A stretch of 64,000 nucleotides of DNA from a virus. The translations under genes and the position numbers were made by a program. Where the stretch lies: the IMG/VR virus record IMGVR_UViG_3300050821_024084, positions 1-64,000 of that record. One strand, given 5' to 3'. The notes beneath the pieces were generated by a model. That model saw nothing but the letters and a program-made list of their open reading frames with translations, was not told the origin of the DNA and made no database searches. How positions within the stretch are numbered: position 1 is the stretch's first letter; the number at the start of each line of letters is the position of its first letter. Below, in pieces: positions 1-64,000 of the stretch.

Positions 1-648
1 TCATCCGTGCTCGCGCTGCCGGGCTTCCAGCGCTTCCGTGCGCCTGCGGTAGCCCGCGAGCATTCTTTTCATCTCCTCCATTTCTTCCTGAGAGTTCTCC
101 TGGTACGCGCGGGACTGCGTGGACTGATCTTTCAGCATGGAGATCTCCCGGCGGTGCCGTGCTACCTCATCGACCGTTTGCCCCATGATCTGCGTCAGGT
201 AATCGAAGCTCTCCCCGAGGGAGCGCAGCCTCCTGACTTCAGCAGGGGACAGGCCCTCCTCGCTTGTCGTGCGGATTGTCTCCGCTGCCTTGCTCAGCAT
301 TCGCTGGGAACTCTGACGCTCGGCAATGCCCTTCTGCATCTGCGCGACTCCCCGTGCGATCCGGTAGCCCTGCCCGCGTACGACTACGAGCGTGACCTGG
401 TGCTTGTCCTGAAGCTCGTGCGTGATGCGGGAGATTGTCTGGTAGTACGTCGGGCCGAGTGCCTGCGTTCCTATCGCCTCAGCGAAATCCGCATGAGAGA
501 TGACATCTCCCATGCGGACGCTGCTCAGCTCCAGCTGCACGCAGATCCACTCGAAGCCCGCGCGCCACAGCGCGCGCCCGTCGGGCCGCCGGGGGCGGAA
601 GAGCTCTATCTGCCCCCCGCCCCCGTCCTCGTGGTAGTCCTCAGACAT
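1..648 (-). CDS. hypothetical protein, winged-helix-like with C-terminal coiled coil
   Basis: 215 residues, complete, with the stop at the window edge. Residues about 20-100 form a compact globular part ending in VRGQGYRIARG, which resembles the wing of winged-helix DNA-binding domains (VRGxGYR). The second half, from about 120, is charged and heptad-rich and should form a long coiled coil. It overlaps the next gene (641..1372) by 8 bases, so both are probably translated together. No catalytic motif is visible. A DNA-binding or scaffold role is inference only; no family is recognised with certainty. Confidence 0.75.
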   Translation of the reverse strand: MSEDYHEDGGGGQIELFRPRRPDGRALWRAGFEWICVQLELSSVRMGDVISHADFAEAIGTQALGPTYYQTISRITHELQDKHQVTLVVVRGQGYRIARGVAQMQKGIAERQSSQRMLSKAAETIRTTSEEGLSPAEVRRLRSLGESFDYLTQIMGQTVDEVARHRREISMLKDQSTQSRAYQENSQEEMEEMKRMLAGYRRRTEALEARQREHG

Positions 649-1372
649 CGCCGAGGAATTCCGTCTCGACCTTGAAGCGGCCCGCGCCGTTGATGCGGTT
701 GTCGCCGAGGCCCTCGATGAGACCGCACATTTCCGTGATGTCCCGCAGGGTCTCGAAGTCTAGGAGCTGCGGGAAGAACAGCCACTCGCACTCCAGCGTC
801 CACTGCTTGAAGCGGGGGCGGCACCGGGGCACGCGACCGGACACGGTGACCATCGTGATGTCCTGGTAGGCACCGTGCATCGCGTACAGCGCGTGCGGGG
901 ATCGCTCCATGTCCTTGAACACCAGGCGGATGCCCTCACGTCCTGCCTGCGGGTCCCGGAAGTTCAGCGCGCGGTCGATGGAACGGCCTTGCCGGGTGGC
1001 CTTGGCTGCTTCCTTGAAGGCGCGCTTGATGTTCGTCTGCGGCATGACGACGACGAGATCGTCGTTGTCCTCGTTGGCCGGGCTGTCCTCCGTGCTGCTC
1101 GTGTACCCGGGCTCGAAGAACGCCCGGCTGCCGGTGTAAAGCCCGCCGAGGAATTCCAGGCGGGCCATCTCGTGCCGGTCCTCGTCGGTCTTCTTGCGCT
1201 TGGATGAGATCTTCGCGATGGCCTTGGTGTACGGGTCATCGGGGTTGGCGAGCCGGATGTTGTGCATCAGCAGCTCGGTCGTCCCGGTGAGCGTCGTCCG
1301 CGCGTACGCGAGCTTCAGCCGGCCGCCGCGCTTCTCCTGGGTTTCATTCTGCTCAAGAGCTGGGGTAGTCAC
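641..1372 (-). CDS. conserved phage protein of the LLMHN / GRF type
   Basis: 243 residues. Recognisable phage/prophage features are TELLMHNIRLANPDDPYTK (from about 31), a KRKKTD..E..RLEFLGGLY block, a central VVMPQTNIKRAFKEAAK segment and a C-terminal GLGDNRINGAGRFK glycine-rich stretch. Homologues with this layout are common beside phage replication and recombination genes, but I know no assigned activity. The glycine-rich C-terminus and alpha/beta pattern are weakly reminiscent of RAMP/Cas7-like RNA-binding folds; this is speculation. It is transcribed away from the repeat array to its right, and the start at 1372 lies just left of that array. Confidence 0.8.
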   Translation of the reverse strand: MTTPALEQNETQEKRGGRLKLAYARTTLTGTTELLMHNIRLANPDDPYTKAIAKISSKRKKTDEDRHEMARLEFLGGLYTGSRAFFEPGYTSSTEDSPANEDNDDLVVVMPQTNIKRAFKEAAKATRQGRSIDRALNFRDPQAGREGIRLVFKDMERSPHALYAMHGAYQDITMVTVSGRVPRCRPRFKQWTLECEWLFFPQLLDFETLRDITEMCGLIEGLGDNRINGAGRFKVETEFLGDV

Positions 1373-1439
1373 GCGAGTCCTTCCTGCGATGATGAGGTGT
1401 CTTCTGCTTGCCGTAGCTCCCCTAGTATACCTAACTGGG

Positions 1440-1970
1440 ATGGGCTAGGTATGCGCTATGAGGGAGCCTGTCCTTGCCGTGAGAGAGCCCATCCCCTGCG
1501 ATCCTGGCCGATTCCAGCCTAGCCGCGAGGGAGCCTCGCCTATCCCGTTTCGTCTTGTCCTGCTCCTGAGAGAGCCGGTCCTTGCCCGTCCAGTCCTAGC
1601 CAAGCCCTGAGGTAGCCTTGCCCATCCCATCCGTTCCATTCCGTGTCACGCCGTGAGGGAGCCTAGCCCTTGCGATTCCATCCGTTCCCGTCCGCTCCTA
1701 GCCGCTGCGCGCCCTGAGGGAGCCCGGCCTCTGCGATTCTTTGCTATCCGATCCGCGCCGCTTCCGGTCCTATCCCTGAGGGAGCCTAGCCTATCCGGTC
1801 CGATTCTGGACGTTCCGTGCCTAGCCATTCCGTTCCTGTCCTTGAGGTAGCCCTGCCGGTCCTGTCCATTCCGTTCCGATGCGCGTCCTTCCCCGAGGGA
1901 GCCTTGCCCATCCCGTCCATTCCAGTCTGGCCAATCCCCGAGGGAGCCACGCTACTTCTGCTCGTTCCGC
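1440..1970. repeat. 5-bp-periodic repeat array with 11 GAGGGAGCC marks
   Basis: About 530 bases between divergent genes without a credible gene. The + strand is a degenerate pentamer series (CCNNN: ccgtt, ccatt, cctgt, cctag, cccat) interrupted by eleven GAG(G/A)(G/T)AGCC marks starting at 1460, 1481, 1527, 1568, 1609, 1655, 1716, 1778, 1844, 1895 and 1940. Spacings are 21, 46, 41, 41, 46, 61, 62, 66, 51 and 45, mostly one more than a multiple of five, so the marks stay in phase with the pentamers. An origin, partition or packaging site are all possible; none can be decided from sequence. Confidence 0.85.
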
Positions 1971-2057
1971 CGCATGCCGGCGTCCCGGCGGGGTGAACGC
2001 TACCGTGCTGCGCTGGTCACCGCAACCGGGGCACGCTAGACTGTCCCTCACAGCACC

Positions 2058-2089
2058 GAGGCCCCCGGCAGCATGCTGCCGGGGGCCTC
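2058..2089. terminator. perfect 32-bp palindrome upstream of the primase gene
   Basis: GAGGCCCCCGGCAGC and its exact complement meet without a spacer, giving a very stable hairpin. There is no T-tract, only tctcgtactttcc after it. It sits 34 bases before the primase start at 2124, so it could insulate the gene from the repeat array or act as an operator. Confidence 0.7.
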
Positions 2090-2123
2090 ATCTCGTACTT
2101 TCCACCGTACGCAAGGAGTCTAC

Positions 2124-4733
2124 ATGCCCGTCACGCCGTTCCGCAACTCCGGCCCGGAACCGGTCCCGATGGACACGCCCTTCGAGATCCCCGGCTGGTT
2201 CCGGTTCACCTGGTGCCGGTGGAACCACACGACGCGGAAGGCAGGCAGGGACCGCGACGGGCAGACCCGGATCAGGTACATCAAGAAGTTCGCGCTGGAA
2301 GGGGAAGTCGAGAGCTACGCGTACGGCACGTTCTGCGCGTTCCCCCGCGAGATGGACACCCAGCCGGGTCTCATCTGCGCGCCGCATGCGCGCTTCCTGG
2401 TCGCGGAGTGCGACGACGATGATGAGTTCGATCTCTCCCTGCTCGGAGACAATCCCGTCCCGACCGTGCGGTCCTCGCGAGGGTTCCACTACTACCACGC
2501 GGTCCCGCCGGAGCTGACGCACCTGATGCCAACCGACGGCCCGCTGCCGGGCGGGGATCTCCAGACGGCGGGCTTCGTGCCCGCGCCGGGCTGCACGCAC
2601 CCGTCCGGCGCGATCTACACGCTGGTGTCGGATCATCTCCCGGTAGCGGACGAGGCGATGCTGCTGCGGCTGCGCGCTGCCCGCACCCGGCAGAACGAGC
2701 GCCAGCGGGAGGTCTACCGCGAGCGCGGCGGGACGGGGGGCTACGACGGCTCAGGGATCAACGGGCAGGACGATTACCTGGCGAAGGAGATCTGCTGGAA
2801 GCTCGTCGCGCAGGGCCTGCCGGAGGCCGGGGTCCGGGAGATCTGGGAGCGGGAGGCTGCTCAGCTGCCGCTGGCCGACCCGTCCGATCCTTTCACCGGC
2901 GATGATTTCACCCGGCATTACGCAGGCGCGATGCGGAAGTACGCCCGGATGCAGGAGCGCGAGGCAGCTCCTGTGCGAGCGCTGACGAGCTGGAAGCCTA
3001 TGATAGCGGCTGCTGAGGAGAGCGAGGAAACCGTGACTGACGAGCCGTTCCCGCCGTCGCCGTTCCGTCCGGGCGCGGGCGCGTTCCGCATCAGCGACGG
3101 CCAGGTGGTCGAGGAGGTGCTGCTCCGCAAGGGCAAGGACATCCGGCTGGTCGCGTACTGCCCGATGTATGTCTCGCGGAGGATGTTCGACGACAAGGGC
3201 GAGATCCAGTACGAGATCTCCTGGAAGGCATACGACGGCCAGCTCATGCGCAGCTGCGCGACGGCGGCGGACATCCGCAATCACACCCGGCTCCTGACGG
3301 TGTTCCCGGAGGCTGTGGTGACCTCGACCGAGGCTCCGGCGCTGAGCAGGTACCTCACGAAGTACATCCAGGTGCATGCCGACGTCCTGCATGCGAATCA
3401 GGTGCGGATCGCCACCTCGCTGGGGTGGCAGAGCGGCACCGACTTGTTCGTGTCCGGCGACGGGCGTCCGTGCCAGGTGCAGGACACCGCGAATCTGGGG
3501 CGCTGGATGAGCGGTCATCAGGCATCCGGCTCACTGGAGACCTGGCGGGCGGCTCTGGAGCGCGCGCCGTGGCGGGTGCTCGTGCTGACCGCAGGCGCAT
3601 GTGCTGCTCCGCTGCTGAACATCCTTCAGGTCAATGGCTTCATCGTCAGCAACTCAGGGGAGACCACCCGGGGCAAGACGCGGGCGGCCCGGGTGGCGGC
3701 TAGCGTCTGGGGTAATCCCGAGGAGACTGTGCTCAGCTGGAGCGCCACGCGCGTCGCCCTGGAGCGCTACGCAGCGTCAGCACGAGGCGTGCCGCTCGTG
3801 GTGGATGACTCCAAGCTGGCGCGCACCGGGAACCAGATCGCGGAGATCATCTACCAGATCGCGTCGGGCACGTCGACCAGCAAGTCGGAGCGCTCGGGAG
3901 CGCGGCTCCAGGAGACGTACATCATCCGCACGGTGATGATCACGAACGGTGAGCAGCCGCTGCTGAGCGCGAGTGAGCACAGTGATGGCGGGGCGGCGGC
4001 TCGCGTGATCGAGATCTGGGGGCCTCCGTTCGAGTCTGCGGACCAGGCGGACATGCTGGACAGCGTGGTGACCGAGCATCACGGGCTGGCGGGCGAGCAT
4101 TTCGTGACCTGGCTGCTCGGCCTGGATGCGGAAGACATCCGCGCACGGTACCGGACCTTGCGCGAGAAGACCCAGGCTTCCGCGCAGACGGACGTCGCGC
4201 GCCGGCGGGGCAGTGCGATCGCCGTGCTGCGGCTGGCGGCGGAGCTGGCACATGAAGCTGGCCTCCTGCCGGAGATCGCCGAGGAACACTGGACCGAGAT
4301 CATTGCAGAGCGACCGGGTGAGGAGGGCTCTGATGATCTGCCTCGGGAGGCGCTGGAGAAACTCTGGCGTGAGGTGATGATGAACCGGAACATCTTCTGG
4401 GAGCCCCGTGACGGAGCAGGGCTCGCCTCCCAGGCGGTCCGGGGGCTCATCCCCGCCGGAGGGTTCGCTGGCCGGCTGGAGACTGAGAAGAACTGGGTGG
4501 CCGTCCGCCCGGAGTGGCTGAAGGACTTCCTGAAGAAGCACGGGCATGAGGCGGAGGGTGTCATCCGCAGCTGGGCGGAGCGCGGGTGGGTGGCTCAGAC
4601 GAAAGAGGGGAAGCGCACTATCCCGACACGGATCGCGGGCGGGTCGCCGGTAAAGCTCATCAAGGTGACCGAGCTTCCCGAAGGCGTCAGCAATATCGGC
4701 GAGGATCTTCTGCGAGACAGCGAAGATCTCTGA
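2124..4733 (+). CDS. bifunctional primase-polymerase / DUF927-type helicase
   Basis: 869 residues from ATG 2124, chosen because AAGGAG lies just before it; an upstream in-frame ATG lies inside the palindrome. The N-terminal third is an archaeo-eukaryotic primase/PrimPol: SRGFHYYHAV, then GGDLQTAGFVPAPG and HPSGAIY. The C-terminal half is a DUF927-like superfamily 3 helicase with Walker A NSGETTRGKT, Walker B GVPLVVDDSK and the sensor-like ITNGEQPLLS. It should prime and unwind at the adjacent iteron origin (5.0-5.4 kb). It is followed after 9 bases by a 64-residue gene. Length and domain order match phage and plasmid primase-helicases. Confidence 0.92.
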   Translation: MPVTPFRNSGPEPVPMDTPFEIPGWFRFTWCRWNHTTRKAGRDRDGQTRIRYIKKFALEGEVESYAYGTFCAFPREMDTQPGLICAPHARFLVAECDDDDEFDLSLLGDNPVPTVRSSRGFHYYHAVPPELTHLMPTDGPLPGGDLQTAGFVPAPGCTHPSGAIYTLVSDHLPVADEAMLLRLRAARTRQNERQREVYRERGGTGGYDGSGINGQDDYLAKEICWKLVAQGLPEAGVREIWEREAAQLPLADPSDPFTGDDFTRHYAGAMRKYARMQEREAAPVRALTSWKPMIAAAEESEETVTDEPFPPSPFRPGAGAFRISDGQVVEEVLLRKGKDIRLVAYCPMYVSRRMFDDKGEIQYEISWKAYDGQLMRSCATAADIRNHTRLLTVFPEAVVTSTEAPALSRYLTKYIQVHADVLHANQVRIATSLGWQSGTDLFVSGDGRPCQVQDTANLGRWMSGHQASGSLETWRAALERAPWRVLVLTAGACAAPLLNILQVNGFIVSNSGETTRGKTRAARVAASVWGNPEETVLSWSATRVALERYAASARGVPLVVDDSKLARTGNQIAEIIYQIASGTSTSKSERSGARLQETYIIRTVMITNGEQPLLSASEHSDGGAAARVIEIWGPPFESADQADMLDSVVTEHHGLAGEHFVTWLLGLDAEDIRARYRTLREKTQASAQTDVARRRGSAIAVLRLAAELAHEAGLLPEIAEEHWTEIIAERPGEEGSDDLPREALEKLWREVMMNRNIFWEPRDGAGLASQAVRGLIPAGGFAGRLETEKNWVAVRPEWLKDFLKKHGHEAEGVIRSWAERGWVAQTKEGKRTIPTRIAGGSPVKLIKVTELPEGVSNIGEDLLRDSEDL

Positions 4734-4742
4734 GGAGGGAAA

Positions 4743-4937
4743 ATGTACGACTGGCAGTTCACCTTGCCTGATGGTAACAAGGGGCTCATCGATGCCGAGG
4801 AAATGGGGGACACCACCGTCTGGCATGCCATCATCACATCGGATCCGGGTGACTGGGAGGGAACGCACGGATGGGGTGGCACAGCGGCAGAGCCCCTGGT
4901 GTTCGCGCTTAACAAGCGCGAAGAGAGCATCACCTAG
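4743..4937 (+). CDS. small hypothetical protein
   Basis: 64 residues, strong GAGGAGG ribosome binding site, directly downstream of the primase-helicase and ending just before a hairpin, so it is the last gene of that unit. Acidic and aromatic, no motif recognised. A replication accessory role would be inference from position only. Confidence 0.75.
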   Translation: MYDWQFTLPDGNKGLIDAEEMGDTTVWHAIITSDPGDWEGTHGWGGTAAEPLVFALNKREESIT

Positions 4938-4949
4938 CTAACTCATAGT

Positions 4950-4993
4950 GAGCGCTCCGCTTCATTAAGTACGAGAGCAGGAGCGGAGCGCTC
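4950..4993 (+). terminator. hairpin closing the primase operon
   Basis: GAGCGCTCCGC (4950-4960) pairs perfectly with GCGGAGCGCTC (4983-4993). Only gaaaaac follows, so terminator strength is uncertain; the same hairpin separates the operon from the iterons. Confidence 0.6.
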
Positions 4994-5004
4994 GAAAAAC
5001 ATCT

Positions 5005-5425
5005 CTGACCTGCATGTACCCCCTTGTACCCCCTTGTACCCCCGCTGTACCCCCCTAAAAATGTCCCTGACCTGCATGTACCCCCTGTACCCCCTTTTCG
5101 GGGATTTTAAGACGCAGGTACGCAGCCGCGTCTTGTTTGTATTCTGTACCCCCTCGTACCCCCTCGTGTACCCCCTCAGCAGGTCCCTGACCTGCATGTA
5201 CCCCCTGTACCCCCTGTACCCCCTAAAAATATCACCCTCGCGTGTACGCGTGCGTGCGTGCGTGCGTGAGGTTGTTCTACGAACGGGGTACAGGGGGTAC
5301 AGGGGGTACATGCAGGTCAGAGGCTTAAGAAGGGGGTACAGAGAGGGGTACAAGGGGGTACAGACACAGAGAGTAAGTAAGTAAGTAACAGAGAGTATAT
5401 ATATATATATATAAGAAAAAAGAAG
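5005..5425. other. candidate replication origin: GTACCCCC iterons plus AT-rich element
   Basis: Twelve forward GTACCCC(C) units (about 5016-5223) face six inverted GGGGTAC units (5285-5361). Three forward copies of the longer word CTGACCTGCATGTACCCCC (about 5006, 5067, 5188) and one inverted copy (5303-5321) frame the array. Between the halves lies a gtgcgtgcgtgcgtg tract; to the right come gtaagtaagtaagtaa and a run of about nine TA dinucleotides followed by an A-rich stretch, a typical unwinding element. The primase-helicase immediately upstream supports a replication role. No gene is present; open frames through the array only encode repeats. Confidence 0.75.
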
Positions 5426-5490
5426 TACATCCTAAGAACTACCCCCCTTGCAGTAAGCTTGAGGGAGGCGGGAGGGCCAGGAGGGAAACC

Positions 5491-5679
5491 ATGAAGAACG
5501 AGCTGATCACGTGCCGCTGCGACCGGTACGGCGACCCGTGCCGGAACCCGGCGACGCAGGAGGACCTGCTCTGCGATGACTGCCGGGGCCGGAGCTGCTG
5601 GTGGATGGCGATTGAGCGGCAGGAGGCGACCCATTTCCTCCCCGCCTGGAACCTCCTCCCGGTCAGTACGCCCGGCTAG
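5491..5679 (+). CDS. small cysteine-rich protein, putative zinc ribbon
   Basis: 62 residues with a GGAGGG ribosome binding site. Seven cysteines lie in the first 40 residues (CRC, DPC, LLCDDC, SC), arranged CxC...C...CxxC, consistent with zinc binding. It lies between the putative origin and the leaderless zinc-finger gene at 5797. Function unknown. Confidence 0.65.
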   Translation: MKNELITCRCDRYGDPCRNPATQEDLLCDDCRGRSCWWMAIERQEATHFLPAWNLLPVSTPG

Positions 5680-5748
5680 GAGCGATTCCCGGTTTCCGGC
5701 TTCAGAATCGCTCCGCAAAATTTTGTTGAAATTTCAAACTCCCATAAG

Positions 5749-5790
5749 GCTGTTTACGCGCTCGGATCGCTTGCTCTCACCGGGTAAACT
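5749..5790 (+). promoter_or_regulatory. GCTGTTTAC operator and leaderless -10 for the 5797 gene
   Basis: GCTGTTTAC at 5749-5757 is one of six copies in the window, all in promoter regions. TAAACT at 5785-5790 lies six bases before ATG 5797, the spacing expected of leaderless actinobacterial transcripts. Confidence 0.6.
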
Positions 5791-5796
5791 GAGTTC

Positions 5797-7041
5797 ATGA
5801 GCACGACAGAGCGCACCTCGCACGGCACCTCGATCCGGGAGACCTGGGGTCCGGCGGTGACGATCGAGGACATCGAGCTGATCCTGGTCCGCGCCGGGGC
5901 GGCGTCCGGGGTGCGGATGCGGGTGCTCGACGCGGTGCGCAAGCACGTCAGCTGGGAGCTCAACAAGCGGATCCGCCCCTGGGGCGATTCTGCGGAGACC
6001 GGGCTGTCCCGGGTGCAGCGCGAGGAGCGGGACGCGCGGCGGGCGCGGATTGCGGCCAGCCTGGAGGACGTCGCCCTGGAGGTGCCCGCAGACGCCCCTC
6101 CGGTTCGCTCTGACGCGTTTTCAGCCCCGGACCCTACCGGAACTACCCCCCCGCCCTCCGAGGCGCTCAGGGACGCTCCCAGGGCCGCTGAGCCCGAGCC
6201 CCGGATCCGTATCCCGCTCCCCGTGAACCCGGAGCCGCTGCCGGATGCTGAGCCGGAGACAGCCGAGCTGGAGGAGATCGACGCGGAGCCGGAGCCTGAC
6301 GACGGCGATGCGGATGACGATGCGGATGACGAGGCGGTCGTCGAGGCGATCCGGGAGCTGCTGGGGGTCACCCCGGACCTGCGCCTGGTGCCGGACCAGG
6401 CCCCCGCCCCGGAGATGCCCTCGGAGAGCTCCCCAGCGGCCCCGGGACCGTCGGAGACCCCCGGACCCATACCGGAGGTACCCCCCGCCCTCCCGACGCC
6501 TCCAGCGCCCGCAGATGAGGCTTCCCGGCCGTCCCCCGGGAACGCGGAGCCGGAGCCCGCCGCTGCGGAGCCCACGGAAGCCACCTGCCGGGCCTGCGGG
6601 GCGGTGAAGCCGCTGGCGGGGTTCCGGCTGGATGACGGCCGCTGGCCGCGCCGGACGTGCCGGGCCTGCGAGGTGATCCAGCGCAGGGAGCGCAGGGAGC
6701 GGGAGCGGCTGCGGAAGACGACGCGGGCGTGCAGCAAGTGCGGCGTGCCCAAGCCCCTGACGGACTTCCGTCTCGACAAGTCCGGCCCGGACGGGAGGGC
6801 ACGGCAGTGCGCGGCGTGCATCCGGGAGCGGGAGCGGGCCTGGCAGGAGCAGCGGCAGAAGGCACGCCTGCTGGAGACGGGGTTCGTGGCGTGCACGAAG
6901 TGCGGGGAGCTGAAAGACCCTCAGACGGACTTCTACCCGAGGCGGCTGAAGAAGGACGGGCGGGCGACGCAGTGCAAGGAATGCGAGAAGGCGTATGCTA
7001 GGAATCACCGGAAGCCGAAGACGGCAGCAAAAGATTCTTGA
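5797..7041 (+). CDS. three tandem C4 zinc-finger protein with acidic/proline-rich linker
   Basis: 414 residues. Residues about 1-100 are globular and charged; about 100-265 are Pro/Glu/Asp-rich and probably disordered; from about 265 three related units follow: CRACG..KPLAGF..CRACE, CSKCG..KPLTDF..CAACI and CTKCG..DPQTDF..CKECE. These CxxCG..K....F..CxxC units resemble the zinc modules next to HNH nucleases and in phage DNA-binding proteins. No nuclease motif is present. The start follows a -10 element by six bases with no Shine-Dalgarno, suggesting a leaderless mRNA. A DNA-binding role near the origin is likely but inferred. Confidence 0.85.
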   Translation: MSTTERTSHGTSIRETWGPAVTIEDIELILVRAGAASGVRMRVLDAVRKHVSWELNKRIRPWGDSAETGLSRVQREERDARRARIAASLEDVALEVPADAPPVRSDAFSAPDPTGTTPPPSEALRDAPRAAEPEPRIRIPLPVNPEPLPDAEPETAELEEIDAEPEPDDGDADDDADDEAVVEAIRELLGVTPDLRLVPDQAPAPEMPSESSPAAPGPSETPGPIPEVPPALPTPPAPADEASRPSPGNAEPEPAAAEPTEATCRACGAVKPLAGFRLDDGRWPRRTCRACEVIQRRERRERERLRKTTRACSKCGVPKPLTDFRLDKSGPDGRARQCAACIRERERAWQEQRQKARLLETGFVACTKCGELKDPQTDFYPRRLKKDGRATQCKECEKAYARNHRKPKTAAKDS

Positions 7042-7061
7042 AGATTTTTGCCTGCGGGGGC

Positions 7062-7090
7062 TTGACACACGATCGTAGTCTAGATACCCT
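7062..7090 (+). promoter_or_regulatory. sigma-70-type promoter for the 7133 gene pair
   Basis: TTGACA at 7062-7067 and a weaker TACCCT at 7085-7090, spaced 17 bases. The transcript would start at about 7097, inside the palindrome at 7094-7123. Confidence 0.6.
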
Positions 7091-7093
7091 CGT

Positions 7094-7123
7094 TCACGGG
7101 AACTGAGATCTCAGTTCCCGTGA
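7094..7123. promoter_or_regulatory. perfect 30-bp palindrome in the leader
   Basis: The arm TCACGGGAACTGAGA is followed directly by its exact complement. It covers the predicted transcription start and ends just before the GAGGAGG of gene 7133, so it may be an autoregulatory operator or a 5' hairpin that hides the ribosome binding site. Confidence 0.75.
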
Positions 7124-7132
7124 GGAGGAAGC

Positions 7133-7984
7133 ATGGGGTACGACCGCGTTGTCAGCGCCGCGCTATCTGAGACGCGGAGCAAGTTCGCCCTGGCAGAGGC
7201 GCTAGCCCTGGACATCCCGCCTCGGGGGCAGGGTCGAGCGCAAAAAGACGACTCCATCCGCCAGCATCTGGAGGTGGCGCGTCGGGAGATCATCGAGGCC
7301 GGGGGAGAGCCTCGCAGTCCTGATACACTTGATGTCTATCGTCGTACTGCGCTATGGGCGACGAGGAAATTGAACGGTACCGTTCAATTTCAGTGGGTAG
7401 GGGGCGCGTCGTGGACAGCTCATCGGGAAGCCTACGAGAGTGGCATGTCCATCGAAGAGTTCCGAGGTCTTCCCGATCAGCGCGTGAATACTGCTCTTCG
7501 AGCTGCGGGCAAGGCGAACAAGTATCCTCCCGTCGGCACAATGACCACATGGCCGGGCAAGCAGCAGATAGCCGCTGTGAAGGCGCTTCCTCCTGAGCGC
7601 CAGGCGGAAATAGTCGAAGCGACACTCCGGGATGACCGGGTGCGTTCTCAAGCTTTTGCCATTATCCGTGACGCGGCGTACCAGAATGAGGCGGAGCAAC
7701 GTGCCATTCAGCAAGATGTCAGGCCGATGTCACCCGGAGTTGCAGCTTCTGCTGCTCTGTTGCGTGGGATGGCTCCTCCGCATGCCAGGGCGCTTGGCCA
7801 TCTAGAGCGGGCTTATCAGGACGTCAAGGATGCTATCCGGGAAATTCGTGCTGCCGAAATGACTTCCGAGGAGATGAAGCCTCTCACTCGGGCGCGGGAG
7901 CAGCTGACCGAATCAGTTGCAGAACTCAATTCCGTCATGTACGAAGGAGATTTTAGTGGCCAAGGCTCACCCTATACCGGCTGA
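7133..7984 (+). CDS. hypothetical DNA-binding-type protein, first of a two-gene unit
   Basis: 283 residues, GAGGAGG ribosome binding site. Mostly helical and charged; a WPGKQQIAAVKALPPERQAEIV stretch and repeated Arg/Glu-rich helices recall partition or regulator proteins, but no family is recognised. A perfect 26-bp palindrome lies inside its coding sequence and another in its leader, which suggests the protein or its partner binds these sites. Codon use is visibly less GC-rich at third positions than in neighbours, a sign of separate origin. It overlaps the next gene by 29 bases. Confidence 0.75.
   Translation: MGYDRVVSAALSETRSKFALAEALALDIPPRGQGRAQKDDSIRQHLEVARREIIEAGGEPRSPDTLDVYRRTALWATRKLNGTVQFQWVGGASWTAHREAYESGMSIEEFRGLPDQRVNTALRAAGKANKYPPVGTMTTWPGKQQIAAVKALPPERQAEIVEATLRDDRVRSQAFAIIRDAAYQNEAEQRAIQQDVRPMSPGVAASAALLRGMAPPHARALGHLERAYQDVKDAIREIRAAEMTSEEMKPLTRAREQLTESVAELNSVMYEGDFSGQGSPYTG
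7366..7391. repeat. perfect 26-bp palindrome inside a coding region
   Basis: The arm GAAATTGAACGGT is followed directly by its exact complement ACCGTTCAATTTC. Within a GC-rich gene this AT-rich symmetric site is unlikely by chance and looks like a protein-binding site (operator or centromere-like). Confidence 0.75.
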
Positions 7985-8447
7985 GGTGTCCGCTCAGCTC
8001 GTCATGAACGTCCTCGGCGACGAGCCTTACACCATGGATCAGGTAATAGAGCAGATCATCGCTAAGCATGATATCCCCGCCGCTCCTACACGTCACCAGG
8101 TGAGGACAGGGATAAAGTTCGTCAAGGAAAATCTCGAAAACCGGCCGGATTACAAGCTTATCGTAGTCGACCAGCGAGGCACTCTCTCTACGTATAGATT
8201 CGCTCGTGAAGCGGCGGACATGAACAGGTATCTTCATCAGCAGGCAAACAAGTGGATGGGGGAGATGATCAATGTCGGGGTAGCGATGGAAGCCGCCCGG
8301 GACCGGCTCACGAATGGAAGGAGCAAGGACCTGGAGAACCTTCGCCGGTCCCTGATCGGCTTGCTCTACCAGCTCGTATCTCTCTACAAAGAGGAGGAAC
8401 AGCCCGCCGCTGAACGGCGTATCGGGGACCGGCTCGGTTCACGTTAA
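7956..8447 (+). CDS. hypothetical protein, second of the palindrome-flanked pair
   Basis: 163 residues from GTG 7956, chosen for its GAAGGAGAT ribosome binding site; it overlaps gene 7133..7984. The N-terminal 80 residues have a helix-turn-helix-like arrangement (YTMDQVIEQIIAKHDIPAAPTR), followed by long charged helices. A small DNA-binding partner of the upstream protein is plausible. A hairpin terminator follows at 8469. Function not assignable. Confidence 0.75.
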   Translation: MAKAHPIPAEVSAQLVMNVLGDEPYTMDQVIEQIIAKHDIPAAPTRHQVRTGIKFVKENLENRPDYKLIVVDQRGTLSTYRFAREAADMNRYLHQQANKWMGEMINVGVAMEAARDRLTNGRSKDLENLRRSLIGLLYQLVSLYKEEEQPAAERRIGDRLGSR

Positions 8448-8468
8448 TATCCGTATCACCTTCTTGAG

Positions 8469-8506
8469 GGCCGGGGAGCAGCATCTCTCCGGCCTTCCTC
8501 CTTTTA
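8469..8506 (+). terminator. rho-independent-type terminator
   Basis: GGCCGGGGAG (8469-8478) pairs with CTCTCCGGCC (8485-8494), one mismatch, followed by ttcctcctttt. It closes the 7133-8447 unit. Confidence 0.7.
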
Positions 8507-8556
8507 CTCTAGCTCATACCAGGGCCGCAAGTCAACGGGGGGTGTACACTGAGCTC

Positions 8557-9588
8557 ATGGAAGACGAGGAAGAGAAGGACGTCTGCCCCGAGTGCGGCGG
8601 TGAGGTCCGCCTGGTGTTCGTCGGCAAGGACGGCCGGGGCCTGCTGAGCGAGAAGGAGATCGAGCGGCTGCGGGTCAAGGCGGTGGTGGTCTCGCTGGAA
8701 TCGGATCAGGCGGAGCGCTATCTGTCCGGGGATCCGGAGCTGCGGTACGACATCAGGGAGCGCATCCTGAAGTACACCGCGATCCTGCCCGAATCTGAGG
8801 GGGGATGCTGGGTGTGGCAGGCGACTCTGACAACCAGCGAGATCCCCATTATGCGCATCGGGAGAGCCGGAAGGGACATCCGCCGCTGGCTCTGGCTTGA
8901 CGCAGGAGGCCGGATCTGCGATCCGTGGACCATGCTGCGGCCCGTGACGCCGGACCCGGCTCTGCCGCGCTCGTTCAAGGGAACGGTACCCGCCTCGTGC
9001 GGGAAAGGCGGCGGCCGTCGCTGCATACGCCCCCGGCACTGGAAGGCCGAGCCCCGGCATCCGCTGCCGTCCGGCGCGGATCACAAGCCAGGTCGTCCCG
9101 GCGCCGGCCTGCGGGATCCCGACGGGAGCCCGGCGGACATCATCGCCGTGATCGAGATCCGGAATGACCGCTCGTCACATCTGGTAACCTACGACCGGTG
9201 GATACGCGGCGCGATTCACAAGCTGAATTCCGGCGTGACGGAATGCGGCGAGGATGAGTACGGGAATCACGTGTTCGAGCTGGAGCGCGGGATGGTCGTC
9301 TTCCGGAACTCAGAATGGATCAGGAGAACGGGCGAGGCGTCCCGGAAAATTCACGACGAGAAAATGCGGGAATGGAAGAAGATCTTCCCGGGCGACCGGG
9401 AGGAATGGCGGAAGGAAACAGACGGGAATCCGCTGTCGCCTTCGGTTCCTGACATGACGGATGAGCAGCGGATGCGCATGATCGAGCTGCTGATGAGCGA
9501 GATGGGAGGCCGGCCGGAGCAGTCCTGGCTTCCCCGGGAAGCGGACGAGGCGGGTGCGCCTGATATTCCTGACGCATCCCGCCCCTGA
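8557..9588 (+). CDS. HNH-nuclease-related protein with degenerate core
   Basis: 343 residues from ATG 8557. TACACT lies six bases upstream with no Shine-Dalgarno, so the mRNA is probably leaderless. An N-terminal CPECGGEVRLVF looks like half a zinc ribbon. The middle (GGCWVWQATLTT....RIG....WLWLDAGGRI....SCGKGGGRRCIRPRHW) matches the outline of phage HNH nucleases (CWxW...R..A...VxHxC....CxNPxHL), but the first catalytic His position reads as SC, so it may be inactive or only zinc-binding. The remaining 200 residues are charged and unrecognised. It converges on the leftward gene at 9594. Confidence 0.75.
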   Translation: MEDEEEKDVCPECGGEVRLVFVGKDGRGLLSEKEIERLRVKAVVVSLESDQAERYLSGDPELRYDIRERILKYTAILPESEGGCWVWQATLTTSEIPIMRIGRAGRDIRRWLWLDAGGRICDPWTMLRPVTPDPALPRSFKGTVPASCGKGGGRRCIRPRHWKAEPRHPLPSGADHKPGRPGAGLRDPDGSPADIIAVIEIRNDRSSHLVTYDRWIRGAIHKLNSGVTECGEDEYGNHVFELERGMVVFRNSEWIRRTGEASRKIHDEKMREWKKIFPGDREEWRKETDGNPLSPSVPDMTDEQRMRMIELLMSEMGGRPEQSWLPREADEAGAPDIPDASRP

Positions 9589-9593
9589 TGATG

Positions 9594-10121
9594 TCACGCG
9601 CTGATGGCCTCGGGCGGGGCGGTGGCAAGCACGTGCTTGCGGGCGTACTCCCGCCCTGCGTGGCGCGCAGCGCGCAGCGTGCGCTCGTCCACGGCACGGG
9701 CGCGGGTAGCTGCCTGGACCGGGGCCGGACGCACAGCCTCCCCGGTCCGGATCTCGCCGGCCACCCCCTGCGCGAATCCCTCGATCGCTGCGCGGGTGGC
9801 CCGCGTGATGTCGTAGGAGTTGGCCGGGGCGGAGCCGGATGCCTGCGCCTGCTTCTGCTCCTTGCGGATCTCGCTGCGACGGCGGGCGGCGAAGTCCTCG
9901 GCTGCCTTGCTGACCTGCTCCCACAGCTCCTCCAGACGGGTGAAGCCGGCATCGGCAGAGACAGTGATCTCGACGGTGACAGGCTGGCCCGAGGTGGAGC
10001 GCGTGGTGCCCTGGGTCAGGCGGGCTTCGGCTCCCAGCGCCGTAGCGAGGGTGTGGTAGGCGTAGGCTCTCGCGACGCCGTGACCTCCGGCAGCGTCGAG
10101 TTCCTTCTGGTGAACGGACAT
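9594..10121 (-). CDS. hypothetical protein, alanine-rich helical
   Basis: 175 residues with AAAGGAG upstream. Composition is Ala/Arg/Glu-rich and helical, with a TVEITVSADAGF beta stretch near residue 50. It is the first gene after the leftward promoter at 10168-10199. No family recognised. Confidence 0.75.
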   Translation of the reverse strand: MSVHQKELDAAGGHGVARAYAYHTLATALGAEARLTQGTTRSTSGQPVTVEITVSADAGFTRLEELWEQVSKAAEDFAARRRSEIRKEQKQAQASGSAPANSYDITRATRAAIEGFAQGVAGEIRTGEAVRPAPVQAATRARAVDERTLRAARHAGREYARKHVLATAPPEAISA

Positions 10122-10167
10122 CGTGAGTTACTCCTTTGGGGGTGCGGTTATGGTGCCTTGCAATTAC

Positions 10168-10199
10168 AGTATACCCTGTCCCGCACAGTGGTAAACAGC
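10168..10199 (-). promoter_or_regulatory. leftward promoter with GCTGTTTAC at -35
   Basis: Reading leftward, GTTTAC (10196-10191) and TATACT (10173-10168) are spaced 17 bases; GCTGTTTAC spans 10199-10191. It drives gene 9594..10121. The 9-mer recurs at five other promoters, so it is probably an operator as well as the -35 region. Confidence 0.75.
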
Positions 10200-10215
10200 C
10201 TGAGGAAGGAACCGC

Positions 10216-10542
10216 GTGACCCCGCTTGTCATTGCCCTGACCATTACCGGATTTCTCCTGGTAATGGGGCTCGTGTTCTTTGTCCTGTGCAGCAGGAAAG
10301 TGTGGCTCGGGGTGACGCCCTATGAGCTGAGAAAAGTGCGGTGCCGCCATTGCTCCGGCGGTATCCAGGCGCTCCTGACCCGGGAGGACGGCGAGCTGGC
10401 CTGGGGGAAGATCCCGCCGTTCCTGCTCCAGCTGGTGCGAGACGGGGGGGATGACATCCATCGCCCCCCGCTCGCTAACATCCGCAAGTGCTCGAACTGC
10501 GCGGGGATGGGCAGCACGCTCCACCCGAAGGACGGGAGCTAG
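10216..10542 (+). CDS. membrane-anchored zinc-ribbon protein
   Basis: 108 residues from GTG 10216 with GAGGAAGGA upstream. Residues about 3-25 form one hydrophobic segment; the rest carries CRHC (about 43) and CSNC (about 92), together a four-cysteine zinc ribbon on the cytoplasmic side. It is a lone rightward gene whose 3' end overlaps the opposite-strand gene at 10539 by four bases. Function unknown. Confidence 0.7.
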   Translation: MTPLVIALTITGFLLVMGLVFFVLCSRKVWLGVTPYELRKVRCRHCSGGIQALLTREDGELAWGKIPPFLLQLVRDGGDDIHRPPLANIRKCSNCAGMGSTLHPKDGS

Positions 10543-11126
10543 AGCGCCTGCGCGGCAGCCTCGATGAAGGCGACGGAACTCTCCGGGAAAAGCGCAGCCT
10601 CCGCCGTGGACTCGAATCGCGTCTCCATTCCCGCGATGCGATGCGGATCCGTGATGAAGAACGGCGGCATGGGATCCATGCCGCCCACGTCGCAGTACAC
10701 TCCGGTGGTGCCGTCCTCGCGCGTGAAAATGCAGATGGTGTCGTTTATTGCCTGGACACCTGCGCGGAACGGGAGAACGCGGATTTCCGTCTCCGGGCGC
10801 TCGGCGCAGTACGTCAGGTGCTCCAGCTGACGCCTGAGAACAGGGATACTGCCGGGACTCCGGCGCAGCACAGCCTCATCCAGGATGTAGAGCGACCGCA
10901 TCTTCGGCATCCGCGCTGCTTGCACGACCTGACGCTCCAGGCGCTTGTCTACGGCTTGCCGCATGAGAGCTTCCTCCTCAGGGAGGGTGGAAGCTGTGAC
11001 TGTCTCAGCGTACTCCCTGGTCTGGAGCAGGCCCGGCACTATTCTCTCGGCGTATACGCGTATTGCTGACAGGCTGGCTTCCATGCCCGCATAGGCGAGA
11101 TAGATCGTGTCCAGCTCTTTGCCCAT
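10539..11126 (-). CDS. standalone DUF5753 domain protein (Scr1-type regulator without HTH)
   Basis: 195 residues from ATG 11126 (AAGGAGAAGC upstream). The whole protein matches the C-terminal domain of Streptomyces XRE/DUF5753 regulators: RIVPGLLQTREYAET, RQ..L.R......YILDEAVLRR, LEHLT.....TEIRVLPF, then FTREDGTTGVYCD. Family members normally carry an N-terminal XRE helix-turn-helix, which is absent here. In hosts these proteins pair with small DUF397 proteins. A phage-borne isolated domain could act as a decoy or dominant-negative partner of host regulators; this is inference. A secreted lipoprotein gene lies just upstream. Confidence 0.85.
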   Translation of the reverse strand: MGKELDTIYLAYAGMEASLSAIRVYAERIVPGLLQTREYAETVTASTLPEEEALMRQAVDKRLERQVVQAARMPKMRSLYILDEAVLRRSPGSIPVLRRQLEHLTYCAERPETEIRVLPFRAGVQAINDTICIFTREDGTTGVYCDVGGMDPMPPFFITDPHRIAGMETRFESTAEAALFPESSVAFIEAAAQAL

Positions 11127-11140
11127 TCCGGTGCTTCTCC

Positions 11141-11731
11141 TTACTTCTTCAGCGTGAGGGTGATCGTGCCCGTCACCCACGCCCTGGCGGTGGCGACCGA
11201 CGGGTTTGCGTTCTGCGACATGTTGCAGGTCCCGTCCTTCAGCTTCGGCATCTTGCCGGAGAAGCCCACGTCAACCTGGGCGGTCCCCGTCGCCCCGGCG
11301 AACCTGCCGGTGCTCTTCGCGCCGTCGATCCTCGCGTTCACGATGGTTGTGTCCGCGATGTCACAAGCGCTCTTCGCCCCGATGTAGGTCAGCCTGCCGT
11401 TCTCCGGGACGGAGGTCACTGTCAGCTCCAGCGTGCCGTTCCTGGTCGGGAATGCGTGCATCTGACCGGGTTCCGGGCCGCTGCCGCCCGGTGTGAACGA
11501 TCCTGCCGTGTCCACGGGACCGGCGTAGCGCAGCACGAACGCGGGAGGATCGACGAGAGCGGCCTTGCCGGCGACGTCCCCCGTGAAGATCTCCGTGGAG
11601 GAGGTGGTCGCCGGGGCGGTGTGAGACGGGCGGGCAGGCGTGACCTTCGCGGGTGACGATGCGGAGCTGCATGCAGCGGTGAGAGCGGCTGCGGCGATCA
11701 CGACGGACGTGCTGATGATGATGGTTTTCAT
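11141..11731 (-). CDS. predicted secreted lipoprotein
   Basis: 196 residues. Signal peptide MKTIIISTSVVIAAAALTAAC with lipobox-like TAAC at 18-21, then a Ser/Pro/Thr-rich spacer and a beta-rich domain of about 145 residues with two cysteines (C123 and C167 region). It is expected to be anchored outside the host membrane. Phage lipoproteins often block superinfection by other phages; that role is possible but not shown. It lies in the same leftward unit as the DUF5753 protein, 14 bases upstream of it. Confidence 0.8.
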   Translation of the reverse strand: MKTIIISTSVVIAAAALTAACSSASSPAKVTPARPSHTAPATTSSTEIFTGDVAGKAALVDPPAFVLRYAGPVDTAGSFTPGGSGPEPGQMHAFPTRNGTLELTVTSVPENGRLTYIGAKSACDIADTTIVNARIDGAKSTGRFAGATGTAQVDVGFSGKMPKLKDGTCNMSQNANPSVATARAWVTGTITLTLKK

Positions 11732-11788
11732 GTGCGGGTGTGTCTCCTTGAATGATGTGAGAAATACGTGCCGGCCAGCGAGGGGAAT

Positions 11789-12205
11789 CTATTCACCGCT
11801 GGCGTCCATGAGTTCGTCCTCGTCGGCGTCCGGGTGATCTTTGAGATATTTCAGAGCCCGGATGGCACCTTCGGTGGTGTCTATCACATAAAACAGCGTG
11901 TCGGCCTGCTCGTCCGTGATCTCCAGCGCGTCGCGCGCCCAGTACGGGATGAATCCCCGGGTGCCGTCCGGGAGACGGATATTGTACCTGACGTCAATCA
12001 CAGACCCCGCTGGCAGCGAGAACAGAGCCGTCCAGCCGGCGATGCAGGCTGTCGTGCCGCACTCCGGTTCCCGGGCTATCTCGGGGATGAGCTCTCCCGC
12101 GCTGCTGAAGGAGCTGAACCCCCCGTCAATCCAGAGATCCTGATCATGCTGATCCGGCCTGAGGAGAAGAACGTCCAGGATCTTGTCCGTGAGCGTGATG
12201 TTCAT
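11789..12205 (-). CDS. DUF6197-like small acidic protein
   Basis: 138 residues, AGGAAGG ribosome binding site. The core ECGTTACIAGWTALFSLP...DGTRGF...ARDALEITDEQADTLFYV resembles the Cys-x3-Cys-x-x-G-W class of actinobacterial/phage small proteins and the paralogues at 20.9-21.7 and 42.8-44.6 kb. C-terminus is very acidic (HPDADEDELMD). Role unknown. Confidence 0.7.
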   Translation of the reverse strand: MNITLTDKILDVLLLRPDQHDQDLWIDGGFSSFSSAGELIPEIAREPECGTTACIAGWTALFSLPAGSVIDVRYNIRLPDGTRGFIPYWARDALEITDEQADTLFYVIDTTEGAIRALKYLKDHPDADEDELMDASGE

Positions 12206-12221
12206 GCTGGTTTCCTTCCTG

Positions 12222-12473
12222 TCAGCGGAAGCTTCCGGTCATTGAGTCCAGGCTGCGGAGCCGGGCGCGGCGTGCGTGCGCGGTGTGCGGCACGGGGCGG
12301 GGCTGCGGCTGGCGAGCCGCCTGCGGGTCCTGGTAGCCTCGCCGGCCGGCGTTGCGTATAACCCCGTAGGCGTACATGCGCGTTCCCAGGCGGGCGGTCC
12401 CCCCGACAGCGCGCCCGGCCATCCGGGCCTCGCCGCCGACGATGAGCTTGTCCCATCCGAGTTTCGTGAACAT
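12222..12473 (-). CDS. small basic hypothetical protein
   Basis: 83 residues, GGAGGAG ribosome binding site, start overlapping the stop of the upstream gene (TGATG). Gly/Arg-rich; the C-terminal third is highly basic. No family recognised. Confidence 0.65.
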   Translation of the reverse strand: MFTKLGWDKLIVGGEARMAGRAVGGTARLGTRMYAYGVIRNAGRRGYQDPQAARQPQPRPVPHTAHARRARLRSLDSMTGSFR

Positions 12474-12721
12474 CAGGCTCCTCCTCCGTCACGTGGCGTG
12501 ATCGCTTTTGCTTCTCGGGCGGCTGCTTCTGCGAGGCAGGCCGCGTAGCCCTCGCCATACGCTTCCAGGCGGAACCGGCTCTCCAGACGCACATTCAGCT
12601 CCATGAGGACGTTCTCCAGCGCCTCGCGCCCGTTGTCCCGGACGAGGACGGCGCTGCCCTGCCGTTCCCGGAGGACGTCCTCGATCTTGCGCATGCTCCG
12701 GCGGATCTCATACAGGTCCAT
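12473..12721 (-). CDS. small helical hypothetical protein
   Basis: 82 residues from ATG 12721, chosen for GGGAGGAAGAG just upstream; a longer frame to 13021 overlaps the DUF4262 gene antisense-free but has no start signal. Two amphipathic helices predicted. First gene after the promoter at 12756-12802. Confidence 0.7.
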   Translation of the reverse strand: MDLYEIRRSMRKIEDVLRERQGSAVLVRDNGREALENVLMELNVRLESRFRLEAYGEGYAACLAEAAAREAKAITPRDGGGA

Positions 12722-12755
12722 GTCTCTTCCTCCCTGCACGGCGCTGCGTAAACGC

Positions 12756-12802
12756 GCACCGTGCCCTAAGTATACCTTAAGGCACGGTGCTACGTAAACA
12801 GC
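12756..12802 (-). promoter_or_regulatory. leftward promoter inside a long inverted repeat
   Basis: GCACCGTGCCCTAAG (12756-12770) and CTTAAGGCACGGTGC (12776-12790) are inverted with one mismatch; the leftward -10 TATACT (12774-12769) sits in the centre. GCTGTTTAC (12802-12794) supplies the -35 region 18-19 bases away. The symmetric arms look like a repressor site over the -10. Confidence 0.75.
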
Positions 12803-12806
12803 TAGA

Positions 12807-13298
12807 CTAGGCATAGATGTCCTGAGCGGCCCGGACCGACTGGTCGCAGTCCAGCTGATGCGGCAGCCGGTTCTCCGTGTCGGGCCACAGCACCTGAAGG
12901 CGCGGGACCGGCTCCTCGTACCAGGCGTCCGAGATGCCGAACGGGATTGCTGCGTAGGCGAGGTGCACTTTCTGGAACAGCACCTCGTAGCTATCCGGGA
13001 GCAGCCCCGCCACGCGCTCACCGTCGTGGTAGTGACGACGGTAGTCGCTGATCTGCTCCACGGCCCGGGAGAGGATGTGATGCCCGCCCTCCGGCGGCAG
13101 CCCGACGATCACCAGCTCCGGATGCTTCCAGCTCTTGTGCAGCCCGATGGTGTACGCGAACTGCGGTGATCCGGTTCCCGGGTCGTCGAAGACCCCGACG
13201 CAGTGCCAGCCGTAGCGGCGGACTGATTCTGACACGCCGTGCAGGATCACCTCCTGAGACGGGTGCGTGCAGCGGTCATCATGGGCGTGCGCGGTCAT
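12807..13298 (-). CDS. DUF4262 domain protein
   Basis: 163 residues. Residues about 30-75 carry the family signature HCVGVFDDPGTGSPQFAYT followed by IGLHKSWKHPELVIVGLP; the remainder fits the usual single-domain length. No enzymatic activity is known for the family. Its ATG overlaps the stop of the radical SAM gene by four bases, so it is co-translated with the peptide-maturation enzyme and may assist it; that link is from context only. Confidence 0.88.
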   Translation of the reverse strand: MTAHAHDDRCTHPSQEVILHGVSESVRRYGWHCVGVFDDPGTGSPQFAYTIGLHKSWKHPELVIVGLPPEGGHHILSRAVEQISDYRRHYHDGERVAGLLPDSYEVLFQKVHLAYAAIPFGISDAWYEEPVPRLQVLWPDTENRLPHQLDCDQSVRAAQDIYA

Positions 13299-14422
13299 GA
13301 AAAGGTCCTTTCAGGCTGCGGGAGCGCGATTCCTGCTCCCTTCAGGCGCATGCGGATATGCCGGATCAGCACCATCAGGTCGTCACAGTAGACGGACACA
13401 TGATCATAACCGTGCCCGTCGCTTTTCCAGCGATTCGGGTAGTACCCCCCGCCGCATTCATAGAACAGCGGGCACATCCGGCATTCTGCGCAGGGGCCGG
13501 GCGGGGTGAACAGCGGGTGCGCCAGGATCTCGTCAACCGAGTGCGTGCGGATGTTCATCCCGGTGGAGAACACTTCTGTCCCGCCTATGACCCGGAGCGC
13601 GTCCAGGCCCTCGGCGGAGCCGTCCGGCTGGATCACGACAGATTTCTCGTCCGGGGGACGTCCGATGAAGCCAGCTCGGACATCGCGGCCGAGTATCCGT
13701 GACATGAGGATGTGAAACAGCCGGATGTCGGGAGCGCCTTTGTCCAGATACCACGCGTCGAACACCCGTGCGAGCCACTCCCCGGTCCCGGGCTGCGGCG
13801 GATTGTCCCAGGTCGCCAGCGGGAACAGGAAGTCCATGTGCGCGGGTTCCTCGGCACGCAGCGCCCGGTAGACGGTTTCCGGGTCGTTCGAGGGGTCGAT
13901 CACTGCAAGGAGGCCGCCGTACATGTGGCGGAACTCGGGGCGGCGCAGCAGCTCCAGGCCCCGGCGTGTCTCGGCAGCCGACTCGCGCAGGGCCGGGAAC
14001 AGGCGCTTGCGATTTGCCGCGTCGTCACCGTCAATGCTGACCCCGAAGCCCAGCGGGTAGCGGGAGAACTGCCGGAGAAGGTCTTCCGTGAGCAGCGTGG
14101 CGTTGGTCTGCATGCCGTACGTGACCGTGCATCCGGGCGGTACGGCGGAGCGGATCGCGGTCATGACCTCGGTGATCCGCTCCGCCCCCGCCAGGAGCGG
14201 CTCTCCCCCGTGCAGCAGGATGCTCATCCGGTCCAGATCGTGTGTCCGGACGTGCTCAGCTATCTCATGTGCAGCTGCCGCCAGGGTCCCGGGCTCAGTG
14301 AAGAGCGGCTGCCGTCGCCAGGCTTCCTGCTCTTCCAGCTCGTACATGTAGCAGTACGTGCATCTCAGATTACAGCGTGCGGCAAGCTTGAGTATGACCT
14401 CAGCAGCGCGGGGGGGACTCAT
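13295..14422 (-). CDS. FxsB-like radical SAM/SPASM peptide maturase
   Basis: 375 residues, GGAAGG ribosome binding site. The radical SAM 4Fe-4S motif CNLRCTYCYMYE lies at about 17-28, the GGEPLL motif at about 72, and the C-terminal SPASM-type region has CAECRMCPLFYECGGGYY and VYCDDLMVLI, closely matching FxsB-family cyclophane-forming maturases. Such enzymes crosslink aromatic side chains in ribosomal peptides (three-residue cyclophanes). A small aromatic-rich gene 40 bases upstream (14463..14696) is the likely substrate. Such maturases are familiar from actinobacterial chromosomes; in a phage early region this is unusual. Confidence 0.88.
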   Translation of the reverse strand: MSPPRAAEVILKLAARCNLRCTYCYMYELEEQEAWRRQPLFTEPGTLAAAAHEIAEHVRTHDLDRMSILLHGGEPLLAGAERITEVMTAIRSAVPPGCTVTYGMQTNATLLTEDLLRQFSRYPLGFGVSIDGDDAANRKRLFPALRESAAETRRGLELLRRPEFRHMYGGLLAVIDPSNDPETVYRALRAEEPAHMDFLFPLATWDNPPQPGTGEWLARVFDAWYLDKGAPDIRLFHILMSRILGRDVRAGFIGRPPDEKSVVIQPDGSAEGLDALRVIGGTEVFSTGMNIRTHSVDEILAHPLFTPPGPCAECRMCPLFYECGGGYYPNRWKSDGHGYDHVSVYCDDLMVLIRHIRMRLKGAGIALPQPERTFS

Positions 14423-14462
14423 GAGAGCAGATCCTTCCGGTGGCCAGAGGAGTAAGGGGAGC

Positions 14463-14696
14463 TCAGCCGGGCAGGGCGGCTGAGAACGTATACGTACCGT
14501 TCCCGCAGGTCATGGGCTCGACGTCTGCGTCGAGGATGCGCTCCAGGGGTGTCTTCCCGGAGCTGAGCGTGTTCAGCGGGTAGATATCGCTGGAGACGAA
14601 GGAGTTCGTGCTCATCTTCCCGGCACGTGCCGTGGCGCGCTCCCCGGGTGCAGCCGAGTTGAAGGTGTAGGCGGACAAGGAGGTGTTGATGCTCAT
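14463..14696 (-). CDS. candidate precursor peptide for the radical SAM maturase
   Basis: 77 residues from ATG 14696 with GGGAGGG upstream, immediately before the maturase gene on the same strand. It contains aromatic-x-x-type sites expected for cyclophane formation: SAYTFNSAAPG near the N-terminus, SFVSSDIY in the middle (an FxSxx word) and GTYTFSAALPG at the very C-terminus, the first and last being near repeats. No signal peptide or enzyme motif. Precursor status is inferred from size, position and these motifs; the crosslinked sites are unknown. Confidence 0.7.
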   Translation of the reverse strand: MSINTSLSAYTFNSAAPGERATARAGKMSTNSFVSSDIYPLNTLSSGKTPLERILDADVEPMTCGNGTYTFSAALPG

Positions 14697-14712
14697 GGTG
14701 CCCTCCCGGGGC

Positions 14713-14806
14713 TTGACAGGTGATCTGCGGACTGCTAGCATCATCCTGAGGGGTTTGGCTGCGGTGGTGAAGCGGGGCGGCGCGATGAGAGCCGCCCCGC
14801 TTCTGT
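14713..14806 (+). ncRNA. candidate small RNA with its own promoter and terminator
   Basis: TTGACA (14713-14718) and TAGCAT (14736-14741) are spaced exactly 17 bases on the + strand. A GC-rich hairpin AAGCGGGGCGGC / GCCGCCCCGCTT follows at about 14770-14803, ending in cttctgt. Only about 58 bases would be transcribed and no reading frame exists. The hairpin may also terminate leftward transcription entering the peptide operon. Confidence 0.55.
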
Positions 14807-14824
14807 CAGTGTAGCCGGTCCGGC

Positions 14825-15193
14825 TCAGACGACCAGCGCCTGGTCCTCGCGGCGGCGGGTGATGTAGTCCTGCCAGGCTTCCGTAAGAGCACGGAAGGCC
14901 AGGACCTGATTCGGGAACGAGCGCCCGATCTCGTCTTTAAAGACGAGGGAGATGTCACCACCCCAGAAGGTGGTGAAGCCCAGATCACGGGCGTCGAACC
15001 GATCCAGCCCGAGCACGGCCCGGCCCCAGTCATAGTCCTCGTACAGCTGGCCGAGCACGCAGTTGCTCGCGCTGTCGATGCTGAGCGTGCCCGGGTCCAC
15101 CTCGTCCATCCAGGCCGGACGGGTCTCGTTCAGGAGCGCGGCTCCGGCCTCGACGCGGGCGGCGTACGGGCTGGGGGGTGCGGCAGTAGTCAT
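14825..15193 (-). CDS. conserved phage protein with CVLGQLYxDY motif
   Basis: 122 residues from ATG 15193 (GGAAAGAAGG upstream, GTAAAC/TATACT promoter 120 bases upstream). The stretch DPGTLSIDSASNCVLGQLYEDYDWG is typical of a small protein family frequent in actinophages; function unknown. The same frame remains open upstream to 15587 (see the next entry), so a longer fused product is possible. Confidence 0.78.
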   Translation of the reverse strand: MTTAAPPSPYAARVEAGAALLNETRPAWMDEVDPGTLSIDSASNCVLGQLYEDYDWGRAVLGLDRFDARDLGFTTFWGGDISLVFKDEIGRSFPNQVLAFRALTEAWQDYITRRREDQALVV

Positions 15194-15587
15194 GAATCCT
15201 TCTTTCCTTCCGGTGGGACAGCGGGCTCCAGCCCGCGCGGGACGCGTGCCCGGAGAGAGGCCGCCGGTGAACGGATCCGGGCACGCGCCCGGACGGGCTG
15301 GGATCCCGTGCTGTTTACAGTATAGCAGGGACAGGCGTCGGGAGCGGGGGGTTCCGGTTTCTTCGGGGGGAAGGAGCGTGCTGACGGCAGCACGGACGAT
15401 CTCCGCCAGCTGGCCGCTGAAGTACCCGCAGTTCCCGAAGCATTCTGCGAGGGCTGTGATCAGCGCATCTTCGTTTTCGGTATAGCCGCTCATGTCCAGA
15501 CCTGAGGCGCTTTCCTCCTCGATATAGCGCTGTGCGCTCTCGAACTTCCAGTTGCGGAGCCGGCTCTCGACACGATCGCTCATAGCC
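15194..15587 (-). other. coding-like stretch that runs in frame into the 15193 gene without a stop
   Basis: An ATG at about 15587-15581 (GGAGGACGG upstream) opens MSDRVESRLRNWKF... which looks like genuine protein for about 85 residues, then passes through the promoter at 15310-15324 in Arg/Pro/Gly-rich low-quality frame and joins gene 14825..15193. Either a 250-residue fusion, or an upstream gene whose stop codon was lost by a one-base error or mutation. Confidence 0.5.
15310..15324 (-). promoter_or_regulatory. leftward -10 overlapped by GCTGTTTAC
   Basis: TATACT reads leftward at 15324-15319; GCTGTTTAC occupies 15310-15318, covering the start point. The -35 region is weak. Controls gene 14825..15193. 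Confidence 0.65.
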
Positions 15588-15659
15588 ATCGGAGCCGTCC
15601 TCCGTGAGGCCCCAGGCACCACGCGAAGAATATATCCTGGAAGTGCTGTGCGGGGCTCA

Positions 15660-16184
15660 TCACTCCGTCTCCGACATAACTATCATGGCTGCGACAGATG
15701 CTACGATTCCTATGATCCCGATGATCACAAGGGGCAGCCAGATCGCGAGACCGAGGGCGGTGCCTGCCACGGAGCCCTTGCCGGCGGGGATGGAGGCCAT
15801 GACTACCCCCGGCACGATGGCAGCGAGCAGGGAGAAGGTGATCCCCCCGAGCCCGACGGGCAGGAACACCTGCGGCTTGCTCCACGTCACGCGACGCAGC
15901 CGGGCACGTATCCGGGCCTCGGGCGGGGCGTCCGCCGGCACCCCCTCTTCCGCGAGGTCCGCGAGCTGCTTGCGGAGGTCATCCTCCACCTTAGCCACCA
16001 GGATCTTCGCGCGCCGCTGCTCGCCTTCCTCCTCCGTCAGGTAGCCGTGCGCGATGTTGTAGCCGAGCCGGTCGATCGCCTTGTTCCGGTGCTGGTGCCC
16101 GATGCGGCGCTCCGGCTCGATCGCGCGCTGACGCGGGTAGCCCCCGTCTTCGTAGCCGTAGGGGTTGTGGTAGTCCGCTTTCAT
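15660..16184 (-). CDS. DUF1707/SHOCT-like membrane protein
   Basis: 174 residues from ATG 16184 (GAGGAAGGA upstream). Residues about 35-80 (AIDRLGYNIAHGYLTEEEGEQR...DLRKQLADL) resemble the DUF1707 SHOCT-like module; two hydrophobic segments at about 115-140 and 150-172 cross the membrane. The start overlaps the stop of the 57-residue gene by four bases. Function in phage unknown; membrane-located signalling or exclusion are possibilities. Confidence 0.75.
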   Translation of the reverse strand: MKADYHNPYGYEDGGYPRQRAIEPERRIGHQHRNKAIDRLGYNIAHGYLTEEEGEQRRAKILVAKVEDDLRKQLADLAEEGVPADAPPEARIRARLRRVTWSKPQVFLPVGLGGITFSLLAAIVPGVVMASIPAGKGSVAGTALGLAIWLPLVIIGIIGIVASVAAMIVMSETE

Positions 16185-16354
16185 GAGGGTCCTTCCTCGT
16201 GGATGTGATAGTCGTCCGTGGATTCCCCGCACACGCGGCAGGGATGGCTGTGCTCATCTGTGCGATCGCAGTCCGGGCACAGCCCGAAGATCGCACGCAG
16301 GAGACGCGCCCCCGGATCCCCCGGGTCCAGAGGCGGCGTCCATCCTTCTTCCAT
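16181..16354 (-). CDS. 57-residue zinc-ribbon protein
   Basis: ATG 16354 preceded by GGAGGAG; ATGA overlap with the next gene. Sequence contains CPDC and CRVC, a compact two-knuckle zinc ribbon, in an acidic peptide ending HIHEEGPS. Too short for routine gene callers but well embedded in the operon. Confidence 0.7.
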   Translation of the reverse strand: MEEGWTPPLDPGDPGARLLRAIFGLCPDCDRTDEHSHPCRVCGESTDDYHIHEEGPS

Positions 16355-16357
16355 CTC

Positions 16358-17512
16358 TCAGTTCTCCTCCGCGCTGAACGCGCCCGTCAGCGCGTCGACC
16401 CTGCTGCTGGTGTGCGCGGCGGGGTATGCCCTGGTGAAGTACCGGCACGCCGTGAGCAGCTCGGGCAGGTGGGCGGTGGCCCCCGGTGCAGGGGACCGGG
16501 CTGCGAGGGCTGCGCACGCCAGCAGGGGCGTCCACAGCTGGCGCTGACGGCCGTCCAGTTCAGCGGGCATGATGCCCGGCACGTAGGATTCCGCCAGGTC
16601 CAGCACGATCTCCTGGGCCAGCGGATCCGAGCCGAGGAACTTCATGTGCTCCTGGAGCTGCGGGAGCTGCTCCTTGTCGTGACGGCTGACCGGGGGCGGC
16701 GGCGGGAACACCTTCTCCGTCTCCACCGTGATGCAGCGCTCCAGCAGGTCGTCCAGCTGCTCGCCGCCGGCGGCCTTGAGCAGCACGCTCCGGGCGCACA
16801 GCAGCATCGCGCCGAACACCTCCATCTTCACCTGGGTCATGGACCGCCCGATGCGGCGCACCGCGTCCCGGGTGTACCCGGCAGTGAAGATGGACTGCGC
16901 GTCCACATGCTTGGTCGCCTGCCCGTTCGCGCCGAGGAAGAAGCGGTGCGCCTCGTCGAGGATCACCGTCTTCTGCTCGTTGAGCGCGGCGGCCAGCCCG
17001 TAGATGGTGGGCGACACGTCGATGAAATCCGGGTTGCCGACGAGCGCTAGCCCGAGACGGGCGGCTGCCGACTTGCCGGTGTTCTTGTCCCCGACGAACA
17101 GCCACCGGGGCGTTGCGTCCCAGATCAGCTGACCGGGTTCCGGGGTCTCCGTCTGGCGCTCCCGGAAGTGGGTGTGCATGATCCACGCGGCGTACCCCCG
17201 GACCGCCTCGTCCGGGAGCCGGAGATAGGTGTTCATGCCGTTGCGCATAGCGACCAGGCACTTGTGCATGATCGTGGCGAGTTCCTCGTCCGAGGAGCTG
17301 GGCGACAGCTCAATCACCGGCTGGGTGCTGGCGTAGCCTCGCGGTCCGGCCGGCTCGGCGAGGGTGAGGTTGTCTGGTATAGTGGCTGGGAGCAGGTCCG
17401 CTTGCGGCAGCTTGATGCCCCCCGGGGCGGTGCAGCCGTACCCGTGGAATCGGGAGCGCGGCGGCGCACCGCATGTGCAGGTCCCCGCCGTGGCGAGGGC
17501 TGGTGTGGTCAT
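16358..17512 (-). CDS. P-loop ATPase, phage/ICE type
   Basis: 384 residues from ATG 17512 (GGAAGGAC upstream). CTCG near the start may bind metal. Walker A LFVGDKNTGKSAAA at about 155 and Walker B KTVILDEAHRF at about 200, followed by SMTQVKMEVFGAMLLCARS and the ring-type arginines GRSMTQ. It resembles ATPases attached to primase-like proteins (DUF3631-like helicases) rather than DnaB. A DNA-unwinding or loading role in replication is probable; substrate not determinable. Confidence 0.78.
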   Translation of the reverse strand: MTTPALATAGTCTCGAPPRSRFHGYGCTAPGGIKLPQADLLPATIPDNLTLAEPAGPRGYASTQPVIELSPSSSDEELATIMHKCLVAMRNGMNTYLRLPDEAVRGYAAWIMHTHFRERQTETPEPGQLIWDATPRWLFVGDKNTGKSAAARLGLALVGNPDFIDVSPTIYGLAAALNEQKTVILDEAHRFFLGANGQATKHVDAQSIFTAGYTRDAVRRIGRSMTQVKMEVFGAMLLCARSVLLKAAGGEQLDDLLERCITVETEKVFPPPPPVSRHDKEQLPQLQEHMKFLGSDPLAQEIVLDLAESYVPGIMPAELDGRQRQLWTPLLACAALAARSPAPGATAHLPELLTACRYFTRAYPAAHTSSRVDALTGAFSAEEN

Positions 17513-17588
17513 TCCTGAGTGTCCTTCCCTGGGTCTGCGCTGAACGCGCATGCCACGTCAGCGGATGTCCGCTGACGAGCAAACGGGT
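17513..17588 (-). repeat. two-hairpin intergenic element 1
   Basis: Arms CGTCAGCGGA/TCCGCTGACG (10 bp) and a GCGC-TGAAC-GCGC hairpin precede the ribosome binding site of gene 17512. Shares the word gagcaaacggg with element 2. Confidence 0.7.
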
Positions 17589-17903
17589 TCAGGCTTTGAG
17601 CGCTTTCCGGATCACGAGCACTTGCAGCATGGACGCCCCGGAGATCGCGAGCGCAGTCGTCCCGAACTCCAGAGGCGGCCAGCCCCCTACGAGCCAGGGC
17701 CGGAAGATGCCGGCTCCGATTGCAGCCAGCCACACGCTGGAGCAGAACGCGCAGCTGATCAGGTCGTACAGCCAGCGTGACCAGGGCTTTTTCCTGCTAG
17801 CGAGCCACAGCCGCAGCGGGGCGCTGATCTTCGCCTGACTGCCGATCTGCGCTACGGTGCCCACGTCGAGGGCGAGCACCGCCGCCTGGACGACGGGGTT
17901 CAC
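17589..17903 (-). CDS. DUF1360-family membrane protein
   Basis: 104 residues. WLYDLISCAFCSSVWLAAI (about 45-65) is the DUF1360 signature (C-x-x-C-x-x-x-W in a membrane segment), with a second hydrophobic segment near the C-terminus. Members occur in phages and sporulating bacteria; biochemical role unknown. ATGA overlap with 17900..18229. Confidence 0.8.
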   Translation of the reverse strand: MNPVVQAAVLALDVGTVAQIGSQAKISAPLRLWLASRKKPWSRWLYDLISCAFCSSVWLAAIGAGIFRPWLVGGWPPLEFGTTALAISGASMLQVLVIRKALKA

Positions 17904-18229
17904 TTGTCCTTCTCATAGATCTCCGGCGAGCCGCAGCACCAGCCCACCGTCAGCCCGAGATGAGCGTACTTCGCCTCCCAGACCCGGAAGATGTCCTCCG
18001 CCTCGGGGCGGCTGAGTTTCCCCGCCCAGAACCTCGCCTGGGTGACGCGGAACTCCTCCTCGGCTTTCTCGCGCTCGTCTTCCTGCTCCGCGAGCGCGCT
18101 GTCGATCTCCTCCAGGCAGCACGCCACCTCCTCGCTCAGCCCGGGGTTGCGCAGGTCAGCGGAGCTGGCAGGCTCCGTCTCTGCTGATTTCTCCGCTGGG
18201 CGCTTGACGTTTTTCTGGACGTTCTTCAT
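17900..18229 (-). CDS. acidic coiled-coil hypothetical protein
   Basis: 109 residues from ATG 18229 (GGAAGGACC upstream). Basic N-terminus (KNVQKNVKRPAEK), then an acidic coiled coil (LEEIDSALAEQEDEREKAEEEF) and a C-terminal WCCGSPEIYEKDK. No family recognised. Confidence 0.7.
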   Translation of the reverse strand: MKNVQKNVKRPAEKSAETEPASSADLRNPGLSEEVACCLEEIDSALAEQEDEREKAEEEFRVTQARFWAGKLSRPEAEDIFRVWEAKYAHLGLTVGWCCGSPEIYEKDK

Positions 18230-18306
18230 GCTCGGTCCTTCCTCCCTCGGGATTGCGCTGAGTGCGCATACCCGCGCACGGCGTGACCGCGCGCGAGCAA
18301 ACGGGC
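18230..18306 (-). repeat. two-hairpin intergenic element 2
   Basis: A CGCGC-rich stem with one mismatch and a TGCGC-TGAGT-GCGCA hairpin, followed by the ribosome binding site of gene 18229; same gagcaaacggg word as element 1. Confidence 0.65.
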
Positions 18307-18423
18307 TCAGGGCCGCAGCCACCAGTGGTTGTCTACGCCCAGACCCTGGAGCAGTGTCCGGGGGTCGGAGCCTGGTCCGGTGTCCGCGTTGGGCGCGTTG
18401 CCGTTGCTGAAGCTCTTGTCCAT
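18307..18423 (-). CDS. 38-residue peptide
   Basis: ATG 18423 with GAGGAAGGATC upstream; first gene after the promoter at 18483-18515. The peptide starts MDKSFSNGNAPNADTG and ends VDNHWWLRP; Asn/Gly-rich leader-like front and aromatic C-terminus. It might be a secreted or modified peptide but there is no evidence beyond composition. Confidence 0.6.
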   Translation of the reverse strand: MDKSFSNGNAPNADTGPGSDPRTLLQGLGVDNHWWLRP

Positions 18424-18482
18424 GTGCGATCCTTCCTCGCGGGGGACATAGCAAGGTAAATTTGCTGTTGCGTACGGTACCC

Positions 18483-18515
18483 AGTATACCCCCTAGGGGG
18501 CGTCCGGCTGTTTAC
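18483..18515 (-). promoter_or_regulatory. leftward promoter with GCTGTTTAC
   Basis: Leftward -10 TATACT (18488-18483); GCTGTTTAC at 18507-18515; between them the palindrome CCCCCTAGGGGG. Drives the 38-residue peptide gene and the genes after it. Confidence 0.65.
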
Positions 18516-18726
18516 CTGCGGCATTCGGGTGCTCCCGCACGCTGGCGAGACGCAGCTGGAAGCGCCGCGTGCGCCCGGTGTCGGGGTAGGTAACGGAGAT
18601 TTCCACCAGATTAGGCGTGAGAGGCGTTACCGTGATATCGTCACCGGTAACGCCCTCGGGGGCTCCGGGGAAGTACGGCAGGAGCGCGAGGGCGTTCCGC
18701 AGGTACTCCCGGAGCCAGTCATGCAG
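18493..18726 (-). CDS. hypothetical protein, start unclear
   Basis: The frame DPLHDWLREYLRNALALL...ITVTPLTPNLVEISVTYP...FQLRLASV is protein-like and ends at TAG 18495-18493, but no ATG/GTG/TTG is in frame. A GTG overlapping the previous stop (CAGTGACCC) would fit if one C were added to the CCC run. Start is set at CTG 18726 provisionally. Confidence 0.5.
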   Translation of the reverse strand: MHDWLREYLRNALALLPYFPGAPEGVTGDDITVTPLTPNLVEISVTYPDTGRTRRFQLRLASVREHPNAAGKQPDAP

Positions 18727-18730
18727 CGGG

Positions 18731-19045
18731 TCACTGTTCGTCGGGTACCTCCTCCGGTACGCAGGGCTCGTAGGTCCAGCGCTCCAGCGTGTCCTCGGGC
18801 GGGATGGCCTTGTGCCCGATGAGGACGTTGCCGTGCTCGCTCTCGCGTACGACGCACGCGTCGCAGATTACTACCGCGAGATACTCCAGGGAAGCCGCAC
18901 CCGGGCTCGGGTCGTAGACCGTCGAGCCGTAGTTGCCGTGCGCGATGAAGATGAGGCCCGGGTACGGGGCGGAACCGAACCACCCGGGCAGCGCGTTCTC
19001 CATGGTGCGGCGGCAGATGATGCAGAGCACATCGCTGAATTTCAA
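18731..19045 (-). CDS. zinc-ribbon-type hypothetical protein
   Basis: 104 residues from TTG 19045, which overlaps the stop of the upstream gene; an internal ATG at 19002 would cut off CIIC. CIIC and CDAC give a likely zinc site; the rest is HGNYGSTVYDPSPGA..LEYLAVVICDACV. Function unknown. Confidence 0.65.
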   Translation of the reverse strand: MKFSDVLCIICRRTMENALPGWFGSAPYPGLIFIAHGNYGSTVYDPSPGAASLEYLAVVICDACVVRESEHGNVLIGHKAIPPEDTLERWTYEPCVPEEVPDEQ

Positions 19046-19362
19046 TGGCCTGTCCCCATGGTGACGAACGCCCACGCTACGAATGCCCATGCAGCTATGC
19101 ATATGAGCAGCATGAAGGTGGCTCTTGCGTCTTCCCGCCGCTTCCGCCGCTTCCGCTTGCGCTCTGCTTCTCGCTGTGCGCGGACTCGCTCGCGTTCCTT
19201 GCGCTCCTTCTCGTCCAGCCACGCCGCCACGGCCGGAGTAACGCGCCGGGCGATCTTCTGGTGGTCCTTGCCGGTCTTGACGAAGTGCGCGACGGCCTCT
19301 TCGTAGCGCGCGATCTGCTCGTGCGGGCTAGCCGGCATCAGGCGCTTCGGGTTGAGTCTCAT
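19042..19362 (-). CDS. basic coiled-coil protein with C-terminal membrane segment
   Basis: 106 residues (a start at 19338 is also possible, overlapping the previous stop). The middle is a Lys/Arg/Glu helix (DEKERKERERVRAQREAERK), and the last 25 residues FMLLICIAAWAFVAWAFV form one tail-anchor membrane helix. Function unknown. Confidence 0.65.
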   Translation of the reverse strand: MRLNPKRLMPASPHEQIARYEEAVAHFVKTGKDHQKIARRVTPAVAAWLDEKERKERERVRAQREAERKRKRRKRREDARATFMLLICIAAWAFVAWAFVTMGTGH

Positions 19363-19741
19363 CGGACGGCCCGTACCTTTCCTGATAGCGGGTGAGCAGC
19401 CTGGCGAGAAAATCCGGGCTGAGCTGCCAGGTGGTCGTCGGCCAGGCTTCCGAGAGGAACTGACCCGAGATGATGTAATCCACGATCGTCATCCCGGCAG
19501 CGCGGGCTCCGTCGATCACGGTGTCCATCAGCGCAGCTTCCTGTGCGATGTGGTCGATCTCCTGCACGCGGAGCCGCTCGTCGCGCAGTACCATGATGAT
19601 GTACTCCGGCAGCGTGATGCTCAGCCGCTCCGCGTAGCCGTAGGCGCTCATCAGTTCGAGGGCGAGCCCGTGGTTGCGCTTCTTGTCCTCATCCCACAGC
19701 TCGTCGGCGAAGCCGGGCGCTATCTCGAACCGGTCACTCAC
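19328..19741 (-). CDS. hypothetical protein
   Basis: 137 residues, helical and acidic, no recognised motif; start overlaps the stop of gene 19738..19911 by four bases. Three consecutive leftward genes here are translationally coupled. Confidence 0.7.
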   Translation of the reverse strand: MSDRFEIAPGFADELWDEDKKRNHGLALELMSAYGYAERLSITLPEYIIMVLRDERLRVQEIDHIAQEAALMDTVIDGARAAGMTIVDYIISGQFLSEAWPTTTWQLSPDFLARLLTRYQERYGPSDETQPEAPDAG

Positions 19742-19911
19742 CGGAGCACCTCGTCGTCGGATTGTGACAGGACGATGCCCTTGAGCATCGTCACCTCGGC
19801 TTCGAGCTGCCCGATGCGGGTGTCCTGCTCGCGAGCGATCTCCGTCAGGAGACCGAGGGCCAGCTGGTGTCCCTTGAGCAGCATGTACACCCGGTGGTAG
19901 TCAGGGTCCAC
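19738..19911 (-). CDS. small coiled-coil protein
   Basis: 57 residues from GTG 19911 (AGAGGAAGG upstream). EIAREQDTRIGQLEAEVTML forms a short heptad repeat. A longer in-frame ATG at 19995 lacks a ribosome binding site and cuts through the YidD-like gene. Confidence 0.65.
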   Translation of the reverse strand: MDPDYHRVYMLLKGHQLALGLLTEIAREQDTRIGQLEAEVTMLKGIVLSQSDDEVLR

Positions 19912-19939
19912 TGTTTCCTTCCTCTGTTTTTCAGGGGCC

Positions 19940-20113
19940 CTAATCCGTTCCCGGGTAGGGCTTGCCGACGCACTTCTCCCCCACCATGGAGGCACGGTGC
20001 GCAGCCGCGAGAATGCCGTGCGTGAGCGCGTACCCCGAGCAGGACGGGGTGAGCGTGCAGATAGCCTGACGCGGCAGACGCCGGTACAGGTGTATGAGCA
20101 GTCTGCTGACCAT
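19940..20113 (-). CDS. YidD-like membrane-protein insertion factor
   Basis: 57 residues from ATG 20113 (AAGGAGATCC upstream). LLIHLYRRLP, then CTLTPSCSGYALTHGI and the later MVGEKC match the YidD/DUF37 pattern (Y..L....C...PSCSxYA...I..HG). Cellular YidD is slightly longer and helps YidC insert membrane proteins. Its presence among many small phage membrane proteins makes sense but is inference. It is too short for usual open-frame lists. Confidence 0.7.
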   Translation of the reverse strand: MVSRLLIHLYRRLPRQAICTLTPSCSGYALTHGILAAAHRASMVGEKCVGKPYPGTD

Positions 20114-20221
20114 CTCCCCGGGATCTCCTTCCTGCGTGCTCTCCTGGCACGCTCCGCCGTCCCCGGACGGGAGGTAAGAAAAATCCGGGGACGACGGGCC
20201 GCGTCAGGCGGCGGGAGAAGG
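20114..20221 (-). repeat. two-hairpin intergenic element 3
   Basis: GTCCCCGGA/TCCGGGGAC (9 bp) and GCGTGC-CAGGAGA-GCACGC, the latter carrying the common CCAG loop, just before the YidD-like gene. Confidence 0.65.
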
Positions 20222-20372
20222 TCAGAGGGCGAGAGCGAGGGAAGCGGTCACCAGGCAGCAGGTCATCACGTGCTCGGCTTCCGCCTGGATGCGGGCGGTC
20301 CAGCCTCGCCGGGCGATCAGGCGGCGGACGAAGGCGCAGTTGCCTTCCTCGGTGTAGGGCTCCCGGATCATT
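20222..20372 (-). pseudogene. small gene broken by one base at an AAA run
   Basis: ATG 20372 (AAGGAG upstream) starts MIREPYTEEG; a one-base surplus in GGCAAACTG shifts the frame, after which NCAFVRRLIARRGWTARIQAE continues in the +1 frame to TGA 20224-20222. Total 151 bases, not a multiple of three. Removing one A gives a 49-residue helical protein. Confidence 0.5.
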
Positions 20373-20400
20373 CCTAGTCTCCTTGGGTTATAGCCGGTGC

Positions 20401-20808
20401 TCAGCTGTGAACGGTGCTGCTGGTAGCCGCGCAGAGTCCAGGCTTAGCCTCGACTACGTCGCGGTATTCGGCGTTCTTGACGAGCCCCGGGAGCCAGGAC
20501 TCATACGGCCACGGGTTCCCGGTCTCCCACGCGGAAATGCGGTTCCACGAGTTGTACCGGCCGTGCGCCTGCTCCTCCCGTATCTGAGTGATGACGAGCC
20601 GGTGCGCTATCACGTGCTCCGGGCCGACGATCCGGTCTTCCAGACCGGGGTTACGCCCGCCCACTGCCGTAAGATGGATCTTGACCGGGGTGCAGTGACT
20701 CGTGCTGCCTCCGCCGCCTGTCGGGGCGGTGAGTGCACTAGCCGTGCCGGCGCTCGCTCCGACGAGGGTGACGGCTGCCGCCGCCACTGCGAGATTACGG
20801 ATCTTCAC
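20401..20808 (-). CDS. secreted hypothetical protein
   Basis: 135 residues. Sec signal peptide at 1-26 (MKIRNLAVAAAAVTLVGASA, then cleavage near TASA-LT). Mature part has two cysteines and a central HVIAHRLVITQIREEQAHGR helix; no enzymatic motif. A leftward -10 TATACT lies at 20860-20855. A surface or exclusion role is possible; unknown. Confidence 0.78.
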   Translation of the reverse strand: MKIRNLAVAAAAVTLVGASAGTASALTAPTGGGGSTSHCTPVKIHLTAVGGRNPGLEDRIVGPEHVIAHRLVITQIREEQAHGRYNSWNRISAWETGNPWPYESWLPGLVKNAEYRDVVEAKPGLCAATSSTVHS

Positions 20809-20886
20809 GTTCTAGTCTCCTTGGGGTAGGGTAATGCGGTGGTGCTACACACCCAGTATAGCACGCCGCACCGTCTTCGCACCCGG

Positions 20887-21296
20887 TCAGCGCGCGGGCG
20901 GGACGTCCTCGCCCAGCCAGTGGCGACGGATCTCACGAGCGATCTCCGCCAGGCTGTAGACATTCTCGTCGTTGAGCACGGTTGCCTCGTAGTCTCCGAT
21001 CACAGGATCGGAAGCGCCCGGTTCCAGCCCGAGGAATTCCACGACCGCATCCGGGAGAGTTCCACTCTCCCCGTCGTAGGTGATGGTGCCGTCCACATCA
21101 TCTTCCTCGACGCGGAGCTCGACGCCGTGCTTGATAGCGGTCAGGCAGGCCACTCCCAGACAGCAGAGTCCCTGCTTCTGAGAGTAGATCCCGTCCTCGG
21201 ATACCTCGGTGCGATGGAGATACCCGGTGGTCTGCGGGTATCTCCTGATTCGAGTTCCTCGACCCACCACCGGACTGCCTGCTCGTTGAACTGCAT
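20887..21296 (-). pseudogene. DUF6197-like paralogue with one-base frameshift
   Basis: ATG 21296 begins MQFNEQAVRWWVEELESG, matching its neighbour's MANQEAMRWWAEDLESG, but the following YPQTTGYLHRTEV...GLCCLGVACLTAIKHGVELRV lies in the next frame. The region is 410 bases long; adding one G to the GG of tcaggagatac restores ESGRYPQT. Sequencing error and real decay are both possible. Confidence 0.75.
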
Positions 21297-21721
21297 CAGT
21301 GTCCTTCCTTCTCAGGGGCTTCCCCGAGGTACGTCTCCCGGATCGCGCGCGCGATGCGTTCCAGCGACCACAGGTCGACGGCACTGTCGTTAGCGTAGGC
21401 CGCCCGGGTACGGAGCCTGCCCTGATCGTAAGCAAGCTCCGGGTTGCGCATCTCATCTTCCGTCACTCCCAGGAACTCCGCGACCTTCTCCGGCAGCAGC
21501 TGAGTCGAGCCGTCGTAGCTGACAGTCCCGTCGTCGTGGAACTCGACTCTCAGCTCGACGCCGTGCTTCATTGCCGTCTCGCAGGCGACCCCGAGACAGC
21601 AGTACCCGGCCGGGACCCCGTTCGGGGCAGCCTCGGTGCGTCGCAGGCACCCCTTCGTCTGCGGGTACTCGCCGGACTCCAGGTCCTCTGCCCACCAGCG
21701 CATAGCTTCCTGATTTGCCAT
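21296..21721 (-). CDS. DUF6197-like paralogue
   Basis: 141 residues from ATG 21721 (AAGAGGAAGG upstream). Core motifs YPQTKGCLRRTE, GYCCLGVACETAMKHGVELRV, LPEKVAEFLG and SLERIARAIRE. It is followed immediately (TGATG overlap) by a frameshifted copy, so this is a tandem duplication. Function unknown. Confidence 0.8.
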   Translation of the reverse strand: MANQEAMRWWAEDLESGEYPQTKGCLRRTEAAPNGVPAGYCCLGVACETAMKHGVELRVEFHDDGTVSYDGSTQLLPEKVAEFLGVTEDEMRNPELAYDQGRLRTRAAYANDSAVDLWSLERIARAIRETYLGEAPEKEGH

Positions 21722-21793
21722 GATATCCTTCCTCTTGAGGGTTTTCCTCCGTGCGGAGGGAACAGTCAGTGAGCGACTGCTCACTGACCATCC
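21722..21793 (-). repeat. two-hairpin intergenic element 4
   Basis: GTCAGTGAGC-GACT-GCTCACTGAC (10 bp) and CCTCCG-TG-CGGAGG, then the ribosome binding site of 21721. Confidence 0.75.
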
Positions 21794-22159
21794 TCAGCGC
21801 GCGGCGGGCTTCCAGTCCCCGTCGCTCTCGGCGGCGTGCGCCTCGCAGAAGTGGACGTCGTCCCGGGTGTAGGAACCCGGCTCGGGGCAGTACGGGACGT
21901 CGCACTCCGTGTCCCGGACCTCCACCTCGTCCGCTTCCCATTCGAAAGTGATGTGGAACGTCTTGCCCGACTGCGGAACTGCCACTACGACCGTTCCCGT
22001 GACGGGATTGCGCCGTCGCATGTGCTGACGGGGCCAGCCCACGACGATCAGGCTGGTGCGCACCGTGCCGGAGGTGAAGACGATCTCGTCGCGCTCCTGC
22101 ACGTTGCGCAGCGGCGTGGTGAGCGTCTTCGGGGTCACGATTTCTTCCCAGTTAGTCAT
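21794..22159 (-). CDS. hypothetical protein with C-terminal zinc-like motif
   Basis: 121 residues. Beta-rich first part (SGTVRTSLIVVGW, TVVVAVPQSGKTFHI), then CDVPYC...VHFCEAHAAE, a CxxxxC..C..H metal-binding pattern. Overlaps the next gene by eight bases. Unknown function. Confidence 0.7.
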   Translation of the reverse strand: MTNWEEIVTPKTLTTPLRNVQERDEIVFTSGTVRTSLIVVGWPRQHMRRRNPVTGTVVVAVPQSGKTFHITFEWEADEVEVRDTECDVPYCPEPGSYTRDDVHFCEAHAAESDGDWKPAAR

Positions 22160-22334
22160 CCTCCGTGACCTCCCAGCTGCCGATCGGGGTGCCCATCACA
22201 TCCCTGAGCTTGCCCCTGTACCCGGGCGCGAGGCTGCCTGCCAGGTCCTGGTCCATAAGGCCGAGCGCGAAGCGAGCCTCCTCCTCCGGGAATTCTGCTG
22301 CGTCCGGGATGTGAAAGCGGATGCGTACTTCCAT
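22152..22334 (-). CDS. small hypothetical protein
   Basis: 60 residues from ATG 22334 (AAGGAC upstream), overlapping the stop of the 37-residue membrane gene. Begins MEVRIRFHIPDAAEFPEEEA; acidic. Unknown. Confidence 0.65.
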   Translation of the reverse strand: MEVRIRFHIPDAAEFPEEEARFALGLMDQDLAGSLAPGYRGKLRDVMGTPIGSWEVTEDD

Positions 22335-22447
22335 CAGTCCTTGTCCTTCCATGATTCGATGAGGAGCCTGACTGCGCGCACCACGATGGAGATGGCAATC
22401 GCCATCTCCACCAGCAATGCTGCGATGAGCAGGTCTTTCAGGATCAT
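22334..22447 (-). CDS. 37-residue membrane peptide
   Basis: ATG 22447; one hydrophobic helix (LLIAALLVEMAIAISIVV) and a basic/acidic tail ending WKDKD. TGATG overlap with the next gene supports translation. Function unknown. Confidence 0.65.
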   Translation of the reverse strand: MILKDLLIAALLVEMAIAISIVVRAVRLLIESWKDKD

Positions 22448-22448
22448 T

Positions 22449-22736
22449 TCAGCTGAAGTCTGCACCCCAGGTGCCCGCCTGCACGAATACGAGGTAGCCG
22501 CTCTGCTGCACGATGCGGATGATGTTCCGGGCTGTGTCCTCGCTCTCGGTGCGGAACATCACGGCGTCGTGATCACCGTCAGACATGATTGACCACGTGA
22601 AGTGAGAGGCCACGGGGAGCGCGTCCCGGAGCTGCATGACGCGCCCGTTGATGAGCTCATACCGGCTGAGGTCCCCTAGCGTAGAGGTGAACTCCGGGTT
22701 TCCGCCGGATCCTGCCATGACTATAACGGTGTACAT
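22449..22736 (-). CDS. hypothetical protein
   Basis: 95 residues, alpha/beta, starts MYTVIVMAGSGGNPEF; no motif beyond an initial glycine-rich loop too irregular for nucleotide binding. Preceded by element 5. Confidence 0.7.
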   Translation of the reverse strand: MYTVIVMAGSGGNPEFTSTLGDLSRYELINGRVMQLRDALPVASHFTWSIMSDGDHDAVMFRTESEDTARNIIRIVQQSGYLVFVQAGTWGADFS

Positions 22737-22803
22737 GCTTACCCTTCCTTGTCATTCCTCCGTGCGGAGGAGACGCAGCCCGCGTCGTGCGCGGGCGGCA
22801 TCT
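22737..22803 (-). repeat. two-hairpin intergenic element 5
   Basis: GCCCGCG-TCGTG-CGCGGGC and CCTCCG-TG-CGGAGG; the second hairpin matches that of element 4. Confidence 0.75.
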
Positions 22804-23271
22804 TCACTGCGCGTCGGGGTCGAGGGGGTCCGGGCGGAACTGTGACGGGTCGGGTGCGCCTCCGCCCGGAAGCATCGGCTGGCCGGGGTAGCGGTTGTCA
22901 CTGTCGTGGGCGCGTGCGATGATCGCGTAGGCGTTGGCGATGATCAGGTGCTCCTCCGGGCGGAAGCTGTCACCCATGGAGTCCCAGAACCGCCCGAGCA
23001 GCTCCTCCAGCTGTCCTAGCTCATCCTGGTGCGCTCGCACGGTGCTGCGCGGGCGTCCGATCCGGGAGCCGTTCGCCTTCGCAGCGATTGCTGCGAGGGC
23101 GTGCACGCTTCCCGTGAAGCGGATGGTGGGCCACTGATCGCCGTGGATGCGGCCGAGGATCTCATACGATGCGGTGCCTTTCGGCCCCATCAGCTCCTTA
23201 GCGATGTCATGCAGGGACTCACCGTCCTCGACGATGACCTGCTGGTCGAGATGCGTGATGTCCGTCTTCAT
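22804..23271 (-). CDS. hypothetical protein with N-terminal LysM-like outline
   Basis: 155 residues. QQVIVEDGESLHDIAKELMG vaguely recalls a LysM start but the rest does not fit. The middle is helical (DELGQLEELLGRFWDSMGD), the C-terminus Pro/Asp-rich. No confident family. Confidence 0.65.
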   Translation of the reverse strand: MKTDITHLDQQVIVEDGESLHDIAKELMGPKGTASYEILGRIHGDQWPTIRFTGSVHALAAIAAKANGSRIGRPRSTVRAHQDELGQLEELLGRFWDSMGDSFRPEEHLIIANAYAIIARAHDSDNRYPGQPMLPGGGAPDPSQFRPDPLDPDAQ

Positions 23272-23275
23272 TCCT

Positions 23276-23701
23276 TTACCTCCCTGGATTTTCCTCTGTA
23301 ACCGATCCGTCCGGGCTGATAATCAGGATGGGCCGCCCGAGCTTCCGCGCATACCGGACCGTGTGCCAGACCCCGGATCTGACTTCCTCATAGGCATGCA
23401 GCGGCGCGGCGATAAGCTCAGCCGTCTCATCCACGATGTGCGTGTTGCGCACCAGGTACGGGAACTGCTCGCGGCGCTCGTCCACGTCACAGTCCGCCCG
23501 GTCGTGCTGCTTGACCGGAGGGTGACCGACGATATGCAGGCCCAGCCTGCGCGCGATGACCCCTGCCTCGTAGTCTGCGCCCACGCACTCTCCGTGATGC
23601 AGGATGACTCTCCTTTCTAGGAGAATCTCTGCCTGCGCAGCCTGGAGCGCGGTCATTCCCTGACCTGTCCCCGTGAAGCCGGTTGCGTGCGAGGGTGTCA
23701 T
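23276..23701 (-). CDS. SLOG-fold (YspA/DprA-like) nucleotide-binding protein
   Basis: 141 residues. GFTGTGQGMT at 8-17 is the glycine-rich loop; ILHHGECVGADYEAGVIARRLG, HIVGHPP, RNTHIVDETAELIAAP and SGVWHTVRYARKLGRPILII complete a small SLOG domain. Family members bind nucleotides, NAD or ADP-ribose-type ligands; a phage copy could sense or bind a defence signal. First gene after the promoter at 23736-23747. Confidence 0.83.
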   Translation of the reverse strand: MTPSHATGFTGTGQGMTALQAAQAEILLERRVILHHGECVGADYEAGVIARRLGLHIVGHPPVKQHDRADCDVDERREQFPYLVRNTHIVDETAELIAAPLHAYEEVRSGVWHTVRYARKLGRPILIISPDGSVTEENPGR

Positions 23702-23735
23702 CGGCGCTTACCTCCCTGGTGCGTGCATGGTGTAT

Positions 23736-23747
23736 GTAAACAGCATA
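23736..23747 (-). promoter_or_regulatory. leftward -10 overlapped by GCTGTTTAC
   Basis: TATGCT reads leftward at 23747-23742 and runs directly into GCTGTTTAC (23744-23736). To its right, GCGCCATGG...CCATGGCGC forms an additional inverted repeat. Confidence 0.6.
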
Positions 23748-23808
23748 CCAGGGCAGCGCGCGCCATGGTACCCGGTCTGAGCCGTATGCCATGGCGCACG
23801 CAACCGCG

Positions 23809-24117
23809 CTAGCTGCCCGAGGGCTGCTGGTACTCGCATGCGAGCTCTGAGTCACCCCGGAGCTTCGCGACGATCCGGTCGCCCTCTGTGATATCGCGCA
23901 TCGCCGGGACGACGTGCTCGTCGCAGACCCGCGTGCTCTGCGTGTAGCCCCGGTCGTAGACGATCCAGGTCGCGCGACGCGGCTCCTGGTCCGCGAACAG
24001 TGCCGCGTACTGCCGGGCGGCGTCGGCCGTGCTCGTCGCGTCCAGTGTGCAGCGATCCATCAGGGTCATGGGAGACTGAGCCTCCCGCTGCATGAGGACC
24101 GTGATTTCTGTCTTCAT
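23809..24117 (-). CDS. hypothetical protein
   Basis: 102 residues starting MKTEITVLMQREAQSP; alpha/beta with one Cys-Asp-Glu-His cluster (STRVCDEHVVPAM). Located between two promoters or elements. Unknown. Confidence 0.68.
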   Translation of the reverse strand: MKTEITVLMQREAQSPMTLMDRCTLDATSTADAARQYAALFADQEPRRATWIVYDRGYTQSTRVCDEHVVPAMRDITEGDRIVAKLRGDSELACEYQQPSGS

Positions 24118-24143
24118 TCCTTACCTCCTAAAGTTCGAAAAAA

Positions 24144-24506
24144 CTATCGAACGTCGGCGAGTGTCAGCTCCGGGACGTAGTCCGCGAACCCGGAACCGAT
24201 GCACGTCAGCGTGTGATGACAGCTGCACTCGTAGGCAGCTCCGTATCCGGGCGCTCCGTAGATGCCCCGGAACATCAGCGGCGTCATGTCGACCGGGCAG
24301 AACGGGCCGCCCGGAGCCTGATAGCAGTGCTTCGTGATGAAGTCCAGGTGCCGGGCTTCCTCCGCGAGCTGGCTGCTCCACTCCCGGGTGCATGCTTCGC
24401 ATTCTTCGTGCGTCAGCTCCCAGCACGTGTCGTGCCTGCACTCCGGGTACGAGGGTGAGTCCCAGTACCCGCAGACAGGTCCCTTGTGGCAGGTGTGCTC
24501 GTTCAT
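24144..24506 (-). CDS. cysteine/histidine-rich protein, probable zinc-binding
   Basis: 120 residues with 11 cysteines and several histidines: CHKGPVCGYW, CRHDTCWELTHEECEACTREW, FCPVD, YECSCHHTLTCIG. Repeated CxxC and HxC pairs indicate structural zinc. Function unknown. Confidence 0.72.
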   Translation of the reverse strand: MNEHTCHKGPVCGYWDSPSYPECRHDTCWELTHEECEACTREWSSQLAEEARHLDFITKHCYQAPGGPFCPVDMTPLMFRGIYGAPGYGAAYECSCHHTLTCIGSGFADYVPELTLADVR

Positions 24507-24579
24507 GCTTACCTCCTTCAGCCCGTCATCTGGCGGACTAGACCGCGCAGGTCCCGGAGGACCTGCGCGACCTGGACCG
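24507..24579 (-). repeat. two-hairpin intergenic element 6
   Basis: GCGCAGGTCC-CGGA-GGACCTGCGC (10 bp), flanked by CTAGACCG on one side and CCAGGTCG-type sequence on the other, as in elements 11 and 17. Confidence 0.8.
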
Positions 24580-25242
24580 TCAGGTGTACAGCGGGATCTC
24601 GACGTCCTCCCTTCGCACCGGCTGCGACTGGTAGTCGTAGTCGCGGTGGAGAGAACCCCGGCTGACCGTGCCGAACTGCACGGTGTCCGATCCGTAGATC
24701 TCCCGGAGCTTCGCCTTCATGTCAGCAGACGAGCCGAAGATACCGGCTGCCCCGGTGATCGCGTCTGCCGTGGAGAAGCGGAGCGTGACCGCCAGCGTGT
24801 ACCCGTTCGGGAGCTGCGGGTCCGGCGTGTAGCCGGGCAGTCCCATCCGCCGGAACGCCTCGTTCGCCTCGTCGAGCGCCAGGTTCCCGTTGTTCACCCA
24901 GTACAGCAGGCGAGCACGGATCTGCTTCAGCTCGGCCTGGTAGCGCTCTCCGAGACGCTTCGCCTGCCCGGCGAGGCCCGTCTCGTTGAGCCACTCCGCC
25001 GGGACTGACTCCGCGTCCGTGAGTGCCGGGACGGTCACGGTGTCCTGGTCCTCAGGGAAGCGCTCGCTGATGCCGCGCGCGTAGTTCACCCACGCGCTGC
25101 ACCAGCTCTTCCGGTCCGCGAGCGTGGTCCTCGCGTAGTCCCACAGTGCCTGAAGAGCCGCGTGGAACTGCTCACCCGTGACCGGGGCGTCCAGGTCGAT
25201 CGCCGGGACAGCCGTGGTCTCGGGCGTGCTGTCGTTCTGCAT
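24580..25242 (-). CDS. hypothetical protein
   Basis: 220 residues, helical N-terminal two-thirds (GEQFHAALQALWDYARTTLADRKSW), beta-rich C-terminal third (YTLAVTLRFSTADAITGA). No recognised motif. Preceded by AAGGAGGACAAGGT. Confidence 0.7.
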   Translation of the reverse strand: MQNDSTPETTAVPAIDLDAPVTGEQFHAALQALWDYARTTLADRKSWCSAWVNYARGISERFPEDQDTVTVPALTDAESVPAEWLNETGLAGQAKRLGERYQAELKQIRARLLYWVNNGNLALDEANEAFRRMGLPGYTPDPQLPNGYTLAVTLRFSTADAITGAAGIFGSSADMKAKLREIYGSDTVQFGTVSRGSLHRDYDYQSQPVRREDVEIPLYT

Positions 25243-25325
25243 ACCTTGTCCTCCTTGGTCCGTGCACTAGCCTCTCTAGCGCACGGCGCACGTCACGAAC
25301 ATGAGCTCGTGACGCACGCGGCGCG
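25243..25325 (-). repeat. two-hairpin intergenic element 7
   Basis: CGTCACGA...TCGTGACG (8 bp) and CCGTGC...GCACGG enclosing CTAG...CTAG. Confidence 0.75.
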
Positions 25326-25583
25326 TTAGGTGACGGTCAGTTTCCCGTTCTTGCGCGTGACGGTGGCGTAATATCTGCGATTCGCGTACGGGTCCGGCCC
25401 GACGACATCGAGAATCACATCCTCGGTGATATCCTCAGCCCGCCAGTTCCCGGCTCCGGGACTGATGCCGCTTGTCGCGTCGAACCAGACGTTCTCCGGC
25501 TCGCTGGCGAGGGCGCGCCGGAGCGCGGCCTTGGACGCGGGCCGGGTGTGACTGATGAACGCTCCGGTGTTGTGTCGTGGCAT
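25326..25583 (-). CDS. hypothetical protein
   Basis: 85 residues with AAGGGGG upstream. Ends in a beta hairpin (RRYYATVTRKNGKLTVT). Its start overlaps the membrane gene 25415..25726 in another frame. Confidence 0.68.
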   Translation of the reverse strand: MPRHNTGAFISHTRPASKAALRRALASEPENVWFDATSGISPGAGNWRAEDITEDVILDVVGPDPYANRRYYATVTRKNGKLTVT

Positions 25584-25726
25584 TGCGTTACCCCCTTAGG
25601 TATATGGGTAGTATGCACTACCGGGCAGGCATGATGCACATGCGCGACCGGGAGCAGCGCGACCACCGCTCCGACCCCGAATCCGATGAGAACCGGGGTC
25701 AGCAGCTCACGCGTCCTGCGGAACAT
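25415..25726 (-). CDS. small membrane protein with questionable C-terminus
   Basis: ATG 25726 lies four bases after the stop of gene 25731. LLTPVLIGFGVGAVVALLPV is a clear membrane helix followed by HVHHACPVVHTTHIPKG. Beyond about residue 45 the frame runs antisense-free through gene 25326 and looks non-coding; a one-base change near the tatacctaaggggg run would end it early. Confidence 0.45.
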   Translation of the reverse strand: MFRRTRELLTPVLIGFGVGAVVALLPVAHVHHACPVVHTTHIPKGVTQCHDTTPERSSVTPGPRPRPRSGAPSPASRRTSGSTRQAASVPEPGTGGLRISPRM

Positions 25727-25730
25727 GACG

Positions 25731-25961
25731 TCAGCAGCCCGCCAGCGACGGGTCAGCCTGGCAGACCGACGACGAGATCGCGTCACCGGACGGATTCGCG
25801 ATCGATGACACCTCGTGGATCACCACGATGCCGCCGATGATGCTCAGCAGGACGCCCAGCCCGACGATGATCGCGATGAAGACCGTCGCGTTGCGGGTCT
25901 GCCGGGCGTAGCGCTCGGTCTCAGGCTCCCGGGTGATGACCGGGGTGACTGGTACTGGCAT
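25731..25961 (-). CDS. small membrane protein
   Basis: 76 residues, one membrane helix (VFIAIIVGLGVLLSIIGGIVV), short acidic N-terminus, C-terminal tail with two cysteines. GGGAGGTAAG ribosome binding site shared by most genes of this block. Unknown. Confidence 0.72.
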   Translation of the reverse strand: MPVPVTPVITREPETERYARQTRNATVFIAIIVGLGVLLSIIGGIVVIHEVSSIANPSGDAISSSVCQADPSLAGC

Positions 25962-26041
25962 TGTCTTACCTCCCTAGGTTCGCGTACCTGTCTGGCACAC
26001 GGCACGATGCGTGACCGGTAAGTCACGCATCATGCGGCGCG
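25962..26041 (-). repeat. two-hairpin intergenic element 8
   Basis: GATGCGTGAC-CGGTAA-GTCACGCATC (10 bp) and a weaker second hairpin containing GTGCCAG. Confidence 0.75.
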
Positions 26042-26344
26042 TCAGCTCTTGAGCTTGGCGATCGCGTTCCTCCGCAGGTCCTCGGCGGAGCGCTGCTTGC
26101 GGACGTTGAGCTGCCCGTAGCTGAGGGTGATATCGCCGTGCAGCGCTTCCGCGAGAGCGGTGAACGCCTTGAGGACTGGCGGCGGAACGGCGTCGGGCAC
26201 GTTCGCCCAGGCGACGTTCTCGTAACGCTCGTAGTCGTTCAGGCCGGCGATCGCCGTCGCGATATCGGCCTCGGTGAAGACGCCTTCCTGCACGAGCTGG
26301 TCGGCGTACTGCCCGTTGCTGTCGTATGTGCTGGTAGTGGCCAT
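26042..26344 (-). CDS. hypothetical protein
   Basis: 100 residues from ATG 26344 (GGGAGGTAAG upstream). Acidic, helical; YADQLVQEGVFTEADIATAI hints at an EF-hand-like or helical bundle but no ligand loop is seen. Confidence 0.7.
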   Translation of the reverse strand: MATTSTYDSNGQYADQLVQEGVFTEADIATAIAGLNDYERYENVAWANVPDAVPPPVLKAFTALAEALHGDITLSYGQLNVRKQRSAEDLRRNAIAKLKS

Positions 26345-26426
26345 TGTCTTACCTCCCTGGGATGCGTGCCTGAGTCCTGGCACACAGCGCGACGCACGTG
26401 CAGATGCACGCACGCCACGCACTGCG
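26345..26426 (-). repeat. two-hairpin intergenic element 9
   Basis: A GTGC-AGAT-GCAC hairpin extended by CGCACG and a GTGCC...GGCAC hairpin with CCAG. Confidence 0.65.
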
Positions 26427-26669
26427 TCAGTCCCGGACGTTCTTGCGGACCTCCTCCAGCTCCGCCAGCTCCTGCGTGCCGGTGATCGCCTCCAGCCGGA
26501 TCGTGTACCAGCGCGCGGTCTCCTCCTCATCGGGCATGCCGGAGTAGTCGATGCGCTCGTCGAAGAAGCTGACGCTCGTCCCGTCACGCGGGACGCATAG
26601 CCAGCCGCTTTCTTCGAGTGAATCCCGGACGCGGGAGGTCACTCTCTCGATGTCCTCAGGCTCCGTCAT
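26427..26669 (-). CDS. hypothetical protein
   Basis: 80 residues, acidic alpha/beta (SGWLCVPRDGTSVSFFDERIDY); no motif. AAGGAGGTAAGC upstream. Confidence 0.7.
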   Translation of the reverse strand: MTEPEDIERVTSRVRDSLEESGWLCVPRDGTSVSFFDERIDYSGMPDEEETARWYTIRLEAITGTQELAELEEVRKNVRD

Positions 26670-26748
26670 TGCTTACCTCCTTCAGTGTGCACGCCTCCTG
26701 GCATGCAGCGCGGGACGCATCCGGTCGGGATGCGTCCCGCGCAGCGCG
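26670..26748 (-). repeat. two-hairpin intergenic element 10
   Basis: GCGCGGGACGCATCC and GGATGCGTCCCGCGC form a perfect 15-bp stem with a GGTCG loop; second hairpin around GCCtcctGGC. Confidence 0.85.
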
Positions 26749-26883
26749 TCAGGCGCTGGTCTCGTCGTCAGCCGGGGTGGTGGCTGCGACGGGAGAACCG
26801 GGGTACGGCTGCATGTAGTAGTCGGAATCGCGCGTCGCGAGGCTCCGCAGCGCGCGCTGGAGCAGCCGGGTGACGGTGCGCAT
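26749..26883 (-). CDS. 44-residue peptide
   Basis: ATG 26883; N-terminal basic amphipathic helix (MRTVTRLLQRALRSLATR) and an acidic tail. Stop of the upstream gene lies only a few bases away. Possibly membrane-active; unproven. Confidence 0.6.
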   Translation of the reverse strand: MRTVTRLLQRALRSLATRDSDYYMQPYPGSPVAATTPADDETSA

Positions 26884-26886
26884 GGC

Positions 26887-27135
26887 TCACACCGCCTTGA
26901 TGTAGTCGAGATACTCCTGGATCCCGCTGTAGACCCAGGTGGACAGCACCACCGCGTCCTCCCCGACCCCCACGCTGAGGAACAGGATGATCGTGATCGT
27001 GCTGGTGAACAGGACGCACATGTGGATGTGATACCGCACGCGGATCTTGCGAGCCTCCTCCGGGTCCGGCGGGAGCACCGGATGCAGCAGGCCCTTCGTC
27101 CCCTGCGGGAGACGGACCGGGACCGGGGTGATCAC
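26887..27135 (-). CDS. membrane protein, two hydrophobic segments
   Basis: 82 residues from GTG 27135 (GTGA overlap). IHMCVLFTSTITIILFLSVG is a clear membrane helix; the C-terminal stretch TWVYSGIQEYLDYIKAV is amphipathic. Unknown. Confidence 0.7.
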   Translation of the reverse strand: MITPVPVRLPQGTKGLLHPVLPPDPEEARKIRVRYHIHMCVLFTSTITIILFLSVGVGEDAVVLSTWVYSGIQEYLDYIKAV

Positions 27136-27500
27136 GCGCTCAGCCAGGTCAGCTCGGACGTGCAGACCTCGTAGGTGGCCACGATGTTCGCCGCCCGGGA
27201 CTGGTTCATGTACTCGAACACGTTGTGCAGCGACGCCCCGCCCGCGAACATGTCGTCCACGTACAGGAGCCGGCTGTACGCCGTGCAGTCACCGATCATC
27301 ACGATGTGCGACTGCACGCAGTCGTGCCCGCCCCGGCAGATGAGCATCAGCGGCTTGTTGAGATCCGACGCGAGAGCCGCGCCGAGCGCCACGCCGTGCA
27401 TGTCGCCTGCGGTGACGATCGCATCGAACTTGTCCTGACAGTGCGCCAGGAACACCGAAGCCTTGATCCTGGCATCGGTCAGGGGCTGCCATTCTCCCAT
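27132..27500 (-). CDS. type I phosphoribosyltransferase-like protein
   Basis: 122 residues from ATG 27500. RLLYVDDMFAGGASLHNV (about 85-102) is the PRPP-binding loop (four hydrophobics, DD, then GGxS); TAGDMHGVALGAALAS (about 30-45) matches the upstream nucleotide-side loop. Short for the family (usually 170-210), lacking the hood region, so the base specificity cannot be told. It could salvage nucleobases or act in signalling. Co-transcribed with small membrane genes. Confidence 0.8.
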   Translation of the reverse strand: MGEWQPLTDARIKASVFLAHCQDKFDAIVTAGDMHGVALGAALASDLNKPLMLICRGGHDCVQSHIVMIGDCTAYSRLLYVDDMFAGGASLHNVFEYMNQSRAANIVATYEVCTSELTWLSA

Positions 27501-27615
27501 GATTGCTACCTTCCTTCCTTGTCGGGCAGTACGCCGGAGGTCCAGCGCACTAGACCGCGCGCATCCGGGGAGGATGCGCGCGATCTGGCACGTTAGAACC
27601 AGCTTCGCCGGTGAG
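27501..27615 (-). repeat. two-hairpin intergenic element 11
   Basis: GCGCGCATCC-GGGGA-GGATGCGCGC (10 bp) inside CTAGACCG...CGATCTGG, the same outer pairing as element 17. Confidence 0.8.
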
Positions 27616-29007
27616 TCAGCTGATAGCCGCCTGGATGTGCGGGCTGATGCGGAGGGCATTGGCGATGACCGTCAGTGCCGGATTGACTGCTGATGAGGTC
27701 ACGAACACGGAGGCATCTGCGACGAACAGGTTCGGTATGTCGTGCAGGCTGCCTTCCGGGCTCACGACGGACGTGCGCGACGAGTGCCCCATCCGCAGCG
27801 TGCCGCACTGATGCGCGACTGCTGCCAGCGGCATCTCGCTGCTGAGCGTGACGTACCCTGCGTGATGCAGGATGCGCCGGATGCGGGACCGGAACGTCCG
27901 CGCGCGAGCCGCGTCCTGCGGATCCCGGGTGACCGAGAGCCGGATGCGACCGGAACTCGTGAGCGTCACGGCGTTGCCCGGACGGGGGCTGTCTTCCGTC
28001 ATGAGCCACAGCCCGAGCGCACGCGAGGCGAGCGCGTCAGTCGCAGCTGACGGGAGATGTGCTGCCAGGCGGGACTCGCCGCGCAGCATGCCTCCGGCCG
28101 GACGTCCGGTCATCTGGAGACTGGAGCGCAGCTCCGGCACGTCGTCCAGCATGACAAGGGTCTTGTGGAACCCCTCGTCCGCCGGGCTCAGGCCGTGCCG
28201 GAGTCCCGCAGGCGGGAAGGCGAGCATCGCGGTGCTGATGTGCGCCATGTAGTTCCGTCCCGCCTGACCGGAGTCCCCGCCCAGACCGGAGCGCAGCAGC
28301 AGCGCCGCTGAGTTCACGGCCCCGGCTGCGAGGACGATAGCTCCGGCGGTGAGCGCGGTGCCGTCCTCCAGGATCACCCGGCGAGCCTGACCGCGCTCCG
28401 CCTCGATCCGCTGCACGCACGCCCCGGTACGGAGCGTGACGCCCGGATGACGCAGAGCCCGGCGCAGGGCTACTGTCTCCGCGTCTGCCTTGCCGAGCAC
28501 CGGGCACGGGAAGCCGTCGCAGCGCGCGCAGCGCGAGCATGCTCCGGCGGTTCCGTCGAGCACGCCCGAAGGCGCGGGCGACGGATGCAGGCCCTTGCTC
28601 GTCAGGACATCCGCGAAGGCAGCGACCGCCGGCACGTGCGGAAGCGCGTGCACGTTGTACCAGCGCTCGGCCTCACGGTAGGCTGGCTCCATGTCCGCGC
28701 AGGTCACCGGCCAGGTCGTGAAGTCGTCCGGAGCGAAGCGGAACAGCGCCGCCCCGTAGAACTTCGTCGCCCCGCCGACGTTGTAGTGCACCTGCGGGGT
28801 GAACGGACGGCCGGCCGCGTCGAGCCAGGGATCTGCGCTCACGTAGCGTGAGCGGCAGAACACCTCCTGCGCGTCCCAGTTCTGCGGCTCGCGGGGAACG
28901 TGCGTTCCCCGTTCGAGGATCAGGATGCGCGCGCCCGTCCGCGCCAGCGCGCGGGCGACCGCTGAGCCGCCTGCCCCGGAGCCGATGATGATGAGATCAG
29001 CGTCCAT
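27616..29007 (-). CDS. GMC-family FAD-dependent oxidoreductase
   Basis: 463 residues. N-terminal FAD-binding LIIIGSGAGGSAVARALA, the NVGGATKFYGAAL region, C-terminal HQCGTLRMG and SAVNPALTVIANALR are diagnostic of glucose-methanol-choline oxidoreductases. A CSRCARCDGFPC cluster at about 160 is an extra feature seen in a GMC subgroup. It would oxidise an alcohol or sugar-like substrate with FAD. This is a large metabolic gene amid mini-genes in a phage; whether it modifies a phage molecule or host metabolism is unknown. Confidence 0.9.
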   Translation of the reverse strand: MDADLIIIGSGAGGSAVARALARTGARILILERGTHVPREPQNWDAQEVFCRSRYVSADPWLDAAGRPFTPQVHYNVGGATKFYGAALFRFAPDDFTTWPVTCADMEPAYREAERWYNVHALPHVPAVAAFADVLTSKGLHPSPAPSGVLDGTAGACSRCARCDGFPCPVLGKADAETVALRRALRHPGVTLRTGACVQRIEAERGQARRVILEDGTALTAGAIVLAAGAVNSAALLLRSGLGGDSGQAGRNYMAHISTAMLAFPPAGLRHGLSPADEGFHKTLVMLDDVPELRSSLQMTGRPAGGMLRGESRLAAHLPSAATDALASRALGLWLMTEDSPRPGNAVTLTSSGRIRLSVTRDPQDAARARTFRSRIRRILHHAGYVTLSSEMPLAAVAHQCGTLRMGHSSRTSVVSPEGSLHDIPNLFVADASVFVTSSAVNPALTVIANALRISPHIQAAIS

Positions 29008-29089
29008 GGTGTCTTACCTCCCTAGGGTCGTGCGCCGTCTGGCACACGGCACGCGACACGAGCTGGATGCTCGCATCACATGCTCTGTG
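29008..29089 (-). repeat. two-hairpin intergenic element 12
   Basis: CGAGC-TGGAT-GCTCG and GCCGT-CTGGCAC-ACGGC, the second with CCAG in the loop, before the GGGAGGTAAG of the GMC gene. Confidence 0.75.
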
Positions 29090-29182
29090 TCAGCTGAGAA
29101 TCGTGCCGATGAGAATACCGAGCAGGACTCCGGCGGTCACTGCCTCGGCGGTGATCAGGAGCCTGATGAGCGCGGCTCTCAT
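29090..29182 (-). CDS. 30-residue membrane peptide
   Basis: ATG 29182 lies three bases after the previous stop. The peptide is almost entirely one hydrophobic helix (LLITAEAVTAGVLLGILIG) with a basic front. Holin-like or toxin-like peptides look like this, but there is no evidence for either. Confidence 0.6.
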   Translation of the reverse strand: MRAALIRLLITAEAVTAGVLLGILIGTILS

Positions 29183-29184
29183 CG

Positions 29185-29394
29185 TCACAGGCCGCCGTCG
29201 TCGTCAGCTGCGTCACCGTCGGAGCCGTCCGGGTCCTCGTCGTTCCCGGCGAATCGCATGTCGGGCTGCGGCATGGGCTGACCCGGACGCCACGTGCCGG
29301 CGTTCGTCCTGATATCGTGCATGAAATACCAGGCCACGACGATCATGACGCCGAGGATGACGGCGACCACGCAGAAGTACTGAAGTGCGGTCAT
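29185..29394 (-). CDS. small membrane protein with acidic tail
   Basis: 69 residues from ATG 29394. One membrane helix (YFCVVAVILGVMIVVAWYF) and a very acidic C-terminus (DEDPDGSDGDAADDDGG). Unknown. Confidence 0.7.
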   Translation of the reverse strand: MTALQYFCVVAVILGVMIVVAWYFMHDIRTNAGTWRPGQPMPQPDMRFAGNDEDPDGSDGDAADDDGGL

Positions 29395-29475
29395 GTTGCT
29401 TACCTCCCTTGAGATGTGCACCTCCTGGCGCACAACGCGATCCGCGAGCGGCAGGCTCGCGGGTCACGCACTGCG
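29395..29475 (-). repeat. two-hairpin intergenic element 13
   Basis: CCGCGAGC-GGCAG-GCTCGCGG (8 bp) and a hairpin around GTGCACCTCCTGGCGCAC. Confidence 0.8.
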
Positions 29476-29812
29476 TCAGGGCCTGTCCAGCTCAGCTGCG
29501 AGCAGCGGATGAGCCGGGGCGACGATGACCTCATACCAGGTGCCGTCTGCCGGATCCTGGAAGTAGAAGTAGGAACGCGGATCGAGATCGCCGTACAGGC
29601 TCAGCTCGCCCTCCTGATCGAACTCGATGGTGGTGAACGGGACGTGATTCCTTTACTATCTCCGCCATCTCATGCCGTCGCTCGATGCGGATAGCATGAG
29701 ATGCGGCGGACGAAAGGTCCAGCAGCGTCTGCGACGCCGCCAGCGTCTCCTCGCTCTGGAGTTCTTCCGGGATCGCCTGTACCAGCGTCCGGAGTGCCTC
29801 GCGTAGATCCAT
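29476..29812 (-). pseudogene. small gene with one-base frameshift
   Basis: ATG 29812 starts MDLREALRTLVQAIPEELQS and stays coding-like to MAEIVK; the continuation VPFTTIEFDQEGELSLYGD...WYEVIVAPAHPLL lies in the next frame and ends at 29476. Length is 337 bases. Dropping one base in GTAAAGGAATC joins them (MAEIVKNHVPF). Error or decay. Confidence 0.7.
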
Positions 29813-29892
29813 CGCTTACCTCCCTTGAGATGCGTGCCGTCTGGCACGCAGCGCACGCCACGTGACAACTGTCACATGACGCACGCAGCGCG
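29813..29892 (-). repeat. two-hairpin intergenic element 14
   Basis: GTGACA-AC-TGTCAC and GCGTGCC-GTCT-GGCACGC, the clearest example of the conserved second hairpin. Confidence 0.85.
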
Positions 29893-30306
29893 TCAGCTGC
29901 GACGATGCTCGTGCTGAGCCGGGCACTGCGCGAGCGGCCACACCTTGTCGGCGTAGCCCGTCCGGAGATGACGGGCGACGTAATCGGCGTTGCCGATATT
30001 GTGGACGATGGTGCCGGCGGCCAGCATCCCGATTCCGGTCTCGCGACTGCAGAATCGCAGCCCGGCAGCCAGCTCGGCCTCGTAGATCCGGGCGCTCCAG
30101 CGCTTGTGATCGGTGAGATAGTCCGCCAGTCCCGCCTCGGCCTGCCCGGCGGTGATGCCGTCCAGATCCCGGAAGGCGTTGCGCCTGAGGATCGTCTCGT
30201 TGACGTGCTGGACGGCCCATGCCCATTCCCGGTCGCCCGTCCAGGTGCCGTTGTCAGCGGCGATCGCCGCAGCGAGCGCGGTCAGCGCGGTATCGCGTCG
30301 GTTCAT
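29893..30306 (-). CDS. hypothetical protein
   Basis: 137 residues, helical, with TWTGDREWAWAVQHVNET and a His/Cys-containing tail (AQCPAQHEHRRS). No family recognised. Confidence 0.7.
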   Translation of the reverse strand: MNRRDTALTALAAAIAADNGTWTGDREWAWAVQHVNETILRRNAFRDLDGITAGQAEAGLADYLTDHKRWSARIYEAELAAGLRFCSRETGIGMLAAGTIVHNIGNADYVARHLRTGYADKVWPLAQCPAQHEHRRS

Positions 30307-30390
30307 GCTTACCTCCCTTGAGATGCTCGTGCGAGCGCACGGGCAGCACCCCTCGCGAGGTCGCCCCTCGTGAAGGATGCTGCGCGTCTC
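30307..30390 (-). repeat. two-hairpin intergenic element 15
   Basis: CGTGC-GAGC-GCACG and a CCTCGCGAGG palindrome before GGGAGGTAAGC. Confidence 0.65.
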
Positions 30391-30612
30391 TCACGCAATC
30401 TGGCTGACCGGCCCGCCTCGCGCGCGGACGCGCTGCACGAGCCCGGTGAGATCCTTCCTGGTCTCCCGGCTGACGACCGGCTGGCCGTCCAGGTCCAGGC
30501 AGGTCATCTCTCCGTTGCGATCGGTGATGACCAGGTAGTACCCGTCGTCGATCTCGTAGGTCGTGGTCCCGTAGCGCGTCGTGCGCGCCCAGGTGACCCG
30601 GAATCTGCTCAT
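30391..30612 (-). CDS. hypothetical beta-rich protein
   Basis: 73 residues; MSRFRVTWARTTRYGTTTYEI then DDGYYLVITDRNGEMTCLDLDG suggests a small beta barrel. Unknown. Confidence 0.7.
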   Translation of the reverse strand: MSRFRVTWARTTRYGTTTYEIDDGYYLVITDRNGEMTCLDLDGQPVVSRETRKDLTGLVQRVRARGGPVSQIA

Positions 30613-30690
30613 TCCTGCTTACCTCCTCTGGCTGCGCGGGTATCGCGCAGCACCGCCCGCGACGGATGTCGCGGGCGATGCAACGGTTAC
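30613..30690 (-). repeat. two-hairpin intergenic element 16
   Basis: CGCCCGCGAC-GGAT-GTCGCGGGCG (10 bp) and GCTGCGCG-GGTAT-CGCGCAGC (8 bp). Confidence 0.85.
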
Positions 30691-30778
30691 CCGCCGGTAA
30701 CTCGCTGTCGCTGATCTCGCCCATGTCGATGAGCATCGCGCGGGCCTCGCCGGCGCGTGTCCTGCGCGACGCTGCGAG

Positions 30779-30904
30779 CTAGAACTCGTCGTCGTCGTCG
30801 TCGTCGTCGCTGCTGAGTCCCGGGTTGCCTGTGTCGAACTGGCGTTCGATTTCGGCCGGGGTGAATCCGGCTCCCTGAAGAGCGTCCCAGCTGGCCGGGC
30901 TCAT
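30779..30904 (-). CDS. 41-residue peptide with poly-aspartate tail
   Basis: ATG 30904 overlaps the preceding stop (ATGA). The peptide begins MSPASWDALQGAGFTP (a UBA-like start) and ends in seven aspartates plus EF. After its stop the same frame continues with protein-like sequence to about 30690 but without a start or correct stop. Confidence 0.6.
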   Translation of the reverse strand: MSPASWDALQGAGFTPAEIERQFDTGNPGLSSDDDDDDDEF

Positions 30905-31041
30905 GACTGAGCCTCCGGCCGGGCGTGCCGTCCGGTGGCGGGAAGCTGAGCCGCCGCGCGGGCGAGCAGCTCCTGCTCCAGCTGGCTGATCCGCTCCAGC
31001 AGCCTCTGACGGCTGACGCCGGCGGTCGTGGTCGTGGTCAT
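30901..31041 (-). CDS. 46-residue helical peptide
   Basis: ATG 31041, ribosome binding site AAGGAGGTAAGG. Thr-rich start, then SRQRLLERISQLEQELLAR, a short coiled coil. Unknown. Confidence 0.6.
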   Translation of the reverse strand: MTTTTTAGVSRQRLLERISQLEQELLARAAAQLPATGRHARPEAQS

Positions 31042-31124
31042 TGCCCCTTACCTCCTTACTCTGCGTGATCGGTTGATCACACTAGACCGCTCCGGGGCGG
31101 CTGCCCCGGAACGATCTGGCGTGG
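31042..31124 (-). repeat. two-hairpin intergenic element 17
   Basis: CCGGGGC-GGCT-GCCCCGG inside a longer imperfect stem (CACACTAGACCG with CGATCTGGCGTG), followed by GTGATC-GGTT-GATCAC. Confidence 0.85.
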
Positions 31125-31994
31125 TCAGGCCGTGACGGCCGAGGGCTCGCGGGCGGACGTGTCCGTGTCCGTGACCTCTTCCGAACTGGTGTTCGATTCC
31201 GGCGCGGGGGCCGGAGCCGGAGCCGGAGCCTCGGCGGGGACCGGGAACCCGAAACCGGGATCGTGGGCGCCCTGGTAGAGGGCCAGCAGCGAGACCGGCG
31301 CGGCGTTGATCTTGAACTTGCGGGTCAGGCCGCCGCGTCGCACCGGGTAGTGCGATCCGAGCCACGCCCCGGAGGCGTCCTCGGCCGCCTGGATGACGGC
31401 GCGACGATCCGCACTGGTGTTCGTATCCGCGACCCGCGAGTCGTGGATCATTTGCGCTAGGCGCACGCCGGTGCGCAGGATGGAACCGCGCATCATGCGC
31501 AATTCGTCGTACGATTTGTACGACGAATTAGTTTTCGAATTCGAACGGTAGTTCGAACCGGCGAGCTTGCCGGCGTCGTCCAGCACTGCACTGACCTGCG
31601 AGAATAGCGCAGCCAGTGGTTTATGAGCACCCTCCGTGACTGCTATACGGAGCGTAACCGGCGACCGATTCGTGCTGTCGTGCGTTGACCCGTCGTAACC
31701 GCCTGCTGCACCGAACGTAGCCGCCGCGATGGCTAGGTGCGCCACGGCACGAGCCGGACCGTTGCCGCTTGCGCCCGGGATCTCCCAGGTGAACTCGGAG
31801 ATTTCGCCCGTGTGTTCGACGGTTGCGGCTAGTAGCGCAGCGTGCATGAGTGCTGACATCTTGTCATCCTCATTGTCACTCTGCGTAACCATGTGGAGAA
31901 GCGATTCAAAAGTCGCGTTCTCGTCCGTAACCGTGTCGTTCTGTGCGGTTGCCGGTGTGGTTGCCGGTGTGGTTGTGCGCTTACGTGATGGCAT
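31125..31994 (-). CDS. hypothetical protein of unusual codon use
   Basis: 289 residues from ATG 31994 (GGAGGTAAGC upstream). Thr-rich N-terminus, central helical domain (MHAALLAATVEHTGEIS to IRTGVRLAQM-like region) and a Pro/Ala-rich C-terminus (PAEAPAPAPAPAPE). The part around 31500-31560 is AT-rich with an exact inverted repeat. Third-position GC is lower than in neighbours, as in the next genes to the right, indicating recent acquisition. Function unknown. Confidence 0.72.
   Translation of the reverse strand: MPSRKRTTTPATTPATAQNDTVTDENATFESLLHMVTQSDNEDDKMSALMHAALLAATVEHTGEISEFTWEIPGASGNGPARAVAHLAIAAATFGAAGGYDGSTHDSTNRSPVTLRIAVTEGAHKPLAALFSQVSAVLDDAGKLAGSNYRSNSKTNSSYKSYDELRMMRGSILRTGVRLAQMIHDSRVADTNTSADRRAVIQAAEDASGAWLGSHYPVRRGGLTRKFKINAAPVSLLALYQGAHDPGFGFPVPAEAPAPAPAPAPESNTSSEEVTDTDTSAREPSAVTA
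31501..31529. repeat. 12-bp inverted repeat within a gene
   Basis: AATTCGTCGTAC (31501-31512) and GTACGACGAATT (31518-31529) with a 5-base spacer; TTCGAA-containing symmetric words follow to 31557. Confidence 0.75.
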
Positions 31995-32120
31995 TTGCTT
32001 ACCTCCGTTGGGTTGTGTTTCATTGCCCGAGCGGGCAACACCGAATACGTATTCCAATCATGATGATTGAAGATTGAAGATTGAACACGTGTTCGATGCA
32101 ATTCGCTGGGAAATGGCGCG
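31995..32120 (-). repeat. two-hairpin intergenic element 18 (long form)
   Basis: TTGCCC-GAGC-GGGCAA and a GAACACGTGTTC palindrome, separated by AT-rich tandem gattgaa repeats. Shares GAATTGCAT and GTTGCCC words with elements 19 and 20. Confidence 0.7.
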
Positions 32121-32378
32121 CTAAGAACGCGCGATAACGCGCGAGTCGACAGAATCGGATATGACATCGGTAATGGCGCTGATTGCGTCTGGATCACCGT
32201 GAAATCGGACGATATAACTGTCCGCAACTTCCCATGAAACCGCGCAATCGAAGATATCGATACCCGCTTCGCGCAAGACCAGCGCAGAAAGCAGATTCGA
32301 TATCTCGTCAGAACTGAAACCGGGAAACAGGTCATTCGGGTCATCGTAAATCACGGTGACACTCGCCATGTCTGGCAT
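32121..32378 (-). CDS. hypothetical protein
   Basis: 85 residues (start could be 32369). Acidic alpha/beta, AT-richer codons, no motif. Between elements 18 and 19. Confidence 0.68.
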   Translation of the reverse strand: MPDMASVTVIYDDPNDLFPGFSSDEISNLLSALVLREAGIDIFDCAVSWEVADSYIVRFHGDPDAISAITDVISDSVDSRVIARS

Positions 32379-32447
32379 GCCGCTTACCTCCTTGGAATTG
32401 CCCTAGCGGGCAACACGGTGCACACATCGTGCGCACCATGCAATTCG
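32379..32447 (-). repeat. two-hairpin intergenic element 19
   Basis: GGTGCACAC-ATC-GTGCGCACC and TTGCCC-TAGC-GGGCAA. Confidence 0.8.
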
Positions 32448-32846
32448 CTAGGAACACATGCACGCGCCATTCCTGGCACGCAGCGTACGGCATATCCCGC
32501 ACACGTTCCGGGGGTCACGCATAAACCGCTTGTGATTCCCGGACAGCACCGCTACCGGCTTTCCGGATTCGTTGTAGCTGTTCGGGCGCGTGATTCCGGC
32601 GACTTCTAGTTCCGCTTGCCGTTCCGCAACTTGCGCAATAAAAAGTGCGTACGCCTGCGGCCCCATTTCCTCAAGCAAAGGATGCGGAGGGCGATCGGCA
32701 ATCATGTGCGTCTTTCCAGCGCTACGGCGCTGGAGATTCACCATGCCATTCTCACGCCTGTTGAGCGCAATCTGACCGGCACGCCGCGATGCTTTCCACG
32801 GTTGCGTGATCTTGCTGGCCTTAGGTGCTTTACCTGGCTTTGCCAT
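32448..32846 (-). CDS. basic protein with C-terminal zinc site
   Basis: 132 residues. Very basic first 50 residues (MAKPGKAPKASKITQPWKAS), helical centre, C-terminal CGICRTLRARNGACMCS with a CxxC...CxC metal motif. DNA/RNA binding is plausible. AT-richer codons. Confidence 0.7.
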   Translation of the reverse strand: MAKPGKAPKASKITQPWKASRRAGQIALNRRENGMVNLQRRSAGKTHMIADRPPHPLLEEMGPQAYALFIAQVAERQAELEVAGITRPNSYNESGKPVAVLSGNHKRFMRDPRNVCGICRTLRARNGACMCS

Positions 32847-32911
32847 TACTTACCTCCTTGGCGCCCTAAACGAGCAACACAGCGCACACATCGTGCGCGC
32901 CATGCAATTCG
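32847..32911 (-). repeat. two-hairpin intergenic element 20
   Basis: GCGCACAC-ATC-GTGCGCGC and a weaker hairpin around GTTGCTCG; same flanking words as elements 18 and 19. Confidence 0.7.
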
Positions 32912-33041
32912 TCAGGACTTGCCGGTAAACGGGTGATGATCCGGATAGGCGATATGCCCATCTCTACCACCCCCACCCGCATGCAAGAATGGCAACCGCG
33001 AGGATTGCCGCTATCGCGTAGGCGTGAATGACGTATTTCAT
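32912..33041 (-). pseudogene. small membrane peptide with frameshift at a G5 run
   Basis: ATG 33041 (GGAGGTAAGG upstream) opens a membrane helix MKYVIHAYAIAAILAVAILA that stops early at 32964 as written. Removing one G from GGTGGGGGTGG extends it with GRDGHIAYPDHHPFTGKS to a stop at 32912 placed like the others before element 20. First gene of the leftward block, facing the operator array. Confidence 0.6.
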
Positions 33042-33490
33042 TTCCCTTACCTCCGTTCGCGGGGGATTATCCGCGCGGAAAGCCAGATGGGCAAGATAAC
33101 TGCAACGCTTGCGCGCTTTTTACGCAATTGCCCGGACTCACTTCGTCCGAATTACGGCAACAACCGAGTCCACCTGACTAACCGTGCGAATACGGGCCAC
33201 ATACGGCAAGCCGCATTAGTGAACCGCACCGCGTTCGCGGGGGATTATCCGCGCGGAAGGCCACGCCAGAATTCAGCGTGGCCAACCGTGCGAATACGGG
33301 CCACATACGGCAAGCCGCATCGGTGAACCGCACCGCATACCCAAAGGTAGGTAAGGTAAGCAATATGCGTCACTGCCAATGCCATTACGGGGGGTTCATG
33401 TTCCGCGCTGTAAAAGCCGCGCCCGTGCAATTCCACGGGACCTATCTACGGTATCCCTTTCGGGTGTTACCTCACCGTTGGCACTGGTGA

Positions 33491-33510
33491 CCGCCTGGTA
33501 AACCAGGCGG
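33491..33510. terminator. small perfect hairpin
   Basis: CCGCCTGG-TAAA-CCAGGCGG, followed by attaacg on the + strand. No T-tract; function uncertain. Confidence 0.5.
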
Positions 33511-34160
33511 ATTAACGCTATTGATTGGCGGAATCGGCCACGGGCCCATGCAGCTTGCGAAACTACCGCGTACCGCATTTCGTGCGCCCACTACGTACCT
33601 TGCATTCTGCCCGCTTATGGCGTGGCCCAACTGCTTGCGCAGCCTGGTTGGACCATAAACGAGGTTTGGCCGACCCCTATGGTGTTATGCATTTCCCCAA
33701 CACGCGGCCTAGGCGAAATGCCCTAGGCGGGGGGCGCGCCCCGTGGGGGCGGCGCGCCGTGCTTTGAATTTGTATTGCACTACACACACTGGTGTAAGGG
33801 CACCGAATTTGTCAACAGCCTGTTGCCATTCTGTTCCCCTTTCGTTATCGTTCTGTTACCTGCGCCCGTTGCGCGCCCCTGTAAGCCACCATAAGCCACG
33901 CGCCGGCGCGCCCTAGTACCTGCCACGGGGGTGTGCCCTACAGGCCCGCAGCGTGGCGCGCAGCGCCGTGCACGGGCACCTAGCGCACGGGCGCACCCGC
34001 CCCTGTGCGTGGCCAGGGTGCGCTGTGCTGGCCTGCCACGGGCAGGCCCATACCGGCGTACGGGTAGCGCCATGCAGGCTGGTACAGGCACCCAGCTGGC
34101 GCGCCTGGTAATAGTTGCTTAGGTTAAGCAACGTTCTGACCAGGCATTATGTGCATGTTA

Positions 34161-34351
34161 GTTAGGTGTGCTAACCATTGTGTGACCACTAGTTAGCACA
34201 ACTAATGGTATTCATTAGCATTGCTAACATGTGTGCGCATGCGCCGGCACGCATATTAGTTAGCAATACTAACGAGCTGGCGCACTGGTTAGCGCGCCTA
34301 ATGATATTTCATTTGCATTGCTAACGATATACGTTAGTTAGTGATGCTAAC
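34161..34351. promoter_or_regulatory. array of seven RTTAG-N5-CTAAY operators
   Basis: 15-bp inverted repeats with a constant 5-base spacer at 34161, 34192, 34214, 34259, 34288, 34311 (one mismatch) and 34337. Spacers differ in sequence (GTGTG, CACAA, CATTG, CAATA, CGCGC, CATTG, TGATG), so only the arms are conserved, as for repressor half-sites. Controls either the leftward block starting at 33041 or the rightward NUDIX gene, or both. Confidence 0.85.
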
Positions 34352-34374
34352 GATCCGTCCGCACGCGTGTTCGA

Positions 34375-34412
34375 ACTATTGTGTACTGATCAGTACACAA
34401 TAGTGGCTTTTT
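34375..34412 (+). terminator. intrinsic terminator, 30-bp palindrome plus T6
   Basis: The arm ACTATTGTGTACTGA is followed by its exact complement and ggctttttt. Strong rho-independent terminator for rightward transcription out of the operator region. Confidence 0.85.
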
Positions 34413-34472
34413 TCGAATTTGTACCCCGGCAATCTACCCCCCGCACCAGCCCCCTCCCCACACCCCCTAAAG

Positions 34473-34547
34473 CTCGAAAACATTTTCGAATTTTCCACCT
34501 CACCAGCCCCCCCGCCCCATCCTCCAAAGTTCGAAAACATTTTCGAA
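34473..34547. promoter_or_regulatory. two TTCGAAAACATTTTCGAA sites upstream of the NUDIX gene
   Basis: An 18-bp inverted repeat at 34530-34547 (TTCGAAAACATTTTCGAA) and a one-mismatch copy at 34473-34490, 57 bases apart, just before the -10 TATGCT at 34571. Probable operator pair. Confidence 0.7.
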
Positions 34548-34582
34548 TCCGCCGCACCGGCCCGCCATGCTATGCTGGCCTT

Positions 34583-35077
34583 ATGCACATACGCCTGGCC
34601 GCTGTCACCATCCTCACCGACGCTTCCGCTCGCGTCCTGCTCGGCATCCGAGGACCCGGCACCGGTGCCGGACTCTGGGGTCTGCCGGGGGGTCACTGCG
34701 ACCCTGGCGAGTCTCCGCGCGCCTGCGCCGCGCGTGAGCTGACCGAGGAGACGTCTCTCCGCGCGCACCCGGACGCTCTGACGTTCGCCCTGGTGTCCGG
34801 CCGACCGGCGTTCACCGTCCCGGACACCACCTACATCGAATTCATTTTCGAATGCTCGCGCGTCGCCGGCACGCCCCGGGACACCCCCGAGATGCACAGC
34901 TGGACCTGGTTCTCCCCGGCTGCGCTCCCGCCTGCCGCTGCGATGTTCCCGCCTGCCCGGGGGGTCATCACCGCCTGGCTCCAGGGGGAGCGCTGCGCCT
35001 GGCGGACCGCCTCCGACCCCGCCCTCAATCCCGAACACCAGTTCTACACCGTCCCCGGGCATCAGTCCGGGACATGA
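34583..35077 (+). CDS. NUDIX hydrolase
   Basis: 164 residues from ATG 34583, six bases after TATGCT and without Shine-Dalgarno, so probably leaderless. The Nudix box is GGHCDPGESPRACAARELTE followed by ETSL, with all conserved Gly, Glu and Arg positions. Upstream is LWGLPGG. It hydrolyses a nucleoside diphosphate linked to another group; substrate (oxidised dNTP, NAD derivative or other) cannot be read. Isolated rightward gene in front of leftward ones. Confidence 0.9.
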   Translation: MHIRLAAVTILTDASARVLLGIRGPGTGAGLWGLPGGHCDPGESPRACAARELTEETSLRAHPDALTFALVSGRPAFTVPDTTYIEFIFECSRVAGTPRDTPEMHSWTWFSPAALPPAAAMFPPARGVITAWLQGERCAWRTASDPALNPEHQFYTVPGHQSGT

Positions 35078-35147
35078 CACACCTGGTTCTGTGACCGGGG
35101 GGTCCAGGGGGGATGCTCCGGCTCTCGTCAGCTCCAGCGCAGACGAC

Positions 35148-35876
35148 TCACGGGTACCTGGTATCCGGCGCACCTGGCCCTGCGTCTGCCGATCGCCGGG
35201 CCAGACCGTAGATCCACTCTCCGGGGTATGCCGGATGCCCGTAGCCGACGCGACCGGCGAGCTCGGTTTTCCTCACATCCGTCCGCCACGGACGAACCGT
35301 CAGCGTGATGACCTCGCAGTCGGCCGCGTCCAGGATAGTCCAGAGCTCAGCTGGCTGATGATACCGGAAGTAGCGCGGGGCTCCGAGCCGGGCGGTCTCG
35401 TACTCGTCGCCGTCGCCGCGACGCGTGCAGAACGCGAAGACCCCGCCGGGCCGGAGGACCGACCGGATCCACCCGAGCGCGATGCGCAGCTCCCGGATGG
35501 TGAAGTGATGCAGGACCGCCGCCGCCAGAACTCCGTCGAATCGATGGTCGACGGGCGGGTCCGTCAGGACATTGATGCTCCAGACGTCCTGTCCCTGAGC
35601 GCGAAGATAGTCCGCGAATGCCGGGGTGACGTCGCTGCGCTGCACGTCCGCGCCGAGCTGTTCCAGCACGCGAGCATCGCGTCCGTGAGCGGAGCCGATC
35701 TCCAGCACGCGCGGACGTCCGGCATCGGGTCCGCCCGACGTGAGCTCCTGACAGAAGTCCGTCAGCCACAAATCATACCAGGGAGGATATGTGACTGAGA
35801 CACTCCGCGCGATGTACGCGGCGGCATGTGCCTGATAGGTCTGAAGAGTGACGACGGACGGATCGGGACTGTTCAT
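35148..35876 (-). CDS. class I SAM-dependent methyltransferase
   Basis: 242 residues from ATG 35876 (AAAGGC upstream). Motif I VLEIGSAHGRDARVLE at about 55, acidic loop ADVQRSDVTPAF, motif IV-like FDGVLAAAVLHHF and RPGGVFAFCTRRGD. Typical small-molecule or tRNA methyltransferase outline, not a DNA methylase (no NPPY/PCQ). Preceded by the GAAC-TGAT-GTTC box at 35896. Confidence 0.85.
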   Translation of the reverse strand: MNSPDPSVVTLQTYQAHAAAYIARSVSVTYPPWYDLWLTDFCQELTSGGPDAGRPRVLEIGSAHGRDARVLEQLGADVQRSDVTPAFADYLRAQGQDVWSINVLTDPPVDHRFDGVLAAAVLHHFTIRELRIALGWIRSVLRPGGVFAFCTRRGDGDEYETARLGAPRYFRYHQPAELWTILDAADCEVITLTVRPWRTDVRKTELAGRVGYGHPAYPGEWIYGLARRSADAGPGAPDTRYP

Positions 35877-35894
35877 GAGAAGCCTTTCGTCTGT

Positions 35895-35908
35895 AGAACT
35901 GATGTTCG
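35895..35908. promoter_or_regulatory. GAAC-N4-GTTC box 1
   Basis: GAACTGATGTTC at 35896-35907, 19 bases before the methyltransferase start. Matches the shape of the actinobacterial LexA/SOS box. Confidence 0.55.
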
Positions 35909-35943
35909 ATAACTGCCAGGCGAGCGACCCGGACTGACAGCAG

Positions 35944-36279
35944 GTGGTGCAGGCCCCCGGGACACTGGTCATCGACACCGCCGGCGACATCCTGGCGTTC
36001 AACACACCGTACGGCAACACGACGATGGCCATCGTGCAGTCCGAGTACTTCATGATCTATCAGGACAGCGGTGCGTCGCAGGGCGTGCCGATCTTCACGT
36101 TCAGCAACGGCGTGTATACCGATCCGTTCAGCAACACCATCGGCGGCGGTTTGTTCCTCGGTCAGGTCGGGACGCCGACCACGTCGCCGACTGCGGGCAT
36201 CCAGCTGTACGTGGATGCGTCCGGGAACCTGAAGGCGCTCACGCAGGACGGGAACACGCGGACCATTGCTGCGGTGTGA
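35944..36279 (+). CDS. orphan C-terminal fragment of a phage structural (tail-type) protein
   Basis: 111 residues from GTG 35944 with only a weak GCAGG upstream. Sequence NTPYGNTTMAIVQSEYFMIY...GGGLFLGQVGTPTTSPTAGI, then QLYVDASGNLKALTQDGNTR, typical of the end of tail or receptor-binding proteins. It is the only rightward gene in 34-42 kb besides NUDIX, far from the morphogenesis genes at the right. It may be a displaced fragment, a spare tip domain or a moron-like gene. Confidence 0.65.
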   Translation: MVQAPGTLVIDTAGDILAFNTPYGNTTMAIVQSEYFMIYQDSGASQGVPIFTFSNGVYTDPFSNTIGGGLFLGQVGTPTTSPTAGIQLYVDASGNLKALTQDGNTRTIAAV

Positions 36280-36448
36280 GCGTCAGCGCTTTGTTTCGTG
36301 GACGGATAAGACGTCGTCCTGAGATCTCCTCAGACACCATGCGCACTGACACGTTCAGTCTAGCCTAGCCTGTCCTGTCCCATCCTTGTCTTTCCAAGCC
36401 ACTCCCTGAGTTACGCTGTGTAACTATCGCCTACCTGGCTAGGCGATG
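36280..36448. repeat. non-coding gap with a second pentamer-type repeat
   Basis: 36357-36412 reads tagcc tagcc tgtcc tgtcc catcc ttgtc tttcc aagcc actcc ctgag, the same CCNNN pentamer style as 1440-1970. The rest holds a small hairpin (TCGCCTA...TAGGCGA) near 36428. No gene. Confidence 0.7.
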
Positions 36449-36670
36449 CTACCAGTGCGTCCGCTCGTGACGTCCGCGCAGCTGCTCGTCCGTCGGGACG
36501 ACGGGGAGCTTGTCGCTGAGATGCCACAGGACGCACATGCTGGCGAGATCCACTGCGGCGTACAGGAACTGGAACGGGAGCTGTCGCAGGACGAACTCCA
36601 TCAGATCGCCCAGACCGATGAGTCCCTGGATGCCTGCCAGGACACGAAGCAGGAGGATGCGTGCATTCAT
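36449..36670 (-). CDS. small membrane protein
   Basis: 73 residues from ATG 36670, overlapping the previous stop. Two hydrophobic segments (ILLLRVLAGIQGLIGLGDLM and FLYAAVDLASMCVLWHL), basic C-terminus. Unknown. Confidence 0.7.
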   Translation of the reverse strand: MNARILLLRVLAGIQGLIGLGDLMEFVLRQLPFQFLYAAVDLASMCVLWHLSDKLPVVPTDEQLRGRHERTHW

Positions 36671-36921
36671 GATAGCGGAGTGACCTTCCTGGGGGTGGAG
36701 CGCGGTCGGATGGGGATCTGCATCGCTACGATGTCGCGATGCACCTGCGTGTAGCTGACGCCGGTCGCAGCGGCGATGGCACGCATGCTGTAACCGAGCG
36801 CGTACATGCGCTGGACGGTGAGCTGTCGACTCACCTCCCGGAGCCGGACGGTCCAGTACGCGAACGCGGTCGCGTTGCCGTCCGGATAGCCGCGCATCGG
36901 TCCGGCGAGATAGATCTCCAT
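36667..36921 (-). CDS. DUF4406-like start fused to helix-turn-helix
   Basis: 84 residues. MEIYLAGPMRGYPDGNATAF is the start of DUF4406/nucleoside deoxyribosyltransferase-like proteins; residues about 30-72 (RQLTVQRMYALGYSMRAIAAATGVSYTQVHRDI) form a clear resolvase-type helix-turn-helix. The enzymatic rest is missing, so this is a domain fusion or truncated remnant. Preceded by GAAC-TGAT-GTTC box 2. Confidence 0.75.
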   Translation of the reverse strand: MEIYLAGPMRGYPDGNATAFAYWTVRLREVSRQLTVQRMYALGYSMRAIAAATGVSYTQVHRDIVAMQIPIRPRSTPRKVTPLS

Positions 36922-36938
36922 GCAGCTCCTTCATCGAT

Positions 36939-36952
36939 CGAACTGATGTTCG
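36939..36952. promoter_or_regulatory. GAAC-N4-GTTC box 2
   Basis: CGAACTGATGTTCG, between the racemase stop and the ribosome binding site of gene 36921. Confidence 0.55.
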
Positions 36953-36954
36953 TA

Positions 36955-37644
36955 TCAGTCGAGCATCCAGGTGAGCGTCGCATCCGCGTGCGCGACGGTT
37001 GTGTCGAGTACCGGCAGAGACGCTACTTCAGCCGACAGCAGCAGCCCGAGCTCGGTGCAGCCGAGGATCACGCCGTCGCATCCGGCGGCGGCCAGACGTC
37101 CGGTGACGTCGCGCAGCTTGTCCCGGCTCTCCTCGGAGATAACGCCCCGGCAGAGCTCATCATAGATGATCCGGTCCACCATCTGACGATCCGGCTCGTC
37201 AGGAATCGTGATCGTGAGATCACGTTCTGCGAGCGCATCTCGGTAGAACTGGTGTTCCATCGTGTAGCGGGTTCCCAGCAGTCCCGGACGAGTCATATCG
37301 CGTGTGCGAGCGGCAGCAGTCACAGCATCGGCGATATGCAGCACCGGTATCGCGACTGCCGTCGCGATCTGAGAGTAGACGCGATGCATCGTGTTCGTGC
37401 AGATGATGAGTCCCTCTGCGCCGGCATGCTCCAGATTGCGTGCGCACGTGGCCAGATAATCCCCGGCGAGTTCCCACTGCCCGGACGTCTGGAGATATTC
37501 CACGTTCGCGAAGTCGACCGACAGCACGATGCAGCTCGCGGAATGCAGCTCGCCGAGCCGGGTCCGGACACCCTCGTTGAGCAGACGATAATAGACGGCG
37601 GTGCTTTCCCAGCTCATGCCGCCCAGCAGACCGATCGTTTTCAT
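36955..37644 (-). CDS. aspartate/glutamate (broad-specificity) amino acid racemase
   Basis: 229 residues from ATG 37644. IGLLGGMSWESTAVYYRLLN at the start, the catalytic cysteine in IICTNTMH (about 82) and the second in VILGCTELGLL (about 187) are those of the Asp/Glu racemase superfamily (YgeA-like). It would make D-amino acids without cofactor. In a phage this could affect peptidoglycan or supply a D-amino acid, for instance to a peptide or DNA modification; the latter is speculation. Confidence 0.9.
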   Translation of the reverse strand: MKTIGLLGGMSWESTAVYYRLLNEGVRTRLGELHSASCIVLSVDFANVEYLQTSGQWELAGDYLATCARNLEHAGAEGLIICTNTMHRVYSQIATAVAIPVLHIADAVTAAARTRDMTRPGLLGTRYTMEHQFYRDALAERDLTITIPDEPDRQMVDRIIYDELCRGVISEESRDKLRDVTGRLAAAGCDGVILGCTELGLLLSAEVASLPVLDTTVAHADATLTWMLD

Positions 37645-37868
37645 GAATCCGTCCTTCCGTTGTCGAACTGATGTTCGGGAAGCAGGGTCGCTGCGCGACC
37701 CTGCACCCCGCCTGGTAACGCTCGCCGCCGGACCGGCAGCGACATCCCGCGTCCCGGTCTGCGCGAGCAGCCGAGCTTGTGCGCGTGACGCATCTGGCAT
37801 TCCGGGCAGCGTCCGCGCACCCGGAACCAGACCGCCCGGACGCGCTCACTCCAGCTGAGCCCGGTCAT
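37641..37868 (-). CDS. small zinc-finger-like basic protein
   Basis: 75 residues, CAGGAGG ribosome binding site, ATGA overlap with the racemase. CPECQMRHAHKLGC suggests metal binding; the C-terminus ends LPEHQFDNGRTDS, encoded by the GAAC box 3. A perfect GCAGGGTCGC hairpin (37682-37704) lies inside the gene. Confidence 0.6.
   Translation of the reverse strand: MTGLSWSERVRAVWFRVRGRCPECQMRHAHKLGCSRRPGRGMSLPVRRRALPGGVQGRAATLLPEHQFDNGRTDS
37664..37677. promoter_or_regulatory. GAAC-N4-GTTC box 3
   Basis: CGAACTGATGTTCG, 20 bases before the racemase start and inside the end of the preceding gene. Confidence 0.55.
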
Positions 37869-38289
37869 CCCGGCCTCCTGTCGAACTGATGTTCGTATCC
37901 GGGCCGGGATCGGCCAGGTCGCGATCGCTCCACAGCGTCACCCGGGTCTCGCGCTGCTCCAGCAGCGACGGCAGCCGGTACCAGGCCACCCGGATGGTGT
38001 ACCGGCCCGTTCCCTCCGTCAGGACGGTCCAGCCCCGCACCGTCCGGGGGACGCTCACCTGCGTGAGCGGCATATCCGGGCGCGCGCCCGGTCCCGGGGT
38101 CCGGTCGGAGCGTCCGATGTGAATCCATTCTCCCGAGTACCCGTAGATGTCCGGGTACTTCTCCCGGGTCTGAATCTCCAGGATCCACACATCGTCGCGC
38201 TCGAAAATCAGATCGACGCCCTCGACGTGAATCTCGCCCTGCTCGACCTGGATTTCCCGGTCGGGGGCGCGGGGGATGCCGTCAGTCAT
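37846..38289 (-). CDS. hypothetical beta-rich protein
   Basis: 147 residues from ATG 38289. Antiparallel-beta pattern (GVDLIFERDDVWILEIQT, RYTIRVAWYRL, TRVTLWSDRD). No motif. Overlaps the next gene by 23 bases, where box 4 lies. Confidence 0.7.
   Translation of the reverse strand: MTDGIPRAPDREIQVEQGEIHVEGVDLIFERDDVWILEIQTREKYPDIYGYSGEWIHIGRSDRTPGPGARPDMPLTQVSVPRTVRGWTVLTEGTGRYTIRVAWYRLPSLLEQRETRVTLWSDRDLADPGPDTNISSTGGRDDRAQLE
37882..37895. promoter_or_regulatory. GAAC-N4-GTTC box 4
   Basis: CGAACTGATGTTCG, 14 bases before the start of gene 37868, identical to boxes 2 and 3. Confidence 0.55.
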
Positions 38290-38306
38290 GTCCTCGTTCC
38301 TTCCTC

Positions 38307-38531
38307 TCAGACGTGATTCCGGGGAATGCCGAGCAAGTCCAGCGCCTGCTCCAGCAGATCCTCCGGGTGCATCTCGAAAACAGTTTCGTAGTCGTCGCCG
38401 GCTGTCCGGTGCACGACTGTCTGATCGTTGTCGATCCACAGCACGCAGTCCCGGTCCAGCTTTCCCGTCTCGTACGCGGCATGCAGCTCCGCCAGCGTCG
38501 CATAGCGCATCATGCGTTCCTCCTCCATCAC
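38307..38531 (-). CDS. hypothetical acidic protein
   Basis: 74 residues (start may be the second Met, or Met 7/8). ATLAELHAAYETGKLDRDCV and VFEMHPEDLLEQALDLL; acidic helical. ATG/TGA coupling to 38532. Unknown. Confidence 0.7.
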   Translation of the reverse strand: MMEEERMMRYATLAELHAAYETGKLDRDCVLWIDNDQTVVHRTAGDDYETVFEMHPEDLLEQALDLLGIPRNHV

Positions 38532-38732
38532 TCAGGGGAGGCCCCGGGCCGGGGCCTCCCCGCCACCTGGCTCCTCCTCACCGGTCACGCCCGTCCCGCA
38601 CCACGGGGACCAGGCGGCCCACGTCGTGCGACCATCCGGCAGCGAGACCGACTGCTCCATCCACAGATGCCCGCGCGTCCAGCAGTCCAGACCCGGAACA
38701 TCCGCCCACAGACCCGCAGGCGCGTCCATCAC
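38532..38732 (-). CDS. small tryptophan-rich hypothetical protein
   Basis: 66 residues, six tryptophans (GLWADVPGLDCWTRGHLWMEQ, TTWAAWSPWCG). Overlaps the HNH gene by four bases. Unknown. Confidence 0.65.
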   Translation of the reverse strand: MMDAPAGLWADVPGLDCWTRGHLWMEQSVSLPDGRTTWAAWSPWCGTGVTGEEEPGGGEAPARGLP

Positions 38733-39085
38733 ACCCGCTCCTGACGCTGCGACCAGCGACGCAAACGCTCCAGATCCCGCTCATCCGCCAGCTCGCGCGT
38801 TGCGGCATGCAGCAGCTCCGACCAGCGTCCGCGCTCCTCATTGCAATCCGGACAGCTCAGCGCATAGGCACGCTCCCCGGGCAGATGCAGCAGCGGACGA
38901 CCATCCGGATACCGGGACCGGTCATTCAGATGATCAATCGTCGCGAAATCCGCCGGAGTATCACGCGTGCGACCCGCCATCCGCCGCTCCATGTGCAGCG
39001 CCAGCGGCATCCCGCACCACCAGCACGACGGATCCTCCTCGAACAGCCGGAGCAGTCTGCGACGCATCCGGGAAGTATCCGTCAT
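38729..39085 (-). CDS. HNH endonuclease
   Basis: 118 residues. CWWCG (about 21), the catalytic block ATIDHLNDRSR (about 47-57) and ALSCPDCNEERG (about 76-87) form a standard HNH fold with four zinc cysteines. Length matches free-standing phage HNH enzymes, which often assist terminase or act as homing nucleases. Embedded in an overlapping operon. Confidence 0.87.
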   Translation of the reverse strand: MTDTSRMRRRLLRLFEEDPSCWWCGMPLALHMERRMAGRTRDTPADFATIDHLNDRSRYPDGRPLLHLPGERAYALSCPDCNEERGRWSELLHAATRELADERDLERLRRWSQRQERV

Positions 39086-39216
39086 CGATCCTCCGCATCC
39101 TCATGCGATTCCGTCGTCCAGACCCAGCGGAGGATCTGCACATGCCAGCCCAGCGGACTGCGTCCGGCTCCCAGCGCGACATACCCGGGTGCGGTCGTAT
39201 AGCGACGCCAGCTCAT
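39082..39216 (-). CDS. 44-residue hypothetical peptide
   Basis: ATG 39216; begins MSWRRYTTAPGYVALG and continues HVQILRWVWTTE; TGATG overlap with the HNH gene. Missed by length thresholds. Unknown. Confidence 0.65.
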   Translation of the reverse strand: MSWRRYTTAPGYVALGAGRSPLGWHVQILRWVWTTESHEDAEDR

Positions 39217-39626
39217 GCCGGCTCACTGTGCCAGATGACATGCAGCGGCGGCCAGTCCGTCCAGCGGGGCCGTCCGCGCACCCAGTCACCCAGTATCATG
39301 CGACCGTCCCGGCTCGTCTCCCGGAACGTCCACCAGGTCAGACCGCTGACATGCAGCTCCAGACGTCCGCACTGGAATTCGAGACGATTCGGCTCGCTGA
39401 ACGGAGCATTCAGCCCGGCATGCAGCCACAGACGCGCAGCCCGGGGACGCATGACCGGCGGCACATTCATCATCACGCATGCGCCCCACGGGAACGCAGG
39501 ATTCACGTCGGCATGCAGCTCCAGCCAGCGCGTCCGCACACGGATGCACGGCACCCCCGCGTACGCATCGACGGAGAACACACCTGGTGGTGCAGCGGGG
39601 GTCCGGGGGCGGGGAATATCCGTCAT
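39213..39626 (-). CDS. hypothetical protein with repeated WLELHA units
   Basis: 137 residues. Similar beta units recur: TRWLELHADVNPAFPWG, ARLWLHAGLNAPFSEP and CGRLELHVSG, suggesting an internally repeated beta sandwich. Unknown. Confidence 0.7.
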   Translation of the reverse strand: MTDIPRPRTPAAPPGVFSVDAYAGVPCIRVRTRWLELHADVNPAFPWGACVMMNVPPVMRPRAARLWLHAGLNAPFSEPNRLEFQCGRLELHVSGLTWWTFRETSRDGRMILGDWVRGRPRWTDWPPLHVIWHSEPA

Positions 39627-39871
39627 TCGCTCGCTTTCTTCTGTTTCAGGTACCAGGCTTCCAGCAGCTCTTCCGCTCGCTCCAGCTCCTCCAGCGCCTG
39701 CGCGCCGTGCAGCGCGCAGATGACGGCATCCGCCTCGGCCCGGGTCAGCGCCTGCGCATCAGTCCACGTGCAGCCGCTGGAGCTGTGCGGAGGCGGATGA
39801 CCCGGCTCCTGCGTGCAGATCGCGCCGTGCTGACAGAACGACTGACAGCACAGCTCATCAATCAGTCGCAC
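39623..39871 (-). CDS. hypothetical cysteine-containing helical protein
   Basis: 82 residues from GTG 39871, which overlaps the stop of the preceding gene. CCQSFCQHGAICTQEPGH is a possible metal site, followed by an acidic helix (LEELERAEELLEAWYL). A longer ATG start at 39952 would overlap that gene by 90 bases. Confidence 0.65.
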   Translation of the reverse strand: MRLIDELCCQSFCQHGAICTQEPGHPPPHSSSGCTWTDAQALTRAEADAVICALHGAQALEELERAEELLEAWYLKQKKASE

Positions 39872-40053
39872 TCCGGATTCTCTTCCCGCTTTCCCGCCGC
39901 GCGTCGCGCACGCGACAACGGACCCGGCTGATTCGGATTCGGCTGATGCCATCGTCGCGACCGCGACCCGTCATCCCGGTGCAGCTGCCGCAGATACGGC
40001 TCTATCTGCCGGTACGCGCTCGCGCGCCAGCGACCCGGATTGCGACGACTCAT
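39862..40053 (-). CDS. small arginine-rich protein
   Basis: 63 residues, strongly basic (MSRRNPGRWRASAYRQIEPY); ATGA overlap with the upstream gene. Nucleic-acid binding is possible. Confidence 0.62.
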   Translation of the reverse strand: MSRRNPGRWRASAYRQIEPYLRQLHRDDGSRSRRWHQPNPNQPGPLSRARRAAGKREENPECD

Positions 40054-40319
40054 TCCTCCTCCTCATAGAACGGCAGCGGCGCGAGCCAGTAGTACACCGT
40101 GATCCCGCTGCGCTCCCGGCTACGCGACTCCCCCGCCTGCGACCCGTCCGGATACGACGCTCGCCAGACAATCTCATCCTGACCCGTCAGCCTGCGGATC
40201 TCATTCGCACGCCGACGAGCTGCCCCGGGCGATCCGCAGACACACAACGTCACCGGATCGCCATACGCGCCGATCTGCTCCGACAGCGTCCACACCGTCC
40301 GGTCAGACATCAGCATCAC
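40050..40319 (-). CDS. hypothetical protein
   Basis: 89 residues (start at 40319 or Met 4). Alpha/beta with TLCVCGSPGAARRRANEIRR; acidic end PFYEEEE. Unknown. Confidence 0.68.
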   Translation of the reverse strand: MMLMSDRTVWTLSEQIGAYGDPVTLCVCGSPGAARRRANEIRRLTGQDEIVWRASYPDGSQAGESRSRERSGITVYYWLAPLPFYEEEE

Positions 40320-40617
40320 CTGGTCCCGGCCGGGGGTCCGGGGGAAGCAGCATCTCTGTCTGCATGCGACGCAGCTGCGACGCCGACCGGGGACGCACGG
40401 GGATGACCGTCCCCAGCAGCCGGAACTCCGCCGGATACGCGCGCGCAGCCGCCTGCGCCAGGATCATCCGCTGCACCACGTGAATCGCCGCACGCGCCTC
40501 CGCCAGATCCCCCTCGCGATTCGGACCCTGAGGGACCAGCAGCTCCAGCCTGGTGTAGCAGCCGCCCAGCTCCTGCACCAGCGCACGCTCAGCCGGGGTG
40601 AGCACGTCATCCGTCAT
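40303..40617 (-). CDS. hypothetical helical protein
   Basis: 104 residues; ALVQELGGCYTRLELLVPQG and a long helix AEARAAIHVVQRMILAQAAAR. Coupled by overlaps on both sides. Unknown. Confidence 0.68.
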   Translation of the reverse strand: MTDDVLTPAERALVQELGGCYTRLELLVPQGPNREGDLAEARAAIHVVQRMILAQAAARAYPAEFRLLGTVIPVRPRSASQLRRMQTEMLLPPDPRPGPGDADV

Positions 40618-40820
40618 GACTCCTCCTCAGAGATCAGCCAGTCACGCAAGCGCCGGATCTCCCGGACCAGCGCCTCACTGTCCACGTACGGCTCGTGCAC
40701 GTGCGAGCACTGCGGGCGCTCCGGCTCCGGCAGCAGGTCACCTGCATGATGCATGTGATGAGCCGCCGTCCAGCGCTCCAGCCGGGCTAGCACCTTCGCG
40801 GCGAGATCCTTCTCATTCAT
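40614..40820 (-). CDS. small helical protein with His cluster
   Basis: 68 residues; WTAAHHMHHAGDLLPEPERP, QCSHVHEPYVDSE. Common in actinophages as unknown; histidines may bind metal. Confidence 0.65.
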   Translation of the reverse strand: MNEKDLAAKVLARLERWTAAHHMHHAGDLLPEPERPQCSHVHEPYVDSEALVREIRRLRDWLISEEES

Positions 40821-41368
40821 CCGGCTGGCCCGTCGAGATAATCCCAGACCTGCTGATCCGGATCCGGCCCGACCTGCCGGTCCTGACCCCAGTCAGGTTC
40901 CGCCTCGGCGGCGAGCCGGGGAGCCGGATTCGGACGATGCGCATCGTCGCTGACCGACATGTCCTCGCCAGGATCATCGGCAAACGGCCAGCCCGCATCC
41001 GGGAAATGCTCCTGCATCCACTCCGGCGTGACCGGGATGTGCCCGACGGACTCGTCCAGCTTCCACGTCCCGAATCCCGAGGCCATCCACTGACCCAGCC
41101 GGTGCAGCTGATGTCCCAGCGACCGGTCCGCGATGCCGTGCTCATCACGCGGACCCCAGCGCACATGCCACAGCCAGTCCGGCGGACCGAGCAGCAGCGA
41201 GCACACCGGACCGGAACGCTCCGGCGTGCAGCGCCACTCCAGGATGCCCGCCCCGATCTCCTCCAGCAGCAGCGCGTGCAGCGGCTGATAGTACAGCTCG
41301 ATGGTCGTGCCGCGATCCTGCTGATGCGTCAGCCGGGCACGCAGGATGCCGCCGTTGTTATTGCTCAC
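40817..41368 (-). CDS. hypothetical protein
   Basis: 183 residues; beta-rich front (GTTIELYYQPLHALLL, ILEWRCTPERSGPVCSLLLG), Pro/Asp-rich C-terminal third probably disordered. Unknown. Confidence 0.7.
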   Translation of the reverse strand: MSNNNGGILRARLTHQQDRGTTIELYYQPLHALLLEEIGAGILEWRCTPERSGPVCSLLLGPPDWLWHVRWGPRDEHGIADRSLGHQLHRLGQWMASGFGTWKLDESVGHIPVTPEWMQEHFPDAGWPFADDPGEDMSVSDDAHRPNPAPRLAAEAEPDWGQDRQVGPDPDQQVWDYLDGPAG

Positions 41369-41718
41369 CTGTCACAGCTCCCCGGGATGTCGTCGTCATG
41401 CAGCTCCGCGAGAATCTCCGCGAGCCTGGTCGTCCCCTCCGGGGTCCGGGGATCCGCCCGGACGGTCCGCCAGGTCACCTTCCCCAGACCCCGGGGCAGC
41501 TCCTGACCCGGCCGGAGCACCGTCACGACGGGCTTCTCCAGCATGATCGCCAGACCCAGCTCCACGCAGAACCTCACATCCGGGGTGGTCTCCGGCACCA
41601 TCAGCACCACGTACCGGGACGTGGTCATGGCAGGCAGCGTCTTCACCTGCACGTGGGAGACAATAGCCTCCCACTCCGCCCGCTCCTGCGGGGGCAGCTC
41701 GTCTATCCAGCTGGCCAC
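41365..41718 (-). CDS. TIR / nucleoside-deoxyribosyltransferase-like fold protein
   Basis: 117 residues from GTG 41718 (AAGGAGTCC upstream); first gene of the operon running to 38307. SRYVVLMVPETTPDVRFCVE, then LGLAIMLEKPVVTVLRPG, gives the Rossmann-like order with the glutamate (VELGLAIMLEKPVV) used catalytically in deoxyribosyltransferase and TIR families. Might bind or cleave nucleotides such as NAD; unproven. Confidence 0.65.
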   Translation of the reverse strand: MASWIDELPPQERAEWEAIVSHVQVKTLPAMTTSRYVVLMVPETTPDVRFCVELGLAIMLEKPVVTVLRPGQELPRGLGKVTWRTVRADPRTPEGTTRLAEILAELHDDDIPGSCDR

Positions 41719-41804
41719 CGGACTCCTTCCTGTTCCTGCGCGCCGGGCGCGCGCTTACCGCCAGCTTACCACCCGGGGCCGCATGCGGGGCGGTAAAAAT
41801 AAGG

Positions 41805-41834
41805 TTGCGCGGCAGGGGGCGCGGGGGGTATAGT
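41805..41834 (+). promoter_or_regulatory. promoter of the ncRNA/tRNA cluster
   Basis: TTGCGC (41805-41810) and TATAGT (41829-41834), 18-base spacer, followed by a 700-base stretch without genes but rich in stems. Confidence 0.65.
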
Positions 41835-41841
41835 CAGACCT

Positions 41842-41909
41842 GTGACCGCAGGGAAGTGCAGTTTCCTTCCGTGTGTCCCAACCGAAGAGAAGCGGCTCCC
41901 GGCGGTCAC
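41842..41909 (+). ncRNA. structured RNA element of unknown class
   Basis: GTGACCGC (41842-41849) pairs with GCGGTCAC (41902-41909); an inner GGAA...TTCC hairpin has a 7-base loop. It begins right at the predicted transcription start. It lacks the ATGCGCAG word of the Y-RNA-like molecules. Confidence 0.5.
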
Positions 41910-41946
41910 GTGAAACTTGAGAACTCAACTGACGCATCACATAAGC

Positions 41947-42098
41947 TCTCCTCCGATGCGCAGGCAGGCGGGTACTTCGGCAACGCACATGTCTCAGGAA
42001 CATGCAATTCCTGGTTCAAGCCCAGGTCGGCGCTCCGGCGTCGATAGCGTAATTTCCCCGCAAGGGGAGTCCCGCAGCCGCTCAGTTCACGGAGGAGA
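41947..42098 (+). ncRNA. Y RNA with permuted tRNA-like domain, copy A
   Basis: Terminal stem TCTCCTCCG/CGGAGGAGA (41947-41955 with 42090-42098), then ATGCGCAG, inner stem GCGGG/CCCGC. Inside: a CATGT hairpin with 7-base loop CTCAGGA, a T-arm CCTGG-TTCAAGC-CCAGG (42010-42026), and an acceptor-like stem TCGGCGC/GCGTCGA closed by the tetraloop TCCG, followed by TA and a TCCCC-GCAA-GGGGA hairpin in D-arm position. The tRNA halves are thus in reversed order, as in bacterial YrlA RNAs that bind Ro60 and mimic tRNA. A split Ro60 gene lies 3.2 kb downstream. Confidence 0.8.
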
Positions 42099-42099
42099 C

Positions 42100-42130
42100 C
42101 CCCGGATCCTCGCAAGGGGGTCCGGGGGAC
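42100..42130 (+). terminator. hairpin between Y RNAs
   Basis: CCCCCGGA and TCCGGGGG arms, no T-tract; likely a processing or spacer hairpin. Confidence 0.5.
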
Positions 42131-42133
42131 GAG

Positions 42134-42266
42134 CCTCTCCGATGCGCAGTCAGCGAGATACTTCACTGGTAATGAAAAGGTTACAGGTTCGAGTCCTGCC
42201 ATTCCTCTCGGGGAATGTAGCTCAAATGGAAGAGCATTTCTCGCAGACGATCAGTTCACGGAGAGG
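42134..42266 (+). ncRNA. Y RNA with permuted tRNA-like domain, copy B
   Basis: Terminal stem CCTCTCCG/CGGAGAGG, ATGCGCAG at 42142, inner stem GCGAGA/TCTCGC. Inside: hairpin TTCA-CTGGTAA-TGAA (anticodon-like, GGT), T-arm CAGG-TTCGAGT-CCTG (42184-42198), acceptor-like CATTCCT/GGGAATG closed by CTCG, then TA and a regular D-arm GCTC-AAATGGAA-GAGC. Every arm of a tRNA is present but the 3' half precedes the 5' half. Confidence 0.82.
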
Positions 42267-42275
42267 ACCTTACTG

Positions 42276-42328
42276 CGCGATCCCGTCCCGTCCATCACAA
42301 TGCGGGCACCTGTTTCAGCGGGATCGCG
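42276..42328 (+). ncRNA. stem-loop RNA between Y RNA B and C
   Basis: CGCGATCCCG (42276-42285) pairs perfectly with CGGGATCGCG (42319-42328). Large loop without coding potential. Class unknown. Confidence 0.55.
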
Positions 42329-42335
42329 TTTAACG

Positions 42336-42392
42336 TCCGGCGCGCAGCAGACGGGGTTTTTCTGAGGGGTTAGACCTCGCCTGCGCGCCGGA
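42336..42392 (+). ncRNA. stem-loop RNA, second of the pair
   Basis: TCCGGCGCGCAG (42336-42347) pairs perfectly over 12 bp with CTGCGCGCCGGA (42381-42392); the loop holds ggggtttttctgaggggtt. Could be a terminator-like spacer or an independent RNA. Confidence 0.55.
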
Positions 42393-42398
42393 TCACAC

Positions 42399-42483
42399 GT
42401 CAGCCAGATGCGCAGCATGCGGGTACTTCGAGTTGCGGAAAGCTCACCATCTGTCCCGCGTGCGACCCGGTACACTGGCTGAC
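42399..42483 (+). ncRNA. simple Y-RNA-like hairpin, copy C
   Basis: Terminal stem GTCAGCCAG/CTGGCTGAC, then ATGCGCAG exactly as in copies A and B, inner stem CATGCGGG/CCCGCGTG and the TACTTC word. The tRNA-like domain is absent. It ends four bases before the tRNA. Confidence 0.75.
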
Positions 42484-42487
42484 CCGG

Positions 42488-42563
42488 CGCGGGGTAGAGG
42501 AGTTCGGTCGTCCTCGTGGCGCTCATAACGCCGAGATCGCAGGTTCAAATCCTGCCCCCGCTA
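42488..42563 (+). tRNA. tRNA-Met (CAT), initiator-like
   Basis: Acceptor CGCGGGG/CCCCGCT with an unpaired first position (C1 and T72), the initiator hallmark; D-arm GAGG...CCTC; anticodon loop CTCATAA in a G/C-rich stem (TGGCG/CGCCG); T-arm GCAGG-TTCAAAT-CCTGC; discriminator A then CGA, so CCA is not encoded. The strict GGG/CCC of initiators is GCG/CGC here. Confidence 0.9.
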
Positions 42564-42566
42564 CGA

Positions 42567-42604
42567 GATCCTCCGCGTCTTCCCTCCGGGGGACGCGGGG
42601 GATC
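42567..42604 (+). terminator. hairpin after the tRNA
   Basis: GATCCTCCGCGTC pairs with GACGCGGGGGATC, followed by ttcc; closes or attenuates the RNA cluster before gene 42625. Confidence 0.6.
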
Positions 42605-42624
42605 TTCCACCCAGGAAGGATGTC

Positions 42625-42843
42625 ATGCCACCCAAGCGAAGCAAGAACACTGTCGCCAAGGCGACCCGTGCTGCCAGCTGGGCACGCGGCAAGGAGCGCA
42701 GCCAGCGGCGGATCTCGGAGCAGACTGCGGCCGCGCGACGCAATCGCGAGACCCGCGCAGCGGGCCTCGCCACCCCCTGGCAGCAGGCACGCGCCGTGCG
42801 TCGCGCGCGCCGGGCCGAGGAAAGGAACGCAGCGAATGACTAA
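42625..42843 (+). CDS. small highly basic protein
   Basis: 72 residues, CAGGAAGGA upstream. Lys/Arg/Ala-rich (MPPKRSKNTVAKATRAAS, ARRNRETRAAG); likely binds nucleic acid. Directly follows the RNA cluster, so an RNA-binding partner is conceivable. Overlaps the next gene by eight bases. Confidence 0.72.
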   Translation: MPPKRSKNTVAKATRAASWARGKERSQRRISEQTAAARRNRETRAAGLATPWQQARAVRRARRAEERNAAND

Positions 42844-43180
42844 GACGGATGCAGCGGCAGCAGCCCGGGAGATGCTCCGGATGCTGGACGACGGCCGGGG
42901 CTGGTGCAAGCAGACCTACTTCCGGCGCATCAAGGACCCGGATACCGGGCAGCTCGTGGGTCAGTACTGCCTGCAAGGGGCGCTGCATAGTCTGCTGGGC
43001 GTGCAGACCTGGGCAGCCGTGGACACGAGGAACGCGATTGTCAGTATCCTCGCGGAGCAGTACCCGGAGCGTCTCGACCCGCGATGGCTCACGATCCCCA
43101 GCTTCAACGATCACGAGGCCACCACCTGGGACGACGTGCGCGTCGTCCTGGAGAAGCTCGTCGCACGGGAGGACGCGTGA
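42836..43180 (+). CDS. DUF6197-like tandem paralogue 1
   Basis: 114 residues. Shares with the next four genes a layout: AREMLRMLDDGRGWCKQTY, a YCLQGAL block, ILAEQYPERL, PSFNDHEATTWDD and VRVVLEKLV. The W-C...C-L-x-G-A and FNDH positions match actinobacterial DUF6197-like proteins of unknown function. Confidence 0.78.
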   Translation: MTKTDAAAAAREMLRMLDDGRGWCKQTYFRRIKDPDTGQLVGQYCLQGALHSLLGVQTWAAVDTRNAIVSILAEQYPERLDPRWLTIPSFNDHEATTWDDVRVVLEKLVAREDA

Positions 43181-43527
43181 AGCGGAACCCGCACGTCGCG
43201 GAGGACATGCTCGCGTACCTGGGCGACCCCGGGCACTGGATCCAGGGCAGGTACGAGATGAGGGAGCAGCGCTGTCTGCTCGGAGAACACGGCGCAGCCG
43301 CCTACAGCAACGCGAATCACTGGGCCGGACGCACGCGGCGACCCGGGAATTCCCGGCTGCTCAGGCAGCTGGCGAGCATCATCCAGGAGCAGTACCCGGA
43401 ACGTCTTGAGTGCCTGCGCGGCATCGGTGAGGTCATCGCGGGGTTTAACGATCACCCGGAGACCCGGCATGCCGAGGTTGTTGCCGTGCTGGAGAAGCTC
43501 GTCGTCCGGGAACAGGAGGACGCGTGA
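43177..43527 (+). CDS. DUF6197-like tandem paralogue 2
   Basis: 116 residues from GTG 43177 (GTGA overlap). AEDMLAYLGDPGHWIQGRYE, RCLLGEHG, IIQEQYPERL, AGFNDHPETRHAEVVAVLEK. Family role unknown. Confidence 0.78.
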   Translation: MKRNPHVAEDMLAYLGDPGHWIQGRYEMREQRCLLGEHGAAAYSNANHWAGRTRRPGNSRLLRQLASIIQEQYPERLECLRGIGEVIAGFNDHPETRHAEVVAVLEKLVVREQEDA

Positions 43528-43889
43528 CTGAAACGAGGACGGAGCACGCTCAGATCGCCCGGGAGATGCTCGATCTGCTAGATGAGGGACGCAGCTGGCT
43601 CAAGGGCAGCGTATCCGATGCGAGCCGGCAGCGTCGCTGCGTGCTCGGCGCGTATCAGCGAGTGATCGAGCTGCGACGGGGGGTCTGGGGGGGTGACTGG
43701 TGGACACCGTTCGTGGCGGCGCTGGAGCAGACGGTACATGAGCAGTACCCGGAGCGCACGCGACGTGCCGCCTCCTTGTTCTGGGCGAACATGATTGATC
43801 CGGCAGCGATCAGCTGGTTCAATGACCATGAAGACACCACCTGGGATGATATCCGGGTGGTGCTGGAGAAAATGGCGGTGCAGGAATGA
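43524..43889 (+). CDS. DUF6197-like tandem paralogue 3
   Basis: 121 residues from GTG 43524. AREMLDLLDEGRSWLKGS, RCVLGAYQ, TVHEQYPER, SWFNDHEDTTWDDIRVVLEK. Carries a longer mid insertion (RRGVWGGDWWTPFVA). Confidence 0.78.
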   Translation: MTETRTEHAQIAREMLDLLDEGRSWLKGSVSDASRQRRCVLGAYQRVIELRRGVWGGDWWTPFVAALEQTVHEQYPERTRRAASLFWANMIDPAAISWFNDHEDTTWDDIRVVLEKMAVQE

Positions 43890-44257
43890 ACGAGACGGAA
43901 ACCGAGATCGCGGTGCTCCGGGAGATGCTCCGGTGGCTGCGCGATCCGGAGCACTGGGTCAAGAAATCGTACATGAGCCTGGGGCGCATGTGCCTGACGG
44001 CTGCTCACGGGTCGATCTGCTATCAGAATCCGTTCTACTGGATGACCTGGCGTGACGGGGAAGGACCCTCACTGTCGCTCCGGACGCTGGCGGACGTCAT
44101 CCGGGAGCAGTACCCGGAGCGGGCACCCGTGCGGCAGGGTCCGGGACTGCGGCCGGCAGGGGAGATCGTCCTGTTCAACGATCATCCGGACACCGTGCAC
44201 GCCGATATCATCAGCGTGCTGGAGAAGTCCATCGCGCGCCTGGAGGAAGCCGCATGA
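43886..44257 (+). CDS. DUF6197-like tandem paralogue 4
   Basis: 123 residues. LREMLRWLRDPEHWVKKSY, MCLTAAHG, VIREQYPERAP, VLFNDHPDTVHADIISVLEK. ATGA overlaps on both sides. Confidence 0.78.
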   Translation: MNETETEIAVLREMLRWLRDPEHWVKKSYMSLGRMCLTAAHGSICYQNPFYWMTWRDGEGPSLSLRTLADVIREQYPERAPVRQGPGLRPAGEIVLFNDHPDTVHADIISVLEKSIARLEEAA

Positions 44258-44610
44258 CCATCAAGGACGAGGCGGAGCAGATGCTCCGGGTACTGCCCGG
44301 TCCGGGACAGTGGATGCGCTGCGGATTCTCCTCCGGTTCGCGTCGGTGCCTGATAGGGGCGTATGCTCAGGCAACCGGGGACATTGCTATGGATCTGGTG
44401 TGGGGTCGCACTCCCTCGCGATGCGAGGAGATCCCGTATCTCCAGCTCCTGGCGGGCATCATCCGGGAGCAGTACGCCGAGCGCGTGGCGCTCTGCGAGG
44501 ACGTGACCAATACGATCATGGGGTTCAACGACAGCGCGTGCACCCGGTACGCGGATGTGCGCGTCGTGCTGGAAAAAGCGCTCGTGCGAGCGCAGGAACA
44601 GGAAGAGTGA
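44254..44610 (+). CDS. DUF6197-like tandem paralogue 5
   Basis: 118 residues. EQMLRVLPGPGQWMRCGF, RCLIGAYAQ, IIREQYAERV, MGFNDSACTRYADVRVVLEK; FNDH has become FNDS. Last of the array; overlaps the vWA gene by one base (TGATG). Confidence 0.78.
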   Translation: MTIKDEAEQMLRVLPGPGQWMRCGFSSGSRRCLIGAYAQATGDIAMDLVWGRTPSRCEEIPYLQLLAGIIREQYAERVALCEDVTNTIMGFNDSACTRYADVRVVLEKALVRAQEQEE

Positions 44611-45239
44611 TGACAGAACCAGGCTATGCGCACTACATCGGGCTGTTCGACCGGTCCGGATCCATGGACGGCATCCGGGAAGAAACCGAGAACGGCATCC
44701 GGGCGTTCTTCGATCAGCAGCGCGATCTTCCCGGCAAGGCGACGGTATCCGAATACCAGTTCGATTACGAGCCGGAGCTGATATGCAGCTTCGAGGACCT
44801 TCTCAATCTGCGACCCTACAAGCTCGCGCCGCGCGGCAGCACAGCGCTCCTGGACGCCATCGGCTACGTCCTGGATCATGAGGGACGCAAGCTGGAACTC
44901 CTGCCGGAAGAGATGCGACCCGAGCAGGTGTTCTTCCTCATCGCTACCGACGGGAAGAACAATTCCTCGCGCAACTTCGGGCTCACGGACATCCGGGCCA
45001 GGCTCCAGCATCAGCAGGACGTGTACAAGTGGGAAATCGTGTACATGGGCGCGAACGTGGACGCCTTCGAGGAGGGGAATGCCATGAGCATCCCGAGCAC
45101 CAGCACGCTCCAGTACGCGAACACCACGACAACGGAGGCATACAAGATGTCCGGCGGGGCGGTGCGACGCAGCCGGATCAGCGGACAGTCCGTCAGCTAC
45201 ACTCCGGAAGAACGCGAGCAGGCGAAGGGCGAGTCCTGA
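44610..45239 (+). CDS. von Willebrand factor A domain protein
   Basis: 209 residues from ATG 44610. MIDAS residues are seen as DRSGSM (about 12-17), a threonine in the LAPRGSTAL loop (about 70) and ATDGKNNSS (about 112). Metal-dependent protein binding is expected. It lies between the DUF6197-like array and Ro60, whose own C-terminal half also has a vWA domain, so they may interact. Confidence 0.85.
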   Translation: MTEPGYAHYIGLFDRSGSMDGIREETENGIRAFFDQQRDLPGKATVSEYQFDYEPELICSFEDLLNLRPYKLAPRGSTALLDAIGYVLDHEGRKLELLPEEMRPEQVFFLIATDGKNNSSRNFGLTDIRARLQHQQDVYKWEIVYMGANVDAFEEGNAMSIPSTSTLQYANTTTTEAYKMSGGAVRRSRISGQSVSYTPEEREQAKGES

Positions 45240-45346
45240 TCCGCCCCTACGTCGAATGGCCACGCGCAGTAATCGACGGACGACGGATCCGCCGGGTGGA
45301 AGATGTCGATCTTGCACCCGGCGGTCCGCTTGCAGAAGGGACTACG

Positions 45347-46228
45347 ATGAAACTGAATCAGCCAGGGACCCGCGCGGGACGCGGACCTCTGGCAACGGAA
45401 ACCGTCAGCTCAGTCAAGACGCACGAAGACGGCACCGGCTATCAGCGCGATGAGCGCTCGCAGCTGTTCCTGCTCGCCACCACGACGTTCGCAGGCGAGG
45501 GCAGCTTCTACGAGAGCGCTGCCGTCAGCGACGAGCGACTCAAGACCCTGACGCGCACGCTCGCGATCACGACGGACGGCTGGACGTGGCTCTGCGGATT
45601 CCTGCCGTGGCTGCGGAGCGACGGCAGCATCCGGACTGCATCGCTGATCTGCGCCGCCGAGGCGGTAGCGGCCCGGATCGCGGAACGGAAGCGTCTGCTT
45701 CGTGGGGAACCTGCGACCGGAAGCTACGAGATTCTCGACACGCAGGGTCCGCCCCTGACGCACCGGCAGCTGATCGCAGTCGTCTGCCAGCGCGCCGACG
45801 AGCCCTGCGAGATGCTGGCTTATGCGCTGGGGGTCTGGGGGCGCGCGCTGCCGCTGCCGGTCAAGCGAGGCATCGCTGATGCAGCGGTGCGGCTGTGGAA
45901 CGAGGCTGCCGCGCTGCGCTGGGACAAGCCGGGGAACGCGGTGCGCTTTGCCGACGTACTGGAGCTCTGTCACCCCCGGACCGGAGCAGACTGGCAGAAT
46001 GTCATGTTCCGGGATCTGATCACGGAACGCAAGGGCCGGGACGACTACGAGCCGGACCGGCTGCTCCGCAAGGTGCGAGCACGCTGGCTGCTCAACCAGC
46101 AGCAGCCCGCCGGACGACACGCCATCGCGCGGCACGCGCTGGACGGCGACATGCAGGACCGGAAGCTCATCGACGACGCGGCAGTCGGTCAATGGGAATG
46201 GACACGAAGCTGGCTGGGTGAAAGGTGA
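45347..46228 (+). CDS. Ro60 (TROVE) protein, N-terminal half
   Basis: 293 residues from ATG 45347 (AGAAGGGA upstream). ERSQLFLLATTTFAGEGSFY, DGWTWLCGFLPWLRSDGSIR and KVRARWLLNQQQPAGRHAIA are HEAT-like repeats of the TROVE ring that binds Y RNA and misfolded RNA. It ends at SWLGER. The frame is also open upstream to 45236 with protein-like residues (RPYVEWPRAVIDGRRIRRVED) but no standard start. The ring continues in the next gene, so both must act together, or one base is surplus. Confidence 0.85.
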   Translation: MKLNQPGTRAGRGPLATETVSSVKTHEDGTGYQRDERSQLFLLATTTFAGEGSFYESAAVSDERLKTLTRTLAITTDGWTWLCGFLPWLRSDGSIRTASLICAAEAVAARIAERKRLLRGEPATGSYEILDTQGPPLTHRQLIAVVCQRADEPCEMLAYALGVWGRALPLPVKRGIADAAVRLWNEAAALRWDKPGNAVRFADVLELCHPRTGADWQNVMFRDLITERKGRDDYEPDRLLRKVRARWLLNQQQPAGRHAIARHALDGDMQDRKLIDDAAVGQWEWTRSWLGER

Positions 46229-46229
46229 C

Positions 46230-47204
46230 ATGGAACCAGATCGCCCCCCGGAGCTGATTGAAGGGCCGGGGGTGCAGGGGGAGCCGAAGGAGCTGCGCTC
46301 TGCCCTGCGCCTGACTCCTGCCGAGCAATGGCAGCTCATGATCCCGCAGATGGGCTACATGGCGCTACTGAGACAGCTGCGCGCGTTCGACAAGGCCGGA
46401 ATCCCGGAATCCGTCGCGAACAAGGTCGCGCAGCGGATTGCCGATCCCGCGCAGGTCGCACGCTCGCGACAGCTGCCGTTCCGGTTCTACTCGGCGTACA
46501 TCAACGCGCCGTCGCTCCGCTGGGGGCAGGCACTGGAGCAGGCTCTCCAGGCGTGTCTCCCGAATGTCCCCGAGCTGCCCGGCCGGACGCTGATCCTGAT
46601 CGACACCTCCGGCTCGATGGAGAGCTTCCTCTCCGAGCGACCCGACTCCCGGCCCCGACGGGGGAAGGGCCGCCGGGGCGGCAGCCCGGACGAGCCGCCG
46701 CCCGTCCGGCCGATGCGCGTCCAGGCAGCCGCTCTGCTCGGGCTGGCGCTCGCGCTGAAGAACCCGGAAGCTGTAGATGTCTGGGGTTTCGCTGACGGGC
46801 AGTTCCGGGTCACGGGCATCGGGCCGGGTCAGTCCCTGCTCAAGGCGGTGGAGGCGTTCAGCCGGTGCACCGGCAACGTCGGGCATGGTACGCAGATCGC
46901 GCTGGCGGCCCGGATGTGCTACGGCGCGCACGACCGGGTGTGCATCTTCACGGACATGCAGACCTTCGGGCCGGGCGGAGGATTCGGCTTCTACAGCTCC
47001 TACGGCGTCGGGGATGTCAGCGCGGCGGTGCCTGCGCGGGTGCCGGTCTACGCCTTCAACCTGGCGGGCTACGAGGCGTCGGCTATGCCCGTCGGCGGGG
47101 GCAACCGTCACGAGCTGGGCGGTCTCTCGGACGCGACGTTCACAATGATCCCGGTTATCGAGGCCGGGCGCTCGGCGCGCTGGCCGTGGGAACAAGCAGC
47201 ATGA
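46230..47204 (+). CDS. Ro60 C-terminal half: end of TROVE ring plus vWA domain
   Basis: 324 residues from ATG 46230 (AAAGGTG upstream, one base after the previous stop). GYMALLRQLRAFDKAGIPES and RQLPFRFYSAYINAPSLRWG finish the TROVE ring; LILIDTSGSM begins the vWA domain with a second loop at VGHGTQIALAA and IFTDMQTF. In cellular Ro60 these parts form one chain. Deleting one A of GAAAGG would fuse them, so natural splitting and an error are both possible. Confidence 0.85.
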   Translation: MEPDRPPELIEGPGVQGEPKELRSALRLTPAEQWQLMIPQMGYMALLRQLRAFDKAGIPESVANKVAQRIADPAQVARSRQLPFRFYSAYINAPSLRWGQALEQALQACLPNVPELPGRTLILIDTSGSMESFLSERPDSRPRRGKGRRGGSPDEPPPVRPMRVQAAALLGLALALKNPEAVDVWGFADGQFRVTGIGPGQSLLKAVEAFSRCTGNVGHGTQIALAARMCYGAHDRVCIFTDMQTFGPGGGFGFYSSYGVGDVSAAVPARVPVYAFNLAGYEASAMPVGGGNRHELGGLSDATFTMIPVIEAGRSARWPWEQAA

Positions 47205-47207
47205 CGC

Positions 47208-47246
47208 GCGGGGACCGCTATACTGTAAGCAGCATGCGGTCCCCGC
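47208..47246 (+). promoter_or_regulatory. -10 element inside an 11-bp inverted repeat
   Basis: GCGGGGACCGC (47208-47218) and GCGGTCCCCGC (47236-47246) flank TATACT (47219-47224). Promoter of gene 47265 and likely operator or 5' hairpin. Confidence 0.7.
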
Positions 47247-47264
47247 ATTATGAGGAGGAAAGCA

Positions 47265-47528
47265 GTGATCCAGGACATCGAGACCACCCCGCTGCGCGGC
47301 AGGCGCGTGATCTGGACCGGCAGCAATCAGGATGAGATGCGCGAGGTGGCGGGCTACCGGTTCCAGGGCGTGTGGGAGTCCATGGCACTTGTTGCCAGCA
47401 TGGCAGGCGATACTACGCATCTGCCCGTCGGCTGGGCGGTGCAGGTCTTCGAGAACGGCAACTGGGTCTCCGGGCCGGAAGTCACGCTGAGCGCTTACAC
47501 GCAGCTGCGCGTCCCGCAGGACGCATGA
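47265..47528 (+). CDS. hypothetical protein
   Basis: 87 residues from GTG 47265, chosen for GAGGAGGAAA upstream. Beta-rich (GRRVIWTGSNQDEMREVAGY, GWAVQVFENGNWVSG). Unknown. Confidence 0.72.
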   Translation: MIQDIETTPLRGRRVIWTGSNQDEMREVAGYRFQGVWESMALVASMAGDTTHLPVGWAVQVFENGNWVSGPEVTLSAYTQLRVPQDA

Positions 47529-47550
47529 CCGGCACTCAGGAAGGAACCGA

Positions 47551-48042
47551 ATGAAAGACGCTAACACGGCGGTGGTGCTCGATCTGGATAGCACGCTTGC
47601 CGACGTCCGGCACCGACGTGGTCTGCTGCCGCTCGTGAATCCGGCGAGCACCTGGGAGGAGTACTCGCTCGCCTGCGACGGCGACAGCCCGATCCCGGAA
47701 ACATTCGCCCTGATGAACGCGCTGTGGCCGCTGCATCAGATCCACATCATCAGCGGGCGGCACGAGATCGCGATGGACAAGACGGTGCGCTGGCTGGCGC
47801 ACTGCCGGGGCCGGTACGACTTCCTCCAGCTGCGCACCGACGGTGGTCAGGGGGGATGGACCGCCAACGGCCGGTTCAAGGTCGACTACATCTCGCAGCT
47901 GGAAGATTCCGGCGTGCGTGTCCTGCTGTACGTGGAGGACTACCCGGATGTTGTCCAGCAGGTCCGGGTCGAATGCGAGATCCCGGTCCTGCATGTCCGC
48001 ACGGCCAGTGCGGAGGACAACATCCCAGATCCGGGCCGGTGA
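47551..48042 (+). CDS. HAD-superfamily phosphatase (polynucleotide 3'-phosphatase-like)
   Basis: 163 residues. Motif I VVLDLDSTLADVRHR (about 8-22), motif II HIISGRHE (about 64), motif IV area LLYVEDYPDVV. Size and motifs match the phosphatase part of phage polynucleotide kinase/phosphatase or 5'-nucleotidase-like enzymes. No kinase domain is attached. Substrate undetermined; end repair is a reasonable guess. Confidence 0.82.
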   Translation: MKDANTAVVLDLDSTLADVRHRRGLLPLVNPASTWEEYSLACDGDSPIPETFALMNALWPLHQIHIISGRHEIAMDKTVRWLAHCRGRYDFLQLRTDGGQGGWTANGRFKVDYISQLEDSGVRVLLYVEDYPDVVQQVRVECEIPVLHVRTASAEDNIPDPGR

Positions 48043-48045
48043 CGC

Positions 48046-48408
48046 GTGATCTGGTGCTTTCTCTCGGTGCTCCAGGTGGGTGTCTACGGCTGGTTTGCGC
48101 GCTGCCAGATGCAGGATCCGGGAAGCTATCGAGCGTGGGTGGCTGACGGGGCAGCGTCGATTGTGACGCTGGGAACCGGGGTTGCTCTCAGTACCACCGG
48201 TTACCCCCTGCTGCGTGTCTACGGCGCAGGGATGGCCTTGTTCGCGATATTCCTGCTCAGGCGCTGGTGGAAAAAGCGCCCGCCGCGTCAGCGCACGGGC
48301 GCTGGCGCTCTGCTCGGCGCGAAGTCTCGCGCGATGCGCGAGGCCGTGCTTCGCAAGATGCGTGAGGCCGGGGACGGTCTGCGACGGCCCCTGCCGGTGC
48401 CCGCGTGA
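48046..48408 (+). CDS. membrane protein
   Basis: 120 residues from GTG 48046. Three hydrophobic segments (FLSVLQVGVYGWF, AASIVTLGTGVALS, GMALFAIFLL) and a basic C-terminus. Common between lysis-related genes but no holin signature can be claimed. Confidence 0.7.
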   Translation: MIWCFLSVLQVGVYGWFARCQMQDPGSYRAWVADGAASIVTLGTGVALSTTGYPLLRVYGAGMALFAIFLLRRWWKKRPPRQRTGAGALLGAKSRAMREAVLRKMREAGDGLRRPLPVPA

Positions 48409-48737
48409 GCGCGGCGGCTACCGGTCTGCTCGCGCTCATTGCATGCCTGACGCTTCGCTACGGCCTGAACCTGATCCTGTCTCGCAGGGAGCTGCGCAGA
48501 CGCGTGCTGGATCTGTGCGATGCGGTGGTGCGGGGCCTGAATGACAGGGAGAATCCAGACGGGGCGCCCGTGCAGGGCGTGACGCATGTGGTCAAGACCA
48601 GGACCCGGCCTGCCTACTGGATAGCCGTCCGCGCGGCACGCGGACGTCCCGTGCATGTCTGGGGCGGCTGGACCTGGCATGCAGATGTAACACGCATCAC
48701 GCCGGACGTCGTGCAGAAGAGAAAGCGAGTGCTATAG
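48405..48737 (+). CDS. membrane-anchored hypothetical protein
   Basis: 110 residues from GTG 48405. One N-terminal membrane helix (TGLLALIACLTLRYGLNLIL), soluble basic remainder. Unknown. Confidence 0.68.
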   Translation: MSAAATGLLALIACLTLRYGLNLILSRRELRRRVLDLCDAVVRGLNDRENPDGAPVQGVTHVVKTRTRPAYWIAVRAARGRPVHVWGGWTWHADVTRITPDVVQKRKRVL

Positions 48738-48744
48738 TAACCAC

Positions 48745-49359
48745 GTGACGGATGATCTGCACGCGCAGCTCGCGGACTGCATTACGCAGATCATTCCTGT
48801 CGTCCGGCAGCTTCAGATGGCTATGCTGCGTACCTCCGTCCCCGCCGGGACGGGGGTGCGCGTGCATGCGGGGACTGGCAGCCGACCCCCCTGGAATGGC
48901 GCGGCGGCTCTGACCGTGCTCGAATTGCATGCGCTGGTCCGCGCCCTGGAAAAGGAGCTGCGCGACGCACGCGGACTGTCCGCGCGTCTGCGCGGCAGCA
49001 GCGACGCGAATACCGAGGCGGCCCTGAACGCCATTCCTGATCTGCTGACCGCGCTGCCCGTCCCGGAGGGAGCGCGCGTGCTGCGCGTGCTGACACGCTG
49101 GCTGCGCGGCGCACGGACCGTCCTGGGGGATCTGGAGCTGCCGCGCCGGCTGCCGCGTGTCAAGGGCGCAGGTGAGCCGCGCTGTCCGTTCTGCACATTC
49201 CAGACTCTGCGGATGTGGGCGCTGGAAGGCATTGTCCGATGCTTGAATCCGGTGTGCACGGATGCAGAAGGGCGGCATCCCGTGGCGAGAATGGAATTCA
49301 GCTCCTTTACCGGGGAGCTGGAGCTTATCTGGCAAGATGGAGGGGTAGGACTGTCATGA
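48745..49359 (+). CDS. hypothetical protein with C-terminal zinc ribbon
   Basis: 204 residues from GTG 48745, six bases after TATAGT, no Shine-Dalgarno, hence probably leaderless. Helical N-terminal 130 residues; CPFCTFQTLRMW and CLNPVCTDAEGRH form a treble-clef-like zinc site. Actinophage proteins of this kind are frequent; function unknown. Confidence 0.78.
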   Translation: MTDDLHAQLADCITQIIPVVRQLQMAMLRTSVPAGTGVRVHAGTGSRPPWNGAAALTVLELHALVRALEKELRDARGLSARLRGSSDANTEAALNAIPDLLTALPVPEGARVLRVLTRWLRGARTVLGDLELPRRLPRVKGAGEPRCPFCTFQTLRMWALEGIVRCLNPVCTDAEGRHPVARMEFSSFTGELELIWQDGGVGLS

Positions 49360-49592
49360 GAACCTTCCGGGGCTACCGGCCCGCCCCGCCGGAGGAGTAC
49401 ACGGCGAAAGGCATCACCAATAATGGCGAGATGCCCGACTACGAAGGCATCATGTTCAGCGACGGGACGCTGTGCGTGCGCTGGCTGACGCAGTACCGGT
49501 CGCATTCAGTGTGGGAGAGCTGGGAAGCGTTCTACCATGTGCACGGGCATCCCGAGTACGGGACCCGGATCGAGTGGGACCGTGAGCGCTGA
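49356..49592 (+). CDS. hypothetical protein
   Basis: 78 residues from ATG 49356 (TCATGA overlap). RPAPPEEYTAKGITNNGEMP, FYHVHGHPEYGTRIEW; small beta protein often seen in actinophages. Unknown. Confidence 0.72.
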   Translation: MRTFRGYRPAPPEEYTAKGITNNGEMPDYEGIMFSDGTLCVRWLTQYRSHSVWESWEAFYHVHGHPEYGTRIEWDRER

Positions 49593-49594
49593 TC

Positions 49595-49846
49595 GTGAGC
49601 TGGTCCGGATGCGAGCTGCCGCTGATTGACGGCGACTGGCAGGGACTCTGGACCACAGCCGAGGCGGCGGCGCTGCTGGGGCCGCCCGTGCTGACCGAGC
49701 GTCAGGTCCGGGAGATGGTCCGTCAGCAGGGGGTGCGTCCCGCCGGACGCCGGAAAGACAGCGGAGCGTCCCGGCGCTACCTGCGCGTCTACCGGGTACC
49801 GGAGCTTATCCGCGCCTACGACGCGTTGGCGACGCCCGCCGCGTAG
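49595..49846 (+). CDS. MerR/excisionase-like helix-turn-helix protein
   Basis: 83 residues from GTG 49595. GLWTTAEAAALLGPPVLTER and QVREMVRQQGVRPAGRRKDS, then RRYLRVYRVPELIRAYDALA, give the HTH-wing order of MerR/Xis-type proteins. Probably a regulator of neighbouring transcription; no integrase is visible, so excisionase is unlikely. Confidence 0.72.
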   Translation: MSWSGCELPLIDGDWQGLWTTAEAAALLGPPVLTERQVREMVRQQGVRPAGRRKDSGASRRYLRVYRVPELIRAYDALATPAA

Positions 49847-49855
49847 CCAACCGGT

Positions 49856-49896
49856 CAGCCTCGCAAGAAGCGAGGCTGCTACCTGCGGAAACAATA
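49856..49896 (+). terminator. rho-independent terminator
   Basis: CAGCCTCGC-AAGAA-GCGAGGCTG, followed within 25 bases by ataatttttt. Confidence 0.7.
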
Positions 49897-49949
49897 ATTT
49901 TTTGCGTTTTGCTGCGGCGCGGTTGCTACCGCTGTAAAGTACGTGGCAT

Positions 49950-50088
49950 ACTAATGCCAACGGGCGAGCTGTCTTTGCTGCCGGGTTGGCGTTAGTGCCA
50001 GGCCCCGGCCGCAGCGCATCTGCCCTGACCCTGCCGACAGCAGCGGAACTCCCGGGACGCAGAAGTTCCCGCGCAGCGCGCGGGAACT
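49950..50088 (+). promoter_or_regulatory. structured 5' leader of the LysM/transglycosylase gene
   Basis: A long stem ACTAATGCCAAC/GTTGGCGTTAGT (49950-49961 with 49985-49996, one mismatch) and a perfect hairpin AGTTCCCGCGC-AGC-like loop-GCGCGGGAACT (50064-50088) next to CAGGAG. Possible mRNA-based control of translation. No reading frame. Confidence 0.6.
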
Positions 50089-50106
50089 GACCAGGAGCAT
50101 CCACGG

Positions 50107-50823
50107 ATGTCGGTACTGCGTGTTTCCAGCGTGACGGCCGGCCTCGCCAGCATCCTCATGATGGCGATGGCATTCGCAAGTTCTCCGGCTCACGCAAGCG
50201 TCCGGCCACAGACTGCGGTGCACACCACGACCCTGGACGTCCAGGGGGTGCAGCGCGACCGGACGAGCTTGTCAGCAGGTCCGCATGTGAAAATCGTCGT
50301 CAGCGGTAACACGCTGAGCGGCATCGCTGAGCAGAAGTACGGCAATCCGGCCTGCTGGCCGGGTGTCTACGATGCGAACAAGAAGACGATCGGGTCCGAC
50401 CCGGACGTCATCACCGTCGGGGAGCGGCTGACCCTGCCCGCTGCCTGCGACACCACCCCGCCCGTTGAGGTGACCGCCGTCGTGAAGAAGACGGTCCCGG
50501 TGCACAGCGGCGCGACGGAGACTGTATCTGCGGCCAGGAGCGGCAGCTTCTACGCAGACGTCCTGACCAGAAGCCAGGTCGAGGCGCTGTGGGAGGACGA
50601 GGGCGGTCCGGCCGGTGATGCGGTCGAGGCGGCGGATATCGCCTACTGCGAGTCCGGCTGGAACCGGTTCGCTTACAATCCCTCGGGAGCGACGGGCATC
50701 TGGCAGATCCTGGGCGCTGTCGCACCCGGGAACCTGACCGACCCGTACGTCAACGCCCGGAATGCAGTCGTGAAATTCGACAATGCCGGGCATTCCTTCG
50801 CGCCATGGGTGTGCAAGGCGTAA
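50107..50823 (+). CDS. secreted LysM / lytic-transglycosylase-like cell wall hydrolase
   Basis: 238 residues. Sec signal peptide 1-31 (ILMMAMAFASSPAHA). LysM domain at about 62-110 (IVVSGNTLSGIAEQKYGN..., GERLTLP). C-terminal lysozyme-like domain from about 155: ADIAYCESGWNRFAYNPSGA, TGIWQI, with the catalytic-type Glu in YCESGW. Composition resembles actinobacterial Rpf/SLT proteins. It may aid lysis or wall remodelling from outside the membrane. Confidence 0.85.
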   Translation: MSVLRVSSVTAGLASILMMAMAFASSPAHASVRPQTAVHTTTLDVQGVQRDRTSLSAGPHVKIVVSGNTLSGIAEQKYGNPACWPGVYDANKKTIGSDPDVITVGERLTLPAACDTTPPVEVTAVVKKTVPVHSGATETVSAARSGSFYADVLTRSQVEALWEDEGGPAGDAVEAADIAYCESGWNRFAYNPSGATGIWQILGAVAPGNLTDPYVNARNAVVKFDNAGHSFAPWVCKA

Positions 50824-50927
50824 CAGGGTTACGCTCGCAGGGCGAGCGCACCTGGTACAACTGAATACGCCGCACACCCTCGCAGGACCCGGTACTCTGT
50901 GCCGGGTCCTGTGCTATGCTCAGGAAC

Positions 50928-51617
50928 GTGGATAAGATCGAGCGCGTGAAAATCACCCGGCTGAAGCCATTCCCGGGTAATCCCCGCCGGGGGAACACGG
51001 AGGCGATCGCCGCCTCCTTGCAAGAGCACGGCCTGTACAAGCCGCTCATCGCGCAGCGCAGCACCGGGCACGTGATGGTCGGGAACAACACGCTGGACGC
51101 CGCGCAGCAGCTCGGCTGGACCGAGATCGACGTCATCTACAAGGACGTCGACGATGACCGGGCGCAGCGCATCATGCTGGTGGACAACAAGACCAGCGAC
51201 GAGGCCGACTACGACATGGTGCTGCTGTCAGTCCTCATAGACGCGCTGGAAAATGACTACACCGGCACCGGGTACGACCCGGAAGAAGCCGAGCAGCTCA
51301 TCGCCCTGCGGCATGCGCTGGCAGCCGACGGGGAAGCCGCCGATGAGCTGATCGAGCTGACCGAGGTTCCCGCGACTGGCGCGGCCTACGCCGAGACCCC
51401 GTATCAGGAAGCCGCCCGTGCCGAGCGGCAGGCCCAGCAGACCCCCCGGCAGATCGCCGGGATGCGCGAGATCTTCCTGGTGTACCCGGAAGATGAGCAC
51501 CGGGAGGTCACGGAGCTGCTAGCTCAGCTCCGGGAGGCGTGGGGGGAGGACATCCGCGCGCCGCAGATGGTGCTCCGGCTGCTGCGAGAAGCTGTCGCAG
51601 CCCTGGCTGTGCGGTAA
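50928..51617 (+). CDS. ParB/Srx-like nuclease-fold protein
   Basis: 229 residues from GTG 50928, seven bases after TATGCT without Shine-Dalgarno, hence leaderless. NPRRGNTEAIAASLQEHGLY, KPLIAQ, GHVMVGNNTLDAAQQLGW and DRAQRIMLVDNKTSDEADYD form a ParB/sulfiredoxin-type domain in the first 105 residues; the rest is helical. Such proteins recur in phage DNA-modification operons as well as in partition. Here it heads the hypermodification cassette. Confidence 0.85.
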   Translation: MDKIERVKITRLKPFPGNPRRGNTEAIAASLQEHGLYKPLIAQRSTGHVMVGNNTLDAAQQLGWTEIDVIYKDVDDDRAQRIMLVDNKTSDEADYDMVLLSVLIDALENDYTGTGYDPEEAEQLIALRHALAADGEAADELIELTEVPATGAAYAETPYQEAARAERQAQQTPRQIAGMREIFLVYPEDEHREVTELLAQLREAWGEDIRAPQMVLRLLREAVAALAVR

Positions 51618-51627
51618 GCTGGGGACC

Positions 51628-52536
51628 ATGCAACTAGGAATGCAGGTCAGCGAGCTGTGGGACGACTACGTCCGGTTTCACCGGCTCGCTCTGGAAACTC
51701 GTGACGTGGATCCCGTCTACCCGGTGCTCCGCCGGATATGTGACACCCAGGACTGGAGCACCGAGAAACGCGTTCAGGCGGTGCTCGCGCATGTCACGTA
51801 CTACGATCTCGGCTCCGCGCTGCTGGCGCTGGAGACCGGCGACTGGCGCAAGCGCCCGATGGGCACGGAGCGTCGCAATCTGTTCCCGGACGAGCAGCTG
51901 GGCAAGCACCTGATCTCGACAGAGAAGGAAGTCGTTTTCTACGGCGGATACGTGCGCTGGCTCGGGGACGATCTGTCCGGCACGGACCGTCAGGGCAACT
52001 GGCGCATCGTCACCGAGCGGCTGCTGCGCGTGCACGGCAACGGTCGATGGGCCGCGTACAAGACATGCGAGATGCTCGCGGAGATCGCGGATTTCCCGCT
52101 CGACGCCCCGGACATGGGGCATGCCTACTCCACCGGTCCCCGGCAGGGCCTGAATCTGCTGTATCCCGCTGCGCGTCTGGTACGCGGCATGCGCCCGGAC
52201 GCCATCAGCGCGCTGGACGCCTACAGTACCCGGCTGTGCGCCCGGCTGGAAGATGCGGGACTCCCGGCGCGCATCGCCCAGACCGAGACCACGCTCTGCG
52301 ACTTCCACGGTCTGGTAACAGGCCGGTACTACGTCGGGCATGACATTGATCTCATGCAGAAACAGCTCCTGAAGGCGGGGGAGGCCGGGGGGGATCTGGT
52401 GGAAGCAGCCTGGCGCGCACGGCTGGCGGTACTGCCGGCGAGCTACCTGGGGGAGGTAGGCCGTCGCTGGGAGGGACCGGACCGGCTGCGCAAGCTGGCG
52501 TACCGGCGCACGGGGGAGATCCTCACGCGTGACTGA
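51628..52536 (+). CDS. glycosylase-like helical protein, candidate amino-acid:DNA transferase (aGPT-PPlase type)
   Basis: 302 residues, leaderless start seven bases after TAAGCT. All-helical; RRICDTQDWSTEKRVQAVLA, HVTYYDLGSALLALETG, RLLRVHGNGRWAAYKTCEML resemble the HhH-glycosylase-derived thymine pyrophosphorylase/amino-acid transferase proteins predicted for phage base hypermodification. Neighbouring TET/JBP, DNA kinase and FAD oxidase genes fit that assignment. I am not certain of the subfamily. Confidence 0.6.
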   Translation: MQLGMQVSELWDDYVRFHRLALETRDVDPVYPVLRRICDTQDWSTEKRVQAVLAHVTYYDLGSALLALETGDWRKRPMGTERRNLFPDEQLGKHLISTEKEVVFYGGYVRWLGDDLSGTDRQGNWRIVTERLLRVHGNGRWAAYKTCEMLAEIADFPLDAPDMGHAYSTGPRQGLNLLYPAARLVRGMRPDAISALDAYSTRLCARLEDAGLPARIAQTETTLCDFHGLVTGRYYVGHDIDLMQKQLLKAGEAGGDLVEAAWRARLAVLPASYLGEVGRRWEGPDRLRKLAYRRTGEILTRD

Positions 52537-53404
52537 CGGCTGGACATACGGCGTCGAGCTGGAGTGGCCGGATGTTGACGTCCGGACGGAGCTGCCGGAC
52601 GAATGGGCGTGGTCAGCCACGGACTACACCGTGGTCAGTTCCGACGGCATAGCGAACGATCCTAAACGCGAGCTGATCCTGCACGGCGGGGAGCTGAACT
52701 CCCCGGTGTGCCGGTCGCCGGAAGAACTGAGCGAGCGCAGCCTGGAGCTGGCCGAGCTGCTCCGGCCGGGCCGGAACTACCGCTCCAATCTGCATATCCA
52801 CCTTGCGATGCCGGAGCTGGAGAACCTGGAGCTGCTCAAGCAAGCAGCGGATTTCACCTGGCGTGAGCTGCCGCGCACGCTGGAGGTCATGGATCCGCTG
52901 CGGATGCTGCTCAACGGCCTGACTGATACTGATGAGATTGCCGGAGCGGAGAAGCGGATGGCGCATTCTGCGCGGTCCCGGCACTACTTCACCAGCCGGA
53001 CGCGTCACCTGATGCGGATGCAGGCCCGGTCGCGAGAGGAATTCCTCCGGGCGGAAGTGCCGCTGCGCAAGCGCGACGGTGCGCCGCAGTGGCAGCTCGC
53101 CCCGCGCGAGGCGGTGAACTTCCGGTCGCTGCGCAAGCACGGGACCGTGGAGTTCCGGTTCTTTGCCGGGGATGACCGGGGCCACGGCGTGCGGGCAGCG
53201 GCGAGCTTCGCGCGGGACTGGATGCGCTGCGCCTGCGAGGACAATAAGGGCTTCGAGGTGCCGTACTGGGATGAGCTGCCGGTGCAGCTCCCGTTCGAGC
53301 TGCGGCTTGAGCGGGGCTGGGCCTGGACCAATCTCCAGCACAATTCGCGTGACACGGTTCGACAGCGCCTGGCTGATATGGGTAAGCTGGATGCATGTAC
53401 GTGA
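52529..53404 (+). CDS. amidoligase (COOH-NH2 ligase, ATP-grasp-like/GCS fold)
   Basis: 291 residues from GTG 52529. YGVELEWPDV at the start, ELILHGGELNSPVC, SNLHIHLAMPELE and AVNFRSLRKHGTVEFRFFAG are the core motifs of the amidoligase family, which forms amide bonds with amino acids. In the cassette it could join an amino acid or amine to a modified base; substrate is inferred from context. Confidence 0.83.
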   Translation: MTDGWTYGVELEWPDVDVRTELPDEWAWSATDYTVVSSDGIANDPKRELILHGGELNSPVCRSPEELSERSLELAELLRPGRNYRSNLHIHLAMPELENLELLKQAADFTWRELPRTLEVMDPLRMLLNGLTDTDEIAGAEKRMAHSARSRHYFTSRTRHLMRMQARSREEFLRAEVPLRKRDGAPQWQLAPREAVNFRSLRKHGTVEFRFFAGDDRGHGVRAAASFARDWMRCACEDNKGFEVPYWDELPVQLPFELRLERGWAWTNLQHNSRDTVRQRLADMGKLDACT

Positions 53405-53805
53405 TGGTCGTCTGCGCCGGGAATGTCGCTCGCAGTCCTGCGCTGGCCTGCCTGCTCCAGGCGTCCCGGGCGGATCTGCGAGTGGAATCAGCTGGCGTCG
53501 GCCGCAAGGCTGTTGCCGGCCTGCGGATGAAGAAGCCGATGCGCGGGCTGCTCACGCAGGCGGGCTACGCGGAATTCGCGCAGGCGCATCGCAGTCGGCT
53601 GATAGCCGATCTGCCAGAGCGCCCGGATCTGTGTATCGCGGTCGGTGTCCCGCAGATGCGACGCCTGGAAGAGCTGCTGCCGGACGTGCCCCGGCAGGCG
53701 TGCGATCCGCTGATTCCTGACCCGGCCTACGGAGATCAGGTCTCCTACGACCGGGCCTGGACGTGTATCCTGGAGAACGCCGCCCGGCTGGCGGTGGCCC
53801 TGTGA
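53395..53805 (+). CDS. low-molecular-weight protein-tyrosine-phosphatase-like enzyme
   Basis: 136 residues, leaderless start six bases after TAAGCT. Active-site loop VVCAGNVARSPAL (C-x5-R-S) at about 5-17 and the acid loop IPDPAYGDQ at about 106. Usual length of LMW-PTP/arsenate-reductase folds. In this cassette it might hydrolyse a phosphorylated base intermediate; not known. Confidence 0.85.
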   Translation: MYVMVVCAGNVARSPALACLLQASRADLRVESAGVGRKAVAGLRMKKPMRGLLTQAGYAEFAQAHRSRLIADLPERPDLCIAVGVPQMRRLEELLPDVPRQACDPLIPDPAYGDQVSYDRAWTCILENAARLAVAL

Positions 53806-54638
53806 AGCTTATCGTGGTGGGGGCAGGCATCGCCGGGTCGGCCCTGTGCCAGCTCGCTGAAGAGCGCGGGCACGACGTGACGCTGGTGTCGGACGGCGTG
53901 CCGGACAGCCTGGCGGCGACGGCGGTGCTGCGGCGCGGTTACCATGCGGGCAAGCCGGACCAGCTGGCGGCCCTGGACTACGCCCTGGACTGCTACCAGC
54001 GGTGGGGGGTGCCGGTGCGCCGGGGCGGGCTAGGGCAGAGCTACCGGCGGCTCGGGGATGAGCCGGTGGCAGATGAGGACTGGCTCCTGCTGGACCCCGC
54101 CGCTCCGCTGGCGGAACCCGACGTGCGCGCTGAGATCCTGACGGTGAAGAACGGGACGGCGTGGCTCGGGGCGGGCCGGTCGCTGGAAGGCGATGCTGTT
54201 GTTGTCGCAACCGGTGCCCGGGAGGGCAATCTCCAGGCGACAGGGAGCGTCACCTGGGGCGTCACCCTGGTGCACAGCCATCCGGAGGCGCTGCGCGACG
54301 AGCAGATCCGCATCTACCAGTGGGCCCCGTACCGGACGATCGTCGCCGGGGTAGTGAACGGGGAAGCCCGGGTGGGCTCGTCATCGGCCCGGAGCCCGGA
54401 TGCGGCCCGGAACCAGATGACCAAGATGCTGGAGAAAGCCTGGGGTCTGGGCTGGCTGACCACGCGAAAAAGCTGGGGCGAGGTGCTGGGCGCGCGACTG
54501 AAGACCGAGCAGCTGTCCTGGCGGGATCCTGAGGACGGGGCCTGGCGGCTGGCCGGGTTCCACCGGACCGGCTATGCGCTAGCTCCGGCTGCGGCACGTG
54601 ATCTGCTGAGCGAGATCGAGTTGACGGTCAGCGGGTAA
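53802..54638 (+). CDS. FAD-dependent oxidoreductase (DAO-type, DNA-modification associated)
   Basis: 278 residues from GTG 53802 (GTGA overlap). MKLIVVGAGIAGSALCQLAE is the Rossmann dinucleotide fold; DAVVVATGA at about 130; C-terminal RLAGFHRTGYALAPAAA closes the fold. Short members of this family accompany TET/JBP and kinase genes in phages and are thought to oxidise base-attached amino acids. Role here by context. Confidence 0.83.
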   Translation: MKLIVVGAGIAGSALCQLAEERGHDVTLVSDGVPDSLAATAVLRRGYHAGKPDQLAALDYALDCYQRWGVPVRRGGLGQSYRRLGDEPVADEDWLLLDPAAPLAEPDVRAEILTVKNGTAWLGAGRSLEGDAVVVATGAREGNLQATGSVTWGVTLVHSHPEALRDEQIRIYQWAPYRTIVAGVVNGEARVGSSSARSPDAARNQMTKMLEKAWGLGWLTTRKSWGEVLGARLKTEQLSWRDPEDGAWRLAGFHRTGYALAPAAARDLLSEIELTVSG

Positions 54639-54649
54639 TCTGCTAGTCT
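54621..54649 (+). promoter_or_regulatory. promoter with 17-base spacer, leaderless
   Basis: TTGACG (54621-54626) and TAGTCT (54644-54649); GTG 54657 follows seven bases later. The clearest leaderless promoter in the window. Confidence 0.8.
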
Positions 54650-54656
54650 CGGGTAT

Positions 54657-55244
54657 GTGTACCTGGTATACCTGACGGGAGCGCCTGCGACCGGGAAATC
54701 CTCGCTGATGGCCCGGCTGACGAACGGTCTCACGCGCGTGCCGCAGCTGGCAGACGGCGTGGTTCCGTACGAGGAGCTGCTGGCTCCTGACGGGCGGATG
54801 ACCGGTGTGGAGCTCGGCAAGCGCCGGGAGCGATTCTCCGGCACGGACGCGATGGCGTACAGCATCATGCCGAAGGTCTGCGCCTGGGTGGAGCGCTCCA
54901 TGCGCGAGCTGATGCTGGGCGAGGGCGATCGCCTGTCCAGCATGAAGTTCCTGACTGCTGCTGAGAAGGCGGGCTACGAGATACATCTCGTGCATCTGAG
55001 TGCCCGGCAGTCCGTGCTGGACGAGCGCTGCGAGGCACGAGGAAGCCGCCAGTCCCGGCACTGGCGCATCGGGCGCGTCACGATGGCTGTCCGCCTGGCG
55101 GCTCACGCAGAAGCTGCCGGGCACACGGTGCACACGCTGGATGCCGAGCGCCCGCTTGATGAGCTGGTGCGTGAGATGCGGGAGCAGATGCCGTTCCTGC
55201 TGGAACTGGGGAACGCCGATGATCCGGTTGCGACTCGCCACTAG
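54657..55244 (+). CDS. P-loop kinase, hydroxymethyl-pyrimidine DNA kinase type
   Basis: 195 residues from GTG 54657. Walker A YLTGAPATGKSSLMARL at 5-21, DGVVPYEEL, acidic RMTGVELGKRRE and a C-terminal HWRIGRVTMAVRLAAHAEAAG. Matches phage 5-hydroxymethyl-uracil DNA kinases that phosphorylate the oxidised base in DNA to allow substitution. Directly upstream of the TET/JBP gene, overlapping by 26 bases. Confidence 0.8.
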   Translation: MYLVYLTGAPATGKSSLMARLTNGLTRVPQLADGVVPYEELLAPDGRMTGVELGKRRERFSGTDAMAYSIMPKVCAWVERSMRELMLGEGDRLSSMKFLTAAEKAGYEIHLVHLSARQSVLDERCEARGSRQSRHWRIGRVTMAVRLAAHAEAAGHTVHTLDAERPLDELVREMREQMPFLLELGNADDPVATRH

Positions 55245-56529
55245 AGTAGCAGATCGCGTTATCAAGGAAAAGCTCGAAGGCTATACCCTAGGTGAGCAGG
55301 ACTATGACGTCCTGGTGCGCGGGAAGGCGCTCGTGCGGATGCCGGACGGACGTCCGCTGCTGTGCTATCTGCCGGGCGTCCTGAAAGAGACCCAGGAGCG
55401 CGAGGGCGTCTACGATATTCTGCATCCGCTGTACACGCACATGACCAACAACCGGGGCGCGGCCAGCGGGACGCGGAGGATCGTCCGGGGGTCCGGCGAG
55501 AAGACCGGCAAGCGCAGCGATGCGATGTCGGTGGCCTCGCCGTTCATCGGGGCGGCAGATCCCGGCGGGATCTACCGGTACTGCCGTCTGACAGAATGGA
55601 CTGGCAGTCATCTCCCGCAGTGGGAGGCACTGCATCCGTATCTCCGGGAGATCGCGCATCACTTCGAGCAGCAGATCCCGGATCGGCATGCCGTCCAGAT
55701 GGAGTACGTGCAGCGCACCGACCACGCCTGGGTCGTGCCGGGAACGCCGTTCACCACTATCACCGTCAACAACTCGTTCGCGACGGGCGTGCACAAGGAC
55801 GCCGGGGATCTGGAGACGGGGTTCTCCGCGCTGTCCTGCCTGCGTCAGGGCGACTACGAGGGCGGCGTCCTGGTGTTTCCCGCGTATCGCATCGGGGTAG
55901 ACATGCAGGACGGGGATCTGCTGCTGATGGACGCGCATCAGTGGCACGGCAACACCCGCATGATGTGCGGCTGCGGGGAGCCTATCCAGCGGCGGTTCTG
56001 CGAGACGTGCGGGGCTGAGCGGATCAGCGTGGTGTGCTATTACCGGACTAAGATAGCCGACTGCGGCACCCCGGAAGAGGAACTGGAACGCGCCGTGACG
56101 GACACGGAGCGCCGGTCAGGACTAGGAGACGAGCTTGATGAGCGGGACACGAACTCAGACCCTGCAAGTGGACTCCCGGGCGCTCCAGCGGTACGTGCAG
56201 GGGATGACCTACCAGCAGATAGCGGACGCGGAGCAGTGCTCCGAGCAGACAGCTCACATCCGGGTCCGCCGGGCGATCCGGAACCAGTACCGGCTGGAAG
56301 CCGACGAGCTCCGCGTCGTCGCGGACGAGCAGCTCAGCTTCCTGACCCGGCAGCTGACCGCGCTGATCCACAAGAAGTCCTACAAGATAGCGCCCAACGG
56401 GAAGATCGCCGTTCACCCGGAGACCGGGGAGCCGCTGGAGGACTACAGCGAGCAGCGGATGACCGCGCTGGCGCTGCTCAAGGTGGGCGAGTCCCGGCGC
56501 AAGCTGCTCGGACTCGACCAGCCAGTTAA
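55219..56529 (+). CDS. TET/JBP-family 2-oxoglutarate/Fe(II) dioxygenase (base hydroxylase)
   Basis: 436 residues from ATG 55219. TITVNNSFATGVHKDAGDLE carries the H-x-D iron motif; GGVLVFPAYRIGVDMQDGDL and LMDAHQWHGNTRM the distal His and 2-oxoglutarate region; a CGCGEP...CETCG zinc knuckle follows. It should hydroxylate thymine or 5-methylcytosine in DNA. The real end is probably near 56125: beyond that the frame only shadows the terminase gene and looks non-coding, suggesting a one-base shift just before 56130. Confidence 0.88.
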   Translation: MIRLRLATRVADRVIKEKLEGYTLGEQDYDVLVRGKALVRMPDGRPLLCYLPGVLKETQEREGVYDILHPLYTHMTNNRGAASGTRRIVRGSGEKTGKRSDAMSVASPFIGAADPGGIYRYCRLTEWTGSHLPQWEALHPYLREIAHHFEQQIPDRHAVQMEYVQRTDHAWVVPGTPFTTITVNNSFATGVHKDAGDLETGFSALSCLRQGDYEGGVLVFPAYRIGVDMQDGDLLLMDAHQWHGNTRMMCGCGEPIQRRFCETCGAERISVVCYYRTKIADCGTPEEELERAVTDTERRSGLGDELDERDTNSDPASGLPGAPAVRAGDDLPADSGRGAVLRADSSHPGPPGDPEPVPAGSRRAPRRRGRAAQLPDPAADRADPQEVLQDSAQREDRRSPGDRGAAGGLQRAADDRAGAAQGGRVPAQAARTRPAS

Positions 56530-56662
56530 GCACCGGGTGGAGATCACCGACAAGATGGACTCCGAGATCGAGCGCCTGGCGCAGGATCTCGCTGCGAACG
56601 GCGCAGGCGAGCCGGTGCTGCCGGAGCTACCTGCCGGGGTGACGTCCGGTGACGGAGACTGA
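56138..56662 (+). CDS. terminase small subunit
   Basis: 174 residues from ATG 56138. RALQRYVQGMTYQQIADAEQ, CSEQTAHIRVRRAIRN is the DNA-recognising helix-turn-helix; the middle is a helical oligomerisation region (DEQLSFLTRQLTALIHKKS); C-terminus Gly/Pro-rich. Immediately precedes and overlaps the large subunit. Confidence 0.83.
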   Translation: MSGTRTQTLQVDSRALQRYVQGMTYQQIADAEQCSEQTAHIRVRRAIRNQYRLEADELRVVADEQLSFLTRQLTALIHKKSYKIAPNGKIAVHPETGEPLEDYSEQRMTALALLKVGESRRKLLGLDQPVKHRVEITDKMDSEIERLAQDLAANGAGEPVLPELPAGVTSGDGD

Positions 56663-59390
56663 CGAGCCTCCGGAGCTCCCCCCTAACTGGCGGGATCTCG
56701 GTCCTGATGCCAAGCGCGTGCTGCTGCACAAGCTGCGCGGCATGGCGGTCAGCAAAGGACTGGGCGGACCTCGTGAGTGGCGGTCGAAAGCGCGGCCCAA
56801 GCAGCTGCCCCCGAGTGACCCAGCACATCATCTGCCGGACGGTAACGGGTTCAGATGCGGATGTTCCGGTCCTGATGAGAACTGGAATATCTGGATGTTC
56901 ATGGCCGGCCGGGGGTGTGTTGCCGGGCATACGCGCATCTGGCTACCGCTGGAGAACCGGTTCGAGCGGATCGATACGCTAGTCCGTCAGGGAGAGGCCG
57001 TCATTGTCCTCTCCCTGACGGAGAATGGCGCAGAACCACGTCAGACTGACGGGGCTCCTTTCATCGGGGGCGTGGCAGAGCTGTATGATGTGCTGACTTC
57101 GGACGGCAACCGCATCACGGTGACTGACCGGCATCGTTTCCTGACTCCGCAAGGATGGCTGCCACTCGCTCGCGTGCACGTCGGACAGCTTCTTGCCGGA
57201 GGCGCTCCCGCTCCTCCGCAGGAAGCTTCTTCACACCGGTCAGGGTGGCGTGAAGATGCTCGGAATTGGCGGGGAACACGCGAAGATTCTCCGGACGATT
57301 ATCCGAGGTATCCCCGTTCACATGATCAACTACCTCGTCAGGGGACAGGCAGCGTCCTAGCACCTGCTCCATCACGAGTCGATGCTGCCGGACATACCCG
57401 AGATTATTCATGTGAGGATGATTTCTCATCTTCACGAGAATGTAACCGTCCTCGTCGACTGCATAGCCTCCCTTCCAGAAGTAGTTATGCTCGGGACGCG
57501 CTTTCGCCTCTAGACACGGAAGTCCGAGTTCTATCAGGCGTGAGCGAACTGTCTCTGCGTTACAGCCGAGGATGGCTGCCATTTCCGTGCATGTCATCTG
57601 CTGGGCATGCAAGTCGCGGAGCTTATCAGTGTCTACAGGCATGCGACTGCCCTGAGACATGCGCTTGCGCGACAGGTCAGAAGCCCTATGCCCTCGCAGC
57701 TGCACCCCGGCACGTTGCAGAGCGCGTCCTACGGTCTGATAACTTGTTCCGGTTGTCTGAGCAAGGTCTTTCAGCGGCTCTCCTTCCTGATAGCGCCGGA
57801 TCAGGTCCGGAAGAAGATCTGACGGTATCTTGGAGTACTCTCGGCTCGGCATGTGAGCATGGTATCACGTGGACGAGAGTACGGTCGGTCCGGTCTGCGG
57901 GAACAGGATGGTTTTATGACCTGACTGTCCCTGGTGCAGAGAATTATGCGGCGGAAGGTCTCTGGCATCACAATTGCGGAAAAACCTGGTCGGGCGCTAA
58001 CTGGATAATTGAACAGGCGCTCCGGAACCCGGGAACGATGTGGGCGGTCGTTGCCCCGACATTCCGGGATGTCCGGGTCACGTGCTTCGAAGGCCCCTCC
58101 GGGATTCGACGTCTTCTTCAGCCTGGTGAGGAAGATCAATGGCGCAGGAATGAGCTGCGCCTGGATCTGGTGAATGGCTCCGTTATTTACGGGTATTCGG
58201 CTGACCAGCCGGAACGATTGCGCGGATCTAACCTTTCCGGGGCGTGGGTAGATGAAATGGGGAGTTTTGCGTATGAGGAAACCTGGTATGAGGGACTAGT
58301 CCCTGCGCTACGTATCGGGGAACATCCCCGTGTCATGGTCACCACGACTCCGCGCCCGACGAAGCTCATCCGGGATCTGTACTCGCGTCGCGACGGCACC
58401 GTTCACACCACCACGGCCTCCACCTGGGAGAATGCGGCCAACCTGTCGGCTGCCGCCCTCGATGAGCTCAAGCGCCGGTACGAAGGCACCCGGCTGGGCC
58501 GTCAGGAGCTTGAAGGCGTCCTCCTGGAGGATCTGGAAGGCGCGCTGTGGCGGCGCAGCGATATCGACGCTGCGCGAGTCAGGCCGGAGGACGTGCCAGA
58601 TCTGGCCCGCGTGGTGGTGGCGATCGACCCGGCGATGAGCGCCGACGAGGATGCTGACGAGACGGGCATCATCGTGTCCGGGGAAGACGGGCGCGGCCAC
58701 GGGTACGTCCTGGCGGACTGGTCGATGCAGGGCACGCCCGAGGCATGCATGCGGCGGGCTGTCCAGGCGTACAAGCACTACAACGCGGACTGCGTCGTGG
58801 CTGAGGTCAACAACGGCGGTGACTTTATCGGCACGGTGCTGCGCACCGTCGATCCGAATCTGCCCTACCATCAGGTGCGGGCCTCGCGCGGGAAGGCGAT
58901 CCGGGCAGAGCCTGTGTCGTCACTGGCGGAGCAGCACCGGCTGCATCACGTGGGGAACTTCCCGGAGCTGGAAGATCAGCTCTGCTCATTCGTCCCGGGA
59001 ATCGCCGGGCCGTCCCCGGACCGGCTTGACGCGCTGGTCTGGTCAGTATTCGAGCTGAAGAGCTTGTCGCAGTCCAGCTGGCTCTCCGCGTACGGAGCCA
59101 TCCGCTGCACGCAATGCGAGATGGCGTTCCGGGGCTCGGCGACGTGCCCGCGCTGCGGAGCAGATGCACCTGCATCGCCTGACGGGGGAAGCTTCTCCCC
59201 GGAGGGGGCGGGGGAGGATCGCAGCATGGGCGGCTGGGCCTCGGTGTACCGGCTGGCCAGGTGCAGCAAGGGACACGTGTACTCTGAGCGGTCCGGTGGC
59301 TGCCCGCAGTGCCGGTCCGGCGGCCTGGACTGGCTGCGCGCGCACGGCAAGCCCGGTGGACAGGCAGGTTCCGGGGCGGTAAGCTCGTAG
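56649..59390 (+). CDS. terminase large subunit interrupted by an intein
   Basis: 913 residues as encoded from GTG 56649; 560 after removal of the 353-residue intein. Exteins join as MFMAGRG + CGKTWSGAN, i.e. exactly inside Walker A. Walker B SNLSGAWVDEMGS and motif III VMVTTTPRPTK follow; nuclease acids appear in VVVAIDPAMSADEDADETGI, DCVVAEVNNGGDF and PDRLDALVWSVF. The C-terminus has two zinc ribbons (CTQCEMAF...CPRCGAD; CSKGH...CPQCRSG). It cuts and pumps DNA into the capsid. Confidence 0.95.
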   Translation: MTETDEPPELPPNWRDLGPDAKRVLLHKLRGMAVSKGLGGPREWRSKARPKQLPPSDPAHHLPDGNGFRCGCSGPDENWNIWMFMAGRGCVAGHTRIWLPLENRFERIDTLVRQGEAVIVLSLTENGAEPRQTDGAPFIGGVAELYDVLTSDGNRITVTDRHRFLTPQGWLPLARVHVGQLLAGGAPAPPQEASSHRSGWREDARNWRGTREDSPDDYPRYPRSHDQLPRQGTGSVLAPAPSRVDAAGHTRDYSCEDDFSSSRECNRPRRLHSLPSRSSYARDALSPLDTEVRVLSGVSELSLRYSRGWLPFPCMSSAGHASRGAYQCLQACDCPETCACATGQKPYALAAAPRHVAERVLRSDNLFRLSEQGLSAALLPDSAGSGPEEDLTVSWSTLGSACEHGITWTRVRSVRSAGTGWFYDLTVPGAENYAAEGLWHHNCGKTWSGANWIIEQALRNPGTMWAVVAPTFRDVRVTCFEGPSGIRRLLQPGEEDQWRRNELRLDLVNGSVIYGYSADQPERLRGSNLSGAWVDEMGSFAYEETWYEGLVPALRIGEHPRVMVTTTPRPTKLIRDLYSRRDGTVHTTTASTWENAANLSAAALDELKRRYEGTRLGRQELEGVLLEDLEGALWRRSDIDAARVRPEDVPDLARVVVAIDPAMSADEDADETGIIVSGEDGRGHGYVLADWSMQGTPEACMRRAVQAYKHYNADCVVAEVNNGGDFIGTVLRTVDPNLPYHQVRASRGKAIRAEPVSSLAEQHRLHHVGNFPELEDQLCSFVPGIAGPSPDRLDALVWSVFELKSLSQSSWLSAYGAIRCTQCEMAFRGSATCPRCGADAPASPDGGSFSPEGAGEDRSMGGWASVYRLARCSKGHVYSERSGGCPQCRSGGLDWLRAHGKPGGQAGSGAVSS
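56916..57974 (+). mobile_element. TerL intein with antisense endonuclease gene
   Basis: 353 codons. Block A begins with Cys1 (CVAGHTRIWLPLENRF); block B is GNRITVTDRHRFLTPQGW; block F is TGWFYDLTVPGAENYAAEG; block G ends WHHN followed by Cys+1. Between roughly codons 105 and 300 the sense frame has no known motif and low-complexity composition; on the other strand the same bases encode an HNH endonuclease (57115..57852). Confidence 0.92.
57115..57852 (-). CDS. HNH homing endonuclease encoded antisense within the intein
   Basis: 245 residues from ATG 57852, six bases after the leftward -10-like TACCAT. Two DNA-binding helix-turn-helix units (EGEPLKDLAQTTGTSYQTVG and CTEMAAILGCNAETVRSRL) precede a classic HNH_3 nuclease: HRLVMEQVLGRCLSPDEVVD, HVNGDTSDNRPENLRVF, NSEHLHATL. 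Complete and apparently intact. It would cut intein-less terminase genes. Encoding on the strand opposite to the host intein is highly unusual. Confidence 0.92.
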   Translation of the reverse strand: MPSREYSKIPSDLLPDLIRRYQEGEPLKDLAQTTGTSYQTVGRALQRAGVQLRGHRASDLSRKRMSQGSRMPVDTDKLRDLHAQQMTCTEMAAILGCNAETVRSRLIELGLPCLEAKARPEHNYFWKGGYAVDEDGYILVKMRNHPHMNNLGYVRQHRLVMEQVLGRCLSPDEVVDHVNGDTSDNRPENLRVFPANSEHLHATLTGVKKLPAEERERLRQEAVRRARERVAAILAESGNDAGQSP

Positions 59391-59391
59391 C

Positions 59392-59634
59392 ATGCCGCTT
59401 CACTTCACTCCGCAGGACCGGGCCGATGCCCTGGATCTGTTCATGAAAGGCAAGGCATGCGAGCACTGCGGCGGCGTGCATCAGCGTGCCTGCCCGCGCG
59501 TCCGTGAGCTGGAATGGAACGACAAAGGCCAGATCCGGCGCGTGGTGTACTGGGCCGACGCGGAGTGGCAAGGGGCGCGGGAGTTCATCACCTGGCCGGA
59601 AGACTGCTACGAGGAGGACGAAGACGATGAGTGA
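59392..59634 (+). CDS. small acidic zinc-binding protein
   Basis: 80 residues, leaderless start six bases after TAAGCT. CEHCGGVHQRACPR is a zinc knuckle; C-terminus EDCYEEDEDDE. Sits between terminase and portal; unknown role. Confidence 0.75.
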   Translation: MPLHFTPQDRADALDLFMKGKACEHCGGVHQRACPRVRELEWNDKGQIRRVVYWADAEWQGAREFITWPEDCYEEDEDDE

Positions 59635-59794
59635 CGACGCGCCCGTGTTCCCCCCGATGATGCAGGCTGCCGTCGCGATCCATGAAGCGTTCCTGGCGTA
59701 CGTGGAGGCCGGGTTCACGCGTGATGAGGCGCTGAGGATTGTCGTCACGCAGATGAGCTGGTTCAGGCCGCCGCTCCAGCCGGAGCCAGAATGA
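59627..59794 (+). CDS. small helical protein
   Basis: 55 residues from ATG 59627 (GATGAGTGA overlap). PPMMQAAVAIHEAFLAYVEA, GFTRDEALRIVVTQM; common in actinophages next to portal. Unknown. Confidence 0.72.
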   Translation: MSDDAPVFPPMMQAAVAIHEAFLAYVEAGFTRDEALRIVVTQMSWFRPPLQPEPE

Positions 59795-60123
59795 CCAGCG
59801 CGGGAGGCGCGGTCACGATGTCCCGGCTGTCGCTCCAGTACGTGTCCGTCCCGGTGCAGGCGTACAAGGGGGGCACGGTCTACAATCCCACGAATGACGT
59901 GGTGGAATTCGCCTTCGTACAGAATTACGGGACGGTGCCGTCCAGCTGGGCGGCGGGCAGCTGGGTATCGCAGCTGAATTACACGTATCCGTATGCGGCT
60001 CAGTGCCTGGTGGGGCCAGGCGGGGCGACGGCACCGACCACGGGGGTTTACAACATCTGGGTGCAGATCCAGGACGATCCGGAAGTCCCGGTGTTCATCG
60101 CCGGTCAATTGCAGATCATATGA
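59791..60123 (+). CDS. probable minor structural protein
   Basis: 110 residues from ATG 59791. Beta-sandwich pattern YVSVPVQAYKGGTVYNPTND, VVEFAFVQNYGTVPSSW; such proteins lie between terminase and portal in many actinophages. Decoration or stabilising role is guesswork. Confidence 0.7.
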   Translation: MTSAGGAVTMSRLSLQYVSVPVQAYKGGTVYNPTNDVVEFAFVQNYGTVPSSWAAGSWVSQLNYTYPYAAQCLVGPGGATAPTTGVYNIWVQIQDDPEVPVFIAGQLQII

Positions 60124-60139
60124 CGGGAAGGGGGCGGGA

Positions 60140-63100
60140 ATGGCGCGTCGCTCCACGCTGATGGCCGCGAAGTACATGCCGGGCGCGGCGTCCCCGACCT
60201 CCGCCCCGCAGAATGCGGGGGCTCCGTACTACGGGCTCGTGTCACCGCTGGCACAGCAGCTCGCGAATGAGCGGGGCTATTCTAATTCCTACGGGCCGTT
60301 CCTGCCGAGGCCCGCGCAGACATTTACTGAGGGCGCATTCGGGCCGTTCAGCCCGATTCTCCCGGTCCCGGTAGATGCGCCTCCCGTCGAAGACGGGCTG
60401 CCGGATCCCCGGCTGTTCGAGTACCAGGTCGGGTGGAACCTGCCGGTCGGGCAGCCGGGGACCGAGGGTCTCAAGCTAGTGGATTTCGCTACGCTGCGCA
60501 CGCTGGGGGATCTGTACTCGGTCGCGCGGGCGTGCATCGAGAAACGCAAGAACGAGATCACCGGCCTGGACTGGGATATCGTGCCGACGCACGAGGCGTC
60601 CAAGGCGTACCAGGGCGACCGGAAGGCCAACCGGGATCTGGGCGAGCGCATCGCCAAGGCGAAGAAGTTCTTCCGGCAGCCGGACCCGGACTACTTCTCG
60701 TTCGGGGAATTCCTCACTGCCGTGCTGGAGATGGTGTTCGTCTACGACGCGCTGTCTATCGTGCTGCGGCCTAAGCGCGGTAAGGGGATGGGCAAAGGGC
60801 TGCTCGGGTCGGATCTGGACTGCCTGGAGCTAGTTGACGGAGCCACTATTCGCCCGCTTTTGGGAATGCACGGAGAAATTCCGAGGCCGCCCTGCTATAG
60901 CGAGGACACGGAAATTCTCACCCGGGGCGGCTGGAAGCTGTTCAGCGATCTCAAGGGAACAGAAGAAGTTGCTACCCGCTCGAAAGACGGTGTGTTTGAG
61001 TGGCAGCGGCCCACGCATTACGTGAATGAGGCGTACACCGGTCCGATGGTGCAATTCTCCGGTCGCACTATTGACTGCCTGGTAACCCCTGATCACCGGA
61101 TGCTCACGACTGTAGGTCCTGACGGCTGGTCCGAGGCTAGCCGGGTGCGAGACAGTAAAGGACGGATCTGCGGTCATGCAGACGGTAAGGACGGGACTCA
61201 GCGGGAATGGATCACATCGGCGCAGCGTCTCCTGGAAAGAAAGCAGGCAGGCGCAAAAAAGGATGACCGGCTGGTAGCTGTCAGCTCGTGGCACGGGCGC
61301 GAGCTGCGGAGTGCCACGTTTACCGTCACGGGCCAGGTGTTTCGGTGGGACGATGGTGATGTGCATCGTGCAGAGGGACCGGAAATCCCTGCGGATGTGC
61401 GGGATCACTCAGTAGAGATGACGGGTGATCAGTACGCGGCCTTCATGGGCATGTACCTGTCTGAAGGCGGTCTCATCCACGACAGAGAAAAGCACGGCTA
61501 CCGGATTACCATCAGCCAGACCGCGAACGGAAAGGGAATCGCGGAGTACGGACAGCTTATCCAGGAGCTATTCGGTGATCTTCGGCGAGGCTCTGGCGGG
61601 TGGAATATCTGGAGGAAGGCGCTGTGGCGGTACTGCCATCAGTTCGGATACGCACCGGATAAGTTCGCGCCACCCGAAGTGCTTGATATGTCGCGGCGTC
61701 AGCTCAAGATATTCTGGAGGTACTACTGGCTAGGCGACGGGCATACGGAGCACACACAGGAGCAGGAAGTCGTGGCGACCTCCAGCTGTCTGATGGCGGG
61801 CGCGTTCCAGGAAATCATCCAGAAACTCGGGTACTCATCATCTGCTCGCCCTAGTGGTGATGGCTATTATCGCTTGCGTACACGGAAGACTGCCTATCCC
61901 GGGTATAACGCTAAGCAGGCTGATTACTCGGGGCGTGTTTACTGCGTGACGGTGCCGAATGGTATTGTTTATGTCCGGAGGAATGGCCGGGCGGTGTGGT
62001 CAGGAAATTCGCCCGCCTACCAGCAGTACCTTTACGGCGTGCCGCGCAGCGACTACATGACAATGATCACGCAGCGGGACATTGATGAAGGCGGCCTGGC
62101 CGGATCCGAGATCCAGTCGTTCACGTCGGATCAGCTGCTGTACCTGCGCACTACTCCCCGGCGCTGGACGCCGTATGGCTTCGCTAACCTGGAGCAGTCG
62201 CTCATCCCGGTGCTGACGGGGCTGCAAAAGCAGGCGTATCAGCTTGATTATTTTCGTGAGGGATGCTATTCTCCGGACACTGAGATTCTCACGAAAGATG
62301 GCTGGAAGCTCTTCCCGGACCTGACCTACGACGATGAGCTTGCTACTCGAAGCGAGCAGGGAGACTTCCGCTGGCATCGACCGGAAGCCATTCTTTCGTA
62401 CGACTTCGACGGGGAGCTGCTCGCTTTTCAGAGCAAGGCAGTAGATCAGCTTGTGACACCTGGTCACAGGATGATCGTGCAGCACCTGCCATCCTACGTG
62501 CGTGATCACCCGGCTACTCCGGAACATGGCTGGCACGTGCGGCTCGCGAAATATTTCGCCGAGCATCCAAGCGCCCAGTTCCAGATGCCGGCGACGTCTC
62601 GCTGGACAGGACCCGAGCCGGAGTACCAGGAAATCGACACCTGGCGCAAGGTCAAGCGGCAGTATGGTACGGAGAAGGCCATCACGTGGCTCCGCGAGCA
62701 CCTGGTGCCGGGTGAGTGGGCTCCGTCTGCGCAGGTGCTCAAGTCTGCTCAGGCAGCAGGCGTCGGGAGAAACTCTCTTGAGCGTGCGAAAGACGTGCTC
62801 GGGATACAATCACGACGCGTCGGCAGCACGCGCTCCGGAAGGGGAGTTTCTTTCTGGGAGATGCGTCTTCCTGCTGAAGACCTGGCTGTGCTGGAGCGCG
62901 CAGAGGAAATCCGTACGGGAAGCCGCCGGATCCCGATGAAGGAGTTCTGCGGGCTCCTTGGCCTGTATATCTCAGAGGGCTGGGTGCGATCAGATCGTAA
63001 TGATGTACTCATTGCCCAGCATGCGGATAATCCGCGTATCGAGCGTATTCGCGAGATACTGGACAGTACCGGGCTGCACTGGAGCTATCAGGAATCGAAC

Positions 63101-64000
63101 CAGAGATTCGCGGTGTGCAGCAAGGACCTCGCGCGCTGGCTTCGGGATAACTGCCCGGGACGGGCATGGGAGAAGCGCATTCCGGTTCGGTTCAAGAACC
63201 TCGGCCCGGAATGCCTCGCCGCTCTGATGGAGGGTCTGACACTCGGAGATGCGCATCTCGGCCCAGCTGGTCAGCGTTACTACACAACGACAAGCCCTGG
63301 TCTTGCAGACGATGTGCAGGAGATTTTCCAGAAGCTCGGGTGTGATGCCTGGATTCGCCAGACGAAGATGGAGAAGTATTTTTCTGGTGAATACGGTGAG
63401 ACTCCGTATGGCGGTCACGCGCGACGGCAGATGTATGTCGTCCGGGAACGGATGCAGGATGCTCATATGGTTCCTGCGCCTGTGCCTGTTTCGTACACCG
63501 GAAAAGTCTGGTGCGTGACTGTCCCCGGTGGGGTGGTCTATGTCCGGCGGAATGGTCGCGCTATCTGGTGCGGGAATACTATCCCCGGCATCTATATCAG
63601 CCCCGGGGACCCCAACATGACCCCGAATCAGATCCGGGAACTGCAAGACGCCCTGAACGCGATTGCCGGGGACCCCGCCTGGCATCACAAGGTCATCGTG
63701 CTGCCGCCCGGCTCCAAGACCGAGCCGCAGCGCCCGGTGGATCTCGCTGACCAGTTCGACGAGATCCTGATGACTGAAGTCTGCATGAACTTCGACATCA
63801 ACCCGATGGACCTGGGCATCGTCCCCAAGGTCAGCACTGCCGTCTCGCCGTTCGCGGCGCGTGAGATGGCGCAGGCATCCAAGACGGTGCACGAGCGGAC
63901 CGCGACCAAGCCGCTGCTGAAGTTCCTCTGCAACATCTTCGACTCCATCCTGCATCGCGTCTGCGGTCAGGATGATATGAAGTTCACGTTCGAGGGCCTG
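60140..64000 (+). CDS. portal protein with two inteins (runs off the window)
   Basis: Open from ATG 60140 (GGGGGCGGGA upstream) to the window end, 1287 codons. Extein blocks: LRTLGDLYSVARACIEKRKN, EITGLDWDIV, then RPP + SPAYQQYLYGVPRSDYM, DQLLYLRTTPRRWTPYGFAN, YFREG + TIPGIYISPGDPNM, TEVCMNFDINPMDLGIVPK. This is the standard HK97-like portal order. Both inteins sit in highly conserved extein motifs. The C-terminus lies beyond 64000. Confidence 0.93.
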   Translation, partial: MARRSTLMAAKYMPGAASPTSAPQNAGAPYYGLVSPLAQQLANERGYSNSYGPFLPRPAQTFTEGAFGPFSPILPVPVDAPPVEDGLPDPRLFEYQVGWNLPVGQPGTEGLKLVDFATLRTLGDLYSVARACIEKRKNEITGLDWDIVPTHEASKAYQGDRKANRDLGERIAKAKKFFRQPDPDYFSFGEFLTAVLEMVFVYDALSIVLRPKRGKGMGKGLLGSDLDCLELVDGATIRPLLGMHGEIPRPPCYSEDTEILTRGGWKLFSDLKGTEEVATRSKDGVFEWQRPTHYVNEAYTGPMVQFSGRTIDCLVTPDHRMLTTVGPDGWSEASRVRDSKGRICGHADGKDGTQREWITSAQRLLERKQAGAKKDDRLVAVSSWHGRELRSATFTVTGQVFRWDDGDVHRAEGPEIPADVRDHSVEMTGDQYAAFMGMYLSEGGLIHDREKHGYRITISQTANGKGIAEYGQLIQELFGDLRRGSGGWNIWRKALWRYCHQFGYAPDKFAPPEVLDMSRRQLKIFWRYYWLGDGHTEHTQEQEVVATSSCLMAGAFQEIIQKLGYSSSARPSGDGYYRLRTRKTAYPGYNAKQADYSGRVYCVTVPNGIVYVRRNGRAVWSGNSPAYQQYLYGVPRSDYMTMITQRDIDEGGLAGSEIQSFTSDQLLYLRTTPRRWTPYGFANLEQSLIPVLTGLQKQAYQLDYFREGCYSPDTEILTKDGWKLFPDLTYDDELATRSEQGDFRWHRPEAILSYDFDGELLAFQSKAVDQLVTPGHRMIVQHLPSYVRDHPATPEHGWHVRLAKYFAEHPSAQFQMPATSRWTGPEPEYQEIDTWRKVKRQYGTEKAITWLREHLVPGEWAPSAQVLKSAQAAGVGRNSLERAKDVLGIQSRRVGSTRSGRGVSFWEMRLPAEDLAVLERAEEIRTGSRRIPMKEFCGLLGLYISEGWVRSDRNDVLIAQHADNPRIERIREILDSTGLHWSYQESNQRFAVCSKDLARWLRDNCPGRAWEKRIPVRFKNLGPECLAALMEGLTLGDAHLGPAGQRYYTTTSPGLADDVQEIFQKLGCDAWIRQTKMEKYFSGEYGETPYGGHARRQMYVVRERMQDAHMVPAPVPVSYTGKVWCVTVPGGVVYVRRNGRAIWCGNTIPGIYISPGDPNMTPNQIRELQDALNAIAGDPAWHHKVIVLPPGSKTEPQRPVDLADQFDEILMTEVCMNFDINPMDLGIVPKVSTAVSPFAAREMAQASKTVHERTATKPLLKFLCNIFDSILHRVCGQDDMKFTFEGL
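60893..62008 (+). mobile_element. portal intein 1 with LAGLIDADG endonuclease
   Basis: 372 codons. Starts CYSEDTEILTRGGWKLFSDL; block B CLVTPDHRML; LAGLIDADG motifs FMGMYLSEGGLI and RYYWLGDGHTEH; block F/G YCVTVPNGIVYVRRNG ending SGN, +1 residue Ser. The last-but-one His is replaced by Gly. Confidence 0.9.
62264..63577 (+). mobile_element. portal intein 2 with LAGLIDADG endonuclease
   Basis: 438 codons. Starts CYSPDTEILTKDGWKLFPDL, close to intein 1; block B QLVTPGHRMI; LAGLIDADG motifs LLGLYISEGWVR and ALMEGLTLGDAHLG; end WCVTVPGGVVYVRRNG...WCGN, +1 Thr. An extra helical DNA-binding-like insert (WLREHLVPGEWAPSAQVLKS) distinguishes it. Confidence 0.9.

What the first reader, a model, noticed from the sequence alone, without database searches (positions are those of the whole stretch)
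41842..42563. Phage cluster of Y RNAs, two of them circularly permuted tRNA mimics
Three RNAs share a terminal stem, then ATGCGCAG, an inner stem and TACTTC. Copies A and B enclose a full set of tRNA arms in permuted order, with the acceptor stem closed by a 4-base loop (TCCG, CTCG). Stem sequences differ between copies but pairing is kept. Unlike a minimal tRNA mimic they also keep a hairpin with a 7-base loop in anticodon-arm position. A true initiator-like tRNA follows.
Basis: partly seen in the sequence, partly recalled or inferred. Interest (0 to 1): 0.9.

Follow-up and report, generated by a model that had tools for sequence, protein, structure and literature searches.

The report
Y RNA carrying a whole tRNA
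A bacterial virus carries a small cluster of Ro60-associated Y RNAs, one of which appears to be a complete tRNA (anticodon arm included) opened in its D-loop and rebuilt onto a Y RNA stem, a layout that recurs, with two placements of the RNA ends, in other viruses that also encode Ro60.

Summary
Three RNAs in 41948-42483 share a closing stem, ATGCGCAG, an inner stem and TACTTC (3 exact hits, 0 expected). A Ro60 (TROVE) gene, split into two ORFs, lies 3 kb downstream. Copy B is an ordinary YrlA-type Y RNA: its Y stem replaces the anticodon arm (Rfam YrlA 34.7 bits, cut-off 69); its proposed anticodon hairpin is not convincing. Copy C has no tRNA module. Copy A differs: its Y stem enters through the D-loop, so it keeps acceptor, D, anticodon (loop CTCAGGA), variable and T regions in circularly permuted order. 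Put back in order, ARAGORN calls a 73-nt tRNA, anticodon CAG. Related layouts exist elsewhere: two more closed D-loop forms, and 19 'open' forms where the tRNA keeps its own ends and the Y stem sits in the D-loop, one unannotated in cultured phage crAss001. Controls make chance unlikely; 12 of 19 loci with D-loop forms have a clear TROVE gene. No closed D-loop form appeared among 63 loci fetched by Ro60 protein (66 YrlA-type modules). Transcription, Ro60 binding and function are inferred; the key YrlA papers could not be read here.

The parts
41948..42097 (+). Y RNA copy A: closed D-loop-entry form with a complete tRNA body
   Evidence: Coordinates; fold z -3.76 and matching minimum-energy fold; restored body called tRNA-Leu(cag)
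41956..41978 (+). Y motif of A: ATGCGCAG, inner stem GCGGG (41968-41972), TACTTC
   Evidence: inner stem pairs with CCCGC 42071-42075
41979..41986 (+). A: 3' half of the D-loop (GGCA) and 3' strand of the D stem (ACGC)
   Evidence: D-stem pair probability 0.75-0.81
41988..42004 (+). A: anticodon arm CATGT-CTCAGGA-ACATG
   Evidence: 7-base loop, 5-base variable loop after it
42010..42026 (+). A: T arm CCTGG-TTCAAGC-CCAGG
42027..42044 (+). A: acceptor stem closed by the 4-base loop TCCG
   Evidence: 7 of 7 pairs with one G-T; pair probability 0.89-1.0
42045..42055 (+). A: TA (positions 8-9), 5' strand of the D stem GCGT (42047-42050), 5' half of the D-loop AATTT
42134..42266 (+). Y RNA copy B: YrlA-type (anticodon-entry, closed)
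   Evidence: Rfam RF02553 34.7 bits over 42175-42243; D arm GCTC-AAATGGAA-GAGC 42220-42235
42399..42483 (+). Y RNA copy C: Y stem without a tRNA module
   Evidence: fold z -2.74
42488..42564 (+). tRNA-Met(CAT) gene next to the cluster
45347..46228 (+). N half of split Ro60
   Evidence: tblastn of 8 phage Ro-like proteins and alignment; no Pfam match on its own
46230..47204 (+). C half of split Ro60: end of the TROVE domain and the vWA part
   Evidence: Pfam TROVE 50.6 bits, cut-off 23; alignment

Best explanation
This is the RNA half of a phage Ro60 ribonucleoprotein. The phage encodes three Y RNAs whose closing stem and ATGCGCAG/TACTTC internal loop most likely bind phage Ro60 (inferred from shared design and linkage). 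B carries the usual YrlA tRNA mimic. A carries a complete tRNA body: the Y stem is grafted into the D-loop instead of the anticodon loop, the tRNA's own ends are sealed by a TCCG loop, and the RNA ends move to the Y stem. The fold is supported by sequence, controls and relatives (shown computationally); transcription and binding are inferred. Most likely role, inferred: the Y stem holds the RNA on Ro60 and the tRNA body offers a tRNA surface to tRNA-handling proteins (PNPase as in the known particle, modification enzymes, or host anticodon nucleases, which A could bait because it keeps an anticodon loop). The bait role alone I put near 0.25.
For: Y motif three times, none expected. TROVE in the same record and full-length Ro-like proteins align across both ORFs. 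Closed YrlA-type modules beside Ro60 in Streptomyces, Gordonia and Arthrobacter phages and in 40 of 63 Ro60-selected loci. A: unforced fold with all tRNA helices; restored body called a 73-nt tRNA, shuffled-middle control not. D-loop class: 16 open and 4 closed (one doubtful) against 0.0 and 0.05 in shuffles; anticodon arm in tRNA geometry in 19 of 23 and D stem in 13 of 19 in a test not selected on those features. Records found by RNA pattern alone: 12 of 16 judged Y-like and 2 of 18 others encode TROVE. Known particle design: PMC8394870 passage.
Against: No transcript or binding data. Copy A stands alone: 0 closed D-loop forms among 63 Ro60-selected loci, so no covariation for A itself. Rfam YrlA does not match A and matches B only below the cut-off. 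Ro60 is split by a stop codon. Five of 19 loci with D-loop forms show no TROVE match, though some are fragments. How the Y end is closed in open forms is not established.
Confidence: 0.62

Rival explanations
1. Copy A is an ordinary YrlA with a worn D arm (D stem GCG/CGC in TAGCGTAATTTCCCCGC), and its anticodon-like hairpin is a long variable arm as in class II tRNAs.
For: Most actinophage relatives are YrlA-type; L003:6572 reads as YrlA-type with an extra hairpin before its T arm (sequence, class).
Against: That D-loop would lack GG, while GGCA sits on the other side exactly where a D-loop 3' half belongs; the unforced fold pairs ACGC with GCGT; in 23 open relatives the hairpin keeps anticodon geometry (7-base loop, variable 4-5, none at 2, 3, 6, 7).
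Confidence: 0.13
2. Copy A is a circularly permuted tRNA gene, and the open forms are tRNA genes with a D-loop intron: the product is a plain tRNA after cutting and ligation, and the Y part is removed.
For: Restored bodies look like tRNAs: 15 of 25 called by ARAGORN, T33 in 13 of 19, purine 37 in 18 of 19. Permuted tRNA genes are known (PMC10085705 passage). RNA ligase genes lie near the clusters in some relatives.
Against: The removed part is a Y RNA with conserved motif linked to Ro60. Copy A shares the Y part with B and C, which carry no restorable anticodon. Six of 19 lack T33, and a CAG tRNA-Leu would be expected to have a long variable arm (recalled).
Confidence: 0.08
3. The cluster is decaying: pseudo-tRNA and Y RNA relics in a phage whose Ro60 is broken.
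For: Ro60 is split by a stop; copy A has no close homologue found.
Against: Stems differ between A, B and C yet stay paired; A folds at z -3.76; both Ro60 halves stay open and alignable, and a start codon follows the stop at once.
Confidence: 0.07

Closest known systems
YrlA, bacterial Y RNA (Rfam RF02553)
   Same: Y stem with an internal loop, T arm, acceptor stem closed by a loop, ends in the Y stem, Ro60 nearby. Copy B has the same order of parts.
   Different: YrlA mimics the D, T and acceptor arms (PMC8394870 passage) and its Y stem takes the place of the anticodon arm. Copy A keeps an anticodon arm and its Y stem enters through the D-loop; Rfam YrlA does not match A.
Circularly permuted tRNA genes (PMC10085705 passage; Soma 2014 as cited there)
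   Same: The 3' part of the tRNA precedes the 5' part, with the tRNA ends joined by a short loop.
   Different: Those are circularised and cut to give a standard tRNA. Here the joining region is a Y RNA stem with Ro60-linked motifs; processing was not tested.
tRNA genes with introns, e.g. HGTV-1 'tRNA Asp + Intron'
   Same: A tRNA interrupted inside one arm; open forms have this layout.
   Different: The inserted part carries the Y inner stem and TACTTC, and in D-loop forms it lies in the D-loop, not next to the anticodon.

Membership tests
YrlA (RF02553) | Score at or above Rfam's curated cut-off | tested here: not met
   B 34.7 bits against 69; A no match up to E 10. Relatives beside phage Ro60 also score only 28-38 bits.
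YrlA (RF02553) | Order T arm, looped acceptor, D arm, with the Y stem in anticodon position | tested here: met
   Copy B.
YrlA (RF02553) | The same order, for copy A | tested here: not met
   A has no closed D arm; its D stem closes across the Y stem entry and an anticodon arm is present.
Bacterial/phage Y RNAs | Encoded near a Ro60 gene | tested here: met
   TROVE at 46218-47204 in the same window; N half from 45347.
Bacterial/phage Y RNAs | Bound by Ro60/Rsr | not testable with these tools
   Needs pull-down or binding assay.
YrlA (RF02553) | Carries tRNA-type modifications (D, pseudouridine) | not testable with these tools
   Reported for YrlA (PMC8394870 passage).
Circularly permuted tRNA gene | 3' part upstream of 5' part | tested here: met
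   Copy A; restored order called tRNA.
Circularly permuted tRNA gene | Splice motif at the joint and a mature tRNA product | not tested
   No splice-motif search was made; product needs RNA data.
TROVE/Ro60 protein | TROVE domain above Pfam's cut-off | tested here: met
   50.6 bits against 23.
TROVE/Ro60 protein | One continuous reading frame, as in the 11 aligned relatives | tested here: not met
   Stop at 46226-46228, second ORF from 46230.

The most novel reading that the evidence does not exclude
The Y stem is a graft module that viruses of bacteria, and at least one of archaea, insert into the D-loop or the anticodon loop of real tRNAs. Four layouts result: two graft points times two end placements (tRNA ends free, or Y ends free). 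Known bacterial YrlA would be one of the four, perhaps derived from an open Y-tRNA by circular permutation; window copy A is another. Phages would thereby tether whole tRNA bodies, some with usable-looking anticodon loops, to their own Ro60.
Probability: 0.5. Interest if true: 0.85.

Novelty: new variant of a known kind. Interest (0 to 1): 0.7.

Why it matters
YrlA has been described as a mimic of the D, T and acceptor arms (PMC8394870 passage). A full-body mimic, and open forms in which the tRNA ends are free, change which enzymes could recognise such an RNA (synthetases, CCA-adding enzyme, RNase P, anticodon nucleases) and suggest how YrlA could have arisen from a tRNA. crAss001, a cultured gut phage, carries both open forms, unannotated, beside a Ro60 gene reported as transcribed within 0-10 minutes of infection (PMC8375218 passage), so the idea can be tested in a laboratory phage-host pair.

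Tried and rejected
Rejected or doubtful: copy B as an anticodon-arm carrier (its hairpin shares a base with the T stem). Closed D-loop hit L079:291 is in the raw count of four but I judge it doubtful (a second TACTTC next to the T arm, no GG). Among the 29 'open anticodon-entry' elements, L016 is a tRNA with a plain TTCG hairpin matched by chance, and one L129 element is counted twice; that class is less clean than the D-loop class (raw 44 against 5.8 in shuffles). An open D-loop candidate in L311 is unusually long and unconvincing.

Led nowhere: a test whether open forms cap their Y stem with a hairpin of at least 4 pairs found no enrichment (7 of 29 against 11.5, and 5 of 19 against 7.6 in shuffles); by eye several have 3-4 pairs with a 4-base loop, so how the Y end is closed is not established. 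Promoter scan of 41700-42700: none; one terminator-like site, on the minus strand. No close relative of the window's 30000-54000 in 'phages' (one 83-base match at 83% identity, over the tRNA). Ro60 in genome contigs: one relative, a Catenulispora MAG, included in the 63 loci. In one search six closed modules could not be assigned, and 21 of 63 loci gave no module; several loci are cut short.

Literature: searches listed nothing on a D-loop-grafted or open Y-tRNA. I saw listings, and passages of PMC10085705, PMC7790460, PMC8394870, PMC7824862, PMC8375218 and PMC10136315. Two main YrlA papers tried by DOI (RNA 2014 and Structure 2018) are not held, so prior description cannot be excluded. That phage Y RNAs near Ro60 were reported in 2014 is recalled, not read.

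Full report
WHAT IS THERE. The window is the first 64 kb of a 101-kb virus record, 65% G+C, with no close match of its 30-54 kb part in the phage collection. Between a minus-strand gene ending near 41718 and plus-strand genes starting near 42620 (ORFs ranked by codon-position G+C) lies a stretch without a likely gene. Three RNAs there share a closing stem, ATGCGCAG, an inner stem and TACTTC: A 41948-42097, B 42134-42266, C 42399-42483. The motif pair occurs nowhere else in the window and never in 100 shuffles. A tRNA-Met(CAT) gene follows at 42488-42564.

THE PARTNER. A TROVE (Ro60) domain is encoded in the ORF 46218-47204. Full-length phage Ro-like proteins align to two adjacent ORFs: the N half up to a TGA at 46226-46228, the C half from ATG 46230. 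In the 11 relatives aligned it is one ORF. The split could be a true gene fission, a frameshift site (AGG TGA C) or an assembly error; I cannot tell.

COPY B IS ORDINARY. Rfam YrlA matches B over its T arm, looped acceptor and D arm at 34.7 bits, E 1.3e-5, below the curated 69 bits. Relatives next to phage Ro60 genes score 28-38 bits (four of five loci), so a low score is typical of this group. Streptomyces, Gordonia and Arthrobacter phages with an annotated Ro-like RNA binding protein carry the same modules. Sixty-three loci fetched by Ro60 protein alone gave 66 closed YrlA-type modules in 40 loci, and no closed D-loop form.

COPY A IS NOT. Reading on from TACTTC: GGCA, ACGC, A, CATGT-CTCAGGA-ACATG, CAATT, CCTGG-TTCAAGC-CCAGG, TCGGCGC-TCCG-GCGTCGA, TA, GCGT, AATTT. 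That is a tRNA opened in the D-loop: both D-loop halves, a 4-bp D stem, one base at position 26, a 5-bp anticodon stem with a 7-base loop, a 5-base variable loop, T arm and acceptor. The unforced minimum-energy fold contains these helices (D-stem pair probability 0.75-0.81) at -66 kcal/mol, z -3.76, 0 of 200 shuffles as good. Put back in order, ARAGORN calls tRNA-Leu(cag), 73 nt; the shuffled-middle control is not called. The Leu label comes from the anticodon only. Rfam YrlA does not match A; the Rfam tRNA model gives a sub-threshold partial match (20.2 bits).

RELATED LAYOUTS ELSEWHERE. A pattern built from A (TACTTC then GG, then a T loop) found 34 stretches in viral contigs. By inspection two kinds are there: closed forms as in A, and open forms in which a tRNA keeps its own acceptor ends, in some with CCA, and the Y stem sits inside the D-loop. 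Of the 16 records I judged Y-like, 12 encode TROVE; of the other 18, 2 do: L029, which carries the same stretch as the Y-like L023, and L026, a likely true form that I had missed. Two wider scans gave more. In crAss001 the 900-base gap after Ro60 (Gp96) holds, unannotated, one open D-loop form and one open anticodon-loop form; crAss-like phage cr106_1 has the latter kind. The haloarchaeal virus HGTV-1 has a gene annotated 'tRNA Asp (gtc) + Intron' whose interruption has a Y-like inner stem and TACTTC, about 3 kb from its TROVE gene.

CONTROLS. In the 304 records then held (2.76 Mb), 493 unique TACTTC plus T-arm cores were classified and compared with 20 shuffles of their flanks: open D-loop 16 against 0.0, closed D-loop 4 against 0.05 (one of the four doubtful), open with D arm 44 against 5.8, closed with D arm 208 against 20. 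A test not selected on the features tested: among 50 cores with a fully Watson-Crick open acceptor, 27 have a closed D arm and 23 do not. In those 23, a 5-bp stem with a 7-base loop is present at variable length 5 in 13 and at length 4 in 6, and at lengths 2, 3, 6 and 7 in none; swapping partners gives means of 1.2 and 0.6. The D stem is at its canonical place in 13 of 19 (swapped mean 4.1, maximum 9 in 1000). T33 is present in 13 of 19 and a purine at 37 in 18 of 19. Fifteen of 25 restored bodies are called tRNA against 3 of 25 controls. Of 19 loci with D-loop forms (16 open, plus the window, L046 and L148), 12 have a clear TROVE gene, 2 a match below the cut-off and 5 none; for crAss001 this rests on tblastn and annotation.

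LIMITS. Copy A is the only closed D-loop form I saw among actinophage-type loci, so its own covariation cannot be shown. Closing of the Y end in open forms was tested and not established. Most samples were gathered with patterns that contain part of the features sought; the Ro60-selected set is the exception. Nothing here shows transcription or binding.

FUNCTION. In the known particle the basal YrlA stem holds Rsr and the tRNA-like domain binds PNPase, directing it to structured RNA (PMC8394870 passage). YrlA has been suggested as a competitive inhibitor of an anticodon nuclease that does not cut it (PMC7790460 passage). A jumbo-phage survey already links phage TROVE proteins with a tRNA-like partner and RNA repair (PMC7824862 passage). 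I infer that the phage RNAs are tRNA surfaces held by Ro60; the anticodon arm of A adds a surface that YrlA lacks. Whether that surface recruits, baits or regulates is open.

VERDICT. Real, and partly known: phage Y RNAs beside Ro60 are a known kind. Copy A and the open Y-tRNAs are, as far as the papers I could search show, an undescribed variant of it.

Noticed in passing
window 46218-46232: Ro60 is split into two ORFs at AGG TGA C ATG; the relatives aligned have one ORF. Gene fission, programmed frameshift or assembly error.
   Followed up: partly
window 41842-41909, 42277-42327, 42339-42389: Three further strong hairpins in the cluster without the Y motif (z -4.64, -3.72, -5.46); nature unknown.
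   Followed up: partly
window 42620-44610: Four tandem ORFs with DUF6197 matches (one just below the cut-off) between the RNA cluster and Ro60.
   Followed up: no
window 44610-45239: ORF just upstream of Ro60 with a DRSGSMD stretch like a vWA metal site (read by eye); no Pfam match.
   Followed up: partly
window 51628-56529: Likely DNA-modification genes: amino acid:DNA transferase, P-loop nucleotide kinase, TET/JBP-like oxygenase.
   Followed up: no
window 56649-59390: Terminase large subunit ORF with an intein splicing domain match.
   Followed up: no
L306:853-981 (HGTV-1, NC_021328): Gene annotated as tRNA-Asp with intron; the interruption looks like a Y RNA stem with TACTTC.
   Followed up: partly
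L013:8989-9079, L009:8946-9019, L012:8864-8935: Genes annotated as tRNA-Pro, tRNA-Ser and tRNA-Arg in named phages overlap YrlA-type modules and may be misnamed Y RNAs.
   Followed up: partly
L016:5505-5551: A tRNA with a long hairpin (TTCG loop) inserted in its anticodon loop, in a viral contig without a TROVE match.
   Followed up: no

Follow-up and report, generated by a model that had tools for sequence, protein, structure and literature searches.

Seven abutting genes in the window, by which we mean the whole 64,000-nucleotide stretch analyzed here from the 101-kb record of a bacterial virus, very probably build an amino-acid-derived decoration on the thymine of the viral DNA. Taken as a whole, the locus is probably best explained as a cassette that hypermodifies thymine after replication and includes an additional, conserved conjugation step. 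The front half of this pathway is already known, the back half consisting of an amidoligase and a phosphatase appears to be new. The genes occupy positions 50916–56529 of the + strand directly 5' of the terminase genes, with gaps of 10–18 bases or overlaps of 4–26 bases between neighbours. Six of the seven families score above the cut-off of Pfam (ParB_N, ADDT, LMWPc, DAO, Ploopntkinase3 and Tet_JBP), and all members of the cassette which the first-pass annotation had placed just before the terminase are present with assigned families:

50916..51617, + strand: ParB-N-domain protein, possible DNA-binding or targeting subunit (PF02195, 6.8e-8; phrog_723, 7.3e-43)
51628..52536, + strand: amino acid:DNA transferase, AADT (PF18724, ADDT, 1.1e-13; PDB profile matches)
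52529..53404, + strand: amidoligase with glutamine synthetase/GCL fold (AlphaFold model, structural matches, invariant residues)
53395..53805, + strand: low-molecular-weight (LMW) phosphatase, amidoligase partner (PF01451, LMWPc, 8.2e-6)
53802..54638, + strand: FAD enzyme, predicted N-alpha-glycinylthymidine lyase (DAO, 1.2e-6; AlphaFold model)
54657..55244, + strand: predicted P-loop DNA kinase (PF18751, Ploopntkinase3, 2.1e-33; Walker A GAPATGKS)
55219..56529, + strand: TET/JBP dioxygenase, predicted thymine 5-methyl hydroxylase (PF12851, Tet_JBP, 1.4e-17)
56135..56662, + strand: HTH protein, taken as small terminase from its position alone, cassette boundary (Sigma70_r4_2 and HTH_23 matches)
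56649..59390, + strand: large terminase with intein, downstream boundary (Terminase_6N, 1e-19; Intein_splicing, 6e-11)

The FAD gene starts at 53802 and the TET gene with the ATG at 55219, whose frame stays open to 56529 and so covers roughly three quarters of the gene that follows; homology of the TET protein to its relatives stops near 56121. A chance neighbourhood of the seven genes was ruled out, because another contig (L010/L020) carries all of them in identical order with 48–62% identity. A further contig (L019) holds the same gene set with one methyltransferase gene inserted. A search for an att site at the tRNA-Met gave no result. The earlier remark that no glycosyltransferase is visible has to be narrowed to the window, as the record carries at least one outside it, together with a nucleotide-sugar epimerase about 40–45 kb off, which speaks against the preferred scheme.

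The protein encoded at 51628–52536 had been labelled a glycosylase-like transferase; this label was rejected since the protein matches PF18724 and is consequently assigned as AADT. Its profile matched the PDB entries 25qc (3.3e-18) and 8z2m, titled 'Glycinyltransferase' (6.7e-10). For the FAD enzyme, an AlphaFold model with a pLDDT of 83.8 found its best PDB match in 8z79/8z2o, the N-alpha-GlyT FAD lyase of phage PaMx11 (Foldseek E 2.5e-16; VIA Z 22.3, 3.0 Å over 256 residues, 25% identity). This DAO/glycine-oxidase-fold entry (8z79) ranked first in both Foldseek and VIA, CmiS2 being tied with the thymidine lyase in the latter comparison (Z 22.0 vs 22.3). Compared with the PDB by sequence, the FAD and TET proteins gave no match and the kinase only weak RecA rows. 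The HxD...H...R motif of the TET protein is invariant in 18 of 18 rows. The HMUDK_hel domain (PF18723) is absent from the 101-kb record, the kinase in the window included, a further point against the scheme.

With respect to the FAD match to the PaMx11 lyase and the AADT match to a 'Glycinyltransferase', the front half corresponds to the known route from thymine to aminomethyl-U. The TET/JBP protein, as family and context suggest, would hydroxylate the thymine 5-methyl group in DNA to give hmU, and the ParB protein may perhaps aid enzyme targeting. The P-loop kinase is predicted to phosphorylate 5-hydroxymethyl-dU in DNA, and on the resulting 5-phosphomethyl-dU the AADT is predicted to put an amino acid in place of the phosphate, glycine being the most likely one, to give glycyl-T. 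Oxidative cleavage of the N-linked glycine by the FAD enzyme would then yield 5-aminomethyl-dU, as suggested by the match to the solved enzyme. The route of hydroxylation, phosphorylation, displacement and trimming that had been proposed for the locus is thus consistent with enzyme families that have solved members, the FAD one being titled for glycinylthymidine. A comparable reaction is described for MnmC at the tRNA wobble uridine, where an FAD enzyme takes the carboxymethyl group off cmnm5U to leave aminomethyl-U (PMC3648344). MnmC is among the structural matches of the FAD model (Z 19.3); its substrate is RNA and methylation follows, whereas the cassette would act on DNA with amide formation as the proposed next step.

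The amidoligase in the window has no match in Pfam (E ≤ 1), PHROG (E ≤ 0.1) or NCBIfam, and no useful match in the PDB by sequence. A 60%-identical relative, in turn, passes Pfam Amidoligase_2 (7.1e-5), and a confident AlphaFold model (pLDDT 93.7) has its best matches among glutamine synthetase (GS) and glutamate-cysteine ligase (GCL) structures (VIA Z 10.2 to 1tt4 and 9.4 to YbdK, 1r8g; GS/GCL among the 50 matches listed). Foldseek returned nothing under E 0.001 for this model, its best value being 0.012. Furthermore, E-x-E, R, H and T-x-E-F-R are invariant in 25 of 25 rows. On model and alignment, the protein therefore has the fold and conserved residues of the GS-superfamily amidoligases (Pfam Amidoligase_2), a group reportedly treated by Iyer et al. 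in 2009, which bears out the earlier assignment. In the adjacent LMW phosphatase the CX5R(S/T) loop and the Asp-Pro acid of LMW protein tyrosine phosphatases were found, as CX5RS in 21 of 21 rows and Asp-Pro in 19 of 19. Scanning IMG/VR with the single amidoligase sequence gave no result, and the 23 pattern matches of a genome_contigs scan for two amidoligase motifs contained no relative. Another phage amidoligase has been given a role in peptidoglycan modification (PMC11945000); this role was rejected here, since the module described there has GGCT and ATP-grasp partners. The subfamily was seen only in viral records with AADT, in their fragments and as a divergent Vibrio phage copy. This 26%-identical relative in Vibrio phage 2.275 lies near deazaguanine genes in a record without an AADT match.

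A search of IMG/VR by the amidoligase alone yielded 23 viral contigs, 20 of which carry AADT (the other three measure 4.3–8.5 kb) and 19 LMWPc. Over 25 ligase records, comprising 22 distinct ligase sequences with L010 and L020 being one contig, LMWPc occurs in 21, compared with none of 22 AADT records without ligase. The corresponding Fisher values of 1.5e-9, and 1.2e-4 for long records only (8/12 vs 0/17), overstate independence because of duplicate ligase sequences and look-alike comparators (L011/L012 and L013–L016 look like mutual copies). Profile A2, run with positive controls, matched in 9 of 9 ligase records and 0 of 18 comparators (G025, G026, G027 and G029 left aside). The amidoligase and the LMW phosphatase are, by these sequence comparisons, a conserved pair also in other viruses, and in one contig (L022) they are fused. 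The phosphatase is an optional partner, as four ligase records of 60–110 kb have no LMWPc. Simon was the only cultured phage with AADT in which the pair turned up.

Simon suggests where the pair may act. In Pseudomonas phage PaMx11 the gene order is AADT (gp46), FAD lyase/NGTO (gp47), acetyltransferase (gp48), kinase, HMUDK, TS; in Simon it is AADT, two small ORFs, FAD, amidoligase, LMWP, kinase, HMUDK, Nmad5, TS. Simon-type ligase loci hence keep the PaMx11 order around a swapped slot, and as the Simon pair takes the place of the acetyltransferase, we infer an amide on the aminomethyl amine. The window resembles PaMx11 in its AADT family, FAD lyase fold and P-loop kinase, whereas it has amidoligase and LMW phosphatase instead of the acetyltransferase, and TET/JBP instead of the thymidylate-synthase homologue and HMUDK. 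This comparison of loci lends support to the further conjugation step suggested earlier. The predicted role of the amidoligase is to link the 5-aminomethyl amine of the DNA-borne side chain to a carboxylic acid through an amide bond, with consumption of ATP; fold and locus context point to a glutamate or aspartate side-chain carboxyl as the most likely donor. The phosphatase, going by fusion and linkage, would probably dephosphorylate a phosphorylated donor or by-product together with the ligase. More tentatively, ligase and phosphatase could be a portable two-gene module that amide-links an entire amino acid (glutamate, aspartate or beta-alanine) to aminomethylated thymine, with a phosphorylated donor unmasked by the phosphatase, and that replaces acetylation and plugs into hydroxymethyluracil made either by TET or in the nucleotide pool.

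Two other assignments of roles were weighed against this scheme. The phosphatase could be an editor which strips the phosphate from 5-phosphomethyl-dU not used by the AADT and so sets the extent of thymine modification; 5-phosphomethyl-U is an aryl-methyl phosphate that could fit an LMW phosphatase pocket. We consider this rather unlikely, given that the phosphatase tracks the ligase and not kinase or AADT, as the AADT records without ligase and the fusion indicate. Still less likely, in our judgement, the amidoligase would act ahead of the FAD lyase or in its place, activating the carboxylate of N-glycyl-thymine and attaching an amine to it. The unrelated CmoY provides a described precedent with the glycine amidation of a DNA-borne carboxylate (PMC12783734), and in two contigs (L023 and L031) only a single small ORF separates the AADT from the kinase that follows it, none being recognised as an FAD gene. 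A Trp-halogenase-like flavoenzyme fills the FAD slot of L025, and the L029 contig ends at the AADT/kinase slot. From L023, L031 and L025 the ligase may sometimes act directly on the AADT product. However, a profile search found an FAD-lyase-like gene, expected to remove that very carboxylate, in 15 of the 25 ligase records, and the acetyltransferase slot swap points to an amine acceptor.

The hydroxymethyluracil itself appears to have two sources. Seven of the 23 amidoligase contigs carry TET and 14 HMUDK, both together occurring in none; a thymidylate-synthase homologue is present in 13 of the 23 and in none of the 7 contigs with TET. Around one AADT/amidoligase core, TET and the HMUDK/synthase set evidently substitute for each other. 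Of AADT-based thymidine hypermodification, the AADT and P-loop kinase are present in the window by family matches, kinase activity being predicted, but PF00303 (thymidylate synthase; nucleotide-pool hmdU synthase) is absent from the 101-kb record and TET/JBP is there instead, which makes the locus a variant and not the standard form. In an amidoligase tree without L027, L032 and L034 (copies of L026, L031 and L033), the 8 TET-type rows grouped weakly (52/80), and consequently no count of independent front-end swaps is claimed.

Thymine had been favoured as the target on the ground that no cytosine methylase is visible, and both points are supported: PF00145 (C5-methylase), looked for also as a mark of phage TET-based 5-methylcytosine hypermodification, is absent from the whole 101-kb record (G000). 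The absence of PF00303 and the exchange of TET with HMUDK/synthase point the same way. For cytosine, TET would convert 5mC of host or phage origin to 5hmC, to be followed by the same downstream enzymes. Phage TETs are reportedly active on 5mC (Burke et al. in 2021), and a host methylase could supply the 5mC. This pathway was rejected as most improbable: PF00145 has no match in any of the 25 ligase records, several of them short fragments, other phages combine the same AADT/ligase core with a thymidylate-synthase homologue, and the title of the solved FAD relative names thymidine.

A five-gene thymine hypermodification set is described for actinophages, among them Rhodococcus phage Tonitrus (PMC11955845). 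Like these, the window has, close to the terminase, ParB, TET/JBP, AADT ('aGPT-Pplase2') and P-loop kinase. Tonitrus-type TET/JBP falls below the cut-off of Pfam, is sequence-distant and precedes the AADT, whereas the window TET comes last; no amidoligase or LMW phosphatase was found in the Tonitrus-type actinophages. The CmoA/CmoX/CmoY system, as described in PMC12783734, makes the glycine amide of 5-carboxymethylcytosine and shares with the cassette an ATP-dependent amide on a base side chain and a ParB-domain protein often close by. It differs in its base, cytosine, its carboxymethyl handle and its asparagine-synthetase-like, AMP-forming ligase, compared with the GS-fold ligase of the window. 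A literature search on amidoligase, DNA modification and thymidine did not find the ligase-phosphatase pair described, although an earlier mention is possible.

If the preferred scheme of amide formation on aminomethylated thymine is true, thymine DNA chemistry gains a step in which a new enzyme family, served by a dedicated phosphatase, forms amides at the expense of ATP, and the TET/JBP and nucleotide-pool routes supply one common tailoring module. The TET/HMUDK exchange provides a comparative argument for these phage TETs as thymine hydroxylases. The enzymes could then be used for attaching chosen acids to DNA, and the predicted product is testable. Modified in this way, the virion DNA would be shielded from nucleases of the host. 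Finally, two ligase records with further neighbours also speak for the scheme: in L037 the ligase goes with a PLP-type locus resembling that of M6, whose product is an amine, and in L030 an aspartate decarboxylase adjoins the ligase and FAD genes.

The window covers bases 1-64000 of a virus record 101,021 bases long, and at 50916-56529 it carries seven plus-strand genes, separated by gaps of 10-18 bases or overlapping by 4-26 bases.

Predicted genes of the cassette (coordinates in the window, strand, product)
50916-51617, +, ParB (Pfam match over cut-off)
51628-52536, +, amino acid:DNA transferase, AADT (Pfam match over cut-off)
52529-53404, +, amidoligase (no Pfam, PHROG or NCBIfam match of its own)
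53395-53805, +, LMW phosphatase (Pfam match over cut-off)
53802-54638, +, FAD enzyme (Pfam match over cut-off)
54657-55244, +, P-loop kinase (Pfam match over cut-off)
55219-56529, +, TET/JBP dioxygenase (Pfam match over cut-off)

An HTH protein gene and then the large terminase gene follow TET/JBP, and GC3 varies between 0.79 and 0.88 across the cassette and the HTH gene. The TET frame (55219-56529) is open for about 390 bases into the following gene, and in its relatives from contigs L019 and L020 the matching stretch is a tail, some 110 residues long and rich in Pro, Ala and Lys. L019 also has a class I SAM methyltransferase gene (7396-8004) inserted between AADT and ligase, the cassette being otherwise the same.

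The front half of the predicted cassette is the known route. The AADT profile matched 25qc (AADT, 3.3e-18) and 8z2m ('Glycinyltransferase', 6.7e-10) in the PDB, and the AlphaFold model of the FAD enzyme (pLDDT 83.8) was closest to 8z79/8z2o, by title gp47 of phage PaMx11, the N-alpha-glycinylthymidine FAD-dependent lyase (Z 22.3 over 256 residues, 25% identity; Foldseek 2.5e-16). CmiS2 was tied with this lyase (Z 22.0), followed by glycine oxidases, with MnmC lower; MnmC is described as taking the carboxymethyl group off cmnm5U in tRNA (PMC3648344), the same bond change as in the predicted FAD lyase step. Furthermore, a five-gene set of phage Tonitrus with ParB, TET, AADT and kinase has been presented as a possible thymidine hypermodification system (PMC11955845). 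AADT and kinase were over the Pfam cut-off in MakoManhole, Phelemich, Kozie and LilMcDreamy, with TET below it (5.7e-4, 8.3e-5, 1.2e-5 and 2.2e-3, respectively); ParB matched in all of these phages except Kozie, where none was found. In LilMcDreamy an Asp/Arg-hydroxylase-domain gene (L006 2656-3759) lies between AADT and kinase, the slot of Phelemich's FAD gene. The 327-kb contig L011 holds AADT, two TETs, three ParB-like ORFs and, below the Pfam cut-off, a kinase-like gene; its record has a C5-methylase elsewhere.

The amidoligase was assigned through its relatives and its fold. The L010 relative (60% identity) passed Pfam Amidoligase_2 (7.1e-5), and the AlphaFold model, built on an alignment of 21 sequences, had a mean pLDDT of 93.7. 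Foldseek gave no match under E 0.001, the top match being glutamate-cysteine ligase (GCL; E 0.012), with GCL, YbdK, glutamine synthetase (GS) and Dop at ranks 1-25. In a second structural comparison the predicted glutathione synthase 1tt4 scored Z 10.2 (4.2 A, 217 residues) and YbdK Z 9.4, with GS/GCL-type enzymes in the 50 matches listed. Two strands, E-x-E and T-x-E-F-R, were invariant in 25/25 aligned rows, as were an R and an H.

The back half of the predicted cassette, amidoligase plus phosphatase, is new, and no description of the pair was found in the open full-text literature. A search of IMG/VR with a three-row amidoligase alignment matched 23 contigs; the alignment came from AADT-bearing loci, and the survey therefore describes one ligase subfamily. 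By whole-record Pfam, AADT was present in 20 of the 23, the other three measuring 6.2, 4.3 and 8.5 kb. The same kind of search found LMWPc in 19, HMUDK_hel in 14, thymidylate synthase in 13 and TET in 7. Adding the window record and that of phage Simon makes 25 ligase records, of which 21 have LMWPc, 15 HMUDK and 8 TET; these records are not independent (22 distinct ligases), and many of them are fragments. Wherever the phosphatase is present (21 records), it follows the ligase as the next gene of the cassette, short ORFs intervening in L036, and at L022 7998-9335 both share one open frame of 446 residues from ligase domain start to stop, each Pfam domain being over cut-off. LMWPc was found in 0 of 22 AADT records without ligase (12 in one search, 10 in another). 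Among cultured phages, tblastn, which would miss distant relatives, gave 17 records for the window AADT query and 90 for that of Simon; the ligase queries were matched by Simon and one Vibrio phage only, the latter without an AADT match, and the Simon phosphatase, the only phosphatase query there, matched Simon alone. A profile check of 18 comparators gave 0 matches (positive controls 9/9). The case for the whole cassette is comparative.

Thymine as the target is suggested by the company of the AADT/ligase/phosphatase core, which is accompanied either by TET or by a thymidylate-synthase homologue plus HMUDK. TET and HMUDK occurred together in none of the 25 ligase records, two records (4.7 and 8.5 kb) had neither, no TET-type record (n = 8) had a thymidylate-synthase match, and C5-methylase was found in 0/25 by whole-record Pfam. 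The 14/14 synthases having the column share one Asn within the RSND..WG..GAN motif, at a position where dCMP-hydroxymethylases carry Asp; the comparison with E. coli thymidylate synthase is off by one residue, and the Asn argument is therefore used as supporting only. In M6-like phages the synthase/kinase pair has been interpreted as a deoxyuridylate hydroxymethyltransferase with a 5hmdU kinase, standing behind 5-(2-aminoethyl)uridine (PMC11946847). The core thus seems to run on hmU in synthase-type phages, and the TET product would then most simply be hmU too.

We infer an amine as ligase acceptor from the acetyltransferase slot and the ligase neighbours. The gene order in PaMx11 is AADT-FAD-acetyltransferase-kinase-HMUDK-TS, and in Simon, where AADT is followed by two small ORFs, AADT-FAD-amidoligase-phosphatase-kinase-HMUDK-Nmad5-TS, so that amidoligase and phosphatase take the acetyltransferase slot. 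The ligase lies beside a radical-SAM-like gene (below cut-off) in L022, beside a PLP enzyme (over cut-off) and a radical-SAM-like gene (below cut-off) in L037, which L040 resembles by eye, and beside radical SAM and FAD genes in L039. In M6, whose DNA is described as containing aminoethyl-dU (PMC6449724), AADT is likewise followed by a PLP-type gene ('threonine dehydratase'). An aspartate decarboxylase (L030 9794-10159; PF02261, 1.5e-37) directly after ligase and FAD genes hints at aspartate or beta-alanine chemistry. Against an amine acceptor, however, L023 and L031 show AADT and kinase without a recognised FAD gene in between, and the FAD slot of L025 holds a Trp-halogenase-like flavoenzyme; L029 ends before this slot. 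Four long ligase records without LMWPc (G012, G019, G021, G022) are also counted among the contrary points. An NT5C-like gene lies nearby in two of these four, L037 (Pfam) and L040 (by eye).

Further features of the record were noted. The large terminase gene (56649-59390) is split by an intein, with an HNH endonuclease ORF (57115-57852, minus strand) antisense within the intein stretch. The first 1236 codons of a portal-like ORF (2179 codons, window 59993 to record position 66532) gave matches to a LAGLIDADG domain and to PHROGs for unrelated enzymes, and this second packaging gene therefore probably has an intein as well. A TROVE (Ro60-like) protein (46218-47204, 2.3e-13) is encoded a few genes upstream of the cassette, and an Asp/Glu/hydantoin racemase at 36955-37800 (minus strand, 2.4e-41). 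ORFs at 9600-42500 are mainly minus-strand with several cellular-type domains (DUF5753, DUF1707, GMC oxidoreductase, radical SAM), and the region would be either host flank or part of a phage-plasmid; a tRNA-Met lies at 42488, with no second 14-base copy within the record. At the record's far end, about 40-45 kb from the cassette, a nucleotide-sugar epimerase and a group 1 glycosyltransferase are encoded (L009 13676-14854 and 16969-18021, minus strand).
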